In this document: piece by piece, positions 1 through 64,000 of the stretch
How the letters are laid out: every line of letters begins with the position of its first letter
Numbering within the stretch: position 1 is the stretch's first letter
NCBI GenBank assembly: GCA_003116975.1
Contig: BGKB01000090.1
Span: 310,001-374,000 of the forward strand
Direction of reading: 5' to 3'
Length of the DNA: 64,000 nt
Source: Aurantiochytrium sp. KH105
Lineage: Eukaryota; Sar; Bigyra; Thraustochytrida; Thraustochytriidae
Program-made: the position numbers and the translations under genes
The notes under the pieces: model-generated
What the model saw: the letters and a program-made list of their open reading frames with translations, nothing else
Databases searched by the model: none
Told to the model about the DNA's origin: nothing

Positions 1-3000
1 GGAGGGTCGAGCGCATTCTTCAGGAACCGCCACGGATCCGCGAGCTGATCGTCTTCCTGACCGCCAGCATGCATTGCCATGATTTGCAAGCAGACGCCCT
101 CCAGCGACACGCGGCGGATCTCGGGCTGTTGAAAGTCCGCCAATTGGTCACGTTGCGTCTGCGTAGACACGAGTTGAAAGGCAATACCTGGCTTGACGCG
201 CCCCGCACGCCCTGCACGCTGTGTGAGGCTTGCTCGGGATACAAAGGTATCCTCCAACGACTGCATCTGTCGTGCTGGATTGAATCCAACCTGTTTGACG
301 CGAGCAGAATCGATCGTGTACACCACGTCGGGAATGGTGACGCCTGTCTCGGCAATATTAGTCGAGAGCACAATCTTCGTCACGCCCGCTCGAGGTGCCT
401 CAAAGACCCGGCGCTGCTCATCTTTGAGGGACGATAGGCTCGAATGAAGACGAAGCACGAGAAAGCGTGAAGCATCTCCAAAGTACCTTCCGTGCGTGAG
501 CCTGTTGTACAAGGTCTGAATCTGGTACATGCCGGGCAGAAAGACCAGAATGGCGCCTGCGCGAGCGTCTTTGAAGGCCTCTAGCGCGCCGAGGGCTTCC
601 TGAAAGCGAGCTTCTGGCGCGTGCTCTGGCGCATCTGCGTGCGGGCGCCAATTTCGGTCGGTGAGCAGCATAAGCAGAGACTCGATGAGGTCAAAGTTGA
701 CGCGGGACTCGTCCAAGCGAAAGATGGTGCGCATGGCATTCTCGTGGTACACGCTGCCGTCAAGCTCCGTGAGACCGGCATAGTCAACATCTTTGGCCGA
801 CTCGGTCCAGCTGATTGTGCCTTGACCCATGCGTGCGGACTGCGTGGCACGCTGGTCTGCGTCGCGTCGACAGTACTCTGATTCGAGTTCGCAAGCGTAG
901 CCGGTGAGCTGCACGGCATCTTCGAGGGGGAAACGCGTGACGGGAAATGTACGCCCTCCAGCCTCAAGCACGGGCGCCCCGCCAAAGTAATTGGCCAGCT
1001 TGTCGAGATCAATCGTCGCACTCATGAGCACTACCTTGAGAGGGCGTTGCTGAGCCTCACCACGTTCGCGGGCAATCTTGCGCAGCACTACGAGCAAGAA
1101 GTCAGAGTCCACCGTGCGCTCGTGCACCTCGTCGACAACGACGTGGCTGTACGCCAGCAAGAGGGGATCTGATCGAAGCTGCGCAAGAATAATGCCGGTC
1201 GTGCAATATAGAATGCGGCAAGCGCTCCCCGCACGACGTTCGCCGCGAATCTGATAACCAACGTAGCCGTCCGAGGCACCAATTTTGCTGTCTGCCATCT
1301 CCTCGGAAACTCGCTCGGCGACAGAGACCGCCGAGATGCGGCGCGGCTCGCAACACGCGATGTTACAGAGCGCACCACGCCCCGAACGCATTTCATGGGC
1401 CATGAGCAGATGCGGAATCTGCGTGGTTTTGCCGCTTCCTGTTTGGCCGGAAACAATGACAACATCGCTGACGTCAAGAGCGCGCAGGAGGTCGGCTTCG
1501 ATCGAAAGAACCGGTAATGAAGCGCGCTCTTCTGCCATGCTCATATAGGCCTCAGACTGCGCACGCGCTTCGAACTGGTCCAGGAGGGCCTCACTTTCCT
1601 TTGTGTGGTCTACATAGGGTTCGTGAAGGGCACCGCCAATGCTACGGCCCGTGGACCAGTCGTCTACGGTCGACGAAGAAATCGTGGCTTCGAGGCCTGT
1701 GGTGGACTTTGATTGCGAAGTGGAAAGCTTCGATGCCAGTTCCTCCATGACCTGATCCACAACTTTGATCTTTGACCACTTGGTCTCGTGTTCGGCGGTA
1801 AGACGAGCGTGCTCGTCCCTGGTCTTCCACGTGTTCCACAGGTCCTGGCACTCGATGGGCATTTGCAGGTTGTACGACATATCGGAAGCCAAATCGTAGA
1901 GAGCTCGAAGAGAAATGTAATTTTGCGCCATTCGCTTTGATTCGCAGCACTCCCCTTCCGGCATTGCGTACGTGATATCGGCAAAAGCCGCACTGCACGC
2001 GTGCATCGTGGGCACAGGCGCAGTCTGCGCGGGAAATCGTACTCGAGTTTGTTTCGAGTAGATGCGTCTGACGTGCTGCTCGAGAAGCTTGCTTGGCTCC
2101 AGGCCGCCCCTCATGGGGCCGAGGTCGATCTTTTCATAAGCGGGACCTTCACTTTCGGCCTCTTCGCCCGAAGTTTTCTTCGCGTCACCATCATCGGCAC
2201 CCTCTACCTCGGCAAAAAGATCTGCAAACACCTCGCCCTCGTCGACTTCATCGGCATCATCACCATTGGTCGCGATCTTGTCGTCGTTTGTCTGAGCGTT
2301 TTGCGCATTCTGGTTAGGAGTGTCGGGGTTCGTGTCTGTCGACTCTTTCTCCTTGGTGTCTTTTGCCAACGAGATCGCGCTCTTGATCTCCGGGTAGCGT
2401 TTGAGAAGGTCCGTTAATTGAGAACGTGCGTGCTTGATTTCCCGGCCCAGTCTGCGTTGATCGCTAATATCCATTGCGGCGCTGGCCTCGGCCCGAAGCT
2501 CGTTCACGCGAGCCTGGAGGCGGCGACCGCGTTCGAGAGGCGGCAGGCTGAGCTCCTCGGCCCGTGCCTGCTCAGAAGCACGCGCCTCCTCTTCAAGAGC
2601 TTCTTCTTCTTCCTGCTGCTGCTGATACATGAGCATGATTCGTTGACGTTCCTTTTCCTTTTCGTCTTCTTTTTCTTTGGCGGCCTTGGCGGCCTCCTCC
2701 ACCTTTCTTTGCTGCTCTTTTCTATCCTTTTCTTCGGCCTCGCGCTGCTGCTGCTGCTGCTGCTGCTGCTCAGCCTTGCTGGCCGCCATGTCTGACGACG
2801 TTTTGGGCCTGGACTCGGGCTGCTCTGTCTGGTTGACAACGACATCAAGCTCCCTTCGATCCACAGACTTGCGCACACGCTCCTGGGTCCACCCCGGGGG
2901 TAACTTTTCCTCATCGAGGTGAAGGGAGAGCCATTCCAAACAGGCCTCGGCGTCTGGACCACCCCTGCGCAAGGCCTCAGTGATATCTTCGAGTTCGAAG

Positions 3001-3530
3001 CCGAGATCCTCGAGCTCGAGTACATTGGCGAGCATGCGTGAGCGCACTCGAGCCTCGTCCAATGATCCTTTCCACAGAGTCTTATTGGGATCGAGCATGC
3101 CAACGTTTTCGAGCACTTGGAGCGCCTCCAGTTCGGTTGACAATTTCATGCTCAAATGCGCCTCATCACCCTTGAGAGGCATGCCACGCAGCTTGGCCAT
3201 TCGCTTGCGTCCGGCAAACACAGGCTCGAACTCTCTTGGGATCGGATTCGCCTCCCATGGGAGTAGCTTGCGCGCCCCTTTGCTGCGGTTTCCGTCGCCG
3301 TCCAGGAGATTGTCGAGGCCATCCATGTCTGTGCCCTCGGCGTTCTCCTTGGCTTCGGCCGCTGCTGCTGCCAATGCTTCTGCTGCAGCTGCTCTTCTTG
3401 CAGCAGCTTCTTTAGCAGCCTTTTCTTCCTGTTCGCGCGCGCTGACGAGGCCCATTTTCTCCGTCAACGACTGCGTCGACGTCGTCGTGTACCCGCGCGC
3501 CGCCTTGTTCTTGGTCTTGCGCTTGCCCAT
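1..3530 (-). CDS. DHX29: DEAH-box RNA helicase, DHX29/DHX57-like (3' end outside window)
   Basis: The frame is open from the ATG at 3530 to the left edge (1,176 residues visible). Seen: Ala/Glu/Lys-rich N-terminus; a UBA-like helical segment near residues 165-205; a polyQ and Glu/Lys-rich stretch near 240-330; then the helicase core with motif I GQTGSGKTT (about 694-702), DEVH box (800-803), SATI (about 835) and motif VI QRAGRAGR (1104-1111). It breaks off in the segment leading into the helicase-associated domain (FLKNALDPP). DEVH rather than DEAD marks the DEAH/RHA family of NTP-dependent RNA helicases. The UBA-like segment ahead of the core fits DHX29, a 40S-bound factor for scanning through structured 5' leaders, or DHX57; I cannot separate these without a tree. 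The ATG is followed by a basic MGKRKTKNK start. It is divergent from the RGG protein at 4684. Confidence 0.88.
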   Translation of the reverse strand, partial: MGKRKTKNKAARGYTTTSTQSLTEKMGLVSAREQEEKAAKEAAARRAAAAEALAAAAAEAKENAEGTDMDGLDNLLDGDGNRSKGARKLLPWEANPIPREFEPVFAGRKRMAKLRGMPLKGDEAHLSMKLSTELEALQVLENVGMLDPNKTLWKGSLDEARVRSRMLANVLELEDLGFELEDITEALRRGGPDAEACLEWLSLHLDEEKLPPGWTQERVRKSVDRRELDVVVNQTEQPESRPKTSSDMAASKAEQQQQQQQQREAEEKDRKEQQRKVEEAAKAAKEKEDEKEKERQRIMLMYQQQQEEEEALEEEARASEQARAEELSLPPLERGRRLQARVNELRAEASAAMDISDQRRLGREIKHARSQLTDLLKRYPEIKSAISLAKDTKEKESTDTNPDTPNQNAQNAQTNDDKIATNGDDADEVDEGEVFADLFAEVEGADDGDAKKTSGEEAESEGPAYEKIDLGPMRGGLEPSKLLEQHVRRIYSKQTRVRFPAQTAPVPTMHACSAAFADITYAMPEGECCESKRMAQNYISLRALYDLASDMSYNLQMPIECQDLWNTWKTRDEHARLTAEHETKWSKIKVVDQVMEELASKLSTSQSKSTTGLEATISSSTVDDWSTGRSIGGALHEPYVDHTKESEALLDQFEARAQSEAYMSMAEERASLPVLSIEADLLRALDVSDVVIVSGQTGSGKTTQIPHLLMAHEMRSGRGALCNIACCEPRRISAVSVAERVSEEMADSKIGASDGYVGYQIRGERRAGSACRILYCTTGIILAQLRSDPLLLAYSHVVVDEVHERTVDSDFLLVVLRKIARERGEAQQRPLKVVLMSATIDLDKLANYFGGAPVLEAGGRTFPVTRFPLEDAVQLTGYACELESEYCRRDADQRATQSARMGQGTISWTESAKDVDYAGLTELDGSVYHENAMRTIFRLDESRVNFDLIESLLMLLTDRNWRPHADAPEHAPEARFQEALGALEAFKDARAGAILVFLPGMYQIQTLYNRLTHGRYFGDASRFLVLRLHSSLSSLKDEQRRVFEAPRAGVTKIVLSTNIAETGVTIPDVVYTIDSARVKQVGFNPARQMQSLEDTFVSRASLTQRAGRAGRVKPGIAFQLVSTQTQRDQLADFQQPEIRRVSLEGVCLQIMAMHAGGQEDDQLADPWRFLKNALDP

Positions 3531-4683
3531 CTTGACGGCGAGTGCTTTACTTCGTTGAGGGTCTGCTCTCGCGCTGCGTGCGCTCTTCCAGCCCGCGCGC
3601 CTCTCCCTCTTGCTCTCTCTGGCTCTCTCTCTCTCTCTTGCTTTCCTTCGCGCGTCTGCACGCCGTACGAGGCCTTTCCTCACACGCGCCTCGATCGCGC
3701 GCAAGTGGTTCTGGATAGGTCTGGCAGGTCATCATGATCATCCCGTCGTCATCACCCATCATTCATCATCATCATCATCAAGATCAGGTGCATCACAGCC
3801 CACACCTCTTGGCCTTCGTTTGAAGGAAAGAGAATAACTTTCGAGGGGAGGGACTCTGGCCATGCATGTTGCTTGAGATAACGATGGTGAATTGTGGCGA
3901 ATCGATTTGAGTTGACTTGACTTGGCATGACTTCGCTTGAGTCGCGTTGTGTTGAAGCTTGCTAAACGTTGACCTCGGCCTTGACTTTTAGACATTGAAG
4001 GTTGACTCGATGCTTGTGAGCCAAGGTCGCGTCGCGAGAGAATCGATGGAATATCCTGTCCTTTGTCAGTTCCTCGTAGGACTCCAGAGTAAATTACGAC
4101 GAAGAAGACACAAATGAACAAAGGATCAAGGACCATCTTACTCACTACACTTCATTCATCTTAGCTCGACAGCTAATTTTTCATTTCAAAGCACAGGTTG
4201 CAAACGAACGGGTCTGCCTTTTACCCAACAAATCGCAACAGACGAGCAAATCATTTGTAACGAGCGTTGGCACCTTGTCCCTGATCGAAATCGGGGTCGC
4301 ACTCGAGCGAGCGCTCAAGGCCCGCTCGCGGCCGCCAAGCACAAGATGAGCATCAAGCCCAACCACTTTCGCAAACCGTGTAGGCAGCCCGCCGCACTTG
4401 CGCGCGCTTGCCCGCTCGCTCGCTCGCTCGCTCGCTCGCTCGTGCGGCCCGAGCTTCGTCGCTCGGTTGCGCAAACGCGAGCTGAGCTCTCGCGGCCTGG
4501 CGAACGGGCCTGGCCGCTCAGCGTTGCGATTCGAAAGGGCCTCGACGCCCAGCGAGTTCGTTCGCACGCAGGGCGGCGCACGGAGAGCTCTTTTGCGCGT
4601 GCAGCGGGGCTCGGCCCAGTAGCTGCGGCCGCGAGGGAAAGGCGAGCACTCGAGCAGAAGGCCGCGACAACGCTAACAAGACA
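3531..4683. promoter_or_regulatory. divergent intergenic region, helicase / RGG protein
   Basis: This 1.15 kb separates two outward-facing starts, so it must hold both promoters and 5' leaders. It contains a CT-rich run just upstream of the helicase (about 3600-3660), a TCA/ATC triplet run near 3764-3781, and a tetranucleotide CGCT array near 4413-4442. Open frames here, such as 3759-4145 on minus, are low-complexity and resemble nothing known to me. No core promoter element can be assigned from sequence alone. Confidence 0.55.
4413..4442. repeat. (CGCT)n microsatellite, promoter-proximal
   Basis: About seven uninterrupted CGCT units lie roughly 240 bases upstream of the RGG-protein ATG. The same tetramer, in either orientation, recurs upstream of CLASP (15505-15530) and in the 7.1-7.8 kb region. 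Confidence 0.9.
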
Positions 4684-6141
4684 ATGGACAAGCTTCACAT
4701 GTCGCTCGACCAGCTGAGCAAGCTCAATAGGCAAAAAGCAGCTCCCGAGACGTCGAACAAGAGCGGCGACGCCGGCGCCAAGGGCAACAACAATAACAAC
4801 AGCAACAAGAAGAACAAGAAGAACACCGACAACAGGAAGAGCAACGATAACAGCAACAACAACGCAAGAGGCAATAATAACAATAGGTCCAAGGGTAGAG
4901 AAGGCGCTGGAGGTGCTCCCGGAGGATCTCGCGGAGACCGCGGACGAGCTCGCAACAGCGGTGGTGGCCCACGAGGTGAGCGCAACCCGGGCGGTGAACG
5001 CCACGCTGGTGGACCACGTGGCGATCGCAACGCCAATAGTGCGCGAGGCGAACGTAATCCTCGCGAGGATACCAATTCGCGTAGCAGAGATGGCCGAGGA
5101 CGAGGGGGCGGGCTTGCCGGAGGAAATCGACGGCAAGAAGCAGGGAGTAGTAGCCGAGGTGGCTTCGCAAGCTACCAGGGATCTTCCTCCGCGTCAGCAA
5201 GCGACCGACGATCTGGTCCGGGCGGCTGGGGCAACGCCACGCAGCAGACGAAACGAAATGACCGACGCGATGGAGAAGGCGACGGAAATCCGTCGTGGAA
5301 GCGGAGACGTACAGATGATGACAGATCACTCCGAAGCGGTGACACGCGCCGCGGCGATGGTCGACGTGGAGGTTTTCGTGGGCGCGGCGGGCGCGGTGGA
5401 GGCCTGGGAAGCGGGCGATACTATGACAGCCGCCCGCAAGGCCCCACACGACGACCGCAAGCCGCCCTGCCGCCAGTCAGCGAACACGCTAATGAAATCG
5501 AGCTTTCACGGGACGACAAGGACACTGTCAAGATTGCATTCCGCGGAAAGCCTTTGCTCGACGTGAAGAAGAGTGGCCTGATTGTGGTGCAATGTCCGGA
5601 GGCTGACCGTGATGAGGACGCCCTCATGGTCGCCAACATGGCATTGCGCCCTCTTGCATTGCAGCTCATCAATGTGTCTGGCTCACAGCATGATAAGGAG
5701 CAGTGGTATGTAACAGATGGTCGCGACTACAAGGTCAAGTGTCTCGAGCAAGGTGCTCTTGGCGGGCCCGAGTCGCTGAATGCTACCAAGCATCTCCGCG
5801 CCAACGTTCTTGCGGAGCTTGACGGTGAGAATCTATTATTTCGGAAATGGGGAAGCAATCGGAATGTGACGACGGTTCTGAATGCTGTGACCAAGCTTTA
5901 CAAGATTTGCGTTCAGAACCATTGGCAAAAGCCTCATTTTCATTACGACCGCAAGTTTGTGGACGACAAGCCGGGCTTTGTCTTTAGCGTGAGTCTTCCC
6001 GAGTTCAGCATCGAGGTTCCCAAGGACCAGCGTAACAATTGGGATGCGGACATGCGTGTCGCGAAAAACAAGGCTGCCCTCAAGGCGCTCGAGATTGTTG
6101 AAAAGCTCCAACCCGCTGCAGCCGCTGCACCTGCAAACTAA
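4684..6141 (+). CDS. RGG-rich RNA-binding protein with UAP56-binding-like motif and dsRBD-like C-terminus (candidate mRNA export adaptor)
   Basis: 485 residues from the ATG at 4684. Seen: the N-terminus MDKLHMSLDQLSKLNRQK resembles the UAP56-binding motif of export adaptors such as ALYREF and UIF/FYTTD1 (consensus close to MDMSLDDIIKLNR). Next come an Asn/Lys-rich stretch (about 30-75) and a long Arg/Gly-rich region with many RGG/RG units (about 75-265). The folded C-terminal half runs from about 280 to 475. Its last part (about 412-475) has the phenylalanine-rich strands and closing Lys/Ala helix (AKNKAALKALEIVEKL) of a double-stranded-RNA-binding fold. Known: adaptors with this motif load onto nascent mRNP through the DEAD-box ATPase UAP56 and hand it to NXF1. 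Inferred: a nuclear mRNA export or mRNP assembly role. It could instead be a general RGG-box chaperone. A possible AATAAA overlaps the stop. Confidence 0.85.
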   Translation: MDKLHMSLDQLSKLNRQKAAPETSNKSGDAGAKGNNNNNSNKKNKKNTDNRKSNDNSNNNARGNNNNRSKGREGAGGAPGGSRGDRGRARNSGGGPRGERNPGGERHAGGPRGDRNANSARGERNPREDTNSRSRDGRGRGGGLAGGNRRQEAGSSSRGGFASYQGSSSASASDRRSGPGGWGNATQQTKRNDRRDGEGDGNPSWKRRRTDDDRSLRSGDTRRGDGRRGGFRGRGGRGGGLGSGRYYDSRPQGPTRRPQAALPPVSEHANEIELSRDDKDTVKIAFRGKPLLDVKKSGLIVVQCPEADRDEDALMVANMALRPLALQLINVSGSQHDKEQWYVTDGRDYKVKCLEQGALGGPESLNATKHLRANVLAELDGENLLFRKWGSNRNVTTVLNAVTKLYKICVQNHWQKPHFHYDRKFVDDKPGFVFSVSLPEFSIEVPKDQRNNWDADMRVAKNKAALKALEIVEKLQPAAAAAPAN

Positions 6142-6146
6142 ATAAA
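6141..6146 (+). promoter_or_regulatory. possible polyadenylation signal AATAAA
   Basis: AATAAA begins on the last base of the stop codon of the RGG-protein gene. If used, the 3' UTR would be only a few tens of bases. Motif match only. Confidence 0.3.
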
Positions 6147-6304
6147 CCTACCTTGTGATGCATTGTTATGCTCTACTCCTCGACTCGACTCGACTCGAAC
6201 TGACGAAGGCGCCTGGTCGGTACTATCTTTGGACTAAATTACGCCTGAAGCTATGTTTCCGTTGCCATCAACATTTCGCAGGCCGTAGAGACTTTCAAAA
6301 CACA

Positions 6305-6428
6305 TGAAAGAAAGGAAAGGAAAGGAAAGGAAAGGAAAGGAAAGGAAAGGAAAGGAAAGGAAAGGAAAGGAAAGGAAAGGAAAGGAAAGGAAAGGAAAGG
6401 AAAGGAAAGGAAAGGAAAGGAAAGGAAA
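6305..6428. repeat. (AAAGG)n pentanucleotide tandem array
   Basis: About 24 near-perfect copies of a five-base unit, purine on the plus strand, start about 165 bases past the RGG-protein stop. It reads open in every frame, which creates spurious repetitive frames (Lys/Gly/Glu on plus, Phe/Leu/Ser/Pro on minus). A polypurine tract of this length can form triplex DNA. Confidence 0.97.
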
Positions 6429-7060
6429 AATAGAAAAAGAAAAAATGAAAAGAGAAAGGAACTATCGCTCTCGCTTCGAAAAGTCTCTCCCTCGTTAATT
6501 CTGCGCTTGGTGGTGCCTGAAAGCTCTTCGCGCGGCAAGTCATTGGCGTGGTGGTTACAGTTTCGCATATTTCGCTCCCGCTGCGACTTCATCGTCGCGG
6601 ACTGTAGCTGCGGCTGCGGAGACCTCGTGCATGCCAAGCCTCAAGCGCGGCCCACCGGTCACAGATTGCGTCGGTTTCATGTGCAATCGAAGAAACTGTG
6701 GCAAAGAGAGAGAGAGGGAGCGCACGGGCACGTGGCGGGAGGCCACTGGCAGAAACGACTGGAGTCCTTCCATCCGTTCTCATCCATCCATCCTTGTGTC
6801 CACGCGTTCTCGGCGGTCCGTGCTCCCATGCATCCGCGCGCGGCCCCGCCGCGCGTGCTCTCCGCGCTGTGGCTATGGCATGCGCCCGGCGAAGATGGCT
6901 GCAAGAATCAGCACGGCATGCAGCATCGCCTGCAAACGAATCGCCGAGCATCATCGGCGCCGGTCATTCACAGTCAAGCCTCGTCCAACGACCACACTTC
7001 CTCCTTTCGTGTCTTTCACGGTCGCTCACTCGTCTTCGCCCGCTCTCAAAATCCCCAACC

Positions 7061-7101
7061 ATGTTCAACTTCCGCGGCCTCCAGGCCGCCCGGTCAGCCA
7101 G
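7061..7101 (+). CDS. possible first exon with mitochondrial-targeting-like N-terminus (tentative)
   Basis: An ATG in good context opens a frame reading MFNFRGLQAARSA, an amphipathic, acid-free start like a mitochondrial presequence. It runs into CAG/GTGACG, a usable 5' splice site. The best downstream acceptor is the pyrimidine-rich stretch ending TTTATAG at 8388. Joining there keeps the frame open for about 86 more codons to a stop near 8647, but the resulting protein resembles nothing I know. The roughly 1.3 kb intron implied would be much longer than the 320-base VPS13 intron. Treat as a hypothesis. Confidence 0.2.
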
Positions 7102-7440
7102 GTGACGGGTTCCGTCCATTTTACGCGCATGCGCGCGTGCGTGCGAGCGAGCGAGTATGGCGGGGCGTGGCGTGGCGTTTCGCTTCGCTTCGCGCTGCAA
7201 GGCTTCGCTTTGCTTGGTCTGCACGCACCGATAGTTGCGACTTCATTTTGTCATCGCGTGCGCTTCCTGATGCGGGAGTTTCAGGCTTTCGGAGCTCTTG
7301 AAACTGCCTCGACGCCGTCACCCGTGCCGAGTCCGGCGGCCTCGAGCGGATCAGCGAGAGAGCGCACAAGCGCGCGAAAGAACGCGCGAAAGAGCGAGCG
7401 AGCGAGCGAGCGAGCGAGCTGGCGAGGGTGAGCGGTCGTT

Positions 7441-7482
7441 TGGTGGGTGGGTGGGTGGGTGGATGGGTGGGTGGGTAGGTGG
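7441..7482 (+). repeat. (GGGT)n array, G-quadruplex-prone
   Basis: Seven or more runs of three G with one-base loops on the plus strand, with minor interruptions by GGAT and GTAGG. Four such runs are enough to fit the usual G-quadruplex pattern. Confidence 0.9.
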
Positions 7483-8843
7483 TTTTATTTGTCCTGGCCG
7501 TCCTCCATGTTGTGCGCACCCTGGACGCCCTTTACTCGGCGCTGTCTACCAGCACGAAGAAGAGTATGACGCAACACCGGATCGAAACTGTGAGCGATGC
7601 GACCATACAAGCGCCCTGTGCCAAGACACAACAACACAAGGCGATTCGATACAATACAAATCGACTCAACACGACGTGCGCCCGCAGGCAAAGTTGAAAC
7701 CACGCTCGCGCTTCCGAGTCCTCCGCGCAATCTCGGTGCGCTGCGCTCTCGGTTTGGAAAGAAACTGCGAGCGAGCGAGCGAGTGCGTGAGCGGAGCGAA
7801 GCAAAGTAGAGCAAGGCAGAGCAAACCAAAGCAGCCCAAAGCAAAACTCCAAAACAGCCTCGAGCAGCCAGCCGCTCGGAAAGGAAAAAAGGCCAGAGTA
7901 GAAGGCAAAGCAAGACCTCAAGCGAAACTAACCGGCTCGTGGCACATTACGCGTAGTCGACGCACTTGCACGCGCAAGACTTGCGCGCCATTGAGCCTCT
8001 TATCAGCAGGAGAAGGGCCCATCAGACTGACCGACTGCAAGCGAGACCAACCAACCCCGCCCCAGTCCTCTCGTCTCGTCTCCTCTCCCTTCCATTCTTT
8101 TCCTTTCGTCTTCGCTCTCAACCCTACCTTGCATACTTTTTACCTGTCGAGACTGCTGTTCGATTGATTGATCGACTGACCGCCCGCTCGTTCAAGCAAG
8201 AAAGCAAGTCCAAGCAAACAAGCAAGCAAGCAGGCTATTAACCGACCGCCTGACCGACCGACTGACCGACCGGGCATCCGCCATCGTGCCCTCCCCTCTC
8301 CCCACCCGCCCCCATAAATCGAGCAACTGACCGCCTTCACGGTCCGAGCCTCGTCCTTGCCTCCATTTCCTTCTTCTTCCGTTTATAGGTTCACAGCACC
8401 CCGTGCCGACATTGCGTGCGTAAAAAAGGAGCACCGCGACGAGTCCCAAACGAAACGTGGAGCGGTGAGAGTGACTTTGGGTGGACCCTTACTTGCGACA
8501 GCAATCTCCCAGCAAGCAAAGGGCAAGAAATCGTCCGTCTGCGCCACATCGCCTCCGGGACCAAAGCAAAGTACATACCCCGGCGACTGGCTTCCTCAGC
8601 GCGCTGCATCGTCGCTCTTGACGTCGTCCCCAGGTTCGGGAACTTGATTGAGACCCGAAAGGACATCGCAAGAGTCCCAAAGTGCATTTTTGTCAAGGAA
8701 ACCAAAGTGAGAACTCCCTGGACCGAGCTGAAGCTGGGCCCAATACGAGACAAATTGTATTTGACCAATCACAAACGAGACAGGCAGGCATCTCACCACC
8801 AAATCTCAAAAACCAAACACAAGTCACCAATTCCCTTTACAAA

Positions 8844-9152
8844 ATGGGCAAGCGAAACACCTCTGTCAACGGCAAGGCGCTCGAGTCTGCGACCTTGAAC
8901 CAACTTGTGCACGCCTTCAAGCGCTCTTCCCTTAAGCGGAGGCGTCCACAGCTGTGCATCTCCATCATTTCGTTCGATGCGGCGAATGAGCAGCCGGAGC
9001 TCGCCGAGCGTCCGCGCATTTGCCGTCGTAGTGAAAGCGGAGAGATCGCCGTCAAGTTCCGGCCTCGGAAATTAAACATTGACGCGTGTAAGCCCGACTT
9101 ATCTCTTGAGCTTCCGCCAGAGCCCGCCCTGACGCAAGCGCAGTCTGCATAA
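8844..9152 (+). CDS. small basic protein of unknown function
   Basis: 102 residues from the ATG at 8844, preceded by an A-rich, leader-like sequence (tttacaaaATGG). Codon use (AAG, CTC, GCC, GAG at many sites) resembles the confident genes nearby and differs from the repetitive DNA upstream. The protein starts MGKRNTSVNGKALES, has a basic patch KRSSLKRRR near residues 30-38, and ends Pro/Glu/Ala-rich. No transmembrane helix or known motif is visible. The same frame stays open upstream to 8682, but the composition there is poor and this ATG fits better. It could also be the last exon of a spliced gene that begins further left. Confidence 0.5.
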   Translation: MGKRNTSVNGKALESATLNQLVHAFKRSSLKRRRPQLCISIISFDAANEQPELAERPRICRRSESGEIAVKFRPRKLNIDACKPDLSLELPPEPALTQAQSA

Positions 9153-9601
9153 TTCGTTCCTTTGATTTCAAGGGCCAAGTCCGAATATAGCGTTGCTCTT
9201 GCGCTCCATTGATCGCCAGATGTGTGCATTGTGTTCCGTTCGCACTGCCTGGCTCTCTCTCTCTCTCCTGCAAAGCCATTCTAATTGACAATGAAACTGA
9301 TTTGCTCTCTCCGGACCTGTAAAGAACAATACTAGTGCAATCGAAAGAGAGAGAGAGAAAGAGAGAGGGATAGCTGTGATGGACGGATTCGCTGCCACCT
9401 TGCTCATGACTCGTTGAGAAGGCTGAGCCAAATGCTTCTACTGAAGACGTGTAAGTCGATCCGCTCAGGTGCTGGTACAGAATTCACAGGGTCCAAAAAT
9501 GCAGGGACATTCGTAATAAATAAGATGCCGGGACTAGGCGGTTTGCTGACTACGACTATTTTTGTTTTTCTTTGCTCTGCTTTTGCTCTTGATTCTTCTC
9601 C
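9153..9601. other. convergent intergenic region
   Basis: This lies between the small plus-strand gene and the minus-strand membrane-protein gene. It has CT and GA dinucleotide runs (about 9252-9268 and 9343-9368) and no supportable coding frame. Confidence 0.5.
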
Positions 9602-11083
9602 TCATAAATACATTGAAGGTGGCGCCTCATGCGCAGTTCCACCGGGGATCCGCGTTCCAAGTCCTGGTGGAGAGGAAGGTGTGGTCAGCGCGGGACGGCT
9701 ATCCGAGGGGCTCGATGAGGACGCTCTATCTTGAGACGAGCTTCCTTCATCAGAAGCGTCGAACGCATCGGCACTATTTGGGGATTGATTCGCACCAGAA
9801 AAGGTGCCTTGATGCTTGCGACTCTGCACAATCAGATATCGACTCGTCAGATAAACAAGAATCGAAAAACGCGAGACATACTTGAGAGCCTGAAGAGCAG
9901 GGTGTAGCGACCCCCCTTGCCAGGTCTTGAGCCCCTTGAAGGCTCGTTTGTGCGCAAGAAGCGTAGCGAATGAGTACACCACCAGCTTGAGGACAGAGTC
10001 GGGATCGAGGGGTTCGGGCAGCGGCTTGATAAAAACCTCGCTTTGTTGCAAGAGCCGCTCCGAGAACTGCTGCTCCATAAAGGCAAGTGTGGCAGAAACC
10101 GGACCTGTTGGCTCCACCATTTGCTGCGCCGTACGTTGCATGAGTAAACCGGCGACGACGCGGAACAAGAGTTCCGAGGCAATGGCCTTGTGACGGATTG
10201 ACGACGAGTGCCGCACACGAAAGAGAAAATGGTTTCGTGCTTGTACAAGAATGGCACGATCCGCATCTGTCATGCCGCCAATTTCCAGAAGCTGTACCAT
10301 CACCTGTGTAAGCGCCAGGACACCCGTGAGCGTGACGGGGGACGCGTGCAGAAGAGCGAAGCGTGCCCCCACGCCACTTGTCGCGCTCGCGCGGGTCACC
10401 ACGCCCGATCGGCCTTGCGTGGGTCGATTCTCGAAGCTAAAATTCCAGTAGCCTGGCGACGTGTGATACTCGAGCTGCATTTGCAGCGCGCCGTGCCACA
10501 GCAGCAAGGCGCCCAGGGGAATGACAAAGACAGCCCCTAGGACCCACGCTAATTGACGCGTGAGCTCCACAGGTAGCTTGTAAAAGAGCCCAGCCGTTGT
10601 GCAGGCCGTCAAAAGCACATGGTAAGGTGTATCGAGAGCAGATGTGGGCTGCAAGATGGCGGCCAACGCGAGTTGAACGAGTCCTTCGGCCGCAAGGAGC
10701 CTCGAGACGACTTCGCTCACAGACTCGATGGATCCGAAGCGAATTACGGCCGCCATGCCCAGCAGAATTAGACAAAGACCGATGCGTGCTTGGGATCCTC
10801 TCAAGAGCGTCGCAGCGTCGGCGCGTACGACCGACGGAAGGGCTTCTCTCCTTCTGCTCGGCGTCCGACCTCCTGCCTTGGCCGCCAAAGCTGCCGCAGC
10901 TGCATCTTGTCCGTTCCCTGCCGCCGCGCCGCTGCCATTACCGCCAGCGCCACCAGCGCCGCCCACGCTGCCAGCGCCGCGGCCTTGGCCCACGCTGCTC
11001 GGGGCGGACCCGCGGACGGCGCCAGCGCTGCGTCCGCGCGCCTCCCGCTCGCGGCCGCGCCTCCGCGAGGCGTTCTCGCTCAT
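9602..11083 (-). CDS. multi-pass membrane protein, family not recognised
   Basis: 493 residues from the ATG at 11083. The first 100 or so are Ser/Gly/Ala/Arg-rich and probably disordered. Hydrophobic segments follow: RIGLCLILLGMAAVI, GLVQLALAAIL, HVLLTACTTAGLFY, AWVLGAVFVIPLGALLLW and VTLTGVLALTQVMVQLL. Next is a soluble stretch of about 130 residues with amphipathic helices, then a last hydrophobic segment (RFSILVYLTSRYLIV). The tail is Ser/Asp/Pro-rich. There is no signal peptide, so insertion is presumably by the first helix. The five or six likely helices and long internal soluble part match no transporter family I can name. Its start lies 352 bases downstream of the CLASP stop on the same strand; that spacing is enough for a separate promoter. 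Confidence 0.8.
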   Translation of the reverse strand: MSENASRRRGREREARGRSAGAVRGSAPSSVGQGRGAGSVGGAGGAGGNGSGAAAGNGQDAAAAALAAKAGGRTPSRRREALPSVVRADAATLLRGSQARIGLCLILLGMAAVIRFGSIESVSEVVSRLLAAEGLVQLALAAILQPTSALDTPYHVLLTACTTAGLFYKLPVELTRQLAWVLGAVFVIPLGALLLWHGALQMQLEYHTSPGYWNFSFENRPTQGRSGVVTRASATSGVGARFALLHASPVTLTGVLALTQVMVQLLEIGGMTDADRAILVQARNHFLFRVRHSSSIRHKAIASELLFRVVAGLLMQRTAQQMVEPTGPVSATLAFMEQQFSERLLQQSEVFIKPLPEPLDPDSVLKLVVYSFATLLAHKRAFKGLKTWQGGSLHPALQALKYVSRFSILVYLTSRYLIVQSRKHQGTFSGANQSPNSADAFDASDEGSSSQDRASSSSPSDSRPALTTPSSPPGLGTRIPGGTAHEAPPSMYL

Positions 11084-11435
11084 CGCGGCGTCTTCCCTTT
11101 TGACGCTTTGGTGCGACGCGCTTTGGTAGCAGCCTCAGCTGACGTCTATACTACTAGTACTACTAAGCAACTGGGGCATTGCCAGGTTTTGTGGTGGCTC
11201 TGCCAGGGACTCCACTCGTCCAAGCAGACAAGTCACTCAGGCACCCGAAGATTCATCATGGCACCACAGTGGTTGCAAAGCAAATGGGGCGCTTGCTTGC
11301 GCGTTCCCAAGCAACCGGTCAGTCGCGCATCTTTCAGCCAGCCAGCCGGCCGGCCGGCCAGCCAGCCAGGAAGGAGACACGTATGCGCAATCGAAAGATT
11401 GAATTATGGAATCAGGTTCATCTACACAACTTGAA
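11084..11435. other. intergenic region between membrane-protein gene and CLASP
   Basis: 352 bases holding the membrane-protein promoter and the CLASP 3' end, both on minus. It contains a tataCTACTAGTACTACTAag inverted-repeat-like stretch near 11147-11166 and a CCAGCCAGCCGGCCGGCCGG run near 11337-11370. No coding frame is supported. Confidence 0.5.
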
Positions 11436-14400
11436 TTATGCGCGCGAGGGACCGGTCGTGAGGCGAGGGCTCAATCCGCGCTTGACGTACATTTCAACGA
11501 GCGTGCGCTTCTCCTTCTTGAGCATGGCCAAATATGGGTGCATAACCGTCGCACCGCAGAGCCCGTTGAGCTCCACAAAGAGAAAAGTGGCCGCCTTGCG
11601 CACACGAGGTTGCTCGTGGTCGAGGGACTCAATGAGGACCGGGTGGACTTCTGTCAGAAGATCAAGCACTGCTGGCGTTGGCAAACGCCGCAGTACGACA
11701 CGAAGCATATCGATGCATGCATCCTGGGCGTCAACCGTTGGATCGCCAAGGAACTGCAGCACAATCGGCAGCAAACGTTGCGGGTCGACCGATTCGGCAA
11801 TATGTACGAGGGTCTCCTTGGCCTTGCACACGAGCGAGACGTCGACGTGCTGCCGCAGGAATGCCAAAATCGCCGGCACCATGCTGTCCAGCGAGCTCTG
11901 GAAGCCACGCGGGTGAAAGCGTGCGAGCGCAGAGACCGTCAAGAACGCCTGCACAATGACGCTGCGTGTTGGGTCCTTGAGCTCGCCAGCGCAGGCTTGG
12001 GCCAACTGTGGCGCCCAGTGATTCCAAGCGATAGCGTGCGAAGAAGCAGAGTCCTTGGCCCATGCCTCGATCTGCTGCAGCGCCAGTTCTCGCTCACTCG
12101 CGCTGCCCATCTGAAGTCTCTGCATCACGTCCCGCAATTCCACGTCTGCATGATCTCGAAAACCTGTGGACTGCGCCGTCGCTGTCTGCGTCGAACCCCT
12201 GCTATCCATCTGTGGTGATCGTCGAGCAGCTTGCTGTGGTGAGCGTCGAGCAGCCTGCTGCGGCGAGACTTGAGCCGTCTGAGGCGAATGTCGAGCTACC
12301 TGGGGGCTTGTCTGCGCGCCAGCGCGCGTTTCCGGCGAAACGGGTGGCGATGCCGCGCCGAAAGTTTGGCCACTTGTTTCGTGCTCGGCAACGTCAAACT
12401 CGCCGCCGTCGACAATCTCCAAGTTTTCTTCTACGATTGCCGTGGCATTCTCGTCCGAGATCGCCGTTGCATCGGAGCCAGCATCGTGCGCGTCTGCACT
12501 GCTGACCAATGTGTCAGCGCCACTCATCTCCGTCTCCATCGTTGCCGTTGACTTTGCAGGCGACAAGACCGGGTTTATGAGGGACAAGGACGCGGCATCA
12601 AAAGTCCCTTCTGTTTGGCGCCGGGGAGACTCGTGGGAAGGACGAGTCAAAAATGAAGCTCGTCGCGGGGGAAGTCCTGGCTTCACTGCCAAAGCTTCAC
12701 CCTCCTCGTGCTGGTCTTTTTTCGTCGACAGAGGCGCGTCCCGCTCGTGAGAGATTGCGCTGCCCGACGAAAATCGCCTCGAGATTGACGCCCTTCTCGC
12801 CTGAGACTGGGCTGAAGGTGCGGCACTCGGGGCGCGCGGCTGGTGCAGCAAGTGTTGGGAGGGCTGCGCGGGCGCGATGCGCGGTGCATCCTCGTGGGCG
12901 CGAAGGGCACTTTCGAAACCCTGGATGCTGTCCTTACAAGCCTTGACGGCTCTCTCGCGCACATCGGATGGCATCTCACTCGAGCAGAGCTCCCCAACAA
13001 AGAGGTTCGAGTCGTATCGGTATACCGCGACCAGGACGGAGGTAGCGGCCTTCCGCATCTCGAGGTTTCGCGAAGAGAGGGATCGGTCCACGCGCCGGAC
13101 AATTTGGTAGACGTGGAGCGAGTTTGCGAAGAATGCGCGAGTCGTTGGAATGACCTTTTGCAGATATGACATGGCCGCGAGTCGCTTCGAATCGCCCTTT
13201 TGTTTGCAGAGTTCACTGAGCATCGCGGCCAGCTGATCGTGCGGGAAATTGGAAAGACAAAGATCCATGGCTTCCCCCGAGAACCTTCGAATGGGCAGCT
13301 TTCCATCCTTGGTGCCCGCCAAGAGCGCCGGCAAGAGCTGCTTGAGATAGTCGCTGAATTCCTTGGCGTGTTTGGGAAGCATGAGGCAAATGCATTTGAG
13401 GACTTCCTGAGCCACCTTGTGGTGTCTCCGTTCATCGGCAGCCTTGTTGCAAAGCGCAGGGATGAGCTTTGCCGCGAATGCGGAAGAGAATCCATTCGGG
13501 CTCTCGATCAGCGCGTTCATGATGGCATCAACAGCATCCTTTCGAGCAGACCAGTGCGGGTTGCTCTCGAGTTCGCGGAGATTCGCGTTGAGAGAAGCCG
13601 GGGTGGCCTCGGCGCCTGCATCCTGGACACTCGACGCATAGTTGGTTGCAGCAGCAGAGCTCAAGGTTTTGGGGTTGCCGAGCACGTCGTGCGAAGCGGT
13701 CACAGCTGCCGATCCCGTCGAACGCGCGGTTGCATTCGAGGGACCCGGCTCAACTCGCATAGCAGAGCCGAGTGCTGTTCTACCATCCGCAGCATTACTT
13801 GCTGTTGCAGCTTGACCTGCGGTTGGTCCAGCTCGTATGGGGCGTGTCGCGATGCGCTGCGCGCCGCCAACGCGTCTTGCTCCTGCTTGCGCTGTTGCTG
13901 AAGTTCGTGTCGCGCGCCCCGCAAGAGAGGCTGTCGAAGCGCCTCCTGTCTCGGCGTAATCTCCGGGCTGATAAGTGCGCGTCTCGCGCGTTCTGAGTGG
14001 CGGAGACGGCTGCGTTTCGCCCATGTTCTCGGCGGCGGCTGGGGCTCGATGCACCCGCTGCGGGCCCGCGCGAAGAGGTCGGCCCGCTGCACGCGAGTTT
14101 GCTGCATTTGGAGCAGCTGGCGGGGATACCTGCTGCTGTGGGCGTTGCTGCTGCTGCTGTTGTTGCTGTTGCTGCTGATGGTGAAGACTCAGAGGCGCAC
14201 GCTGGCGCACGGCAGGGGAGATGGGGCGGCGCGCGCTTGCGCCGCGGGACCCATCGTTTGCGCCAGTCTCGACAGCAAGGTCGTCGCTCGTTTTAAATGA
14301 CATCATCATGTCAGAGCGGAACGATCCGGCATCGGCCTCGCTGCCAGACTCGGAAGGCGTTTCAAGAGGACTGTGCGCGGCGGCCAAAACGTTGCCTGGA

Positions 14401-15395
14401 ATATTGCTCGCTGGTACAAAGGAGTCGCGCGGAGAAGACCGCGCACGGACTCGAAAGTCGTCGCCGCGCTCCAGCTGAACATCTGTTTGTACATCGCGCA
14501 GACGGCGCTGCGATGCAGCGTCGAGACCTGCCATGATTTGTTCGGCGATTTCCGGGCTTCTTGCACGTAGGACCCAGTAGCAGGCACGCGCAGCGCGACG
14601 CACGGCATCGTCTGCGTCATTGATTGCTGATTTGACGGCCGCGCGAACCTCGGCCATGCGGCGATTGCCTGCAGTCTTACTCATCGAGGGCCAGCGCCGA
14701 AGAGCGAGGTCGATGTACTCGACGCACACTAGCCGGTGGTGCACAGCCTTGTCGCTGCAGCCTTCGCAGACACGCGAGAGAATTTTGCCCACGCCAAGAG
14801 GGGCAGCGCTCGATATAATGGCGCGAATGCAGCTATCTGCAGCTTCGGAGATAACCTTGATTGACACGCACGTTTGTTTGAGACAGGCCTCCACGACTGC
14901 GTAGGCAAGGGAGGAGAAGCGAGGCGGCCACTTCATGGTACCGCTGGCGATGCCTTCTGTCTGGTACGCGGCAGCAAGCGCGGCAAAGGTGCTGCATGCC
15001 TCCTTGACAATGACCGAGCGAAGTTCCTTGATTTGGTTCAGGAGCGGGTCCCGGAGACGGACGAGACATTCGAGGAACTCGTCGTACTTTGCGGCGCCGC
15101 GTTCTGCTGCCTTGCCGAGGCGCTGGAGCGCGGATCCGCGGTCGGACCAGTCGGCGTCTTTCTTTTCGAGCACCTTGATGGCAAACTCGCATTCCCTTGC
15201 AAGTTCCCTCAAGTCGATCGTTGCCGCGTTTTCGTCATTCTCTCCGTGCTGCTGCTGTACAGCGACCTGTTTTTCAAGCACCGCGGGTTGCCGTCCTCCG
15301 TTCTTCTCGCGAAGCGGTTGTTGTTCGGGCTGTTGCTGGTGCTGGTGGTGCTGGGACCCGTGTTGGCCCAGCGTCGCTAAGTTTTCCTTGTCCAT
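11436..15395 (-). CDS. CLASP: CLASP-family microtubule-stabilising protein (TOG domains)
   Basis: 1,319 residues from the ATG at 15395. Three HEAT-rich regions look like TOG domains: about 60-290 (DWSDRGSALQRLGKAAERGA opening helix), about 590-820 (opening SNPHWSARKDAVDAIMNAL, the signature CLASP TOG arrangement) and a C-terminal one, about 1080-1310. Long Ser/Pro/Ala/Arg-rich linkers between them carry polyQ runs (N-terminus and near 400-430) and a short RRSPQQAA-type repeat near 1035-1065. CLASPs bind the microtubule lattice, suppress catastrophe and promote rescue during mitosis, polarity and flagellar-root organisation. Length and TOG spacing fit fungal and metazoan CLASPs. I see no clear SxIP EB1-binding motif. 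A CGCT array lies 110-135 bases upstream of the ATG. It is divergent from the NEL-domain gene. Confidence 0.93.
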   Translation of the reverse strand: MDKENLATLGQHGSQHHQHQQQPEQQPLREKNGGRQPAVLEKQVAVQQQHGENDENAATIDLRELARECEFAIKVLEKKDADWSDRGSALQRLGKAAERGAAKYDEFLECLVRLRDPLLNQIKELRSVIVKEACSTFAALAAAYQTEGIASGTMKWPPRFSSLAYAVVEACLKQTCVSIKVISEAADSCIRAIISSAAPLGVGKILSRVCEGCSDKAVHHRLVCVEYIDLALRRWPSMSKTAGNRRMAEVRAAVKSAINDADDAVRRAARACYWVLRARSPEIAEQIMAGLDAASQRRLRDVQTDVQLERGDDFRVRARSSPRDSFVPASNIPGNVLAAAHSPLETPSESGSEADAGSFRSDMMMSFKTSDDLAVETGANDGSRGASARRPISPAVRQRAPLSLHHQQQQQQQQQQQRPQQQVSPPAAPNAANSRAAGRPLRAGPQRVHRAPAAAENMGETQPSPPLRTRETRTYQPGDYAETGGASTASLAGRATRTSATAQAGARRVGGAQRIATRPIRAGPTAGQAATASNAADGRTALGSAMRVEPGPSNATARSTGSAAVTASHDVLGNPKTLSSAAATNYASSVQDAGAEATPASLNANLRELESNPHWSARKDAVDAIMNALIESPNGFSSAFAAKLIPALCNKAADERRHHKVAQEVLKCICLMLPKHAKEFSDYLKQLLPALLAGTKDGKLPIRRFSGEAMDLCLSNFPHDQLAAMLSELCKQKGDSKRLAAMSYLQKVIPTTRAFFANSLHVYQIVRRVDRSLSSRNLEMRKAATSVLVAVYRYDSNLFVGELCSSEMPSDVRERAVKACKDSIQGFESALRAHEDAPRIAPAQPSQHLLHQPRAPSAAPSAQSQARRASISRRFSSGSAISHERDAPLSTKKDQHEEGEALAVKPGLPPRRASFLTRPSHESPRRQTEGTFDAASLSLINPVLSPAKSTATMETEMSGADTLVSSADAHDAGSDATAISDENATAIVEENLEIVDGGEFDVAEHETSGQTFGAASPPVSPETRAGAQTSPQVARHSPQTAQVSPQQAARRSPQQAARRSPQMDSRGSTQTATAQSTGFRDHADVELRDVMQRLQMGSASERELALQQIEAWAKDSASSHAIAWNHWAPQLAQACAGELKDPTRSVIVQAFLTVSALARFHPRGFQSSLDSMVPAILAFLRQHVDVSLVCKAKETLVHIAESVDPQRLLPIVLQFLGDPTVDAQDACIDMLRVVLRRLPTPAVLDLLTEVHPVLIESLDHEQPRVRKAATFLFVELNGLCGATVMHPYLAMLKKEKRTLVEMYVKRGLSPRLTTGPSRA

Positions 15396-15504
15396 CGCGC
15401 CGCCAACCTTGTCGTCGCTGCTCTCCAGCGCGCTTCGCTGCCTTCGTTCGTCCGGTCGGTCGGTCGGTCCTCTACAGCCCCGCGGCGCAGACTTTGCTCT
15501 CGCT

Positions 15505-15530
15505 CTCGCTCGCTCGCTCGCTCGCTCGCG
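15505..15530. repeat. (CGCT)n microsatellite, promoter-proximal
   Basis: Six or more CGCT units just upstream of the CLASP ATG, the same motif as at 4413-4442. Confidence 0.85.
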
Positions 15531-15783
15531 CCTGCTGCTCGGCTCTCCTGCTCGTTTCGGGCTGCTCGGTGCTGCTTTTGCTCTTTGCTTTTGGCTTTTG
15601 CTGCCTCGTCTCGCCAGCCAGGTCCTGGCGGCCGACGGTTATACACATTCATGCTCTGCTCTGGAACTGGGGCCTGTACCGCTAACACGTATACTGGCCA
15701 ACTACTAGCAAGCTCCTTAAAAGATTAACATGGCCGCTGGATGATGGGATGGCCGGGCGAGCTGCAAGGGAACGGCCACGACT

Positions 15784-15831
15784 GCATCGCATCGCATCGC
15801 ATCGCATCGCATCGCATCGCATCGCATCGCG
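15784..15831. repeat. (GCATC)n pentanucleotide array
   Basis: Nine or more perfect GCATC units in the CLASP/NEL intergenic region. Confidence 0.95.
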
Positions 15832-17017
15832 GCGTGCCGTTGCGATTGGTGACGGAGGACGAAGAGACAGCTGCTTCTCGCTCGTGCAAGAAGCAGAAGA
15901 CGCACGCTATCTTCTTGAACAAGATGCAAGGTACACATCATTTTGACGCGAGGGATTGAGGCTTATTTTTCTTCGGGAATGACGCCGGGATGCTCGAAAA
16001 GAGAGAGCGAGAGAGCGGGAGAGCTGGGAATGAAACGGCACGGCCTCGAGATGATCGACGAAATGGTCCGAGACATGCTGTAGCGTCTCCATCTTTTTCT
16101 AAATCAGCAGTCTCTGGCAGCTAGACTGCTCGCAACGTTTTTTTTCTTGTTCTCACCATTGTCGTCATCACCATCTTCATCATCTTTTCCACCGTCATCG
16201 TCCTCTCGCCTTGCGCGTCACCCTCGTCTCCAAGATGATTTGCTCTCTTCCCCAGGGCTAGCGCACTCGGCTAGTACCCAGGCCTATTATCAGCAAGCCG
16301 CAGTGCAGGCGCTCTCGGGTTCCCCGAGGAAACAAACGCCTCCGCCTCGTGCCACAGTCGCAGCCTCCTCCTCCGCCTCCTCTCCTCCCTCTTTTCGGCA
16401 CTCGAGCCGCGCCGGCATCCCGCGACGCCTCCAACCATGTCTCCCTCGCGTCCTCCAGCTAGCTCCCCGTCGCCTCGCTCGCCCTCGCCGCATCCCCTTC
16501 CCAGGGCCCGGAGTCGCGCTCTGGGCCCCGGAAATCCGGGCCCGGATGCGCTCGATTGCCGCGGGGACGCCTGCCGCCGGTCCCCGGAGCCGCGACGCCT
16601 TCTCGCTCCCTCCCGCCCTGCGTCACGGCGGGGTCGCAGCAGCAGCAGAGCCTCGAGCCGAGGCCGCGCGGGGGGCGGCGGAGCGCGCGGCGCGGCGCGG
16701 GAGAGCGAGGACGCGCGCGGAGGCGGCGCGCGCGGGAGGAGCTTGGCGCGCGGAGTCGGCGGCGGCGGCGGCGGTTGGGACGCGGCGCTCGCTTTCTTTG
16801 CTGCTTTCCGCGTCTCGGCCGAGGAGTTCTCTGCGATTTTCAAACAGCCAGACGCAGCGATTTTCAAACAACAGACAGACAGCGAACCGGAGGAGGTCGG
16901 CCGCGACGAAGCCGGGCTTCGTTGGAAACAAAACCCGAACGAGGACGGCGGCGAGGAGGACGAGCACAGGGAGGACGCGGACGCGGAGGACGAGGCGCGG
17001 CGGCGGGGAGTCGCGGC

Positions 17018-20000
17018 ATGCTGGGCCGCCTGCTGTGCCGGCCGGGCGCCGCGCGGCGCAGGGGCTCGGCGCCGCCAAGGGTCCCTGGCGACGCAGCTGA
17101 CGCGGACGAGGAGGGCCCAGACGAGAACCGCGCTGCGGAGAACCTCGAAGGCGACGCCAGCGCGAGCAGCGCGGGAAGACGCCGCGCGCGGAGCGCGGCG
17201 GTACCGCTGCGCGAGACCCCGGGTGAGCCCGCGGCGCTGGCGCAGCGAGATCGACGGCGTCGAGCAGCTGCACCGGCGGCAGGAGCAGGAGCGCCCGACC
17301 GCCGAACCGCCGCAACCGGTGATGGCAATCGCGCCACGAGCAGAACGAGCCTGTCGTCACGCCGCAGGGTGCGACGCAGCCGGCGCAATCATCGGAATGG
17401 TGCCACGCAGGCCGAGGGAGCCGCACACGAGGACGACGCTTCCTCGTGGAACCTCGTCGAACCGCAGTTCTTTGAAGCCGTCCGGGCGGCTGGCAAAAGC
17501 CGTTTAACAATCACGTCAGAACTCTGGCAAGATGTTCTCTTCAAGCACGAGGCTTTCCTGGCGCGCCTCCAGGAATGCAATGTCAGCGAAATCGACATTC
17601 GTGGCGCAGATATCAACGAGGACCTTGCAACACAACTTGTAGAGGTCGTCGGAAACAACCTGCAGCACCTACGGTCCTGCCGCATCGAAGCGTGTAGACT
17701 TCCCGGACGCGGCCACGCCGGCGACTTTGTCGAAGCGCTTGGTTGCCATCGCTCCAAGCTCGAAACTTTGTCTCTTAAAGGAAGCGCCGTTCAGGAATGC
17801 GGCAAAGTATTTGCTTTTCGAGGCTCTATCTCTCACGACGAGGTCTCGGGCGTCATCGAATATGACTATTGGTCCACCGTCCTTCTCAAGCACGTCGCGC
17901 TCAATTCTGGCCGATGGTTCTATGAAGTAGCCTTTGAACACCTTGCTAGCGGCGAATTCACGCAGATCGGCTGGGCAACGCCAGAGTTTACGTGTAACAG
18001 TTTTATCGATGGAGTGGGCGACGATGCCGAGAGCTGGGCCTTTGACACCGTCCGTCGATCCATATGGCATGATGGGCAGGAAACAAATTGGGGAGAGCGC
18101 ATGGAAGAAGGAGATACCCTTTGCTGCGTCGTAGACTTTGAGCGCGGGGAGCTGGCCTTTGGACGGAATGGTTCCTTCGATGAGCCCTTTGGCGTCGCAT
18201 TCGAAATTCCACCCGGAATCTCCTTGCGCCCTGCGCTCACCGCAGGGAAAAATATGCGGCTGGCTCTTAATGTGAGCGGCGCGCAATCCAACCCACCCCA
18301 GGACGCTCTACCCATTTCAGAGTGGATCCGAGGCGAACACCGTCTCAGTACGCAATGGTTTGTAGGTAGCATTTGCCGACTTGCTGCGCGTAAAACGTTG
18401 CGGACCCTGGATCTATCAAACAACGACCTCGATGCAGCGTCTATTGCTCGAATCATTGCTGCGGCGCAGGCTCTTCCCATTGAGAGCCTCCTCCTTGCGG
18501 GCAACAATGCATCTCGCAAGTCTGCTCTGGCCGTTGCCTCGCTCCTCGCTGAGAATGGCACGCTACGTGTACTCGATCTCTCTCGAAACTGCCTCGGGCT
18601 CAAGCGTCGTCGTGTCTCGGTGTCGAGCCGTCGAGATGACAAAGATCTCAACGCAGAAGAAGATGATGAAGATCTCAACGCAGAAGAAGATGCCGAAGAA
18701 CAAGGAGGAGTATTCGGCAGCGACGGAGGCAGCGGACCGGTCGGCCGTCTCGATGATCCGCGCGAGCATCCCGTTTCCCATTACTTGTGCAACGCACTCG
18801 CTCACAACAGCACGCTGACGACTCTTTTGCTCGGCGACAACGCCCTCGATACATCGGAGACCAGCTCCATCGCAGAGGCTATCGTGCACGGTGGCAGTGT
18901 CCGCACGCTGTCTCTTGCGGGCAATAAAGTCTCGTCGGTCACAGTGGCTTCGCTTCTTTCGAGTGAGTCTGCGCTGGAAGATCTCGATCTGTCTCGCATT
19001 GGTCTATCGGAACAAGGTGCCGGGGCAATGGATTTGCTTTCCATGTCAGCCCAAATTCGCCGCATCGTCCTCCGAGGAAACCCGCTGGTCACGCCTCCGC
19101 GGCGCAGTCGTTCGCGATCTAGCGTAATTCGTCCCACCAGAAGCAGTTCTGCCCGTGAAGCGGAAGCAAGATTCCGCTCAAGGTCCTCTGGGGCAGCCAG
19201 GGGACTTGCTGCTGCAGCGCACTCGCTCCTTCAAGTTCTCTCAAGGTCTTCCACGCTCGAAAGCGTGGATCTCGGCAACACCGGTCTCGATTTTCGCTAT
19301 ACGGAGGATCTTGCGCGACTTGTCGTGGGTAACCCGGCTTTGGAAGTCCTTCGCATCGATAAGAACATGCTCGAAAGCGAGTCAATGGAAACGCTCGCGC
19401 GCGCCCTCGAGACATCGAGTCTCCAGGAACTTGACGTCAGCGAAAACCCGATTGGCGCGGAAGCTTGCGCGCAAATGCTCTTTAGCGCCTCCAAACTCAA
19501 CGTCTTTGTGGCTCGTATGTGCGAGATTGGGCTCGAGACCGCAGAGGAGGACTCCGTCGCGCTCACCGCGTTAACCAATGCCGTGCGGCAGCATGAGTCT
19601 CTTGTGTGTCTCAATATCGGCCAGAATGCCCTCCGATCGCCGCAAGTCGCAGCTCAACTTCTTGGAAGTGCAATTTGCGGCAGCACATCCCTTAGGCGTG
19701 TGAACATGAGTGGAATGGGGTTTGGACTCGATGGCATTCGCGGTCTCGTGCAGGAACTACAAGAATGTGGCGATCTGGATGAGCTCGATCTCTCCGAGAA
19801 CGATGCTTCCTACAAGGGCATGCAAAATTTCATATCCTTTGCGCTTGATCGCCGGGCAACGGTGAAAGCGTTGAAACTGTCTGGAAATTCGCCAAGCGAC
19901 GTACTTCCACATGTTCTCGAATCACTCGCAAGTCTCTCTTTTGGATCACGACTCTCACTGTTGCGTCGCATGATGCTCACCGTCCCGGAAGACCCAGGCC

Positions 20001-21871
20001 CACGTCTCGAAGCCTTTCTCGCGTCTTCGCTGGTATCCCGCCACTATGTGTGGACGCGCCGCGCGATGGACATCGCTGAGACGGACCTGTCCTCATTGTC
20101 GGATCTTTTGCGACGCATCCAGGTCGGTGTTGAACCCCACGCGGACTTGTGGACCGTGCGAAGCGGACTCCACTTCCACAACGTTGAGCAGGACCTCATT
20201 CTCGACGAGAGTTTTCAAATTTTCGATGGAGAGTTGTGTTTCGACGATTGCCGAGGTGATATCTCAATTCCAGAGAACTTGCATGTTGATGGCTTTCTCA
20301 ATTTCATGCGATGCTCTGGCGAAGTGCTCATCGGCGCAGGGCTTCATGTTGACCAGGACGTAAGCATTGAGGAGGTTCCGCGTCTAACGACGTTGCCTGC
20401 AAACATGTATGTCGGTGGCGCCTTTTTTGCAATGGACTGCGACGAGCTCGGGGACTTTCCCGCGGACTTCGTCCAGGCGCCAGATCGCATGTTTGTCCTG
20501 CAGCGCTGTCCGAGCGTGGGATCTCTCCCAGACACGTTGGTGCAGACTCCGGGACGCATGATTCTCATGAATACAGGTATTAGTTCGCGTGAGATCGTTC
20601 GTCTTCAAGGCATCTCGCACGAGGGAATGTCTGTTCGCAGCCCGTTTATGGGCGCGTTGTACATATTACAGCCCGATTTTACCACGCTTCAGGCGGGTGT
20701 CAAATTTTGGGTAGGTCGCAGCAAATTACCAAACATCGCCATGGAAGGATTTGCACGCGAGGTGGATCAAGCGGTGGGCAGCTACTTTCGCACTGGCGTG
20801 ACACAGTTTCTCTCAAAGCTACGCATGGCCAAAGAGTTTCAGGAAGCGGGGCTGCGACAGGGCCTTGCACGCCGCGTAGTCGAGGTTCTTCGCGCAGTCG
20901 TGGACGAAGTTGACGCACGAGATTCGTTACTGGTTCGTATAAATGACAGCGTCGATGCTTGTGGAGATAAGCCCATCTGGGCACTTAATCAAATGCAGGC
21001 CGTCATTGCAACTGCGCGCGCTCGCGGCGACCGCCAAGCTCTGCGCGAGCTTGGGCAAAGTATGATGCGTCTTGGAGTTGTGCACGAGCATGCTCGACGC
21101 AAAGTGTTGGCGCTTGAACGCGACAAGCAAGCTGAGCGCGAGCGTCGGGGAAGCTCTGGCTCCAGCTTATCGGAGGAGAGCGAGGTCGACGAGATCTGTG
21201 TCTACCTTTTCTTTGAAATTGAGCTGCGCGAGCGGCTGGGGCTTACTGTCGCTGCCGAGAGCATGCTGTTTCCGAATTTTATTCCAATCTCGGCCGAGGA
21301 GCTGGACGCTGCGGCAAACGAGGCTTTGGCCGTCAGCGAAGAGGCCTTTGATCAATGGTTGGCCTCGTGGCCCGAATGGCAGCGACAGTTGCGCTTTGAG
21401 GTGGCCAAGGAGATGTCCTGGGCCTCCGTCCCGCTAGCTCACATTCCCAAGCGGGTGAGTCTAAGTCAAACTACCTTTCTCGGTGATCCATTGACGGAAC
21501 CTGTTCTCCTGGGCAAGGCTGGGCCTTGGCAGCTCTCAGAGCTTTTGGACCGCTGGATCGAGACTGGGATGGACTTTAATAACGTGTCCTGGGGGTTGGA
21601 TGCTTTTGTCGAGGAGCTCGGCCGCTTAGAACCTGCGAGACGAGCGTCTTCACGCTCGTCATTGTCGAGCACGACGCGAGCCGGATTCCTCGCGTGGGAT
21701 CCAGACCGTCGCGAGAGTGAATGGTCACAAGACAGCACACCGAGTCGACGCTCTTCAATTGGGGGCCGTGATCAACGTGGAGACTCCCTTGCCAAGGTTC
21801 CATCACGAACTTCTCTTTCAAGGTTGTACTTGCGCAGAAGTAGGGGCAAACAACATGACTCCGTGGAGTGA
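17018..21871 (+). CDS. SPRY-LRR protein with C-terminal IpaH-type NEL E3 ubiquitin ligase domain
   Basis: 1,617 residues from the ATG at 17018; the frame stays open further left but only from non-ATG codons. Order: Arg/Ala-rich N-terminus; SPRY domain about 262-425 (GRWFYEV, QIGWATPEF, ESWAFDTVRRS, GDTLCCVVDFERGELAFGRNG); RNase-inhibitor-like LRRs about 455-1010 with LDLSNNDL-type consensus; a shorter LP/VGG-type repeat block about 1060-1170 (LTTLPANMYVGGAFF); then a NEL domain about 1215-1480. NEL evidence: catalytic Cys-x-Asp in DACGDKP (Cys1315), EICVYLFFEIELRERL, and FDQWLASWPEWQRQL, all in the order found in Shigella IpaH and Salmonella SspH enzymes. Known NEL proteins are secreted bacterial effectors that ubiquitinate targets chosen by their LRRs. 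Inferred: a functional host ubiquitin ligase acquired by transfer, with SPRY and LRR selecting substrates. No disabling break is visible. The C-terminal tail is Ser/Arg-rich. Confidence 0.9.
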   Translation: MLGRLLCRPGAARRRGSAPPRVPGDAADADEEGPDENRAAENLEGDASASSAGRRRARSAAVPLRETPGEPAALAQRDRRRRAAAPAAGAGAPDRRTAATGDGNRATSRTSLSSRRRVRRSRRNHRNGATQAEGAAHEDDASSWNLVEPQFFEAVRAAGKSRLTITSELWQDVLFKHEAFLARLQECNVSEIDIRGADINEDLATQLVEVVGNNLQHLRSCRIEACRLPGRGHAGDFVEALGCHRSKLETLSLKGSAVQECGKVFAFRGSISHDEVSGVIEYDYWSTVLLKHVALNSGRWFYEVAFEHLASGEFTQIGWATPEFTCNSFIDGVGDDAESWAFDTVRRSIWHDGQETNWGERMEEGDTLCCVVDFERGELAFGRNGSFDEPFGVAFEIPPGISLRPALTAGKNMRLALNVSGAQSNPPQDALPISEWIRGEHRLSTQWFVGSICRLAARKTLRTLDLSNNDLDAASIARIIAAAQALPIESLLLAGNNASRKSALAVASLLAENGTLRVLDLSRNCLGLKRRRVSVSSRRDDKDLNAEEDDEDLNAEEDAEEQGGVFGSDGGSGPVGRLDDPREHPVSHYLCNALAHNSTLTTLLLGDNALDTSETSSIAEAIVHGGSVRTLSLAGNKVSSVTVASLLSSESALEDLDLSRIGLSEQGAGAMDLLSMSAQIRRIVLRGNPLVTPPRRSRSRSSVIRPTRSSSAREAEARFRSRSSGAARGLAAAAHSLLQVLSRSSTLESVDLGNTGLDFRYTEDLARLVVGNPALEVLRIDKNMLESESMETLARALETSSLQELDVSENPIGAEACAQMLFSASKLNVFVARMCEIGLETAEEDSVALTALTNAVRQHESLVCLNIGQNALRSPQVAAQLLGSAICGSTSLRRVNMSGMGFGLDGIRGLVQELQECGDLDELDLSENDASYKGMQNFISFALDRRATVKALKLSGNSPSDVLPHVLESLASLSFGSRLSLLRRMMLTVPEDPGPRLEAFLASSLVSRHYVWTRRAMDIAETDLSSLSDLLRRIQVGVEPHADLWTVRSGLHFHNVEQDLILDESFQIFDGELCFDDCRGDISIPENLHVDGFLNFMRCSGEVLIGAGLHVDQDVSIEEVPRLTTLPANMYVGGAFFAMDCDELGDFPADFVQAPDRMFVLQRCPSVGSLPDTLVQTPGRMILMNTGISSREIVRLQGISHEGMSVRSPFMGALYILQPDFTTLQAGVKFWVGRSKLPNIAMEGFAREVDQAVGSYFRTGVTQFLSKLRMAKEFQEAGLRQGLARRVVEVLRAVVDEVDARDSLLVRINDSVDACGDKPIWALNQMQAVIATARARGDRQALRELGQSMMRLGVVHEHARRKVLALERDKQAERERRGSSGSSLSEESEVDEICVYLFFEIELRERLGLTVAAESMLFPNFIPISAEELDAAANEALAVSEEAFDQWLASWPEWQRQLRFEVAKEMSWASVPLAHIPKRVSLSQTTFLGDPLTEPVLLGKAGPWQLSELLDRWIETGMDFNNVSWGLDAFVEELGRLEPARRASSRSSLSSTTRAGFLAWDPDRRESEWSQDSTPSRRSSIGGRDQRGDSLAKVPSRTSLSRLYLRRSRGKQHDSVE

Positions 21872-22292
21872 TTTCTAAAGCCTATAGATGCCTACATGTC
21901 CGTGGTCTATGCTGAGGCGCTGATTGTATATTTGAATAGCCACTGATTTGATCGTTCTTTAAACCCTTGAGCCTTGCACAGCACGAAATGAAGGATTGAA
22001 GTTTCTGACCCTCATCAAGTCGTTGGACTCTCCAAGCGTCAGGGGTCGATCAGCAAAACCATTTGCCTCATCCTTGATTGTCTAATGAAGCTGAGTCTTG
22101 GCAAAGGAAATTCGGCGTTACCCCCAGTACATTAGATGAACATTATGCTGCAAGCGAGCGAATCTCTTTTCAAGCTGAAATTGTTGCAGTATGGTACACC
22201 AGAGAGGCATCTCCAAGACAGAACAGGGTTAGCTTTCCTTTCTTTCTTCTTTTTACTTTTGCAGAGGACCGAGAAGTCGTCTTTGAATACTT
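21872..22292. other. convergent intergenic region, NEL gene / B9D1
   Basis: 421 bases between two converging 3' ends. AT-richer than the flanking genes. No coding frame or RNA gene is supportable. Confidence 0.5.
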
Positions 22293-23066
22293 TTATATCA
22301 ACATCTGTGACCGCTTTTCGAGGACGGAAGCTGCTGCCGCACCCATGCTTGATTGTTCGCGGCCCCCAAGATTGTTTGCATTTGGTGCTCCAAGGCCTGC
22401 TGTACCGGCGCTGGACAGCCCACGCGAAACTATCCCGGAAGAATGTACGACGCTCGCTCCATCCTCAAAACCTTGGGCGCGCATGCCTCGTGCAATGACG
22501 TTAATCTTGACCGTGACAGTGCCTACCGACTCAACACGCGTCGTCTCTCGCCCCTCTGATTTGCTTACGAACCTTGAGTCGTAGAATTCAGGCTGCAGTC
22601 CACGGATCCAAGCTATGAATTGCTGAAAATAAGAACTGCACACCGGACGAAAGAGGCGCACCTTCCGCACATAGGTGCCTGGGCGCGTTGGAATGTGTAC
22701 TGATCCGTAACCACGAGCAACATCTCTGCCCAGGGCGTCAATCTTGAAGACACTGAGAACAAGCCGAGGCCATCCGTGCGCGTTGAGGCTCTTGAATAGA
22801 ATTTCGAGGGGGAAATTCCATACTACTGAGCCTTCAGAACCTTCAGATTTGTTTGCAATTTGAGAGATGCCTTTGTCGACACCTTGGATAATCTCCCAGT
22901 GCTTGCCATATGTAAAGTCGTACTTGACATAGAGTCTATCCTCACCCTTGAGGTCTCCGGACTCTACTTGGCCCGTTGCGCTCAACAAAAATCCAACGCT
23001 GCTATTCTCATTTTTGTCAATGGCTGCCTGCGTCTTGAGCGATTTCGTGAGCGACAGCAAGTCCAT
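22293..23066 (-). CDS. B9D1: B9 domain-containing protein 1 (ciliary transition-zone MKS complex)
   Basis: 257 residues from the ATG at 23066. The B9 (C2-like) domain spans about residues 25-195. It matches B9D1 motif by motif: GQVESGDLKGEDRLYVKYDF, GISQIANKS, WNFPLEILFKS, ARGYGSVHIPTRPG and GRETTRVESVGTVTVKINV. B9D1 works with B9D2 and MKS1 in the transition zone at the cilium base, where it gates entry of membrane and soluble proteins. The human protein is about 204 residues; here an extra C-terminal tail of about 50 Ser/Gly/Ala-rich residues is added. The gene is head-to-head with the ODAD3-like gene across 893 bases, so both ciliary genes may share regulation. A TATATACG string abuts the ATG on the coding strand. 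Confidence 0.95.
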   Translation of the reverse strand: MDLLSLTKSLKTQAAIDKNENSSVGFLLSATGQVESGDLKGEDRLYVKYDFTYGKHWEIIQGVDKGISQIANKSEGSEGSVVWNFPLEILFKSLNAHGWPRLVLSVFKIDALGRDVARGYGSVHIPTRPGTYVRKVRLFRPVCSSYFQQFIAWIRGLQPEFYDSRFVSKSEGRETTRVESVGTVTVKINVIARGMRAQGFEDGASVVHSSGIVSRGLSSAGTAGLGAPNANNLGGREQSSMGAAAASVLEKRSQMLI

Positions 23067-23959
23067 CGTATATAAAGCTTATAAAGTCCTTCGTGCTGTG
23101 TTGGTCCTTGCTGTTGATGTTATTGCTGCTATCGACAAGAAATAGACGAGCCTAGTCTGAACTCGAGTCCTCGCTCCTTCTTTCAGACAGCGAGACCTGC
23201 CTTTGCTTGCACTCGTTCGCGAGTGATTCTTTTCTGATCACGCAAGCCACGTAAGCCAGCTCTTGTGCCTCGTCGCTCGCACAACCACTTTCCCCCCTGT
23301 GCGTGCTGACAACAAGTATCGCGAGCCCTGCTTCGCCTGAGTCCCACTAGTTCTGGCCTCGTGGGCTCGCGCGCTCCCGTCGCGACGCGAACTCGGACTT
23401 GGTCTTGCTTCTTGCTTCTTGCTTCTTGCTTGCTTCTTACATGCGCCGCGGTAGAGAGGGTCCCAAACGGTCATCTGCCACCTGCTGCTGCTGCTCCAGC
23501 AAGAAGGGGGGGGGGGGGGGACGCGAGCGGTCCGTCCCGCTGGTCTTATTCGTGGATATCCTTGACCACTCCAACGGATCGTTGCCAGGTTTTTGCACGA
23601 TTTTGGCCTGCGACTGCCGGCTGATTGCCTGCCTGCTACCGACTGCAGGCTGCTGACTCTCTGCTTGCGCTAAAGGTCTTGTTGCACGTGCTGTTTGCTA
23701 GTGGTAGGCGCACTTCTGTCAGGCCAGGCCAAGGTCTAGGAGTCTGTCTAGCAATTGGCGCGAGTGTACCTTTCCTATCCTGCTGAGACAGCTTTGGCTG
23801 TCGCAATAACCCTCAGGCCTAGCTGAGGCGTTCTCGTCTGAAAAAGCTGTTTCTGAGACTCGCGCGCGACATTGAGGGCGCGATCGCACGCGGTCAGAAG
23901 CGTTTAGAGAAGAAGAGCAACGCCTTCGCGGCGAAGTGGTGCTCATTTTGTTGCGCAGC
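23067..23959. promoter_or_regulatory. divergent intergenic region shared by two ciliary genes
   Basis: 893 bases between the starts of B9D1 (minus) and the ODAD3-like gene (plus). It has an uninterrupted run of about 14 G near 23507-23520, a CTTGCTTCTTGCTT run near 23405-23435, and an AGGCCTAGCTGAGG stretch near 23815. I looked for an RFX X-box and found only a half-site (GTTGCC near 23581). Confidence 0.5.
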
Positions 23960-26599
23960 ATGGGAAGGCAACTCGGAGGTGGCGGCAAGGCCTCCTCCAC
24001 CGACGCTTCAATGCCCAAAAAGCTGGCGCCTCTTGATCACATTAAGAATCTCTACGATGGAGCAGCTGCAAGCTTGGCCGAAAGCACAGGCGGCAACAAT
24101 GGTGGTGCAACGCGCAAGATCTTTGCCAAAAAGGACCTCGTTGAAGCGGTTCGCGAGATGAATGCCAAACCCGGGGTGAGCGCTATCGCCAGCTCCGTCA
24201 ATACCCAGTCCGAGTCCGCGCTTCGTCTCGTAGACGGTCGCACCGCGAAACCTCGCGCCGCCAGCGCTGAAGTGTCCACGGTTAAGAGCGGATCAGATCG
24301 ACGAAACGTGCGCACAGCGCTTCCTTCCATGAGCAAAGGAAACCATGCATCAGGAACGCGAGGTCGTCTTAAGAGCGCCTCCGAAATCCTTCAGGAAACA
24401 TTAAACTTCAACGCGAAAAAGTACAATGACCTCAAAGTCGCTTGCGCTGAGAAGGAGACCCAGCTCAATCAAGCTATCGACGAGCTTGCGTCGCTACAAG
24501 TGGAGAACGAGTCTCTACGCAAGATGGAGCTGCATCAAACATCAGACACGCACCAGCTCGACGGACTCGAGGAGCAAATTGACGATGCCCAGGCACTTCT
24601 AGAGAGCAGGCTGCATCGCCGATCGGTCCTTCAGCACATGAAAACTCGACTGGATGTAAATCAAGTCGCTTTCGATGCGCACATCAAGGGCATGGAGGAA
24701 GCCCTGAACGCAAGCTCGCGTGAATTCGAAGAGGTCAAGCTGCTTATGCGTCAGCTCGAGACGGGCAACGCAAATGCTCAAGAAGCTTTGCGCGCTGCCT
24801 CGGAGCGAATTGGGCGCGAACGTGAACTGCGGAACAAACAGCTCGCCCACCGACGGCAAGAGGCCGCGAATGCTAAGAGGATGGAGGAGTGGCGCGAGAA
24901 GCGCGAAAAGGCGCGCATGATGCTCGATGCGGAGCTGGATGGCGACCTGAGCGAAGAAGGGGAACGCCAGCTCATCGCCGCGGTAAAGGAGAGTGCTGCT
25001 CAAGACGAAGAGCTCGAGAGACTTCAACGCCATGCAACGCAAGCCGTGTCCACCTACGAGGAAGCTTTCAATGCCATTCGCGAAGCCACAGGGGTGCGGT
25101 CTCTCGATGAAATGGTTGAGAAATTCCTTGGCCAAAGTGCCAACAAGCAAGCACTAGTCGAGGAGAAGTTCGAGGTCGAGCAACGGCAGCGCAAGCTCAA
25201 GGAAGAGCTTGCTCGCGTGCAGACCGAGTTCGCAGAATTCAAGGCCGCCGGCATTGGGGGCTCCGAGCTCAATCGTGAAATGTACGACAAACTCGACAAC
25301 GAGATCCTCGAGGCACGGCACGAACTCAAGATCAAGCAAGGCGTAAACGAGCGCCTTGAGAAGGTGCTCTTGCAGGTCCGTGCTGGCATGCTTGGGCTCA
25401 TGGGCCGACTCGCACCATTCAAACAAGTTCTTGCCTTTGAAGATGACCCGAGCGGCCTCGTGTCGGGTGGCGGTGCGTTGAATATGAGCGCAGGTAGTGG
25501 CAACGGAGGCAATGGCGCGCATGGGCTGGCTGGGGGTAGGAGCGGGCTCGACATTATTGATCTCACCAACTCTTGCGAGAGTAAGCTGACACGTCTTCTC
25601 GATGCTGTCAGCCTCACATTGCAAAGTCAGTCCCGAGCAATGGCTTCGAGTGCTTCGTCAACGTCCACGCCAGCGCATCTTGGTGCTTCTGCCGCTGATG
25701 GGCCAGAAACCCTTTTGCCGGTCTCGGATGCGGATAGCCACGAGTTTGCGACCTTGAGTACGGGAAGCGCTCAGGCGCCGACACTTCGACCGGGCGAGAC
25801 GATTGCTAATCTGAATCGTCAGTGCAACATGGCCTTGAGTCTTTTGGACACGGGCGACGAGGTGACTCACATTAACAATATTCGCGTTCGTCCGCGTCGG
25901 GCCATTGGGAATGGAGATTTGGGAACGCCGATTTCCACGGCACGCTCCTCGTTTAGTGGCGACGACGATGACGACGACGACGATGGCGCGAGTGGTAGCG
26001 GTAGGCTTGGGTTCGGTGCGGATGCGGATGATCAGCTCTCGCAAGGCAACCGATCCGAGGACGAGGGCGAGGCGAGACGTTTGCTTTCCCCCACAGGACG
26101 CGGCTTGAAGGGCGGTCGAAGGAACATAAAGACAGCGACGTCAACATTTTCTTCAAGCAAGTCTCAAACGAGCAGTAGCAGCAGCAGCAATGGTAGTGGC
26201 GGTGGCCGTGTGAGATCCAAGACTCAAATTCGAAACAGGAGCCGTGTTGACAAGACCAGCGGCCTTGAGGACAAGGACAGCAAGGGAAGCCGTGGCAGCG
26301 ACAACGACGAAGACGAAGCCGAGCAAGGGTCGGCAGACGATGATGTGGACGTGGAAGACGAAAGTGAGGACGAGAACGTGGTGTGCGACGCGGCAACGCT
26401 CAAGGAGCGGTCTCGCATGCGAGTCCAGCGCGCCCTGGATCAGCAGCGTGCCCACCACCGACGCCAACGCACGCTTTCTAACATCAAGGGCAAGAAATCT
26501 GGCCAGGACCACGAGTCGCTCGATCGCCTTGCGCAACCGAGCAAACATCATCGCCGTGCCAATCGAAAGACCATTTATGAGCGACCAGACCTCGCATAA
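23960..26599 (+). CDS. ODAD3: coiled-coil protein, outer-dynein-arm docking complex subunit (ODAD3/CCDC151-like)
   Basis: 879 residues from the ATG at 23960; the frame is open eight codons earlier only from a GTG. A nearly continuous coiled coil runs from about residue 137 to 480. Inside it, FEEVKLLMRQLETGNANAQ and ATGVRSLDEMVEKFL match the conserved block of the CCDC151/CCDC114/CCDC63 docking family. The C-terminal 390 residues are low-complexity: Gly/Ser, then Asp/Glu-rich (DDDDDDDG near 680), and a basic end. These proteins attach outer dynein arms to axonemal doublets, so they are needed for flagellar beating. Assignment to ODAD3 rather than ODAD1 rests on my recollection of motif context; a tree would decide. 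It is divergent from B9D1. Confidence 0.78.
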   Translation: MGRQLGGGGKASSTDASMPKKLAPLDHIKNLYDGAAASLAESTGGNNGGATRKIFAKKDLVEAVREMNAKPGVSAIASSVNTQSESALRLVDGRTAKPRAASAEVSTVKSGSDRRNVRTALPSMSKGNHASGTRGRLKSASEILQETLNFNAKKYNDLKVACAEKETQLNQAIDELASLQVENESLRKMELHQTSDTHQLDGLEEQIDDAQALLESRLHRRSVLQHMKTRLDVNQVAFDAHIKGMEEALNASSREFEEVKLLMRQLETGNANAQEALRAASERIGRERELRNKQLAHRRQEAANAKRMEEWREKREKARMMLDAELDGDLSEEGERQLIAAVKESAAQDEELERLQRHATQAVSTYEEAFNAIREATGVRSLDEMVEKFLGQSANKQALVEEKFEVEQRQRKLKEELARVQTEFAEFKAAGIGGSELNREMYDKLDNEILEARHELKIKQGVNERLEKVLLQVRAGMLGLMGRLAPFKQVLAFEDDPSGLVSGGGALNMSAGSGNGGNGAHGLAGGRSGLDIIDLTNSCESKLTRLLDAVSLTLQSQSRAMASSASSTSTPAHLGASAADGPETLLPVSDADSHEFATLSTGSAQAPTLRPGETIANLNRQCNMALSLLDTGDEVTHINNIRVRPRRAIGNGDLGTPISTARSSFSGDDDDDDDDGASGSGRLGFGADADDQLSQGNRSEDEGEARRLLSPTGRGLKGGRRNIKTATSTFSSSKSQTSSSSSSNGSGGGRVRSKTQIRNRSRVDKTSGLEDKDSKGSRGSDNDEDEAEQGSADDDVDVEDESEDENVVCDAATLKERSRMRVQRALDQQRAHHRRQRTLSNIKGKKSGQDHESLDRLAQPSKHHRRANRKTIYERPDLA

Positions 26600-26990
26600 T
26601 CAATTTGATATTTTGTCTTGCGAATTTATCTTACGGGGGTATTTGACGGCCCCTCAATGTAGTTTTGGTGCTTGAGCATGAGCGCGGAGCACGCGATGCC
26701 CACATTTGAGAAATTACTCGCTCAGCTCAGCTCAGCTCAGCTCGAATTAGCTCAGCTCACATTAGCTCTCTGGCGGAATTTCTACTCACTGTGAGAGCAA
26801 TCTGTTTTGTCTACCGGTGACGATCGATCTACCATTCCCCATTCCCCTCCCCCCCCCCCCCAAGAACTTGAAAAATCATATTCTTTCGTCACTTTCTGCT
26901 CGCCTCTACAGACTTTTCTCCTCATCTTAGCAGGATAGTCAAAATCTACTGCAGGCAATGCCGTCCCGAGGGCATCATGCGTGCAAGCTA
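26600..26990. other. convergent intergenic region with AGCTC repeats
   Basis: 391 bases between the ODAD3-like and uridine kinase 3' ends. It contains the AGCTC block at 26719-26769 and a C run of about 12 near 26850-26861. No gene is supportable. Confidence 0.6.
26719..26769. repeat. interrupted (AGCTC)n pentanucleotide array
   Basis: Tandem AGCTC units interrupted by GAATT and ACATT spacers. The unit resembles the longer array at 57971-58097, which is also between converging genes. Confidence 0.85.
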
Positions 26991-27833
26991 CTAGCACCAC
27001 GATGTGCTGACTTCGCCACTGGCTTCGGCATGCTTCGTCGTATCAAGAGAAATATCCAGAGAGGCAGAGCCAGGGCCCGAAGCAGGCTCGCTGGAGCGAG
27101 GCGACCCGTTCGCTAGAGAGCGGGTCGCCGGTGATGCGACAGTACCGTCTCCGGCGTTCGAAGAAATGGACATGTTCATGTGGGCGATAAGCATGTCCAT
27201 GGCAACGTGCGAGTCGTAACCCCCCTCGGGAATGATGATGTCTGCGTAGCGCTTCGTGGGCTCGACGAATTGAATGTGCATGGGCCGGACGGTGGTCAGG
27301 TACTGTTTGGCAACCTCTTCGGAGCTTCTGCCGCGCTCGAGAGTGTCGCGGCGTAGACGTCGGATGAAGCGGATATCTGCGTCGGTGTCGACAAATATCT
27401 TAATGTCGAAGAGGTCTCGAAGCTCCTCTTCGGAGAAAATGAGAATGCCATCAACAATGATTACAGGCGTGGGTGAGATAGTCACGGTTTCGTCCTTTCG
27501 CCGCGAGTGCGTCGTGAAGTCGTAGACGGGCATCTCCACGCTGCGTCCAGCGCGCAGGTCCCGCAGGTGTTTGACGAGCAGCTCTGTCTCCAGCGCGCTC
27601 GGGTGGTCAAAATTGGTCTTTTTGCGCTCCTCGAAGCTGGCCTCGCCCAGGTCCCTGTAGTAGCTGTCGTGCGTGATCTTGGTCACGTTTTTCGTCCCGA
27701 TGCGCTCCACGACCGCGTCCGAGATGCTCGTCTTGCCGCTCCCGGACCCGCCCGCGATGCCAATCACCAGCGGCCGCCGCGTGCGCGCCTCCGCGGCCTC
27801 CGCCATCTCCGCCGCCGCCGCCTCCGCCGCCAT
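26991..27833 (-). CDS. UCK: uridine (uridine/cytidine) kinase
   Basis: 280 residues from the ATG at 27833, close to the usual eukaryotic UCK length (about 261-277). After an Ala/Glu-rich lead come the P-loop GGSGSGKT (residues 28-35), the DSYYRDL and NFDHPSALE substrate-loop motifs, VYDFTTHSR, VIIVDGILIF (Walker B-like Asp) and the lid-type IRFIRRLRRDTLERGR. The family phosphorylates uridine and cytidine with ATP in the pyrimidine salvage pathway, in the cytosol. The last 50 residues are Ser/Ala/Gly-rich and not part of the fold. A second in-frame ATG at residue 10 would also keep the whole domain. It is head-to-head with the phospholipase gene across 416 bases. Confidence 0.95.
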   Translation of the reverse strand: MAAEAAAAEMAEAAEARTRRPLVIGIAGGSGSGKTSISDAVVERIGTKNVTKITHDSYYRDLGEASFEERKKTNFDHPSALETELLVKHLRDLRAGRSVEMPVYDFTTHSRRKDETVTISPTPVIIVDGILIFSEEELRDLFDIKIFVDTDADIRFIRRLRRDTLERGRSSEEVAKQYLTTVRPMHIQFVEPTKRYADIIIPEGGYDSHVAMDMLIAHMNMSISSNAGDGTVASPATRSLANGSPRSSEPASGPGSASLDISLDTTKHAEASGEVSTSWC

Positions 27834-28249
27834 CTCCGCCGCCGCCGCCGCCGCCGACGCCCGCCGCGCCGCCGCCGCCGCCTCCGCCCGCGCCGCCGCG
27901 CCGCGCCGCGCCGCCGCCGCGAGCCAGATGCGCGTCTGCCGCCCCGCGTCGCCTCGCGCGCGCGAGAGAGAGAGAGAGCGTGGCTGGCAGGGAGAGAGGA
28001 GAGAGAGAGAAAGGGGAGAGAGAAGGAGAGAAGGAAAGCCGCGCCGAGGCAGAGGAAGGAGGAGCGAGAGCGAGGCGAGGCGAAGAATTTGAATTCACAG
28101 TCAAAGCAATTCAAAGCGAGGCAAAGCGAGGCAAAGCCCGCGGTGCGCGGGATCCGCGAGGCGCGAGGAGAGGGCCGTGAGACGCGGACGGCGAGGCAAG
28201 AGCGCGCACGCTGGCCGGAGAGGAGAGGAGAGGAGAGGGGCGTGGGGCC
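27834..28249. promoter_or_regulatory. divergent intergenic region, uridine kinase / phospholipase
   Basis: 416 bases holding both promoters. The part beside the kinase is GCC/CCG triplet repeat. The middle (about 27960-28060) is a long GA-rich purine tract. Near the phospholipase ATG lies a GGAGAGGAGAGG run. Confidence 0.55.
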
Positions 28250-29515
28250 ATGGGCAGGCGAGGCGTGCCACGATGGTGGAGGATTTCACGAGTACTTGCT
28301 CTCGCGCTTGCCCTCGCAGCGAGCGCGGCCGCGAAGAGAACTCCGGTGCTGCTCATACCGGGCGACGGAGGCAATCAAATAGAATTCAAGCTCAACCGCA
28401 AGGAGCGGATACCTCACTGGTTCTGCTCGCGAAACTCGCATGGATGGAAGACGCTCTGGCTGCAGGTCACGGATCTGCTGCCCGGCGAGATCGACTGCTG
28501 GAGCGAGAACGTGCGCCTGTATTATGACAAGAATTCGCAACAGTTCTCCAATGCCAAAGGCGTCGAAACCCGCATACCGGGGTTCAACGACACCTATTCT
28601 GTCGAGTATCTTGATCCGAATCTTCCTCACGAGTCAGAGTATATGGCCCGTCTGGTAGATGCTCTTGTGAGTCACGGCTATGAGCGCGGCGTGGACCTCG
28701 TCGCTGCCCCCTACGACTTCCGTCTGGCTCCCATCTCCTCTTCAGCATCGATCGCGCAGACAATTCTGCTCATCGAAGACCTTTCGCGACGGAACCAGAA
28801 TGCAAAGGTTGCCATTGCCTCGCATTCCATGGGGTCCATCGTCACTCTATTCATCCTTCAAAATCAGCCACAGTCCTGGAAAGACCGCTACATCAAGTTC
28901 TGGACGTCCTTTGCTGGCATTTTTGCCGGAGCAGCCGTCGAGTTCAAAGTCTTTGCCTCGGGCGATAACTTTGACATCAAGATCGTCTCAAGTAGGAGCG
29001 TCGTGACAGAGCAGCGGTCCTACGAGAGTAACTTCTGGATGCTGCCAGATCCAGCTGTCTGGCCAGACGACCTTGACATCCTGCTCACACCGGCGGGAAA
29101 TTACACCGCGCGGGACGCAAAGATACTCTTCCGCGATATCGGGGACGACAACGGTCCAGCACTTGTCGCGCGCACGACAGGAATCACGCGGGTCGACGTG
29201 GCGCCTCAAATACCTGTTCAAATGCTTATAGGCTACGGGGTACCAACACCACTTCAATTCATGTACACCAAAGGCGACAAGACCTCATGGTTCAAGCACC
29301 AGCCCACTAAAATTGTCACTGGCGAAGGGGACGGGACCGTCAATCTGCTCAGCCTCACAGCCCCTCTCGATTCATGGCGGCGCCAGCAAAAACACGTGAA
29401 CGTTCGTTATTTTGCCAACGTTTCACATGCGGACATGATTCGCGACGAGGGCCCAATACTGGCATTTTTGCAGCACCTTGGACTTTTTGCTGCCTTCGAA
29501 AACCAAGAATCTTGA
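28250..29515 (+). CDS. PLA2G15: LCAT-family acyltransferase/phospholipase, lysosomal phospholipase A2 (PLA2G15)-like
   Basis: 421 residues from the ATG at 28250. A hydrophobic signal peptide (VLALALALAASAAA) ends near residue 28, so the enzyme enters the secretory path. The mature start TPVLLIPGDGGNQIE carries the oxyanion-loop motif of the family. The catalytic triad is visible: Ser193 in ASHSMGS, Asp361 in GEGDGTVN and His393 in VSHADM. These positions sit almost where human PLA2G15 precursor has them, and overall length (412 in human) agrees. Family role: hydrolysis of phospholipid sn-1/sn-2 acyl chains and transacylation, for example to ceramide, in an acidic compartment. LCAT or PDAT-like activity is the alternative; the short soluble form without a membrane anchor favours PLA2G15. 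Confidence 0.93.
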   Translation: MGRRGVPRWWRISRVLALALALAASAAAKRTPVLLIPGDGGNQIEFKLNRKERIPHWFCSRNSHGWKTLWLQVTDLLPGEIDCWSENVRLYYDKNSQQFSNAKGVETRIPGFNDTYSVEYLDPNLPHESEYMARLVDALVSHGYERGVDLVAAPYDFRLAPISSSASIAQTILLIEDLSRRNQNAKVAIASHSMGSIVTLFILQNQPQSWKDRYIKFWTSFAGIFAGAAVEFKVFASGDNFDIKIVSSRSVVTEQRSYESNFWMLPDPAVWPDDLDILLTPAGNYTARDAKILFRDIGDDNGPALVARTTGITRVDVAPQIPVQMLIGYGVPTPLQFMYTKGDKTSWFKHQPTKIVTGEGDGTVNLLSLTAPLDSWRRQQKHVNVRYFANVSHADMIRDEGPILAFLQHLGLFAAFENQES

Positions 29516-29978
29516 AATGTTGAAGAAAAAGAAAGCGATTCAAAACGGGAAGTTTCCCCTGGCCTCATCGGCGCAGAAACTGCCTCAAAGTCCCGGTCTC
29601 TTCATGTTCCACACTGACAAATAGCTAGAAGACTAGTAGCACACAATTGACGTCATACCAAAGCAATTTGCGAAATAAACGCCAACCCCAAATCCAAGAA
29701 GATAGTTGTATATACTAATAGACAAGTCGTTCGTCTCCTGAGTTCTCAAAGATGCCTTGGCCTAGGCCTTGCCTGCACTGCACTATTCTACGCTAGCTAG
29801 CAATGACACCATGCTCAATGACACAGAAGTTAGGGCCCATTCTCGCTACGTATATACCGTCCAACCATCGCCAGCTCTCAGCTTGCAAGATCTTGCACAC
29901 GAGGAAGGCTCGCCAATGATCTCGCAACGAATGAAATGAAAATCAAGAACGAGAAGAAGAAAACAAAGAAAGAAATGG
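29516..29978. promoter_or_regulatory. intergenic region, phospholipase 3' end / Kir channel promoter
   Basis: 463 bases with two plus-strand genes on either side. AATAAA at 29674-29679, about 160 bases past the phospholipase stop, is a plausible polyadenylation signal. ACGTATATACCG at 29848-29859 lies about 120 bases upstream of the channel ATG. An A-rich leader runs into the ATG. Confidence 0.5.
29674..29679 (+). promoter_or_regulatory. possible polyadenylation signal AATAAA
   Basis: Canonical hexamer at ordinary 3' UTR distance from the phospholipase stop. Motif match only. Confidence 0.35.
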
Positions 29979-32534
29979 ATGACAGACAATGCGGGACAAG
30001 CTCTCTCGCCTCTACAAGCAAACAAACTATTCATCGATCCCCGGGTGCGGGCGGAGCGCGGCCGGCGTGGCAGCGGCACGATGCGGGACGGCGGCGAGGC
30101 GCGCGGGGAGCGCCCCGGCGATGACGGCGGCCGGGGCGTGGAGCTCAGGAACCTCGAAGAGGCCGTAGAGGCCATGGCGGCCGCCAGCGAGGCCGACGTC
30201 GCGGAGGCCTCCGGGACGCTCGGGAACAACTCGGCGACCCGGAGAATGTTTCGAAAGACGAGCTCGCACGCGTCCTCCGCGGTGGGGAACCCCGGCGGCG
30301 CGCCGTCCACGCCACCCGCGACAACAACGACGGCAGAGCGCGACTTTATCGACTCGGACCCGGTGTACGGCGCAGGATACAGGCCCGACGACGAAACCAG
30401 CTCTTACGGGAGCTCGGGGTACGGGAGCGACGAGTTCTCGGATCCGTACGGGGAGCTTGAAGATGCGGGCTGCTTCACGCGGCTGTGCTTTCGTCTCCAT
30501 AGCGGCTTCACGCGCTTCCGCTGGAAGATTCGCAACGTGCGACGTTCCTCCAGCCGACCTGGTAGGCTCCTTGACCGCGACAACGCGTTTCATCAAAGCT
30601 CCGGCAGGCTGCACATTAGTCAGGTCGCCACAGGTAGGACAGCAGCGGAAATCTTTGCACTCTACAGTGATGATTGGTTCCACGTCATGCTCAGTCTTGC
30701 AACTTGGCAACTCATGCTCCTCATGCTCCTCATTTATACGACCAATCTACTTGTCTTTGCTGGCTTTTACATGGCCGTCGATCGTCCAGAGCAGTCATGC
30801 GGCCTCACTGCCACGGCTAGCCAGGCTGTTACATTTCAAACGGCCTTCGCTTTCAGCCTCATCACCTCATCAACCATCGGATACGGCTTTCCATCGTCCT
30901 CGGACCCCTTCTTCCACGACTGCGTCTCGCTCGTCGTCGTTGTCTACCTCCAAGTCATCGTTTCTTTGGCCATCAATGCTCTCGTCGTCGGTCTTGTGCT
31001 GCAGCGTCTCGGCCGCGCTGACAGCCGTTCGCACCAGGTAGTCTTCAGCGATAAGGCGTGTATCCGCTGCATTCACGGCCACTTTTACTTCATGTTCCAG
31101 GTCTATGATCTCGATCGGAGGCATCCTGTCGTCGAGGCCCATGTGCGCGTCTATGCTGTCTTTCACGAAACTGACGGTGCCGAGACCGTGCATTTTCAAA
31201 CGCGCTACATGCGTCTGCAGAACCCCAACGATGAGCTCGGTGGCGTCCTTTTTCTCAGTGTTCCGTGCACCGTGGTGCACTGCATTGACCAATGGAGCCC
31301 GCTGATGCCTCCATCTCTCTCACGCCTTACTTGGGAAAATGACAATGATGATTTCGTGCACAATTCCTCGAACAGGTACATTTTCCCGGGCCTCATCCTT
31401 CGCGAAGCCGACACCGAGACTGGCGACCGAGATGGAACTTCTTGTCCCGTGTGCGGCGAGACGTTCCCGACAGATCAACATCTTTTGCGCCACATTCGCT
31501 ACCAGCAATGGGAAGAGAGGGCAAATGGTCTTGAACCCGTCCTGGATCGCAACCTCATGGACAAATTGTTCCCCGATGATGACAGTGACATTGAAATGGA
31601 AGGCGATGAGGACGAAGGCAATGACAATAATGAGAACGGAAATGGCACAAGCGCCAGCGCGACGAATACTAGCGATGGTGCCGAGGGTGGAGATGCCCAA
31701 GCCGACGCCAATTCAGGAATTGCAAATGCGCATAGCAATGTCGAGGGAGAGACCGGTGCCCACCAAGACGAACCTCCCGTGCGCTCGCTTTCCGAGCCAC
31801 GTCGCCGCATGTCAACCGTGGGCCGCTTGTCCACAGCCCCTAATCGCCGAGAACACCGTCGCCGCGTCGTACATCACGGCAAGCGCGTCAAGGTTAGTCG
31901 CATTTTGCGCTTTTACGCAAATCTTGACATCCCAATTGGCCACCAGGATGTCGACATGAACTTGTTACAGACAGAATACGAGCTCGTCCCAGATCGCGAA
32001 GATGCAACAGCCCCCAAGGCCCCCAACGACACCGATGTATTTGCCATGTTTGAGGAGATGGAGCGTTCCAGCAGAATGGCCTCCAGGGCAAGCTCTGGAC
32101 CCGCTACACAGACGCCCAGCGAACAGCCTGCTCTGAGTCGCCAAGGTAGCAGGAAGAAGGCGAACATGGCAATGCAACGAGAGGATTTGGAAGAAACCCC
32201 CGCTGCCGAATTGCATCCAGCTGCTGCACTGAGTGACCGCAAGTTCCGTCGCAAGGCCAAGTCTGTCGAAGCCTTTCGCAAATACATTGAGGAGCATGTT
32301 AAATCCAGTGGTATTGAAATTATCGTCCTCGTCGAAGGTATCGAGGCGCGATCTTCCAACACCTTTCAAGCGCGCCACTCCTACACATCTGACAACATTG
32401 AGTTCAACAAATTCTTTACGCCTGCAATGAAGGTGTCCCCATACGGCCATGCCCAGGTAAATCTGAACTCTTTTCATCAGACAATCCCGGTTCCAAGCCA
32501 TGTCGAAGAGATTATCGGTATGTCACACACCTGA
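29979..32534 (+). CDS. inward-rectifier potassium channel (Kir) with a large zinc-finger-like insert
   Basis: 851 residues from the ATG at 29979. N-terminal 190 residues: Gly/Ser/Arg-rich, cytoplasmic. The two-helix channel core follows: first helix (WQLMLLMLLIYTTNLLVFAGF), selectivity filter TIGYG at 299-303, paired extracellular cysteines (SCGL, HDCVS) and second helix (LVVVVYLQVIVSLAINALVVG). The Kir cytoplasmic β-domain starts normally (RHPVVEAHVRVYAVF, TVVHCIDQWSPLM), is interrupted by about 310 residues, and resumes near 777 (GIEIIVLVEGIEARSSNTFQ, FHQTIPVP). The insert has CPVCGETFPTDQHLLRH (first Cys 489), C2H2-like but lacking the usual final His, then acidic and low-complexity sequence. 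Known role: K+ entry-biased conductance setting membrane potential. Another ATG at 29975, out of frame, precedes the start; ATG at residue 35 has better context. GTATGT near the stop could be a 5' splice site extending the end. Confidence 0.9.
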   Translation: MTDNAGQALSPLQANKLFIDPRVRAERGRRGSGTMRDGGEARGERPGDDGGRGVELRNLEEAVEAMAAASEADVAEASGTLGNNSATRRMFRKTSSHASSAVGNPGGAPSTPPATTTTAERDFIDSDPVYGAGYRPDDETSSYGSSGYGSDEFSDPYGELEDAGCFTRLCFRLHSGFTRFRWKIRNVRRSSSRPGRLLDRDNAFHQSSGRLHISQVATGRTAAEIFALYSDDWFHVMLSLATWQLMLLMLLIYTTNLLVFAGFYMAVDRPEQSCGLTATASQAVTFQTAFAFSLITSSTIGYGFPSSSDPFFHDCVSLVVVVYLQVIVSLAINALVVGLVLQRLGRADSRSHQVVFSDKACIRCIHGHFYFMFQVYDLDRRHPVVEAHVRVYAVFHETDGAETVHFQTRYMRLQNPNDELGGVLFLSVPCTVVHCIDQWSPLMPPSLSRLTWENDNDDFVHNSSNRYIFPGLILREADTETGDRDGTSCPVCGETFPTDQHLLRHIRYQQWEERANGLEPVLDRNLMDKLFPDDDSDIEMEGDEDEGNDNNENGNGTSASATNTSDGAEGGDAQADANSGIANAHSNVEGETGAHQDEPPVRSLSEPRRRMSTVGRLSTAPNRREHRRRVVHHGKRVKVSRILRFYANLDIPIGHQDVDMNLLQTEYELVPDREDATAPKAPNDTDVFAMFEEMERSSRMASRASSGPATQTPSEQPALSRQGSRKKANMAMQREDLEETPAAELHPAAALSDRKFRRKAKSVEAFRKYIEEHVKSSGIEIIVLVEGIEARSSNTFQARHSYTSDNIEFNKFFTPAMKVSPYGHAQVNLNSFHQTIPVPSHVEEIIGMSHT

Positions 32535-32929
32535 AAACAGTCTGCGACAATGCACATCATCTGTCACGTCAAATGCTACTGCGTGCCCTCTCTTCTCGCA
32601 ACGGACGTTTTGCCATTCCCTTTTTATTTGGCCACACTCTGCCCGCAAGCTGATTTCTTCACGGAGATTCCGACGCCAATCCTTTTCTTCCTCTTCTTTT
32701 TCTCCGTAAGACCCATCGTCAGTAGGTATACACATAGTAACCTTTTTATCACTAAGTAAGAGCTTCAATTGACTCCAAATACATTAACATCATGCTTGGT
32801 GCTGCCATCACTTTGCCCGTTGCATACATCCTGGTCTTCTTTTCATTCATCAGATTCTCCAGCTGTGAACACGTGCTCGGCACTTCGCCAATAACCCAAA
32901 TGGCTGCCGCCGGGGAGAAGACCAAGTCA
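32535..32929. other. convergent intergenic region, Kir channel / VPS13
   Basis: 395 bases between two converging 3' ends. T-rich with CTTCC runs near 32680-32700. Short open frames on both strands lack recognisable content. Confidence 0.5.
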
Positions 32930-35900
32930 TTAAATGATGTTGCGAATGAAGAAAACGCAAGCCTTGGCCTGATTCTCCGTCCAACAATACACTGACACAG
33001 AGTCAGTCGGTGTTGAGACCTCCACGAGCCAATACCAGAGAACCACACCTGGAGAAGACTCGGCGCCGCTCGTACTGCGATTGATTGTCAGGCCATCATC
33101 TCCCTCGTCGTCCTCGATGGCGAGTTCGACCCTTCTCAAGTCCACATCCTTCACGGACCGCAGCGGGATTGCCCATGTGGACCGCTCTAGCTCCAACGAT
33201 CGTTCCACATACAAGAGATGTTGGTGCGTCGCCACAAGGAACATGCGCTTCCACAAAGGCAGGCCTGGGAATGGGCGTTTGGCGTGAAAGGTGAAAAAGG
33301 AGAACAGGCGACTTGCGCGGCAGGCAGCATCAACCGCTCGCGCTTCGGCATCTTCGTCCGAGGTCGCGACACCGCCCCCAATCGTCTCAAAGGTACCTTC
33401 GTCCTGACCCACAAGGACTGCCGCCGGGCTCAGCACAGCGCCAGAAATAGAATCTGTTCGACGCACATCAATAAGCGAGGCATGCCAAGTCCTTCGAGTA
33501 TCGAGCAGTGCAAGCCCGGCACCAGTGCCTATAATTGCGCTTGACTCTGCGCTCGGACCTGTACTTGACTCTGCGCTCGGACCTGCACTCGGTGGAGACG
33601 AGCTGTCCTCCGCTGCTTCGTCCGTTGTCGCAGCGTCGCTGGAGCTGACCTCAGCTTCGACGCCATCATCGTCCTCAGAAGCTTGACGCGATGAGGTATC
33701 CACGGTGGCAGGTCCGTCAGCAGACATATTGCTATTTGCCAAGACTTCGTCTCGCTTAATGCCAAAAACTTCATCTCGCTTGAGACCGAGGTCGTCTGCT
33801 AGTAGAGGCTGTTCGAGCACCACATGAGCTAGGTGCCCTTCGTCGAGATAGACGCCATTGTCCACCATCGCAATCACCTCCTCGCCCACGGCCTTGTGCA
33901 GGTCAAATGGGACCAAGAGTTTGTTGGCAGTATCAAGAGCCGGTGTGCTGTCGCCGGCCAGTCGGACGAAGTAGCGCGGCGGACGGATACGATGCCTCCG
34001 GAACTTGACGGTTGGGTCGATCGTACTTTGAATCGCCACAGACACGTGCTTGACGAGTTTGAGGAGGCCAGCCAATGGCTTCACAAAGACGCCCGTGACA
34101 CCATAGAAAAGGCCTTGTCCAAGCCCAAGAAAACCCTCGTCCTGGAAACCATTTACCGGAGCCACAACAAGGCCTGCAAGACCCTGCGCCACGCCCTCCG
34201 CAAACGACCGAGGCTTGAATCCAGAGTATCTGTCATTCGACAATGTCTCGAACAGCGCTGAGGCGCCATTTGCAAACCCCGTGGCCGAAGTCGCCGCGCC
34301 GAGCACAGTACGTCGCAAGAGGCTCATCGTACCCTTGGCAAGACCTGCGCCAAAATCTTTGGGGCTTCGAACGAGACCCAAGGCCGGTTCGTAAAAGAAA
34401 TCGAGGACACCTGCGCCCAAGTTCTGCACGAGACCCCGTGGGTCGCCCAAAAGGTCCACCGATCCGAGAATCAGGTATGCCTGTCGCAGAGCCTGAGAGC
34501 GGTAGTGCGCAAAGATGCGTCCGAGTATAGTCTCTGGTGTCGAGAGCGAGTTCTGCAAGACAAGCGCATTCAGCCGGAGAGGCGCATTGTCAACATTGGC
34601 CAAGGAGGCCCCCATTGCATTCAAGGCAAAGCGCAGCGGGTTCATCGTCCCCGACTCCGCCGCGCTCGCACCATACTGGCCAGCGAATCCTAGTCCAGGG
34701 TCTTGGTGCCCGTGAATTCGCATAGCGTTACTACGGAAGCTAAAGCTCACGTGCATCTTAATGGGGTGAACCTGCAGCTCTTCAATGTAGAGCTTCCGCT
34801 GGCTCGCGGGCAGTGAGTCGGAAAGCGCGCCGCCTCGCACAGGACCGTGTTCCGACGAATCGCTGGAAGCCCTCAAAACACTGGACCCGACCTCAACAGG
34901 GGTTCCCGCTTGACGCTCCCGAGGGAGACTCGAATTCTCCATGGACCCAATCTTCACCACGCCCACGTCTCGTCCGCCCACCTCGTGGGTGTTTCGAGCA
35001 CCCCTTCCATCTGGAGAGGGCGACAACGACGATGCGGATGACATCGATGACAACGATGAGGTCGATGAAGACGACGGAATGCGTCTCGCCCCTACTACAC
35101 CTCTGTTTGCATTGGACGCCCTCATGGCTGCGTCTGGCGGTGCGGCCGCTCGAATCGCTGCGTTTCCAGCACCTGCTCCGTGTGGAGTGTTAGCGATCGT
35201 TGCGGTGACCGGGGGAGGCGGGAGTGTTTCTATCATGCTTTCCGAATTGCCCGCCCGCTGACGAGACGACGTCTCTGGCCTACGTACGTCGTCAGCGAAT
35301 GTATGGGTCTCCAGTCCCGATGTCAGCGGTGCGACCTGACGGCCTCCAGAAAGCACCACATCGCGAGCAACTATTCCGCCCGCTCCAGGGAATGCTTTTC
35401 CCGTGTCCTGATTTGACGCACTGAGCGAGTTGCTTCCCACAAAAGCCGCAGATAGAGCCTCGGCACCATCTCCCTGCCAGCGGCTGACGCTGCGAAGACT
35501 CGTGCCGCATCGCGAGCTGAATGCAAGAAGTGCTGTGAGCACATCAGGCTCGAGCTTGAGATTCATCGGCAGGATTCGCACATTCACGTGACGAACAAAG
35601 TCCAAACTTGGAAACTTGGTTGAACGCACAAGAGCAAATTCTGCAAATGGCTTGCGCTCGTCGTCTTCATCACTGCCAGCACCGGATCGCCCTCCGCTCG
35701 CGGGGGTGATTACGTTCCCTATTGCGTCCGCATCTGAACCTTCACTCAACGCGGGGCTGCACGTTTGCTGTGCACGTGCTGCGCTTGTGTACAAGCTTGC
35801 AGGATCCGCCGATGAATCTTGGGTGACCATTGGCACCGTCGATGGCGATCGCGATCGAGAAGTCTGGTCGTCAACGGATGCGTCCCCGAGTTGATCCAAG

Positions 35901-36300
35901 CGAAGAGCCGTCCGATTCCATGACCTTGGCGCAAACATGACCGGATAGAAAGCTCCGTAAAGCTGATTGTCAGCTTGGATCCAGCCCACGCGAATTTGAA
36001 GTCGAGACAGATCCGCCACGGACTCCACTCTGCTGCGGATGTCCAGAACCGTCACATATAGGAGCTCTCGACGCGGCACAGACTCCACCACCGATAGACC
36101 TACACCTCGCAAAGACAGTTTGAGCTCCATCCACGAGGCCAAGAGATTGGCGCTGCCGCTCTCCACAGCGGCAGCCTTTCTTCTCTGCGCTTGCTGATGA
36201 CGTCGCCGTTGCGAGATTTCTTGTTGTGACTGCGGGCGCAACTGCTGAATTTGCGACTGCGTTGTACGAAGTACCGACTCATCACCTTGCTGCTGCAGCA

Positions 36301-36354
<54 letters not shown>

Positions 36355-39300
36355 GCCGCCGCCGCTCTCGGGCCTGCGTGCGCCGCGACACCTTCTGTTG
36401 CGTTTCTCCCGTGGGCCCGCGCGCTCCACCAACATCGACTGCTTGATTCAAAGCCTGCTCCTGCCGCTCCGAGATTTCCGCCCCTGTGGCTTGTGACTCT
36501 CCCAGCGGCGGCGCAGACATGGCTGCCTTGAGGTGGGATTTGAGTGGTGTCGGCGGATGTCTTGCCGCGAGATCCTGGTGAGTTTCGGCGAGATCCGCGT
36601 TCGAGTTTTCATGGAGGCTTGAGAGTAACTTGTGTCGACTTGGCGCAAGAGAGAATCTTGACTCCTCGAAGGGTTCGTCTTCCACAATCGTGTCACTCGC
36701 AACGACCTCCGAGGCCGAACGATGGAGAAAGGCATCGACAGTCTCTTGCGTGCCCTGCCGAGGACGGCCTACGTTCGCGTTGAAGAAGTCTTGTGGACTC
36801 TGCAGACTCGCCTCTCCCACATAACTCATATCAAAACCCATGGAGCTCGTCTCTTCACGGTCACGAAGCGGCTCCGTGTCCAGGTCGCCCGTTGTAGGCG
36901 ACGCAAGCTCGAAACTGAGTCCAGGCAAAGCCGATGTTCCACTGTTAGCCCCGACGCCGTCTTCACTCGCGGGATCGTCGCGAAAAAGGTCCTCAAGCTC
37001 TACGTCATCCACAGCTACGCGTTCGGGTGAGTTCTGCAACGAAGAGAAGACTGACCACCAGCTCTCGTCAAAAGCGCCGGCCGTCGAGCCATCAAGGGCT
37101 TGCAGAGGTGAGGCCGTGTCACTCGGGCCTTTGTTGCGAGCATCCACAATTGACAGGACTCTTGTCGGTCCATCTGCATGCACACCGATGGTGATATGTG
37201 GAAGATCTGTGGAGGATGTTGCCAATTGCAGTCGATCGAGTTCGATATGTCCAAGCGTGACAGGTCTTGCTTCTGACGCCGAGGCTCCAGCACCTGTTTG
37301 ATCCCAAAGCATATTCCAGATTCCATGCAGGAGACCCGACACCTTGCCTCGGATCGACGAGCTCGAAGCGTTGCGCCCTCCAACACTCGAGTTTGCACTG
37401 CTTGCCAAGGACTCCACGACAAGCATTCGCGACAGCGATAAGTCATCCCATGTGTAAGGACAACTGTGGTACGGAAGAAGGACCTGCTGCGTCTGTGGAG
37501 GAGCTCCGCGCTGTGAGCAAAAATCGAGCAACCACGGCAAACAGAAATAGCAGGGGACAAGCAACAGAAAGATACGTGTCAGTCACCGCGATTCTCCTAC
37601 CTTCTCGCTTCTCTGCCAATAAAATTGTTGCAGCCCAAGCTCACTTCCATTGAACCATTTCATCTCCCTTCCCCGCCAATGAGACTAAACCTCTTCCTTG
37701 GCATTACCCCTCCTCGACACTCATCCCTCTCATATGGTAAGCAAGCGAGCAGATCTTGATGCTCGGCAACTCCTCTTCCTTGGGAGTCTTTTTTTTTCCT
37801 GGTTGAAATTTTGCAAACTTTGCAACGTACCTGATACAAACGTAGAGTTTGCAAAGAGAGATTGTCAATTCGGTATGGCGGCAGCGACGGGAGTTCGGGG
37901 CGAAAGGTGATGAAGATGGTCGAACTTCCACTCGTGTTTGCCCGGTCAAGGGCTACATCTACGCGAAGAATGTACACAGCATGCGTGTGCTCATTGCGAA
38001 GACGCACGTAAAACTCTCCAATGTTGTCTATGCTAAAGCCTCCGCTCCAAATCCAGCCATACTCGTCGAAGCGCACGCAAATTTCCCGTGGAGCGCTGGC
38101 GTCCCTCCAATGGTAGGGAGTTCGTTCACCCGGACGAATACTGTCTGCTCGCTCTGACGCAGAGGTGAGCACCGATGTCGAGCCATAGAGACGCTGTTGC
38201 GCGTCGACACTCTTGGCGCTAAATAGTCGACTCACTACTCCGCCGAGACCAAACATTTCCGAACCTGAGCTCGTCGAGGTGCCATGGCCTAACGGCCGCT
38301 GCTTCACCTTGAGTGTGCGACCCAAGGCATTGATCAATACAAAGCGTGGCGTGAGTGTAATCACCTTTGTACGCCTAAATTGGCCTTCCGCGACAGCAAT
38401 TGAAACCCCGAGCACGAAGAGCTGCCGCGGACTGTCACTCTTGACGTTCCACTGCTGTTTCAGCTCGATGAGACCGGCGGTGCCAGCCGAGTCAAGACCC
38501 ATGGCCTGCGACCAGCCCGAGTCCGCGGCCTTGACGCAAATGCGACCCTTCTTGCGCCGCGTGTCTGTGTATGAGAACATGAGTGGGTCACTTGTTCGCT
38601 TGCCGCCATGTAGTACCGTGTCATCGAGAATATCGAGCAAGCCGCCAGGAGCGCGGCGCTCACCCGTGACACCCCGCCGATTAAGGTATCTTTCACCAAG
38701 TTTTTGGCGCATGCGGAGCCTGCGCATGACGGCCATCGCATCATTCTGCCCGGCAGCAATGTGACCCCCAAAAGTCTCCGCAAGACTTGCAGACCGTGAG
38801 GCCGAGCGCACGAGCAGGTGAAGATCAGAGAGGTTCACGATCCAATACGGCACAAAGAGAACCAGCTTACGGATGCCTCCGGGAAGTACGGAAAGCTCGG
38901 CAGACACAGTCAACGTGCGACGATTGGAGTCCTTGAGTTGGATCGATTCTTGACGAAGAATACCGACGCGAGCACCATCTTGCAATCCCGACCATCGCAA
39001 GTTGCCGTCACCGAGACCATCGGTACCCGCAATCACGCCTTCCTCTGTTTGCTTTTCGTCGCCAACCTTGCTTGCTTTGCCTTGGCTTGAGACACTCATG
39101 CTCGACGTGCTGTTGCTCTTGAGCAACGCCGCAGCACTCGAGGCCGCCGCAACTGCAGTGGGCGGGCCCACGCTCCCACGGCGGGGACGAATAAAGGGGA
39201 CTCCTTCGAGCTGCAGAACCGAGCTCCAGTCGAACCCAGAGAGTCGCACCGAAAGCGACAGGTCTGCTTCGGGGCGAATGCCCTGCCAGCGAAGGGAGTT

Positions 39301-42300
39301 CCCCACGGGAAGTTGTCCGTCCGCAGCAGCATGTGAAGCGCCATCGGCGCGGAGACGATATGTAATCGGAGATGCAAGCAAATTGGACACCAGCAACGGG
39401 GCTTCGAAAGAGATGATGCGAAGCGAGGTTCCGGACTGGTGTGGTGAAGCATGCTCACCCAAACGACGCTTTGCCCAAGGCTTGCGCTTTGCATGCCGCC
39501 GCGTGTAGTCGCGGCCCCGAAGTGCATTCTGGTTCCCATTCAGAGCAGCTGCTGCCGCAGCAGCTGTGGACGCGAGCGATGTCTTCTGCTGGCCAGAGCT
39601 TGAACCTCCGGACAAGGATGACACACGTCCATGATAGGCAGATGAGCTCCAAAGTCCATTCATGAACCGATCGCCCCCTCTGCCAACACCATTCTGTCCT
39701 GTGCCACGACCATTGCTCGGTCCACCTCGACCGGGCATGTCGTTACCATTCTGACCCATGACCCCATTGCCTGCGACGGGGCCGACCGGGCCAGGATGAT
39801 TCGTCCCCCTGCGGCCGGCCTTGCCGCCCAACCCAGATCCATTTCTGCTATCTTGATCCCAAGTTGAGCTTGAGAGCGCCTTGACGGCATCGACACCCGA
39901 ACGACAGTCCACGGCGCAATACGTCATGAGATGGTCATGCTCGTCCTCACCAGGTCCTCCGGCAGCAAAGTCGAGTGTTGTCCGCATTGATGACGCCTCC
40001 GAGCAGTCGGACGAAAGATCTACCGGAAGCCCCACAGATTGAAAGTCATAAGGATCGCTGTATGCCGAAGGACGAACAGACACCTTGACAACATGCGCGT
40101 TGATGAGCTCCGCGACGTGCACGGGTACAGGGATGACCTCGCCAGGTGCCAAGCGGTACTTGAAGAGAGTCTCCTTGGGCATGGCGCCTCGACTCGAATT
40201 GCCATGGTTGGTAGTTGGAACAACGACCTCCATTGGCCCCACGCAGTGATTCCGCAGCAAAAGGTTGGAGCGGACGCACACAACCTTGGCGGAGCCCACG
40301 GCGACAACGTCGCATGTCACCGTGATGGCGCGAACTTCGGGGTGTTTGGATGTAGCTCCGAGCCGAAACAAAAATGACCCTTCGCGGTCGAGCGGGATAT
40401 CGCGCAGCGGCTGCCATGGCGACTCTTGCACACTCGCATCGGGCGAACGCATAATGAGGGAGACCTTGCGCCCATCCGCTTCGGGGTGGTCGCGCCTCCC
40501 TGTGGCGATGCCCAGACCGTCGAACTGGATCGGCATCTCAGAGCCAGACTGAAGGGGCCGCACCTCCCCATCCCGCGTCCAGAACGCAATCGGGAGGCCT
40601 GTCTCATTGTAAATGCGAAAAAGACTAACGGAATCGCGCTGAAACTCGTTTCGACCAACGTGGGTCTTGTCGGGATTCCAAATTTGCGTCGCTCCCGAGA
40701 CGCTTTCCACAAAAGCTTCGGTGAGGTTCACATTCAAGATTGATTGCGAATCAACACTTGCTGACATACGAAGACCCCGCAAGTGACCCCTTTCCGCCGT
40801 TGGGACGAGCGCGCGCACCTGCACCCGCCAGGGTTCAAGAAGTGGTTCCCATGCGCCGAGGCGGTGATTGTACGAGTCAGCTCCAATGGCAATACGAGTT
40901 CGAGCGAGAAGGCCATTCGGCCCAATGTCGATATCACTGTCTGAGCGACGGGCCACGAGCTCAACGACCGGAGAACTTTGCCCATGCATATCATCCACGA
41001 GCAGAAAACGAGCCCCTGTGAAGTCGAGGCGGAAGTGGGCTCCGGCCACAGAGGCGCCCAAGGTCTTCTCTGCAAGCTCCCCTACCGCAGCCCTTGCCGC
41101 GGCGCTTTTGTCTTGAGTAGAATCTGGGTCGCCACGCGCTGAATTGCTTGCTGCGCGCAGCGCGCCCCCTCCCCGAGAGGCTTCCACAGTCGCCTCGTTC
41201 TGCGGCGAACCTGCCCTTTCGGACGCTCTGAGCCCGCTTGCGCGACCGGGGTTACGTGCCGCAGTCGTCGAATCATTCGAAGGAGAGCTTGCACGGGTTT
41301 TGCGGTGGCCATTCGTATGGCCAGCCTCGACACTGCCCAGCGACTCCCCCTGAACAGTATTTTCGAGGTCTGTGAGAAAGTGCGCCACGCGTTGTGCAAT
41401 CTCAGCGACAGCGCGAATCTCATTGTAAGAGACTTGCGAGTCGATCTGGCCCACACCAGCGTCGAGTATATGAGTCGGCCGGTTTGAACCTTCGCGAGGG
41501 CCAACGCGATAACGAACAGAAGCTTGGAAGGGTTGCACGAGCACAGACAATTGCTGCGCTCGAGATGTAGTCTCGCGCGAGGCGTGTGAGCCCGCTGAGC
41601 CAGGACGCTGTAGCTGCCCACTGGACGGACGTCGCGTGCCAAGACGGAGGGAGCAAGCGTTAATGTCAAGCACCCACTCAGGTCTTTTGGTGACCATGAT
41701 AGTTTTGCGCGGAATCGTAAATGAGCTGCGCATGACGAGATCTCGTTGTTCAATGCTTGACGAAAGCTTTGTTGCGAGTGAGAAGTCGAGATGCGCTGAC
41801 AATGCGCGCGAGTCCTTCTGTTTAGGATGCTCCATGACATGTATCTCGAGTCCAACCACGTTCACGTCCACATTTGTCACGGTCTCCCACAGCATGGACT
41901 TCATGGGGAGCGTAGCTCGAACGCGCGACCGCCGGCCCTGCGGCGACGAAGTGATACGCTCAGAGGCATCATCTCCAGAGTCTGACGCCCATGAAAATAC
42001 CGGAGCAAGGGAGGCAGAGTCAAGCCCTGGAAACAGGCGACCACCTGGCATTGGGGAACGAAACGCTGGCTCCCCAGTACGCGAAGCGCCGCCACTTCGC
42101 CCCTGCGAAGGACGACTCACAACGCTCCCCGGTCCGCCGCTGTTCCGCGAAACGAGAGACCTGGCGCGCTCAAATAAGTGGGGCATTGTCGTCTTCTCTG
42201 TGACGGTGCTCCCAGCCCCCCCGGCTCGGCTCTGGCTCTCACTTGGAACTGCCGCACCTGCGTCTTGCGCCATATCGCCCGTAGAGACGCTCAAATCTGG

Positions 42301-45300
42301 GAAGCGTGGCGGCCAGAGGTTCTGCATTCGAGCGTGCTCCTCGGCCTCATTGGTCCACTTGGCTCCAGCTAGCACGAGTGCTTGCACGAGGCACAGCTCC
42401 GTGTTCGCAATATCGACCTTGATGGTCTCCTCTGTGACCTGATGCACAAAAGAGGCACGCTCGGGACGCCGTTTGGGTTTTTGAAGTTTCCGGGACCAGG
42501 TCGCGGACACAAAAGCTGTTTCTACTTCCTCTTCCACGAGCATCATACCTGGTCGAGGGAGTGAAGAAGACTTTGCAGCAGAAGGAGGCTCAGAAGATGT
42601 CGTCAATGACCCCGCCCCAAAGCCGCCAGCGTCAATCATGTTGTCGGATGCGTCCTGCAAATGCTTTGGACGCTGGTCCGAGAGGGATAGTTTTCCAATT
42701 TCCAGATTTCCAAAGCTCGAGCCCTGACGCGTCTGTGCAAAAGAGGCGAAAAACGGTCCCATTTCCAGTCGGCCGAGCGGTTCTGCATTGCTTCGCAATG
42801 ACATAGTTCTCCGGCTGCCCGCGCGGCGCATATGCGCCAAACCAGCATTGGGGAAAGGAGGAACTGCAACGGGGAATGTATGGGCAGATCCTCCGAGTCC
42901 ACCATGGCGAGATTCGTCTTTGCCAAGGCGGCTGGAAGTGCTGCTCCACAGTAGCGCCAGCGTCATGTTGGAAAGCTCAAAGTCTATATCCATAATGAGA
43001 GTGTCGCGCGTGCTTCGTGGATCCTCCCCTGAACACCTGCGCGCGATGTCGCCTCGTTCGCGCGCAGTGGTGACGGTGTCATCCTTCTTCTCCAGGTCAT
43101 CGTCATGGTCTGGCGTAGGACACGAGCACAACGAAAGCTGAGAACCGTGATCCCCGTTCTCGTTGGCAGACAGAGGAAGTCCGCCATTCCGGCCGGTACC
43201 TTGAAGGCCTCCGCCATCTGCCGCTCCTGAAGGATCAATCTGTGCTTGCATATTGCGAAGCTTAACTGTGATATCTTGCGCATCGAGACCTGCAAGGTGG
43301 TCGAGAATACCGCTCAGCGTCGCCACGTGCAGCTCAGAGATACGAAGTGCAAAGTGAGAGACACTGAGCTTTGCTTTGATGGCTTGAGGTCCGGCATCTG
43401 CTTTGCGTGGACTCAAGCTCCACATCCAGTACTGCGACAGCTCTGATTGGGCAAAAGCTTCCTGGCAGAAAGGGTCGTGCTGTGCCCGACACACCCAAGC
43501 TGTACCGATGTGACGCACAACTTTGGCATGAATTGATGTATCCTGAATGATTTTGAATGAGGTGGTGTCTCCAGCGAACGCAGCCTCGGGTACCTGCATC
43601 GACAGATTTGATACGCGAAGAGAAATCGACTCGACGGCATGAAGCGCATGCGCTCCGTTGGGTTTGTCTCGAAGCAAGTCAGCCTGCTCTGCAGCGCTCG
43701 AATCACCTAGAAAGAATTGGTTGTGCAAGTCTGCTGCGCCCACGTGAATGATACCCATGGGAGAACCCTGCTGCGTGCTCGGGATTTCGAGCGCGCAGTC
43801 AAAGAGAAGTACTTGGACGCTGTTCAGGTCCACAAGGCGCTCGAGCTTTGGCTGATTCTTTGCGGATTGTGAAGGATGTCCATTGCTCTGCAACCGAGCG
43901 CTTACGCGTCGGTCTGGCCACTCGCTCTGACTTGAATTGCCGGTAACACTCTCGCTGGCGACGCCCCGATTGTCATCGTGGTTGGGCCCGCCATCGTCGT
44001 CATCATCATTTGCGCGTCGACCTCCCCTTTGGGTCCGCTCCAGCTTTTGGTCTTCGCGAATCACTGCATACTCCATGCTTTGAGAAAGAGATCGCAAGAG
44101 GTCTCCCTCGTAAATGTAATCGATAGCAGCATGCAGAAAGTCGACATTGGCGCGGCAGAAAAAGGACCGTACCTGAAACTGCACATCCGCATGCACCGGC
44201 AATGCTGGCACTGCCACGTCCGAAGCCTCTTCGAGATCTCTGGGCACTTTGCAAGACAGATCTTCAGCCTTTTCATGTTGATGTTGCAGGGCCTGCGTAT
44301 TGCGGCAGCCTCGATGCCCGCAGCCTTGCGTGGAAGCGAGCCGTTGCCTGCTATCCTGGCTGCAGGAGTCAGCCCTCGAAACCGCTGCCTGAGCTGCGTC
44401 CTTGGGTATCTTTTTTCGCGCTGAGGGCACCGCCGCGTCGAGTGTTGGGGGTCCTCCGGCATGCGGAGAAGTGGGCGGAGAGTCACGTAGATAGGAATCC
44501 AAAACATCGTCGAGATCAAGGTGAGGCACACTGTCGCGCCCAGCGCTGCGCGGCTCCTTTTGTAGATCTTCGTCGACATTTTCCGATTTGCTCTCATTTG
44601 GGCCATCTTCCCGACTCTTCGTACGGGCAGCCGCACTTTGGTCTTCGCGTTGAGACGAGGCGAGGTCAAGCGCGGGGCCGTCGCCAGCCGTGTCGAGACC
44701 ATCGTCGTCATCCTCCACTGGGAGTGGAGAGCCAACAACAAGCCGATTCTTTCTCCACTCTTCAGAGTAAAAGGTGCTCTGTAGTAAAAGCAAGGGTCGC
44801 TTATCATTTTCCCGCCGGCGACTGCCCATGATAAGAACGCCTGGAGCTTCGTCGTTTCCGAGAGAAAGCTCCTTTTCGGAGATGGTGAATGTTGCATCTG
44901 CCAAATTGGTTCGACGGCGCTGTTCGAAAGCAGAGCCAATCCCGGTGAGACAGTCACGCAGAGCAAAGTTGCCCAGGCGCGCCGACACGGAAGACTGGCC
45001 GTCCTCGCGAGTTGCAGCACGCAGCTCAACTTCATGAACTTTCAGCTCTGCTAGTGCAACCTCGTGGGTTCCGTTGCCGGCTCGAGGAGGTTTGGATACT
45101 CGGACAGAGGTGCGAGGCTCTGCAGCATTAGCTGTATTCTCTCTGCGGCTCGAGCGTGATTGACGGACCGAGCGCTGCTTGGGATGCGCGCCGACAAAAG
45201 CAATGGTGAGCTGTTTAAGCGTCGCTTGAACTTGGGCTTGGATCGCGTCAGTCCCTGTCGAGGCAATCGGGGGCGATGGCTGCGATGATGCTTGCCGCTC

Positions 45301-48300
45301 GAGGCGATCTTGAGGTCCCGCGTTGACATTGTTGGGCGACGTCGAACAAGCACCGACATCTCCTGAGCCTGAGAGGATCGCTGTGCTTCCAAAGGCATCC
45401 AAGAGAGCACTAAGCACAGACTGAGAAAACGTAACATCAATAGCTCCACCGCTGATCCGAAGGTCCGCGCCGACCCCACCGTAGAGCGGCGAATCCTTGG
45501 CGAGGGCCTGCAATCCAACTGCAAAAAAGGACCCTTCGTTCTCGACCTCGGAATGAAGCCGAGGTCTGTCGATGCGACGTTCAAGAAGGCGAGTATTCGA
45601 GCGTGAGCGCATGGGCGTCTGTGTTGTGGCGCGCTTCACGAGCTGAGGGAACTCGGCCAGACGGTCCGCAATGCCAGGGCTCAGTCGAACTTCTGTAAGG
45701 TCTTTGCCGACGACATCGTGTACTGTGACGGAGCGCATGGAGAAGTCAACGGAGGTTTCCATGGTGCGAAGAGACGCCTGAAAAGAAATGTTCTCGACCA
45801 GAACGAGAACGATTCCCTCGTACTCTTCGTAAACGACTTCTCGGGCCATTGTGTCATCACCTTCACCGGCCGCAACGCTGGGATCTTCTTCGTCGTCGCT
45901 CGTTCTGGCACCACTTTTGCCTAGATTCTCGTTTTCCGCGCGGTCGCCCGTGCCCTCTTCGTCGTCGCTCTCGCCTGCAAGAACTTCCTCGAGGGCTTCG
46001 TCGATGAGGGACGATGAAAAGCGCTTCATTTTGTCACTCACGGCGCTTCGGGAGCCAGCGTTGGCGCTTTGCTTAACGGTGGCGTCCAAGGACTTGGTGG
46101 GTGTCTTTGTTTTTCGCGAGTAATGAAACAGGGACGGAGAGCCCTCTCGCCGCTCAAGTTCATTGATTTCATCGAGCCAATCCCGGACGTGAGGCTTGAT
46201 GACAGGCTTTTGTCGCGGAGATCCAAGCTCGCGACTCATGTCGGAGGTGCTCGCGGTCGCGCCTTCTCGTTCGCTGACACTCTGACTGTTGGCGGATGTA
46301 TAACGAGACGGGCCAGAGAGACCATTCGACCCTCGCCGGATCGGTGCATCGTCATCGATGGAGTCCAGTCCAAATGACCGTCGTCTCGCGCGAGCAGCAT
46401 TCTTCGCTGTAGCTTGCGTGGTGTTGGCTGCGGCGCCCGGGACGATCTTTGGCCGGCTCACGCTCAGCATAATAAACTCGATGCTCATTGAACATTGAAG
46501 ATAGGACACGTTTGTCCGTGCTCTGGGTGTTTCATCGGCACTCGCAGAGTCTGGCTGGAGACCACCCTCGCCCAGTTCGTCGCCCTGAAGCGCCGAAACA
46601 AAGCTCGAGACGCTTTCGCTTTCAGACAATTGCTGACGACGAAATGAAGTGTGGGTCACGGAACCCACCGTGGTGTAAAAGTCATTATCAAAGTCGTCAA
46701 TATCATCGACGCCTCCTCCGCCGCCGCCGCCATCTTCGAGAGACGGTACCACAAGGTCTTCGTCTGCAGTCCGGAGCGTCTCGTGAAGAGAGGCCGCAAT
46801 GGATGCTGACTCCCAGTCCGAGGAATCGAGTCGGCGCGCCGCAGGCCCACGCGGTGAAGCTGGGGCGCTCGGACCCGAGGAGGATGCTGTCGTGCCCATG
46901 AAACTCTTTGAACGCCGGGGCGAAAGCTCTTCAGGGGTTGGGCCGCCTGCTGCCGTCGTGGACGCACTCGAGGCAGCCAGCGAAGTCACGGAGGGGAGAC
47001 GGTGAAAGCGATCCTGGCGCAAGTTTGCATGGCCTCCGACGCTGCTTGAAACAGACTCTGCGCTACTGTTCAAATGCAGACTTGGCATGCGGCTTTCGAG
47101 TGGGGCGAGACCCTCGATACCTGAGAGGCCGGCAAGAGGCGAGCTCACGCTCCGATGAAAGGGCGAGGTAATGTCCGAAACGGAAGCAAAGCGGGGACTC
47201 GCCTCCCCCGGGGCACGCGATGGGAACCCTTGTGCATTTCCTTGCGCTTGTGGGCCGCTGTCGCCGCCTCCACCGATGACGAGCTCTCCAGCATCAAAGC
47301 CGCGATAGTTGGATTCCTGGGTTGAAGTAGCCGACTGTAGCGAGTTGGCAACTTGCGCCATGGCTTCGTACTTTTCTGGAGTAAGGTGAATATGTAACGA
47401 TGGAAGGTTGGCGGAAAACTTGTACTGAGGTAACGTCCGATCGTACTGAAGGATGCTGACGCACAAGATGACGTTGAACGTGAAACGATCAATGACGTGC
47501 ATGTGACGACGATGTTGTTCTGCGCCTGACCGCCAGTTTGTGTCCATACTGGTTGCAAGGACCTGCACGTTGGAGCAAGAGATTTTGTACTCGTCGAAAA
47601 AGCGCGACATTTCACTCGTCGATAGCGTGCTCTCCACGAGACTTCCTGTCGTTCCACGCACACGCAAGCGCGGGGGCTCCAGCGATGACGAAGGCGAGTT
47701 GGTGGGGTCAACCAGAGGCGATCCATAGACCTTGGCTGTTTTGCTGCCAGACTCACCAACTGCTGCCGAGCGATCTCGCGAAGAACGCTTTGTAGGCAGA
47801 TGCGATGGCGAAGCATCTCGAGAGGAACGAGCCTCACGTTTGACAGGCGACAACGCTTTGTCGCGAATGGTCATACGCCCAAAATCAACCAGCACGAGCT
47901 TGATGTCCTCTTCTGCAGTACCTGCGGGAACCTGTTGAGGGAGAATGAGCAGCGGCGCCTGCATATCAACGTCCATCGACACGGAAAAGTGATTCTGGTA
48001 AGCATACTCGACCTTGGCCCGATTCCGCGACTGCACGTTGGAAAAGTCATTGATGGAGGCTAGTTGTGCCTCTCGGTAGGTGAATACAGAGTCCGGAATT
48101 TGAAAGGCTGCCGATACGCGGTCGACGCACGATGGGCTATAGATCAGCTCAAGAGGGCGAAGACGTAATCGAAGCGACATGTCCGCACCGGTCTCCGGAC
48201 AGTGCGAGTCAACCTCAAGGGAGAAGACAGCCGTGCCCCGAGGACGCGAAGCGCGCATACCACGACCGCGCGACGAGCGAACACCCCACAGCTCGCTGTT

Positions 48301-51300
48301 CGAGTCTGCTGCCACATGCCGGGCCCTCAGCATGCGATGCGCCGATGATCCGTCCTCACTCAGACCTTCAGGATACGATGTTGTTTCGTCAATGTCTCCG
48401 ATGCCTGCAGCCCCAATCCCTGCGCCAGGGCCTCCGCCGCGACGACTGCCTTCAAAATCGGAAAAGGAAGGCAAGAGAGGTTCGGGCACAGGCAGACCAT
48501 CGTCTCCTTCCATTAAACTTGCACTTCCTGGAATGTCAAAGCCAGCGAGCGTTGCTGCCCACGCGGCAGAGCTCACGGATGTTGAATGACGACGACGCTG
48601 CTCCGTCTGACGCGCGCTTCGCTGAAGCATCTGACGCTCCATGGCTTTGCGCTTTCGGTAATTAAATTCCATGCGCTCAGCAGCCCCGCTCCAAGCGGGC
48701 GGTGTCACATGCGATGCGCGATCGAGATCCGAAAAGGCAGAAACGCCCGACGAAAAGGTATCGGCAAGGCCAAGCCCGGGGCCAGCCGTCATCTCTTTCA
48801 GTGCAACAATGCGTGTAAAGCGCTCGTCGCTGGAGCACCAGTCAAAGACTTCAAGATTCTCCAAAGACAGAAGCGCTCGGTCCGTTCCATTTTCGCGTTT
48901 GGACACACGTACACTTGTACCCCAAAAGTGCACATCCACGAGCAAATCAGGGGTCGCAAGGGCGTCAGCGGGATTTGCATTGTCCCAAAGCTGCAGTCGA
49001 CACTCCTCCATCCGAAAGCGCATGACGGACTTGAAGCGCGCAGCACGCGGCCCGGATCCGTTTGCTGCCCCATTCGTGGACTTTGATCCGGCACCACCAC
49101 TCTTGCCCGCTGCTCCACCTTTTCCATTTGCTCCGAGTTTGCCGGCCGCCCCATTCCCGCTTTGCCCTGCAGACCGAGATTTCGACCCAGCGTGCTTGCC
49201 TCGGGCCGGATCATTTCCATTGGGATCCGAGACGAGAATCTCCGTTGGGTCAAAGCTAAGCATTTCAAAGAGTCGCGCCTGCTCTTCACGCGTCATGAGC
49301 GGTCTTTCGTGATGAAAGGCCGCCGCAGAAGCAGAGGATGAGGTGGCAGGCCGCTGCTGTTGCGCATGGCTCGCGCCAGAGCTGCCGCCCAGACCCACGG
49401 CCCAGCCTGCCCAGCCAAAGACGGCTCCGGCCCAACTTGGAGTATCCTCGGCTGCCCCCGTCGGACCGCTGGCTGGAAGACCCGATGCACGACGTTCTAG
49501 CTCGACGAGGCGAAGGTGAGCGCGCTCGAGTCGAAGCTGGTGTTCCGCGAGAGATCGAAAGTACATGACATCCTGAACGTCGTAGCGATCTTCGAGATCC
49601 TCAAGAATTGAGCGCTCGTGGGCGTTGAGTTCAAGATAGTCGGTGACAACGATTGTTGTGCTTGCATCGCCATCTCGGGCAGTCTCATCCTCATCGAGCA
49701 GAGTTCCGCCCGAATTCTCCTCGTTGCCTCGCGAGGACGGACTTGCGTTGCCCTGGCCTTGACTTGCGCTTTCATAAGCTGAGTCAGCGCGTCGCTCCTT
49801 CAAACGCTTTTCTGCGGCCGAACGCGGGGTACCCTGTATCTCGGCGATCCGCCGCCCACGGCGGATCATGTCCCTGCGAAGCTGCAACGGGGAGTCGACG
49901 GCGGCTTGGGCCACGGATGACTGTGGGCGCTGACCCTTGCGAGAGGGCGTTCCCGCAGAGGCGGCTACTTCGCTCCGAGGTCGGCCGGCTAAACTGCGTT
50001 TCCAAAGTTCAATGTACAGGAGTCGGTCTTGGCGACGATCAGTGATATACTCGGGGGAAAACCTCCTGCGGCGCTCTTGAACATTTTCAAGTGTGGCTCG
50101 AATGGCGAACTGCCACCAAATTCTCGGTGCGTCACGCACAGTAACGCCCTGCGGGCGAAATTGGGCATAGGGGTACGACTTTTCGGCGGCGTCGAAAGCA
50201 GCAAGCATTTCCCATGCATCGAGATACTGAAATCGCTCCAGAACTAGCGTCACCGTGGCAATGTCCAAGTCAACAACCGTGTCAGGGCTCTCAGGGAAGC
50301 GAGGGTCACGGTTGGACTGCATTTTTAGCGTAAGACTGACGGGCTCGAGAACAAAGCAATGCTGGGCGCCGGTACCGAGGCGCGCGCGCGTCTTTTGATG
50401 ACTTGCCGACGCCGCGGCCGCCGCGGCCGCCGCAGCGCTTCGTATTCGCTCAGAGTCCTCGAGTGGGCGATCCGAGGCGGACCCGCGGCCATCGGTGAGC
50501 TCCTCGGCGCTGCCATGTTTGCTCCCTGCGCCGGCAAGGCCGCCCGCGGCCCCACTCCCAGCAGGGGAAGCCTGGGCGCGCGCGCGCCGCGTCTCGCGCT
50601 CGACAAGCCTATAATCTTCTTCTTCTTGCTGCTGTCGCTTGGGAATCATTCGCTCAAAAATTGCTGCCATCTCGGCAAAGGTGCACGTGCTGTAATCGAG
50701 GTCGGCGCCATTCGTGCTCGTTCCTGGAAAGGGGTCCCAGTAGATTGCAAAGTGGTCCAGCCGAAAGAGCTTGTAAGCCAGCAGCTTTTCCAAGTACTTG
50801 CCGGACTCGTCGAGCCGACGCTTGATTTCAGAGACCAAATCCACAAAGCATGGCGTCCAATGCCGATCCGTGGATTGCATCTTGAGGGACTCCCACGTGG
50901 CGCCAACCGAAAAGGCGTGCTTTGGATTCGTGACCCGGTCCTCGTAGCGCACGTGCACATTACGAACATTGAGTTCGATATTGTCCACGATTTTGTTCAT
51001 GAGCCTGGCGGTGAATCCAACCTTGGCCATTTCTTCGGCCTCGCTCATGTGGGCCCTGCTGATGGCGTCTGTATCGTCAGCGTCTCCTGCAGGATTCGTC
51101 ATGCCAGAGGATTTGCGCAATTCTGCCCGTGCAAGATCAGCCTTTTTGCGAGCTTTGACTTTGCGCTGATAGTCCCGCTCATTGTATTCCAGAGAAGGCT
51201 CGAGGATGAGAAAGACGCGGTCGATGGAAATCTCTACGGGTTGACTGCCAAGATGAGTCCATGGAATCTTGACGTCTACCTGGCCAATGAATCCGCGTCG

Positions 51301-51474
51301 TAGTTTAATAGGGACCCCTACCGTGTCAAAAGCGTCCTTGCGCACTTCGAGTTCGGAAAGAACCATATGGCCGCCGTAGATGCTTGTGCTCACCTTGTCT
51401 GGGCGAAAGCATCCATCTTCTACGTATGCACCAAGAACGCGATTAAGCAAGTTGGCAACCCAGCCCTCGAACAT
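32930..51474 (-). CDS. VPS13: VPS13-family bridge-like lipid-transfer protein (two exons: 51474-37831 and 37510-32930)
   Basis: About 6,074 residues, much longer than most VPS13 proteins (about 3,100-4,400). The start at 51474 gives MFEGWVANLLNRVLGAYVED, the classic chorein N-terminus; the frame open to 51759 starts only at a GTG and adds a poly-Glu lead. Order: chorein_N (1 to about 115); a long series of groove-forming repeat segments with many Ser/Asp-rich disordered insertions; VAB/SHR-BD β-propeller region about 3,600-4,548; in exon 2 the polyQ (about 4,934-4,955), an APT1-like segment (about 5,005-5,100), the VPS13_C/ATG2_C helices (about 5,450-5,735, GVFVKPLAGLLKLVKHVSVA) and a PH-like C-terminus (about 5,950-6,065). 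The family moves glycerolipids in bulk between organelles at contact sites; VAB and PH parts choose the membrane. The extra length lies mostly in low-complexity insertions, so the groove itself may be normal. Confidence 0.96.
36288..36353. repeat. (CAG/CTG)n array encoding polyglutamine in VPS13
   Basis: An almost pure run of CTG triplets on plus (CAG codons on the coding strand) giving about 20 glutamines, followed by CCG triplets. It lies in exon 2 between the VAB and APT1-like parts. Confidence 0.95.
37511..37830 (-). other. VPS13 intron (GT-AG, 320 bases)
   Basis: On the coding strand, exon 1 ends TATCAG, followed by the donor GTACGT; the acceptor CTCACAG precedes CGCGGAGCT. The splice is phase 0 and joins LRLYQ to RGAPPQTQQ, restoring the VAB-to-LPYxWD stretch that is continuous in other VPS13 proteins (here HSCPYTWDDLSL). 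A CTGAC branch-site candidate lies about 70 bases before the acceptor. Both exons are in frame at the junction. It is the only intron I can support strongly in this window. Unspliced reading continues for 57 codons to a stop. Confidence 0.9.
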
Positions 51475-52227
51475 CTTCTTTGGCGCCCGATGGGGCCTTT
51501 GCTGCGCAGAGGAAAGGGCGTCACTGTCTGGAGTGAGCTCGCGCTTGACGACCTCCTCCTCCTCCTCCTCCTCCTCCTCCTTCTCCTCGTGGATGCAAAG
51601 CAAAACCAATGGCGAGCGAAGCCGAGCGGCTCTGCTTTCCGCCACTACACTCTTTGTGAAAAGTCTGGGGGGGCTTTTCCGCTTTGCCCGCCCGTACGAC
51701 GTGCAGCCTGCCTGGGCACCCGCCCACCAAGCCCGCCGCCTCGCCGCGCCGCACTGCACGTGCGCGCGACTCGCGGTTCCTTGCCGCCACTCGCGGATCG
51801 AGCTTTGGCGACGACGACGAATCCGAGAGCAGCATTGGCTTATTTGAGGCCTAGCTAGGCCTAGGCCTAGGCCTAGGCCTAGTTTTATTCATGAAAGTCA
51901 TTCTTTGGACGATAAGCCCAGTAGCTCTTCGCTAGGGCCTTCACGCTGTTGAGCGAGATGGGAGGGATGCGACGCATCAGAGCGAGGCAAAAAAGGAAGG
52001 CCTTTGGGCCCTCCGCTAGCCTTTGGTGCTTTCTTCGCTTTGCAAACATGCAGTGAAAGTAGTTCATTGCAGGCCTAGCTAGACCACCAAGAAAGAAACG
52101 AGATTCTACATCGTGGGAACGTGCCGCGACACCGCTGATGCGCGAGCCGTCGACACCAGCGTGGAGAAAGAGCATTTCACGAGAGAACAAGGCAGGCAAG
52201 CGCACATTGAGAAAGAATGGGAAATCA
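51475..52227. promoter_or_regulatory. intergenic region, VPS13 promoter / VOC gene 3' end
   Basis: 753 bases. Next to VPS13 is a CTC triplet run (51549-51580) in its probable leader. Further on are the CCTAGG hexamer array (51847-51882) and a TTTATT at 51884-51889 (AATAAA on minus), the nearest candidate polyadenylation signal for the VOC gene though about 340 bases past its stop. No other gene is supportable. Confidence 0.5.
51847..51882. repeat. (GGCCTA)n palindromic hexamer array
   Basis: Five or more GGCCTA units, each junction forming the palindromes CCTAGG and AGGCCT; one unit is GCTAGG. The related string AGGCCTAGCTAG recurs about 190 bases on, near 52072. Confidence 0.9.
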
Positions 52228-53184
52228 TTACAAGCGAGACGCAAAGAGTGGGTTGGCCTTGTGCTTGGGGCTACGGACTTCGTGCTCGAGCTGGAACGCC
52301 TTCGATGCCTCGGAGTCTGTGCTCGGAACATCGCGCAAACGAAACTGCAGGCTCTTGCGCACATCCGCTTCGCTACTGCTCGAAGCAAATTCAATGGGCC
52401 CGCCTTGAAAGCGTGGGTTCACATATACAAGGTCATCGGCCGCCGCGCGATGATATGCGTTGAGCAAACGTTCCTCTGAGCTGACATAGAGGGCCACATG
52501 GAAACGCTGCGACTCCATGAGATCATATGCATTTGCGGGCGGCGATTCGTCGGATTCCACAAACTCCAGGACCTGATTCTTCGAAAAGAGCACTTCGCAA
52601 GACCACGCGGATCGCCGGGTTTGACACGCAAGGTACTTGCTGTAAAAGTCTGCAATTGCTTTGGAACTTTGCCGTGGGCAAAAGAGAACCACGCGACGAA
52701 GGGCCAGCATCATGTCCGAGCCGCAAGGATGCGACCCCTCAGCCTCGATTTGTGCGCACTCTGCCTGCGAGAGCTGCGCGATCCGGAAGTGGTTTCCGAA
52801 TGGACCACGGACGTGAAGGACATCCTGACCGGCGAGAGGCTCAACCTTGATCTTGCCGCGAAGAGTGTCGAGATTCTCCAGTCGATGCGCGAGAGATTCT
52901 AGGCTCTCCTTGGTGCCAAAGTCGATGAATCCATGGACAACCTGGCCTTCGAGCACGGGCTTTCGCTCCTCGACCTTGATGCCAATTTTGTGCGGCAGGT
53001 GCATTTGACTCAAGCCGAGGTTAACGTGAAGGAGTCGCGTCCTATCCTGTTTCACGTTTTCCTTGCATCGCAAGCCGCTCACGTAGAACTCGCGTGCGAG
53101 ATCTACGTCTGGGATGTTTAGGTTCAGGTGTTCGAGCAAGAGGAGGGGCGCTTGAGCTTCGTTGTGGTGATCTTGGCTCGTCAT
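52228..53184 (-). CDS. two-domain vicinal oxygen chelate (glyoxalase/bleomycin-resistance fold) protein
   Basis: 318 residues from the ATG at 53184. Two βαβββ modules in tandem: the first about residues 14-140 (LLLEHLNLNIPDVDLAREFY, VHGFIDFG, GPFGNHFRI), the second about 155-290 (RRVVLFCPRQSSKAIADFY, EVLFSKNQVLEFVES, RFHVALYV). In the VOC superfamily, paired modules form a metal-binding pocket used by glyoxalase I, dioxygenases and epimerases. His19 of the first module is in the usual ligand position; the second module starts RRVVLF with no His there, so it may be structural only. Substrate unknown. It is head-to-head with the amidotransferase-WD40 gene across only 286 bases. The Ser/Lys-rich C-terminus is probably disordered. 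Confidence 0.82.
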   Translation of the reverse strand: MTSQDHHNEAQAPLLLLEHLNLNIPDVDLAREFYVSGLRCKENVKQDRTRLLHVNLGLSQMHLPHKIGIKVEERKPVLEGQVVHGFIDFGTKESLESLAHRLENLDTLRGKIKVEPLAGQDVLHVRGPFGNHFRIAQLSQAECAQIEAEGSHPCGSDMMLALRRVVLFCPRQSSKAIADFYSKYLACQTRRSAWSCEVLFSKNQVLEFVESDESPPANAYDLMESQRFHVALYVSSEERLLNAYHRAAADDLVYVNPRFQGGPIEFASSSSEADVRKSLQFRLRDVPSTDSEASKAFQLEHEVRSPKHKANPLFASRL

Positions 53185-53470
53185 CGCTTTGTCGTCTCAC
53201 GAAGCAGCTTCAGACTCTTTTGCTGTGCTGTGTTGTGTTGTGCGTATACTACGAGTAGCCTGCTGTATACCCTGTCGGAGGTTTGCTCTCCGCCCGCGTC
53301 TTTTGCTCGCTGCCGCTGCCGCTACAGACGCTCCTTTTCGGCTCTGCTTTGCTCTGCTTTGCTTTGCTCTGCTTTGCTTTGCTTTGCGAGGCCGCCGACA
53401 ACAACCAAATCTTGTTGATAGCTCAGCGCGACTCAGCTCAAGAGAGTCGTCAGACCATACGCAAGCGATC
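53185..53470. promoter_or_regulatory. short divergent promoter, VOC gene / amidotransferase-WD40 gene
   Basis: 286 bases between two ATGs. It includes the palindrome GTATAC (53244-53249) and a GCTTTGCTCT repeat block (about 53340-53385). Confidence 0.55.
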
Positions 53471-55921
53471 ATGAGCGTGCTTCGCGCGGCGGTGCTGGTC
53501 TGCGAGGACAAGGAGGTCTGGAGCGACCTCGGGCCGATCTGGGCGCGGGCCCTCTTTGGCGCCGAGGGCGAGGAAGGCGACAGCGGCGCCCAGGAGGTGC
53601 TCGTGCGCCATGCCGGCGACGACGAGGAGCACCTCCAGCAAGAAGGAGAAGCTGCTGGGCGTCTTGCAGCTGGCCCGAGGCAAGAAGTCGTCTTCTTTAA
53701 CGTGGTGAAGCGCGAACTCCCTCGCAAGGATCTCCTCTTTCGCTCCGGCCAGGACGGCGGCATCGATTTGATCGTGCTCACCGGGTCGAGGCACTCGGTG
53801 AACGATCCGGATCAGGCCGAATGGCTTGGGCCTCTGGAGAATCTTGTACGCCTCGTGGTGCGAGAGCGTCCTGCTGGTTTTGAGGAACGAACGCTCGTTC
53901 GTCCGCGAGTCATTGCTGGTTGCTTTGGCGCTCAGGTCGTGGCAAAGGCGCTCGGGGGACAAGTCGCCAAGAATTCTGACTCTCGTTTTGTCTTTGGAGC
54001 CGAACGTATCGAGCCAACGCCAGCTCTCGGACTCATGAGATGGGCGCCGCTCGGTGCAGGGCCGATGCGGGTTCTCGAGTCCCATGGCGAATGCGTCGAG
54101 ACGCTGCCCCCGGGAAGCGTACATTTGGCTTCTTCCCCGAGCTGCCGCAACGAAATGTTTTTTATTCCGGTTCTGGCGCCTAATGTGGAACCCAACGCAC
54201 CCGGTGGTGTTCTTGCCCTGCAAAGTCACCCCGAGTTTGAAATCGAGCACATGCTAGACCGCATTCTTCCCTCAATTGACGCGGCTGGCCTCGTTGATGC
54301 GCGCCAGGCCTCCCAAGGTGTGGCCTCCATGGACGAAGGACCTCTCGATGACTCTCGTTTGCTCGCCATGCTTCGTTCCTTTGCTTGGGGTGAAACGGTT
54401 TCCGCACGGGTTGCACTTGATAATTCTATCGACAGCGAGCATGGAAATGACAGCGATCAGGAAAGACTTGAGCACCTCGTCAATGGCTTGCGGGAGGCCT
54501 TTCATGCAGAGTGTCGACGTCTGGCGAGCTCATACGAAGAGGCCCTGGCCGCATATCGTGCCAAGGATCCCTCCACAGCAGCGGGTGGAGCTGACGCCAA
54601 TTACGCCACTTACTCGAGCGAGAGCGATAAACAGCGCGTTGCGTGCGCCGAGGCGCTCTTGCGCGGGGAGGCAGGTCTTCCGGATCTCCTGTCTCTGTCT
54701 GGCGATTTCCCGCAAGGCCATGGCGATCGCGCAACGGTGATTGACTCGTCCAAAAATCTTGAAAGGCTTCCGTTCTCTGACGCAAATCGTGAGCGGTTCG
54801 CCATGCGTGGCATGCATACGATGAACATTCTCTGCGTCGCGGCCACAAGAGTCGGAGCTCTTGGTCGCCCACTCGTGTTCAGCGGCGGGGCAGACAAGCT
54901 TTTCTGTGCAACCGATCCTGCAACGGGGCGCCAGGCCTTTGGGCCTTTTCGCTGCACGGCGCCCGTGGTAGGCATCAAGTTCCGCCCCAAGACAACGATG
55001 GCGACAACGACAACGACGACGAAGAATTGCGAGCAGCCGGAGGCCCTGGTCATTTGCATGGACGGCAAAGTAAACTTGCTGCGCACCAAGGCTTCTCTCG
55101 CCGATCTGGTAAGCCAAGAAGGTGCAAGCACGTTATCTGAGACGGGCATGGAGCTCGTTCCAGGATCGGAGATCATTAAGGGGCACACGAAGATGGCCAC
55201 AGCGCTTGCCTGGTCCGAGGACGGAGCATGGTTTGCATCTGCGGGGCGCGACCATACCGTGCATGTCTATCAAGTAGGCTCTCAAGTCGGAGATGATGCC
55301 AACGCTGGCGCGAGCGATCGTCCAATTCAGCATGCGAGAACTTTGCAGTGCGCAGACTGCCCCGATGCACTCGCTTTTGTCGAGTGCTTGGGCAGCCTGT
55401 GTCTGGTGGTGGCCGTCAGGGGGGACTATCGTCTCCAATATCTGTGCGTAGAACGGCGCGAAGATTCTGCGACGCTGCCAGTGGGGAGCGTTCTCAAGGT
55501 GAATATGAATGCGAAGGGCGACGATTTCGTCTCCTTTTCCGTCCTCGATATGGCCTGCGCACCGGGTGGTCTGCCCATCCTTGCCGTAGCAACCGACAAG
55601 AGTCGAATCATTCTCTTCAAGGCCGGTTCGACGCAGCAGTTTCGCAATCTGTATGGCCACACCTGTTCCGAATTTTCAAGATCAAGAATTGCGTGGGACC
55701 CTACAGGTCGCTATGTGGTCTCCAACTCGGAGACTCCTGTCGGGATTATTGTCTGGGATGTAGCCACCGGTGAAAAGGTGCAGGAGCTACAAGGCCATGC
55801 ACAGTCTATTCGCGATGTTGCAGTGCTCGACGAGGACTGTGCACCGTTTGCGGGCCACGTGCTGACCTGTTCCTTTGACCGTAGCGTCCAGCTTTTCCCT
55901 CCTGCTTTAGAATCGTCTTAG
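53471..55921 (+). CDS. class I glutamine amidotransferase-like domain fused to WD40 propeller
   Basis: 816 residues from the ATG at 53471; the frame is open 94 codons upstream, but that part is low-complexity and starts at a non-ATG codon. N-terminal half: GATase1 fold with nucleophile elbow AGCFGAQ (Cys151) and the paired catalytic His253/Glu255 in LQSHPEFE, as in GMP-synthase-type and plant γ-glutamyl peptidase (GGP) amidotransferases. A linker from about 310 to 430 is helical. C-terminal half: WD40-like repeats about 435-816 (ALAWSEDGAWFASAGRDHTV, RIAWDPTGRYVVSNSE, GIIVWDVATGEKVQELQGH, HVLTCSFDRSVQLF). The catalytic residues look intact, so hydrolysis of a glutamine or γ-glutamyl amide is likely, with the propeller as a partner-binding platform. 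I know no standard protein with this pairing. The true substrate cannot be read from sequence. Confidence 0.88.
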   Translation: MSVLRAAVLVCEDKEVWSDLGPIWARALFGAEGEEGDSGAQEVLVRHAGDDEEHLQQEGEAAGRLAAGPRQEVVFFNVVKRELPRKDLLFRSGQDGGIDLIVLTGSRHSVNDPDQAEWLGPLENLVRLVVRERPAGFEERTLVRPRVIAGCFGAQVVAKALGGQVAKNSDSRFVFGAERIEPTPALGLMRWAPLGAGPMRVLESHGECVETLPPGSVHLASSPSCRNEMFFIPVLAPNVEPNAPGGVLALQSHPEFEIEHMLDRILPSIDAAGLVDARQASQGVASMDEGPLDDSRLLAMLRSFAWGETVSARVALDNSIDSEHGNDSDQERLEHLVNGLREAFHAECRRLASSYEEALAAYRAKDPSTAAGGADANYATYSSESDKQRVACAEALLRGEAGLPDLLSLSGDFPQGHGDRATVIDSSKNLERLPFSDANRERFAMRGMHTMNILCVAATRVGALGRPLVFSGGADKLFCATDPATGRQAFGPFRCTAPVVGIKFRPKTTMATTTTTTKNCEQPEALVICMDGKVNLLRTKASLADLVSQEGASTLSETGMELVPGSEIIKGHTKMATALAWSEDGAWFASAGRDHTVHVYQVGSQVGDDANAGASDRPIQHARTLQCADCPDALAFVECLGSLCLVVAVRGDYRLQYLCVERREDSATLPVGSVLKVNMNAKGDDFVSFSVLDMACAPGGLPILAVATDKSRIILFKAGSTQQFRNLYGHTCSEFSRSRIAWDPTGRYVVSNSETPVGIIVWDVATGEKVQELQGHAQSIRDVAVLDEDCAPFAGHVLTCSFDRSVQLFPPALESS

Positions 55922-56229
55922 AAAGGCTGAAAACATAAGAGTTATAACGAAACCTGCAGGCGCAGAACATCTAGAAAAAAGAAAAAAGGAACAAAAAAGA
56001 AGAGCAAGGGACTTGCCATATCTTTCCCCACATGCTTTGGAAGCGTCGATGCCGGAAAGACAGGATTTGCAATTAAGCTTTCGCGCACAAAATATCAAAA
56101 AAGAAAAGAAAGAAAATGAGTAAAGAACTTGCCACCAGAATTTGAGTTACATGTCGCTCCTTTTCATATTTCTTTACCTCCTTGAGGTGGAAGCCTGTTG
56201 GGAAAATGACTTCATGTGTGCCGTAGAAA
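55922..56229. other. convergent intergenic region
   Basis: 308 bases, A-rich, with AAAAAGAAAAAAGG-type runs. No gene is supportable. Confidence 0.5.
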
Positions 56230-56736
56230 CTATAGAATTGTACAACAGAGACAGTTGGGGTCCTTGGCGAGGTCCTTCAGAGGTTGACTATCCTTCAAAA
56301 GACTGCTTGAGCTCATTATGCGTAAAAGTTCTTGCGCGGCATCCTGGGGCGACTCAATCGACGCCACCTTCACCTTGCTATTCTTTCGCTCCAAGTCGTA
56401 AAAGGTTTGAGCGGGAGACGAGCGTCGGTTTTTTGGTCGTGCTCGCTTGTTATCTTTGGCGAATCGGTTTTTCAGCTTGCTCTTCAGCGCGGCAAGAAGC
56501 GGATCTTGGTCCTTTTCTTCTTCCTCCTCATCATCCTCGCTTTCGCTTCCAGACTCTTCGCAAGAAATGAACTCCTCGTCGAGGTCGTCTCCCGCGCGAA
56601 AGATGCCCACGCCGTCAGACACGAGCAAATGCTGATCCACCTCATCTAGGTCCAGGTCTCGGCGGTACCCATGAGCAAGGTTCTTCTGCTCCTCAAGGCC
56701 CAGCCCCTCGTAGTCCTCGTCCCAGGCGAGCGCCAT
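56230..56736 (-). CDS. small acidic protein with C-terminal CaaX prenylation box
   Basis: 168 residues from the ATG at 56736. An acidic N-terminal half (MALAWDEDYEGLGLEEQK, then EESGSESEDDEEEEEKDQD) is followed by a basic stretch (KLKNRFAKDNKRARPKNRR) and a Ser/Leu-rich end finishing NCLCCTIL. CTIL is a CaaX box whose final Leu predicts geranylgeranylation; the extra cysteines just before it could be palmitoylated, a pattern seen in membrane-anchored small GTPases and adaptors. There is no GTPase motif. The frame is open upstream to 56838 and reads protein-like (DRPYYYPSGVHARGTRRC), so the true start may lie in an upstream exon or across a frame break. Function unknown. Confidence 0.6.
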   Translation of the reverse strand: MALAWDEDYEGLGLEEQKNLAHGYRRDLDLDEVDQHLLVSDGVGIFRAGDDLDEEFISCEESGSESEDDEEEEEKDQDPLLAALKSKLKNRFAKDNKRARPKNRRSSPAQTFYDLERKNSKVKVASIESPQDAAQELLRIMSSSSLLKDSQPLKDLAKDPNCLCCTIL

Positions 56737-57147
56737 CTTGAGCAGTTTAGCGCAGCGCCGTGTGCCACGCGCGTGAACCCCAGACGGGTAGTAGTACGGT
56801 CGGTCCTTCGAGGCGGAACTGCTTGATCTGCCTCCCACTCACCCAGCCACTCGCTGTATGCATACTCTCGTCGAACAGAGCGCGAGGCGGCCAGCCGCCA
56901 CATAGCGCGCGAGGGATCCATTTTTAGGGAGTCTGATGGGCAGCGCAGGGCTCGCGCACGGGATGTGTCCCGGGTGGGAACCATCTCCTGCAATACACAC
57001 CTCTAGTCGGGAGACAAAAGTTCTAGAGAATCGAGTGCACAACCCATTTTGAATGAACGGATATACCCTTGAGATTGTGAGCTCCGCGTCTTTTTTCCCC
57101 ATAGGACGCTCAGCCTTGTGGAAAGAAAGATCAATCAGCGAGGTGCG
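56737..57147. promoter_or_regulatory. divergent intergenic region, CaaX protein / LRR protein
   Basis: 411 bases. On minus, an ATG at about 56921 opens MDPSRAMWRLAASRSVRREY and continues protein-like to a GTGAGT donor-like site at about 56840, which may be the missing 5' exon of the CaaX gene. On plus, TTTTTTCCCCATAG just before the LRR gene resembles a 3' splice site, so that gene may have a leader intron. Confidence 0.4.
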
Positions 57148-57807
57148 ATGGACGGAGGAATCGTGCACAGCGGCGACCAAGACGCCACCAACGCGCGCAT
57201 TGCCGAATGCGCTCAGACAGGAAAAGATGAGCTCAACCTGGCGAGTCTCCGGCTCGAGATTTTTCCCGGCGATGTCTTTGGCGTCACGTTTGTGCGCACG
57301 CTCAACCTGAGAGGAAATGCACTGGAGTACTTGCCAAAGACTATGGATTTATTGAGCAGCTTGGAAATTCTAAATCTATCTGAGAATAAGCTTCGCGCTC
57401 TGCCTGATAGCCTCGGAAGCTGCGCAAGTCTCCGCAAGTTGCAACTCCAACACAACAAGCTCACCCAGCTACCTGACTCCATCGGACAGCTCTCCAACTT
57501 ACGCGAGCTCTACATTGGAAACAATCGTTTGACCTCTTTGTGCGATGGCATTGTTGATCTCGTACAGCTCGAGTCCATTGACGCCCGTCACAATGCAATT
57601 GAGCGCATGCCCGAAGGACTCAATACCAAGTCATTACCAAACCTGCACATTGTCAATTTCCAGCACAACCCAATCCAGGAGCTTCCATGGTCTATTCAAT
57701 GTCTGCAAGACATGTTTCCGGTTCTAACGAATGCGGAAGAACGTCGTCGCCTTGTCAAACGGAGCCTTCGGACACGGAAAAAGGTTGCCGAACGATTGCT
57801 CGTTTAA
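57148..57807 (+). CDS. small leucine-rich-repeat protein
   Basis: 219 residues from the ATG at 57148; a GTG 30 bases earlier also lies in frame. About six LRRs of the 23-residue LxxLPxxLxxLxxLxxLxL type fill residues 30-195 (TLNLRGNALEYLPKTM, ILNLSENKLRALPDSL, KLQLQHNKLTQLPDSI, ELYIGNNRLTSL). The C-terminus is basic (RRRLVKRSLRTRKKVAERL). The LP-containing repeats resemble Ras-suppressor and LRRC-type proteins, which act as protein-binding scaffolds. No signal peptide, membrane segment or kinase part is present. No specific orthologue recognised. Confidence 0.85.
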   Translation: MDGGIVHSGDQDATNARIAECAQTGKDELNLASLRLEIFPGDVFGVTFVRTLNLRGNALEYLPKTMDLLSSLEILNLSENKLRALPDSLGSCASLRKLQLQHNKLTQLPDSIGQLSNLRELYIGNNRLTSLCDGIVDLVQLESIDARHNAIERMPEGLNTKSLPNLHIVNFQHNPIQELPWSIQCLQDMFPVLTNAEERRRLVKRSLRTRKKVAERLLV

Positions 57808-58260
57808 GGAAAAAGTACATGCAGCTGGACTGGCCGTGATTGATGGCTCGGTAGTAAGTAGCATCACGTGATAAGCTTGCTTGGCGACGGCGCAGTAATA
57901 ATTGGAGAAAGAAATCTTTTAGCTCCCTATTGGATTCGGGATCTCTGTCGGTCACGAGATGTGAGTAGTCGCTCAGCTCGGCTCGACTCAGCTCGGCACA
58001 GTTCGGCTCGGCTCAGCTCGACTCGGCTTGGCTCGACTCAACTCGGCTCAGCCCAGCCCAGCCCAGCCCAGCCCGGCCCGGCCCAACCCAGCCTAGCCCT
58101 TGCAAATCATCAGCCAAAGGCGTTTGTCATTGGTAAAAAGATCCAAGCGGAAAAGTTCTACCTTGCATGAGTCATTAAGGGCAGTAATCTAATCTACAAA
58201 TCCTGAATATCTTCGCTACCCTAATTTGTTGGTTTCCCTCTTCTAGTTTTGCAGGCACTC
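57808..58260. other. convergent intergenic region with GCTCA-type repeats
   Basis: 453 bases between two converging 3' ends. Most of the middle is the degenerate pentamer array at 57971-58097. No gene is supportable. Confidence 0.6.
57971..58097. repeat. degenerate (GCTCA/GCTCG/GCCCA)n pentanucleotide array
   Basis: About 25 five-base units drifting from GCTCA/GCTCG at the left to GCCCA/GCCCG at the right. It is related to the AGCTC array at 26719-26769. Confidence 0.9.
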
Positions 58261-61200
58261 CTAATCCGCCTTTTCTTCGACGTTTTGAGGCACGTTCGCA
58301 CTAGCATCGACAGCGCTTGCTTTAACAATGACTTTCATATGCGCTTGTACCCCGTCAAACTCGATCTCTGCGGATTCGAGCACGGCCGCCGCAAATGTCT
58401 TGAGGGGCTCTTCGCCTTGCTCTGCCTGATGCCTTTCCATTTCGACAGATGTCGAGGCTTGCTGCGAGACTGTTGGGCAGTAAGCACGCACATGAACGCC
58501 ACGGATATTGGTTTCGTCATCCTTGTCGACCAGAGCGTGCGCAGTGAGCACCGTGTACATGCCAGAGAGTTTGCCAACGCGCTTGGCAAGAAGTGTTCCA
58601 CTGACAACACTCGGCAACAGATAAAGCTTGTCGCTGCTGGTGGCGCCATCCGGTGAGACGGGCTCCGGCATAGGATGATGCTCGCCGGCGACATCCTCGA
58701 CGGACACACCAACGCCAACTTCAGACATCATCTTCAAGTGCGCTTCAGCCTCCTCGGGCGTCTCCACGCCGTCAAGGTTTGCGACAAGCGCTGTTTGGCC
58801 GTCCGCTTCATCGTGTAGATGCTGTAAGCGCAGGCGAGCACGCAGGAGCTCGACAACAAGTTGGCGCGTGAGCCCCGCCTGCTTTACGCCACCCCGAGCA
58901 GCATGCAGGATTGCCCGTGTCTCGTCAATTTCTGGCACTCGTACAAAGGCCTTGAGTCCTCGTGCGGGCTCATAGACCTGAAGCCAGAGCGTTGCCGCAG
59001 GACCGTGCCCGTCGGCCATAGTCAGTTCAGCAGAAGATCCCATGGCGGATACGAGCTGCGCAGTAATGATGACGGAAACGCCACTCGAAGTGAACATGCC
59101 CGTGGAAAAGAGCTTGAGACCCTCTTGCGCCGTCGCAGCTTTGATCTTGCTTCCCTTGGTGGGTGGCGGCGCCGCGAAGAGACGCTCCCGGCGAAGTTTT
59201 GCCCACGGCAAGAGGAGCACATCTGGTACGGACGGGTCGAGGCTCCGGCGAATTCGCAAAAGCGGGACGAGCTGACGAACCATTTCTTGACGTCGGTGCG
59301 CAGCCAACATCAGGCGATCACCCTCGAGCGCCTCGATGAGGTCCGGACCTTGCAGGAAGAGGACAATATTGGTTTGACGCTGCGGATTGTATGCATAGAT
59401 GCGAAGTCGTGGTGCGCGGCCGCCGCCCTGCTCCTTGTACAGCTCGTCCATGCCGTCCTCGAAAAAGGTGAGAACGTTGACCTCGGCAAGGCCCGAGGTC
59501 GTCTCGTGCTGCAAGGGTACCGAGTGACCCACGCTGAGAATCTTAAATCCACGCTCTTGCGTCTCTGCGTGAGTGTGTGTGGGGAGGACAAGAATGGCGC
59601 CATCTTCGCCGCTGCCTCCTCGCGAGTCCTGTGAGCTGTTCCATGTCGCGTCGACAAACATGTTCTTTTGAACGGGTGTGACCTTGTCGACCGAATAGAG
59701 ACGCGACTGAGCGACACAAAGCGAGAGCGCGTTCGCATCCGGGTCCAAATAGAGACGTTCCTGGAGAAGGAAAGCGATAAGCGCCCCCTCCCTGTCTGCA
59801 GCGAGGAGGTCTTGGCGACCTCCGACAGCAGCCCGCAGACTATCGGCTGTGTCGAGCACAATCGCTGCGCGGTGCTCGGTCGCCGGCTCGTATGCCTCGA
59901 GACGGTAGGCATGGAGAGGAGACACTGGGTGATTGAATCGGTTACCCGCTGCATCCTGGGCGCTATCAATACTGTTCTGACGCCAGACTTCAAAGATGAC
60001 ATATCGCCCCTCCGCCTGGCCAATCTTGTGACCGTGACGGTACACGAGCAGGCCCGATGGCTTGCTGCTTCTCTCGCCGACTGGAATTGATCGGGTGGCA
60101 TCAAGGTTCTCGACGAGAACTTCGGCAGAGATGACTTCCGGTAAACTTGGCATTTGCGCCGCAGCGGACGGCGAATCCGCAGCGGCCGTTGGGTCGCGTG
60201 CAGATTCTTGCGCACTTGGCTTTTCGCGTTCGGGAAGCTTTGTCTCGGCACTTCGCACGATCGTGCCCGAGGCTTCATGAATTGCAACGAGGAGAGAGGG
60301 ATCGTCGGCGCCACCATCGGACGCACCAGCCTTGGCCTTGGACTTGACCCACTGTGAAACCTTTCCGACCACATTTTTCTTACGCCGATCGTTGATCGTG
60401 GTCACATCTGAGTCCTTGGGGTCCTGCAGACGCAGCGTTGCCGCAAGTGCTGCAAACGAGGCCTCGGAGCCGTCAAAAGACTCGCTGGTACCGAGAAGCT
60501 GATCCATTTGCTCGTCAGAGAGCCCGAGTCTATATCGCGCGCCAGAGACCTTGTCATAAGCCATGATGTCGAGCACTTCGGTCGGCTCTGCGCCCTCGCG
60601 AAAGTTGGCAAGAATACTGTCGTCCTGGAGATCGTCCTCATAGAAGCGGTCATCATCTTGTCCTTGGATTCGCACCTGCGTTGGCGAGATGCAAAACTCA
60701 AGAACAAGAAGAGCACCTCTGGGTTTCGCTGGATCATGGTCGAGGTCAAGGCGTTGTACGCGGTGGGTAAGCTTGTGGATTGACTTGTCGAGAACAGCAA
60801 CTCGTTCGTCCGTTTCAGAGACTTCGGAAGATCCGCTCATTGTGCGACCAAAGTTCGAGATGCTTCCTGGTTTGTGAAGATGAAGGCGCGCAAAGAGCTT
60901 TTCAAGCCAGCAATTTCGGTCACCTTCGTTCAAGGAACCCAACAGCTGTAGACGCGCGCGCGCAGAAAGTAAAAACTCGGCACGATAGCTGGTCGGAGGA
61001 TAATAGGTGACCACGCGAAGCGCCTTGGTGGCTGTCGCGACATGGACAGAGACAACGTGCTTCTTGCTCGAAAGCACCACGCTACCTTCAAAGATTTTAC
61101 GGCCAGGAATCACACCATGATGCACGATGAGTTCAGCGGGTCGTCGCGTTGTGGCACGACGAATGGAAAGGCGATCCACAAGATGAAAAACCATACGATT

Positions 61201-62560
61201 GCCCCGCTTGGATAGAAGATCTTTGCGTTCCCGATTTGAGGAAGTAGCCTTGCAGATACGCTCGACGGCTTCCTGGTCAACACGGACGCTAAGGGCACGC
61301 GAGGTGGCAGCTTCGTAGGCATCGAGCAAGAGCTCGCCGGGCGCGAGCTCGGAGGCGGTAATTGTAGCCATTGTTGCATCGAGCTTACGTGCCGTACGGA
61401 GGAGGCGTTGTCGCTTGCGGCGAAGCCGAAGCTCGTAAGGGTGTGGGGGCGCACCAAAAACGCGCTGGCGTGGTCGCTCAAGCGCCAAGAGCTCGAGGAG
61501 TCGCCGGTACAGCTGCACATCGTCTCGCGGAGGGCGGCGCGGATCCCGCATCTCCACCGAGTTCGGTCCGAGCAGCTTGTTGATGTCCTTGACAGGAACC
61601 ACAGCTGTATAGTTTGCACTGTCTCGCGGCACATAAGCTAAAAAGAAGAAAGCTTCTGTGATGGGATCCCGGTGGATCGATACAACGAGACGGACGCGCG
61701 TGACAGCTTCCATGGCAGCCTTTTTCGCCTGTGGGGCAAGGTGCGTGGTCGGCGACTCGTATGCGGGGACCGTAATTGAGGCGCTGTAGACTTTGACATC
61801 TCGGAGCGTCACGGACATGAGACTGATGAGGGCGCGTTTCCAACCGTCGCTCTGCATGGCCAAATCTCCGTTGCACTGGGTCGGCCAATGATCCTGCCGA
61901 GGCTCGTAGCCGGATGGGAACTTTTGAATTCCGTCGCGGACGATGACAACCGAGGAGAAGACTGGACTCGATGATTTGGAAACAACTTGCGGAGGCCCAC
62001 CTTCTTCGTCGAGCAAGCGAGCGAAACCGGCGACAGACCGGACCCACCATAAGAGCGTACCGGCAATTGGGTAGCTTACGATGGCTTCGTGGGGCGCGCC
62101 GCCCTCCTTGGGAAAGCCATCGTGGGCAAAGTACTCGAAGATGGCGTTGACGTTGTCAACAGGAATATTGTGCACATCCACTGCTGCCATGCGTTCGAAG
62201 AGATCGCCTGTGCTTAGGTCGAGCAGAGGTAGAGCCTGTTCCCAGGAAACTGCCCCGACACGGTTTTCGGGACCGGAAAAGGTTTGGTGAGGCGTAAGCA
62301 GGATGATGACCGTTTCGAGGATCATGACGAGGGCCGGTGGTGGGTTTTTTGCCTTGGAAAGCTCGATCAGCTGGCGCTTACTGGACGGCGAGGCAAAAAG
62401 GAACTCTGCCGAGCATCTGTCCTCCAAATACAGCTTCAGGCGCGTGTTCACAGTCTCTGGGTCGTTGTGCGAGGACGACGAAGAGGTAGTATTCACAAGC
62501 GCTGAGGCGTCTTTGCGGCGTAAAAGGCCATCAGCACTGTCGAGATCTCTACCTTTATCG

Positions 62561-62599
<39 letters not shown>

Positions 62600-64000
62600 T
62601 TATCATCATCATTATAGTCGTTGTGATCGTTGTAATCCTCATCGTTGTCGAGGAGTGAAGCCGATCCGAGTCGGGAGCTTGTGGACAGCACGGCTCTGGC
62701 GACCGAGTCGACGCCTGTGTATCGCTCCTCCTCGGCGAGAATGGACGGTGGCCAATTCCTACTCTCAGCATTGCGAGCACCTTGATTGAGCTCGCGGGGC
62801 CCGCGATTTCGATCGCAGCCCTTGACGAGAACAAACATAGGTCGCGGCTCGAGGGTTGACCGTGCAACGGCAAAGCGACGATTGAAAGCATTTCGTTGAC
62901 GCGCGCCCATGCCAACTGTCACGTCGAGGATGATAGAGTGTCCTCCATCGAGAATTTCTTGGAGAATATCGACCTCAAACTTGTCGTGCGCGACGTGCAC
63001 AAAGGTTCCCGGCAGCGTCCGTTTGAGCTGCTCGCAAATTTCGGCGCGTGCGCCGCAGGGAACATCATCCGCAATGGCGATGAGAAGAGGTCGCGGCCGC
63101 GTTATTCGGCAGCGAGTAATTTCTTCTGGGACGTAATTATCCGGATCAATAACGTCACTGTCGTAATCCGTATCTGCTGGCTCCCATAATTCGAGCCCCT
63201 CCGGGTCCTCTGCGGCAATGACGGCCTTCCACTCGGACCACTCGTATGCGCCGGGCTCAATGAACTCGGGAACGATTTCCTGACAAATGACAATGTCTTG
63301 AAGCCATTGAAGGAGGAACTGCGCGGCGCGCGAGCCGCGTTTAAGAAAAGCCATTCGCTTGACCGTAAGGTTTGGATCATGCATGTGACGACGCACGGCC
63401 GTAATACGATCTTCATGGAGGTAAAGACAACCCGCGCGAGCGGCAATGGCGAGAGCTCGTACCTTGTCGAGGAAGTAGGGCCGGCGAAGGCCGCGCTTGC
63501 AGGCTTTCCAGTTGATGAGACGCTCCACGTGGGGTTCTGACGCGCACGTCCCGCGTGCTGTGAGCAAAAGACAGCACTTGACAAGCGTCAGAGCCTCGGG
63601 CTCGATCTCGTCGGCTTTGGCTGCAGCCAACTCTAAAAGGTCGCTTTGGAAAAAGGAGTTTGTGAGCGCGATCGCTGCAAGGCCATATTCTTGAAGGCGA
63701 CGCCTGTTGGCGGCACGTCTGCGTCCGCGTAGACCACGGTAGAGCTTTTCGATCTGGGTTGCGGCCTCTTGACGTCGCTTGGCGGTGCGGATCTCCCAGA
63801 CCCGCTTGCGCGCTACGCAGCCACGCCAAAGGCTTTCAATGAGTACGCTTGCATCACGGCGCGTGCGCACGAGCTTGGCACGGAGGCGGCCCTGATGACC
63901 TCGCCAGACGGACTGCATCGAAAGGGCGCAGCGCGAGTGGAGAGCATGAACGCGGGCGAAGCGAAGTCGGCCGAGGCGGCCACGAACGACACGCTCAATC
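58261..64000 (-). CDS. IQ-motif protein with dynein-stalk-like microtubule-binding domain and repeated β-rich domains (5' end outside window)
   Basis: The frame is open from the right edge to the stop at 58261 (1,912 residues visible; an internal ATG lies at 63918). The first 100 residues are IQ-like calmodulin-binding repeats (IERVVRGRLGRLRF, MQSVWRGHQGRLRAKLV, IEKLYRGLRGRRRAANR). A segment near 285-400 (PRPLLIAIADDVP to FVLVKGCDRN) looks like an α/β domain. After a poly-Asp run, about 62370-62000 matches the dynein heavy-chain stalk head: ELSKAKNPPPALVMILETVI, FERMAAVDVHNIPVDNV and LLWWVRSV. The rest contains about eight copies of an unrecognised β-rich domain marked by LxxYxPxxxxx. Inferred: a calmodulin-regulated microtubule-associated protein, perhaps axonemal. 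AAA+ motor modules are not in the visible part. Confidence 0.8.
62561..62601. repeat. (GTC)n array encoding poly-aspartate
   Basis: A triplet run on plus giving about 13 consecutive Asp codons on the coding strand, within a DDNDDD-rich linker just before the dynein-stalk-like domain. Confidence 0.9.

Follow-up and report, generated by a model that had tools for sequence, protein, structure and literature searches.

Organization of the locus

The window, i.e. the whole stretch of 64,000 nucleotides of Aurantiochytrium sp. KH105 DNA that was analysed, carries on its plus strand a single open frame for a predicted protein composed of a SPRY domain, LRRs, an NEL catalytic domain and a U-box-like tail, flanked on either side by a gene of the minus strand:

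11436..15395, minus strand: neighbouring CLASP gene (CLASP_N, E 2.3e-29)
17018..21871, plus strand: SPRY-LRR-NEL-U-box-like gene, single open frame of 1617 codons, 1617 aa predicted
17912..18274, plus strand: SPRY domain, aa 299-419 (Pfam E 1.1e-15)
18365..20047, plus strand: ribonuclease-inhibitor-like LRRs, approximately aa 450-1010 (Pfam LRR; limits approximate, set by eye)
20135..20617, plus strand: second, degenerate repeat region before the NEL domain (BLASTP against Endozoicomonas protein L050)
20798..21403, plus strand: NEL catalytic domain, aa 1261-1462 (Pfam E 2.6e-28; fold matches)
20960..20968, plus strand: catalytic Cys1315-Gly-Asp1317 (alignment conservation)
about 21458..21637, plus strand: U-box-like tail, model residues 262-321 (predicted fold)
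22293..23066, minus strand: neighbouring B9-domain basal-body gene (B9-C2, E 2.9e-50)

A sequence-only reading of this DNA had placed an NEL ubiquitin-ligase domain inside an intact eukaryotic gene, and both parts of that claim held. The frame is uninterrupted over its entire length, the PF14496 match exceeded its cut-off (99.4 versus 24 bits), and the motifs DACGDKP, EICVYLFFEIELRERL and FDQWLASWPEWQRQL were located where they had been placed, with the codons of Cys1315 and Asp1317 at 20960-20962 and 20966-20968, respectively. The predicted structure of the window protein contains the NEL helical fold, and in the structure comparison that had been suggested as a check the modelled domain matched SspH2, SspH1, SlrP and IpaH3.

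The SPRY domain scored 58.2 bits against a Pfam cut-off of 26.3, and sequence matches of this region in the PDB were ryanodine-receptor chains. Several Pfam LRR models matched the protein upstream of the degenerate repeats, and the PDB sequence matches of that region included a ribonuclease inhibitor and axonemal LRR proteins, for example DRC5 and TCTE1; the repeats at 20135-20617 gave no Pfam LRR match in the scan of the window protein. The SPRY domain, the repeats before the NEL domain, the U-box-like tail and the 15 further NEL genes described below (counted from the pairing of 32 loci) go beyond the sequence-only reading.

A protein search with residues 1040-1540, in which the 8000 candidates with most words in common were scored, yielded 18 matches. 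The best was a protein of Hondaea fermentalgiana encoded on a contig of 882,701 bases and named 'Ryanodine receptor 1' in its source; it showed 100% identity after rounding, and two differences were seen by eye between the 320-residue NEL slices of the two proteins. The start of the window gene (MLGRLLCRPG) is supported by the similar N-terminus, MGVLQRLLCRPG, of the relative P0003. The Hondaea gene model P0002 (2418 aa) omits an N-terminal piece and extends beyond the stop of the window gene, so that the ends given here for the gene are provisional.

A family of NEL genes in the nuclear genome

A profile search of the 76-Mb genome to which the window belongs revealed at least 32 PF14496 loci, each of which scores above the cut-off and is free of internal stops; the same search found no such locus in 14 control genomes. 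The 32 loci form 16 pairs whose near-identical members lie on separate contigs, the arrangement that assembly of both haplotypes would produce, and the allele of the window gene is L034 on contig C49. When one member of each pair was taken, the 16 paralogs showed 32-47% identity to the window domain and 19 invariant columns, among them the Cys and the Asp. C-x-D is present in all 32 loci, 30 of which were recovered by pattern, the pair C40/C64 having Met in place of the Lys that follows it.

Pfam was run on 15 of the 16 genes, two of which (L005 and L012) are cut at their 5' side; the sixteenth, C40/C64, is covered by the genome profile search. NEL was found in all 15. SPRY together with LRRs exceeded the cut-offs in two genes (the window gene and that on C156), a SAM partner in one (C82) and an EndoS-type LRR in two (C1 and C82), the last also matching more weakly in several others, and one gene (C54) gave a weak Arm match below the cut-off. 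The remaining scanned genes had no N-terminal partner over any Pfam cut-off.

Comparison of the NEL domain and tail between the alleles of all 16 pairs yielded 249 synonymous and 96 nonsynonymous differences (pN/pS 0.120). The least constrained pair was C367/C222 with a dN/dS of 0.43, and the window gene gave 0.154 over its whole frame. The family is under purifying selection between alleles. Relatives derived from transcriptomes were also found in the MMETSP/EukProt sets (P0007, P0022 and P0031, the headers of the last two giving taxid 1112570, Thraustochytrium sp. LLF1b), which suggests, judging from relatives and not from the window gene, that genes of this kind are transcribed.

That a bacterial contaminant or an assembly chimera lies behind the NEL gene is extremely improbable, and we rejected this explanation. 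The generally bacterial distribution of NEL is the sole point in its favour, against which stand the 16 near-identical gene pairs on contigs of up to 1.1 Mb, the presence of the gene in the independent Hondaea assembly and the fusion of NEL to SPRY and SAM. The neighbours are nuclear as well: the CLASP and B9 genes flank the window gene, in keeping with the ordinary nuclear setting that had been claimed, and genes for LCAT, an inward-rectifier K+ channel and VPS13 lie farther away. Codon usage of the whole window gene was host-like (r 0.92 against five neighbours). The NEL part alone gave 0.611 against host codons, with 0.610 for a bacterial gene, but this correlation is uninformative on short pieces, since the SPRY part, which is also short, likewise reached only 0.649. 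A giant-virus carrier was also rejected: in a scan of viral contigs, none of the seven pattern-matching stretches encoded a relative by tblastn, a comparison that reaches close relatives only.

Bacterial relatives and likely direction of a probable exchange

In a scan of prokaryotes, relatives were encoded at 179 loci. According to their titles, the 80 best of the 179 all belong to Pseudomonadota and span Bradyrhizobium, Burkholderiales, Pseudomonas and enterobacteria, which we take to represent several classes; 39 of these 80 were used, and 38 entered a first tree. Two loci of Endozoicomonas stood closest to the eukaryotes in this tree under midpoint rooting. L050 encodes xVxxxLxLxxC repeats followed by NEL and by a tail that reads as a U-box, in the same order as in the eukaryotic proteins, and L054, whose sequence is cut before the repeats, encodes NEL with such a tail and adjoins a gene that by eye resembles bacterial purF. 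A protein search with L050 gave 59 matches of 334-844 aa. Those with names came from Endozoicomonas (SCSIO W0465, E. acroporae, YOMI1 and unclassified members) and Thalassotalea G20_0; seven lay on 7,220,701-base contigs of Endozoicomonas SCSIO W0465, and several bore the source name 'NEL-type E3 ubiquitin ligase domain-containing protein'.

BLASTP of the window translation from 20135 to 21640 against L050 gave an alignment running from the repeats into the NEL domain (E 9e-31, 26% over 417 columns), and that of the eukaryote-type P0009 against P0071 gave E 1e-74 with 31% over 570 columns. At the sequence level, the eukaryotic proteins are homologous to the Endozoicomonas-type LRR-NEL-tail proteins from the repeats through the NEL domain. 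A regular expression for the LRR pattern before NEL matched 51 of 57 Endozoicomonas-type and 22 of 28 eukaryote-type proteins, and none of 37 other bacterial ORFs, for which stretches of at most about 830 aa were available. P0003, P0004 and P0005, to which the window gene is most closely related, are among the six eukaryote-type proteins lacking the pattern, the window protein itself standing outside this count. LRRs next to NEL are clear in other members of the family, those of the window protein lying farther upstream. The absence of the pattern in these six proteins counts against the explanation favoured below.

The conserved eukaryotic C-terminal tail of about 60 residues is predicted to adopt a U-box-like fold, with Prp19 as the best fold matches. 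The Pfam U-box model matched neither the window protein, at E up to 1, nor ten bacterial relatives. HMMs built from the bacterial and the eukaryotic tails did not cross-match in either direction at E up to 10, and comparison of profile against profile indicated a weak likeness (E 4e-4, probability 36%); the bacterial-tail profile matched none of the 37 other bacterial ORFs. In the bacterial tails, for which 57 of the 59 L050 matches were used, a Cys (100%), an Ile (86%) and a Pro (100%) are conserved, all of which are replaced in the consensus of 43 eukaryotic tails; the latter have Pro, Trp, Gly, Asp, Asn and Arg columns conserved at 84-95%. The Cys/Ile loop and the proline of Asn-Pro-Leu-Thr have thus been kept in the bacterial tails and lost from the eukaryotic consensus. 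In classical U-boxes these loops dock the E2. Docking of an E2 by the eukaryotic tail is therefore doubtful, and its role is more likely structural, in pairing or in an altered docking than in classical U-box catalysis.

Alignment of 81 NEL domains, 41 of eukaryote type and 40 bacterial, showed the Cys and the Asp to be conserved in every row. The eukaryote-type rows comprise 16 from the genome studied here and 25 matches, only some of which carry an organism name or come from a eukaryote-only source, the rest including metagenome entries. Lys follows C-x-D in 40 of the 41 eukaryote-type rows but in no bacterial row, Arg occupying this position in 26 of those 40. A tree of NEL domains with stramenopile matches included had been suggested by the sequence-only reading, and in a tree of 77 rows the eukaryote-type proteins formed one group (100/100), the other bacteria (100/96) and the Endozoicomonas type (99/95) likewise each falling on one side of a branch. 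This tree dropped 18 of the 38 prokaryote rows of the first tree, included 14 of the 59 L050 matches and omitted P0091, whose Gly after C-x-D was missed by the pattern. As three groups allow one possible arrangement, the unrooted tree alone gives neither a sister pair nor a direction. The grouping of Endozoicomonas type with eukaryotes is based on the LRR pattern and tail they have in common and on the first tree, in which midpoint rooting put the eukaryotes next to its two rows of Endozoicomonas (97/88).

Scores against the NEL profile, which was trained on bacteria, were 197-214 bits for other bacteria (four full-length matches, a fifth, partial one giving 65), 113-146 for the Endozoicomonas type (ten proteins) and 80-109 for the 32 loci of the present genome. 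This gradient and the several bacterial classes among the loci favour passage from bacterium to protist. We infer that the family goes back to a single ancient event in which a complete LRR-NEL-U-box gene was exchanged with Endozoicomonas-type bacteria, most likely in that direction.

Transfer in the reverse direction, whereby thraustochytrids or some other protist would have combined NEL with LRRs and a Prp19-type U-box, and the completed gene would then have been acquired for use as an effector by Endozoicomonas-type bacteria of marine holobionts, seems unlikely. It draws on the U-box being a eukaryotic-type domain, on the nearest match to the tail being the eukaryotic Prp19, on the mutual exclusivity of Endozoicomonas type and eukaryotes in an unrooted tree, and on the longer stem (1.1 versus 0.64) and deep paralogy of the eukaryotes; yet profile scores fall from other bacteria through the Endozoicomonas type to the present genome, the best 80 of the 179 prokaryote loci are widely spread as against one protist group, and the bacterial tail looks the more canonical U-box by its residues. 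The eukaryotic proteins might, on the other hand, be catalytically retired, their NEL fold and C-x-D serving as a ubiquitin-binding or scaffolding module. The shift from Arg to Lys after C-x-D would fit such retirement, as would a C-terminal end that the 37 other bacterial ORFs do not share. Among dead enzymes, however, one or more copies have normally lost the cysteine, whereas all 16 paralogs retain both Cys and Asp despite having diverged to 32-47% identity with the window domain, so that we regard retirement as quite improbable. The whole explanation that we favour, the exchange included, is that the window gene is one of about 16 nuclear thraustochytrid genes for NEL-class, cysteine-dependent ubiquitin ligases, and we consider it probable. 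NEL genes have apparently moved between bacteria and eukaryotes and settled as normal, maintained genes of the nuclear genome, and the earlier proposal of a domesticated NEL ligase gene gained by transfer is supported overall.

One eukaryote-type sequence, Durusdinium trenchii P0015, grouped weakly (97/61) with L011 of the present genome and with P0028, and P0005 and P0014 have source names similar to its own. Forcing the three into one clade gave a p-AU of 0.036, the rows having been chosen after inspection of the tree, a choice for which the test makes no correction. As their contigs measure 5.9-11.3 kb, contamination of the dinoflagellate assembly by a thraustochytrid is likelier than further transfers. 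P0015 also carries a PDCD5 fusion; in the present genome PDCD5 lies on C16 and C41 and not beside an NEL gene.

Proposed function and comparison with known systems

After the exchange, the gene would have been duplicated, and SPRY, SAM, Arm-like and further LRR modules would have been added. The window protein has the predicted fold, the cysteine and the aspartate that an NEL ligase requires, with repeats ahead of the domain. The following scheme is modelled on established work on NEL enzymes, in which the repeats of known family members keep the enzyme inactive as long as no target is bound. The LRR and SPRY parts may bind the target, in whose absence the adjoining repeat region would mask the cysteine. 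Once a target is bound, a charged host E2 would pass its ubiquitin to Cys1315 of the NEL domain, Asp1317 would aid the attack of the acceptor, and ubiquitin would then be transferred to the bound target. The tail could dock the E2, pair the enzyme, as the U-boxes of Prp19 pair, or brace the NEL domain. The likeliest role is that of a putative sensor or defence-like family marking intruders or the cell's own proteins. A bolder idea, which we hold to be rather unlikely, is that NEL is a working eukaryotic ligase class beside RING, HECT and RBR, of which thraustochytrids run a set of their own, with the tail relaying ubiquitin between the E2 and the cysteine of NEL. Protists like these, and not bacteria, would perhaps have been the workshop of the LRR-NEL-U-box arrangement, or of NEL itself, its adoption by bacteria as an injected effector coming later.

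To our knowledge, NEL ligases have been regarded as a bacterial invention without eukaryotic counterparts. PMC6557245 treats them as bacterial effectors, and PF14496 appears in a method table within PMC7029713. Among the matches listed from open-licence PMC, no title or abstract concerned NEL in thraustochytrids, stramenopiles or Endozoicomonas, nor NEL-U-box proteins in Endozoicomonas. Automatic annotation already flags the domain under source names such as 'ipaH7.8', 'SspH1' and 'NEL-type E3 ubiquitin ligase', while the source names of Hondaea records include 'Ryanodine receptor 1', 'Disease resistance protein TAO1', 'RPP5' and 'Importin subunit alpha'. About 16 maintained eukaryotic genes and an LRR-NEL-tail family in a genus of marine symbionts offer a handle on the origin of NEL, on an effector-type enzyme that either gave rise to a family of eukaryotic genes or was derived from one, and on a natural putative enzyme joining a cysteine-type ligase to a U-box-like fold.

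With the NEL effectors IpaH, SspH and SlrP (PF14496) the window family has in common C-x-D, the predicted helical fold, a position of NEL near the C-terminus and LRRs in front, which in the window protein are clear only farther upstream. It differs from them in consisting of nuclear eukaryotic genes and not of secreted effectors, in having Lys instead of the usual Arg after C-x-D, and in the other LRR pattern of most members, the other tail and some SPRY and SAM fusions. A type III effector is encoded by a bacterium and secreted, whereas the window gene is nuclear and belongs to a family of 16 allelic pairs. The U-box ligases Prp19 and UFD2/E4B resemble the tail in the predicted fold of its approximately 60 residues, but the Pfam U-box model gives no match, both loops by which classical U-boxes dock the E2 are altered in the eukaryotic family, and the tail of the window protein is joined to a cysteine-type ligase. 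RBR (RING-between-RING) ligases, in which a single chain contains both a module that docks the E2 and one with a cysteine, may be likened to NEL plus tail by analogy only. The Endozoicomonas and Thalassotalea proteins have the same order of VxGxLxLxxC LRR, NEL and U-box-like tail; they are shorter (334-844 aa), ten scanned proteins had neither SPRY nor SAM, and their tails keep Cys, Ile and Pro-Leu-Thr; in the window gene, the repeats ahead of NEL are degenerate.

Paired NEL loci in the KH105 genome

Locus L026, on contig C31, holds two NEL genes in head-to-head orientation, with about 0.5 kb separating their open frames; its allele is L028, on C93.
L026 (C31), 681-3269, minus strand: NEL gene, open frame
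L026 (C31), 3808-6801, plus strand: NEL gene, open frame
This arrangement likely arose by local duplication. One NEL pair of the same genome has its members on C4 and C55, each some 1.1 kb short of a contig end and possibly near a telomere.
C4, 1150-1677: NEL pair, one member
C55, 1168-1695: NEL pair, other member

N-terminus and neighbourhood of the window gene

17018-17047, plus strand: protein N-terminus, MLGRLLCRPG
37660-51759, minus strand: VPS13 gene, single open frame, 4699 aa
The N-terminus resembles those of the eukaryote-type relatives P0003 and P0005, both of which begin with Met-Gly, and may carry a membrane-anchor (lipidation) signal. As VPS13 occupies one open frame, long genes without interruption are not unusual here.

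Dinoflagellate-type and bacterial relatives

The NEL proteins P0015 (recorded as Durusdinium trenchii), P0005 and P0014 were placed amid thraustochytrid-type sequences, and probably reflect thraustochytrid contamination of a dinoflagellate assembly; P0015 joins NEL with Arm repeats and PDCD5 in one protein. An Endozoicomonas contig of 7,220,701 bases was the source of seven LRR-NEL-tail proteins (P0071, P0072, P0075, P0077, P0079, P0080 and P0081), and the family has therefore expanded on the bacterial side too.
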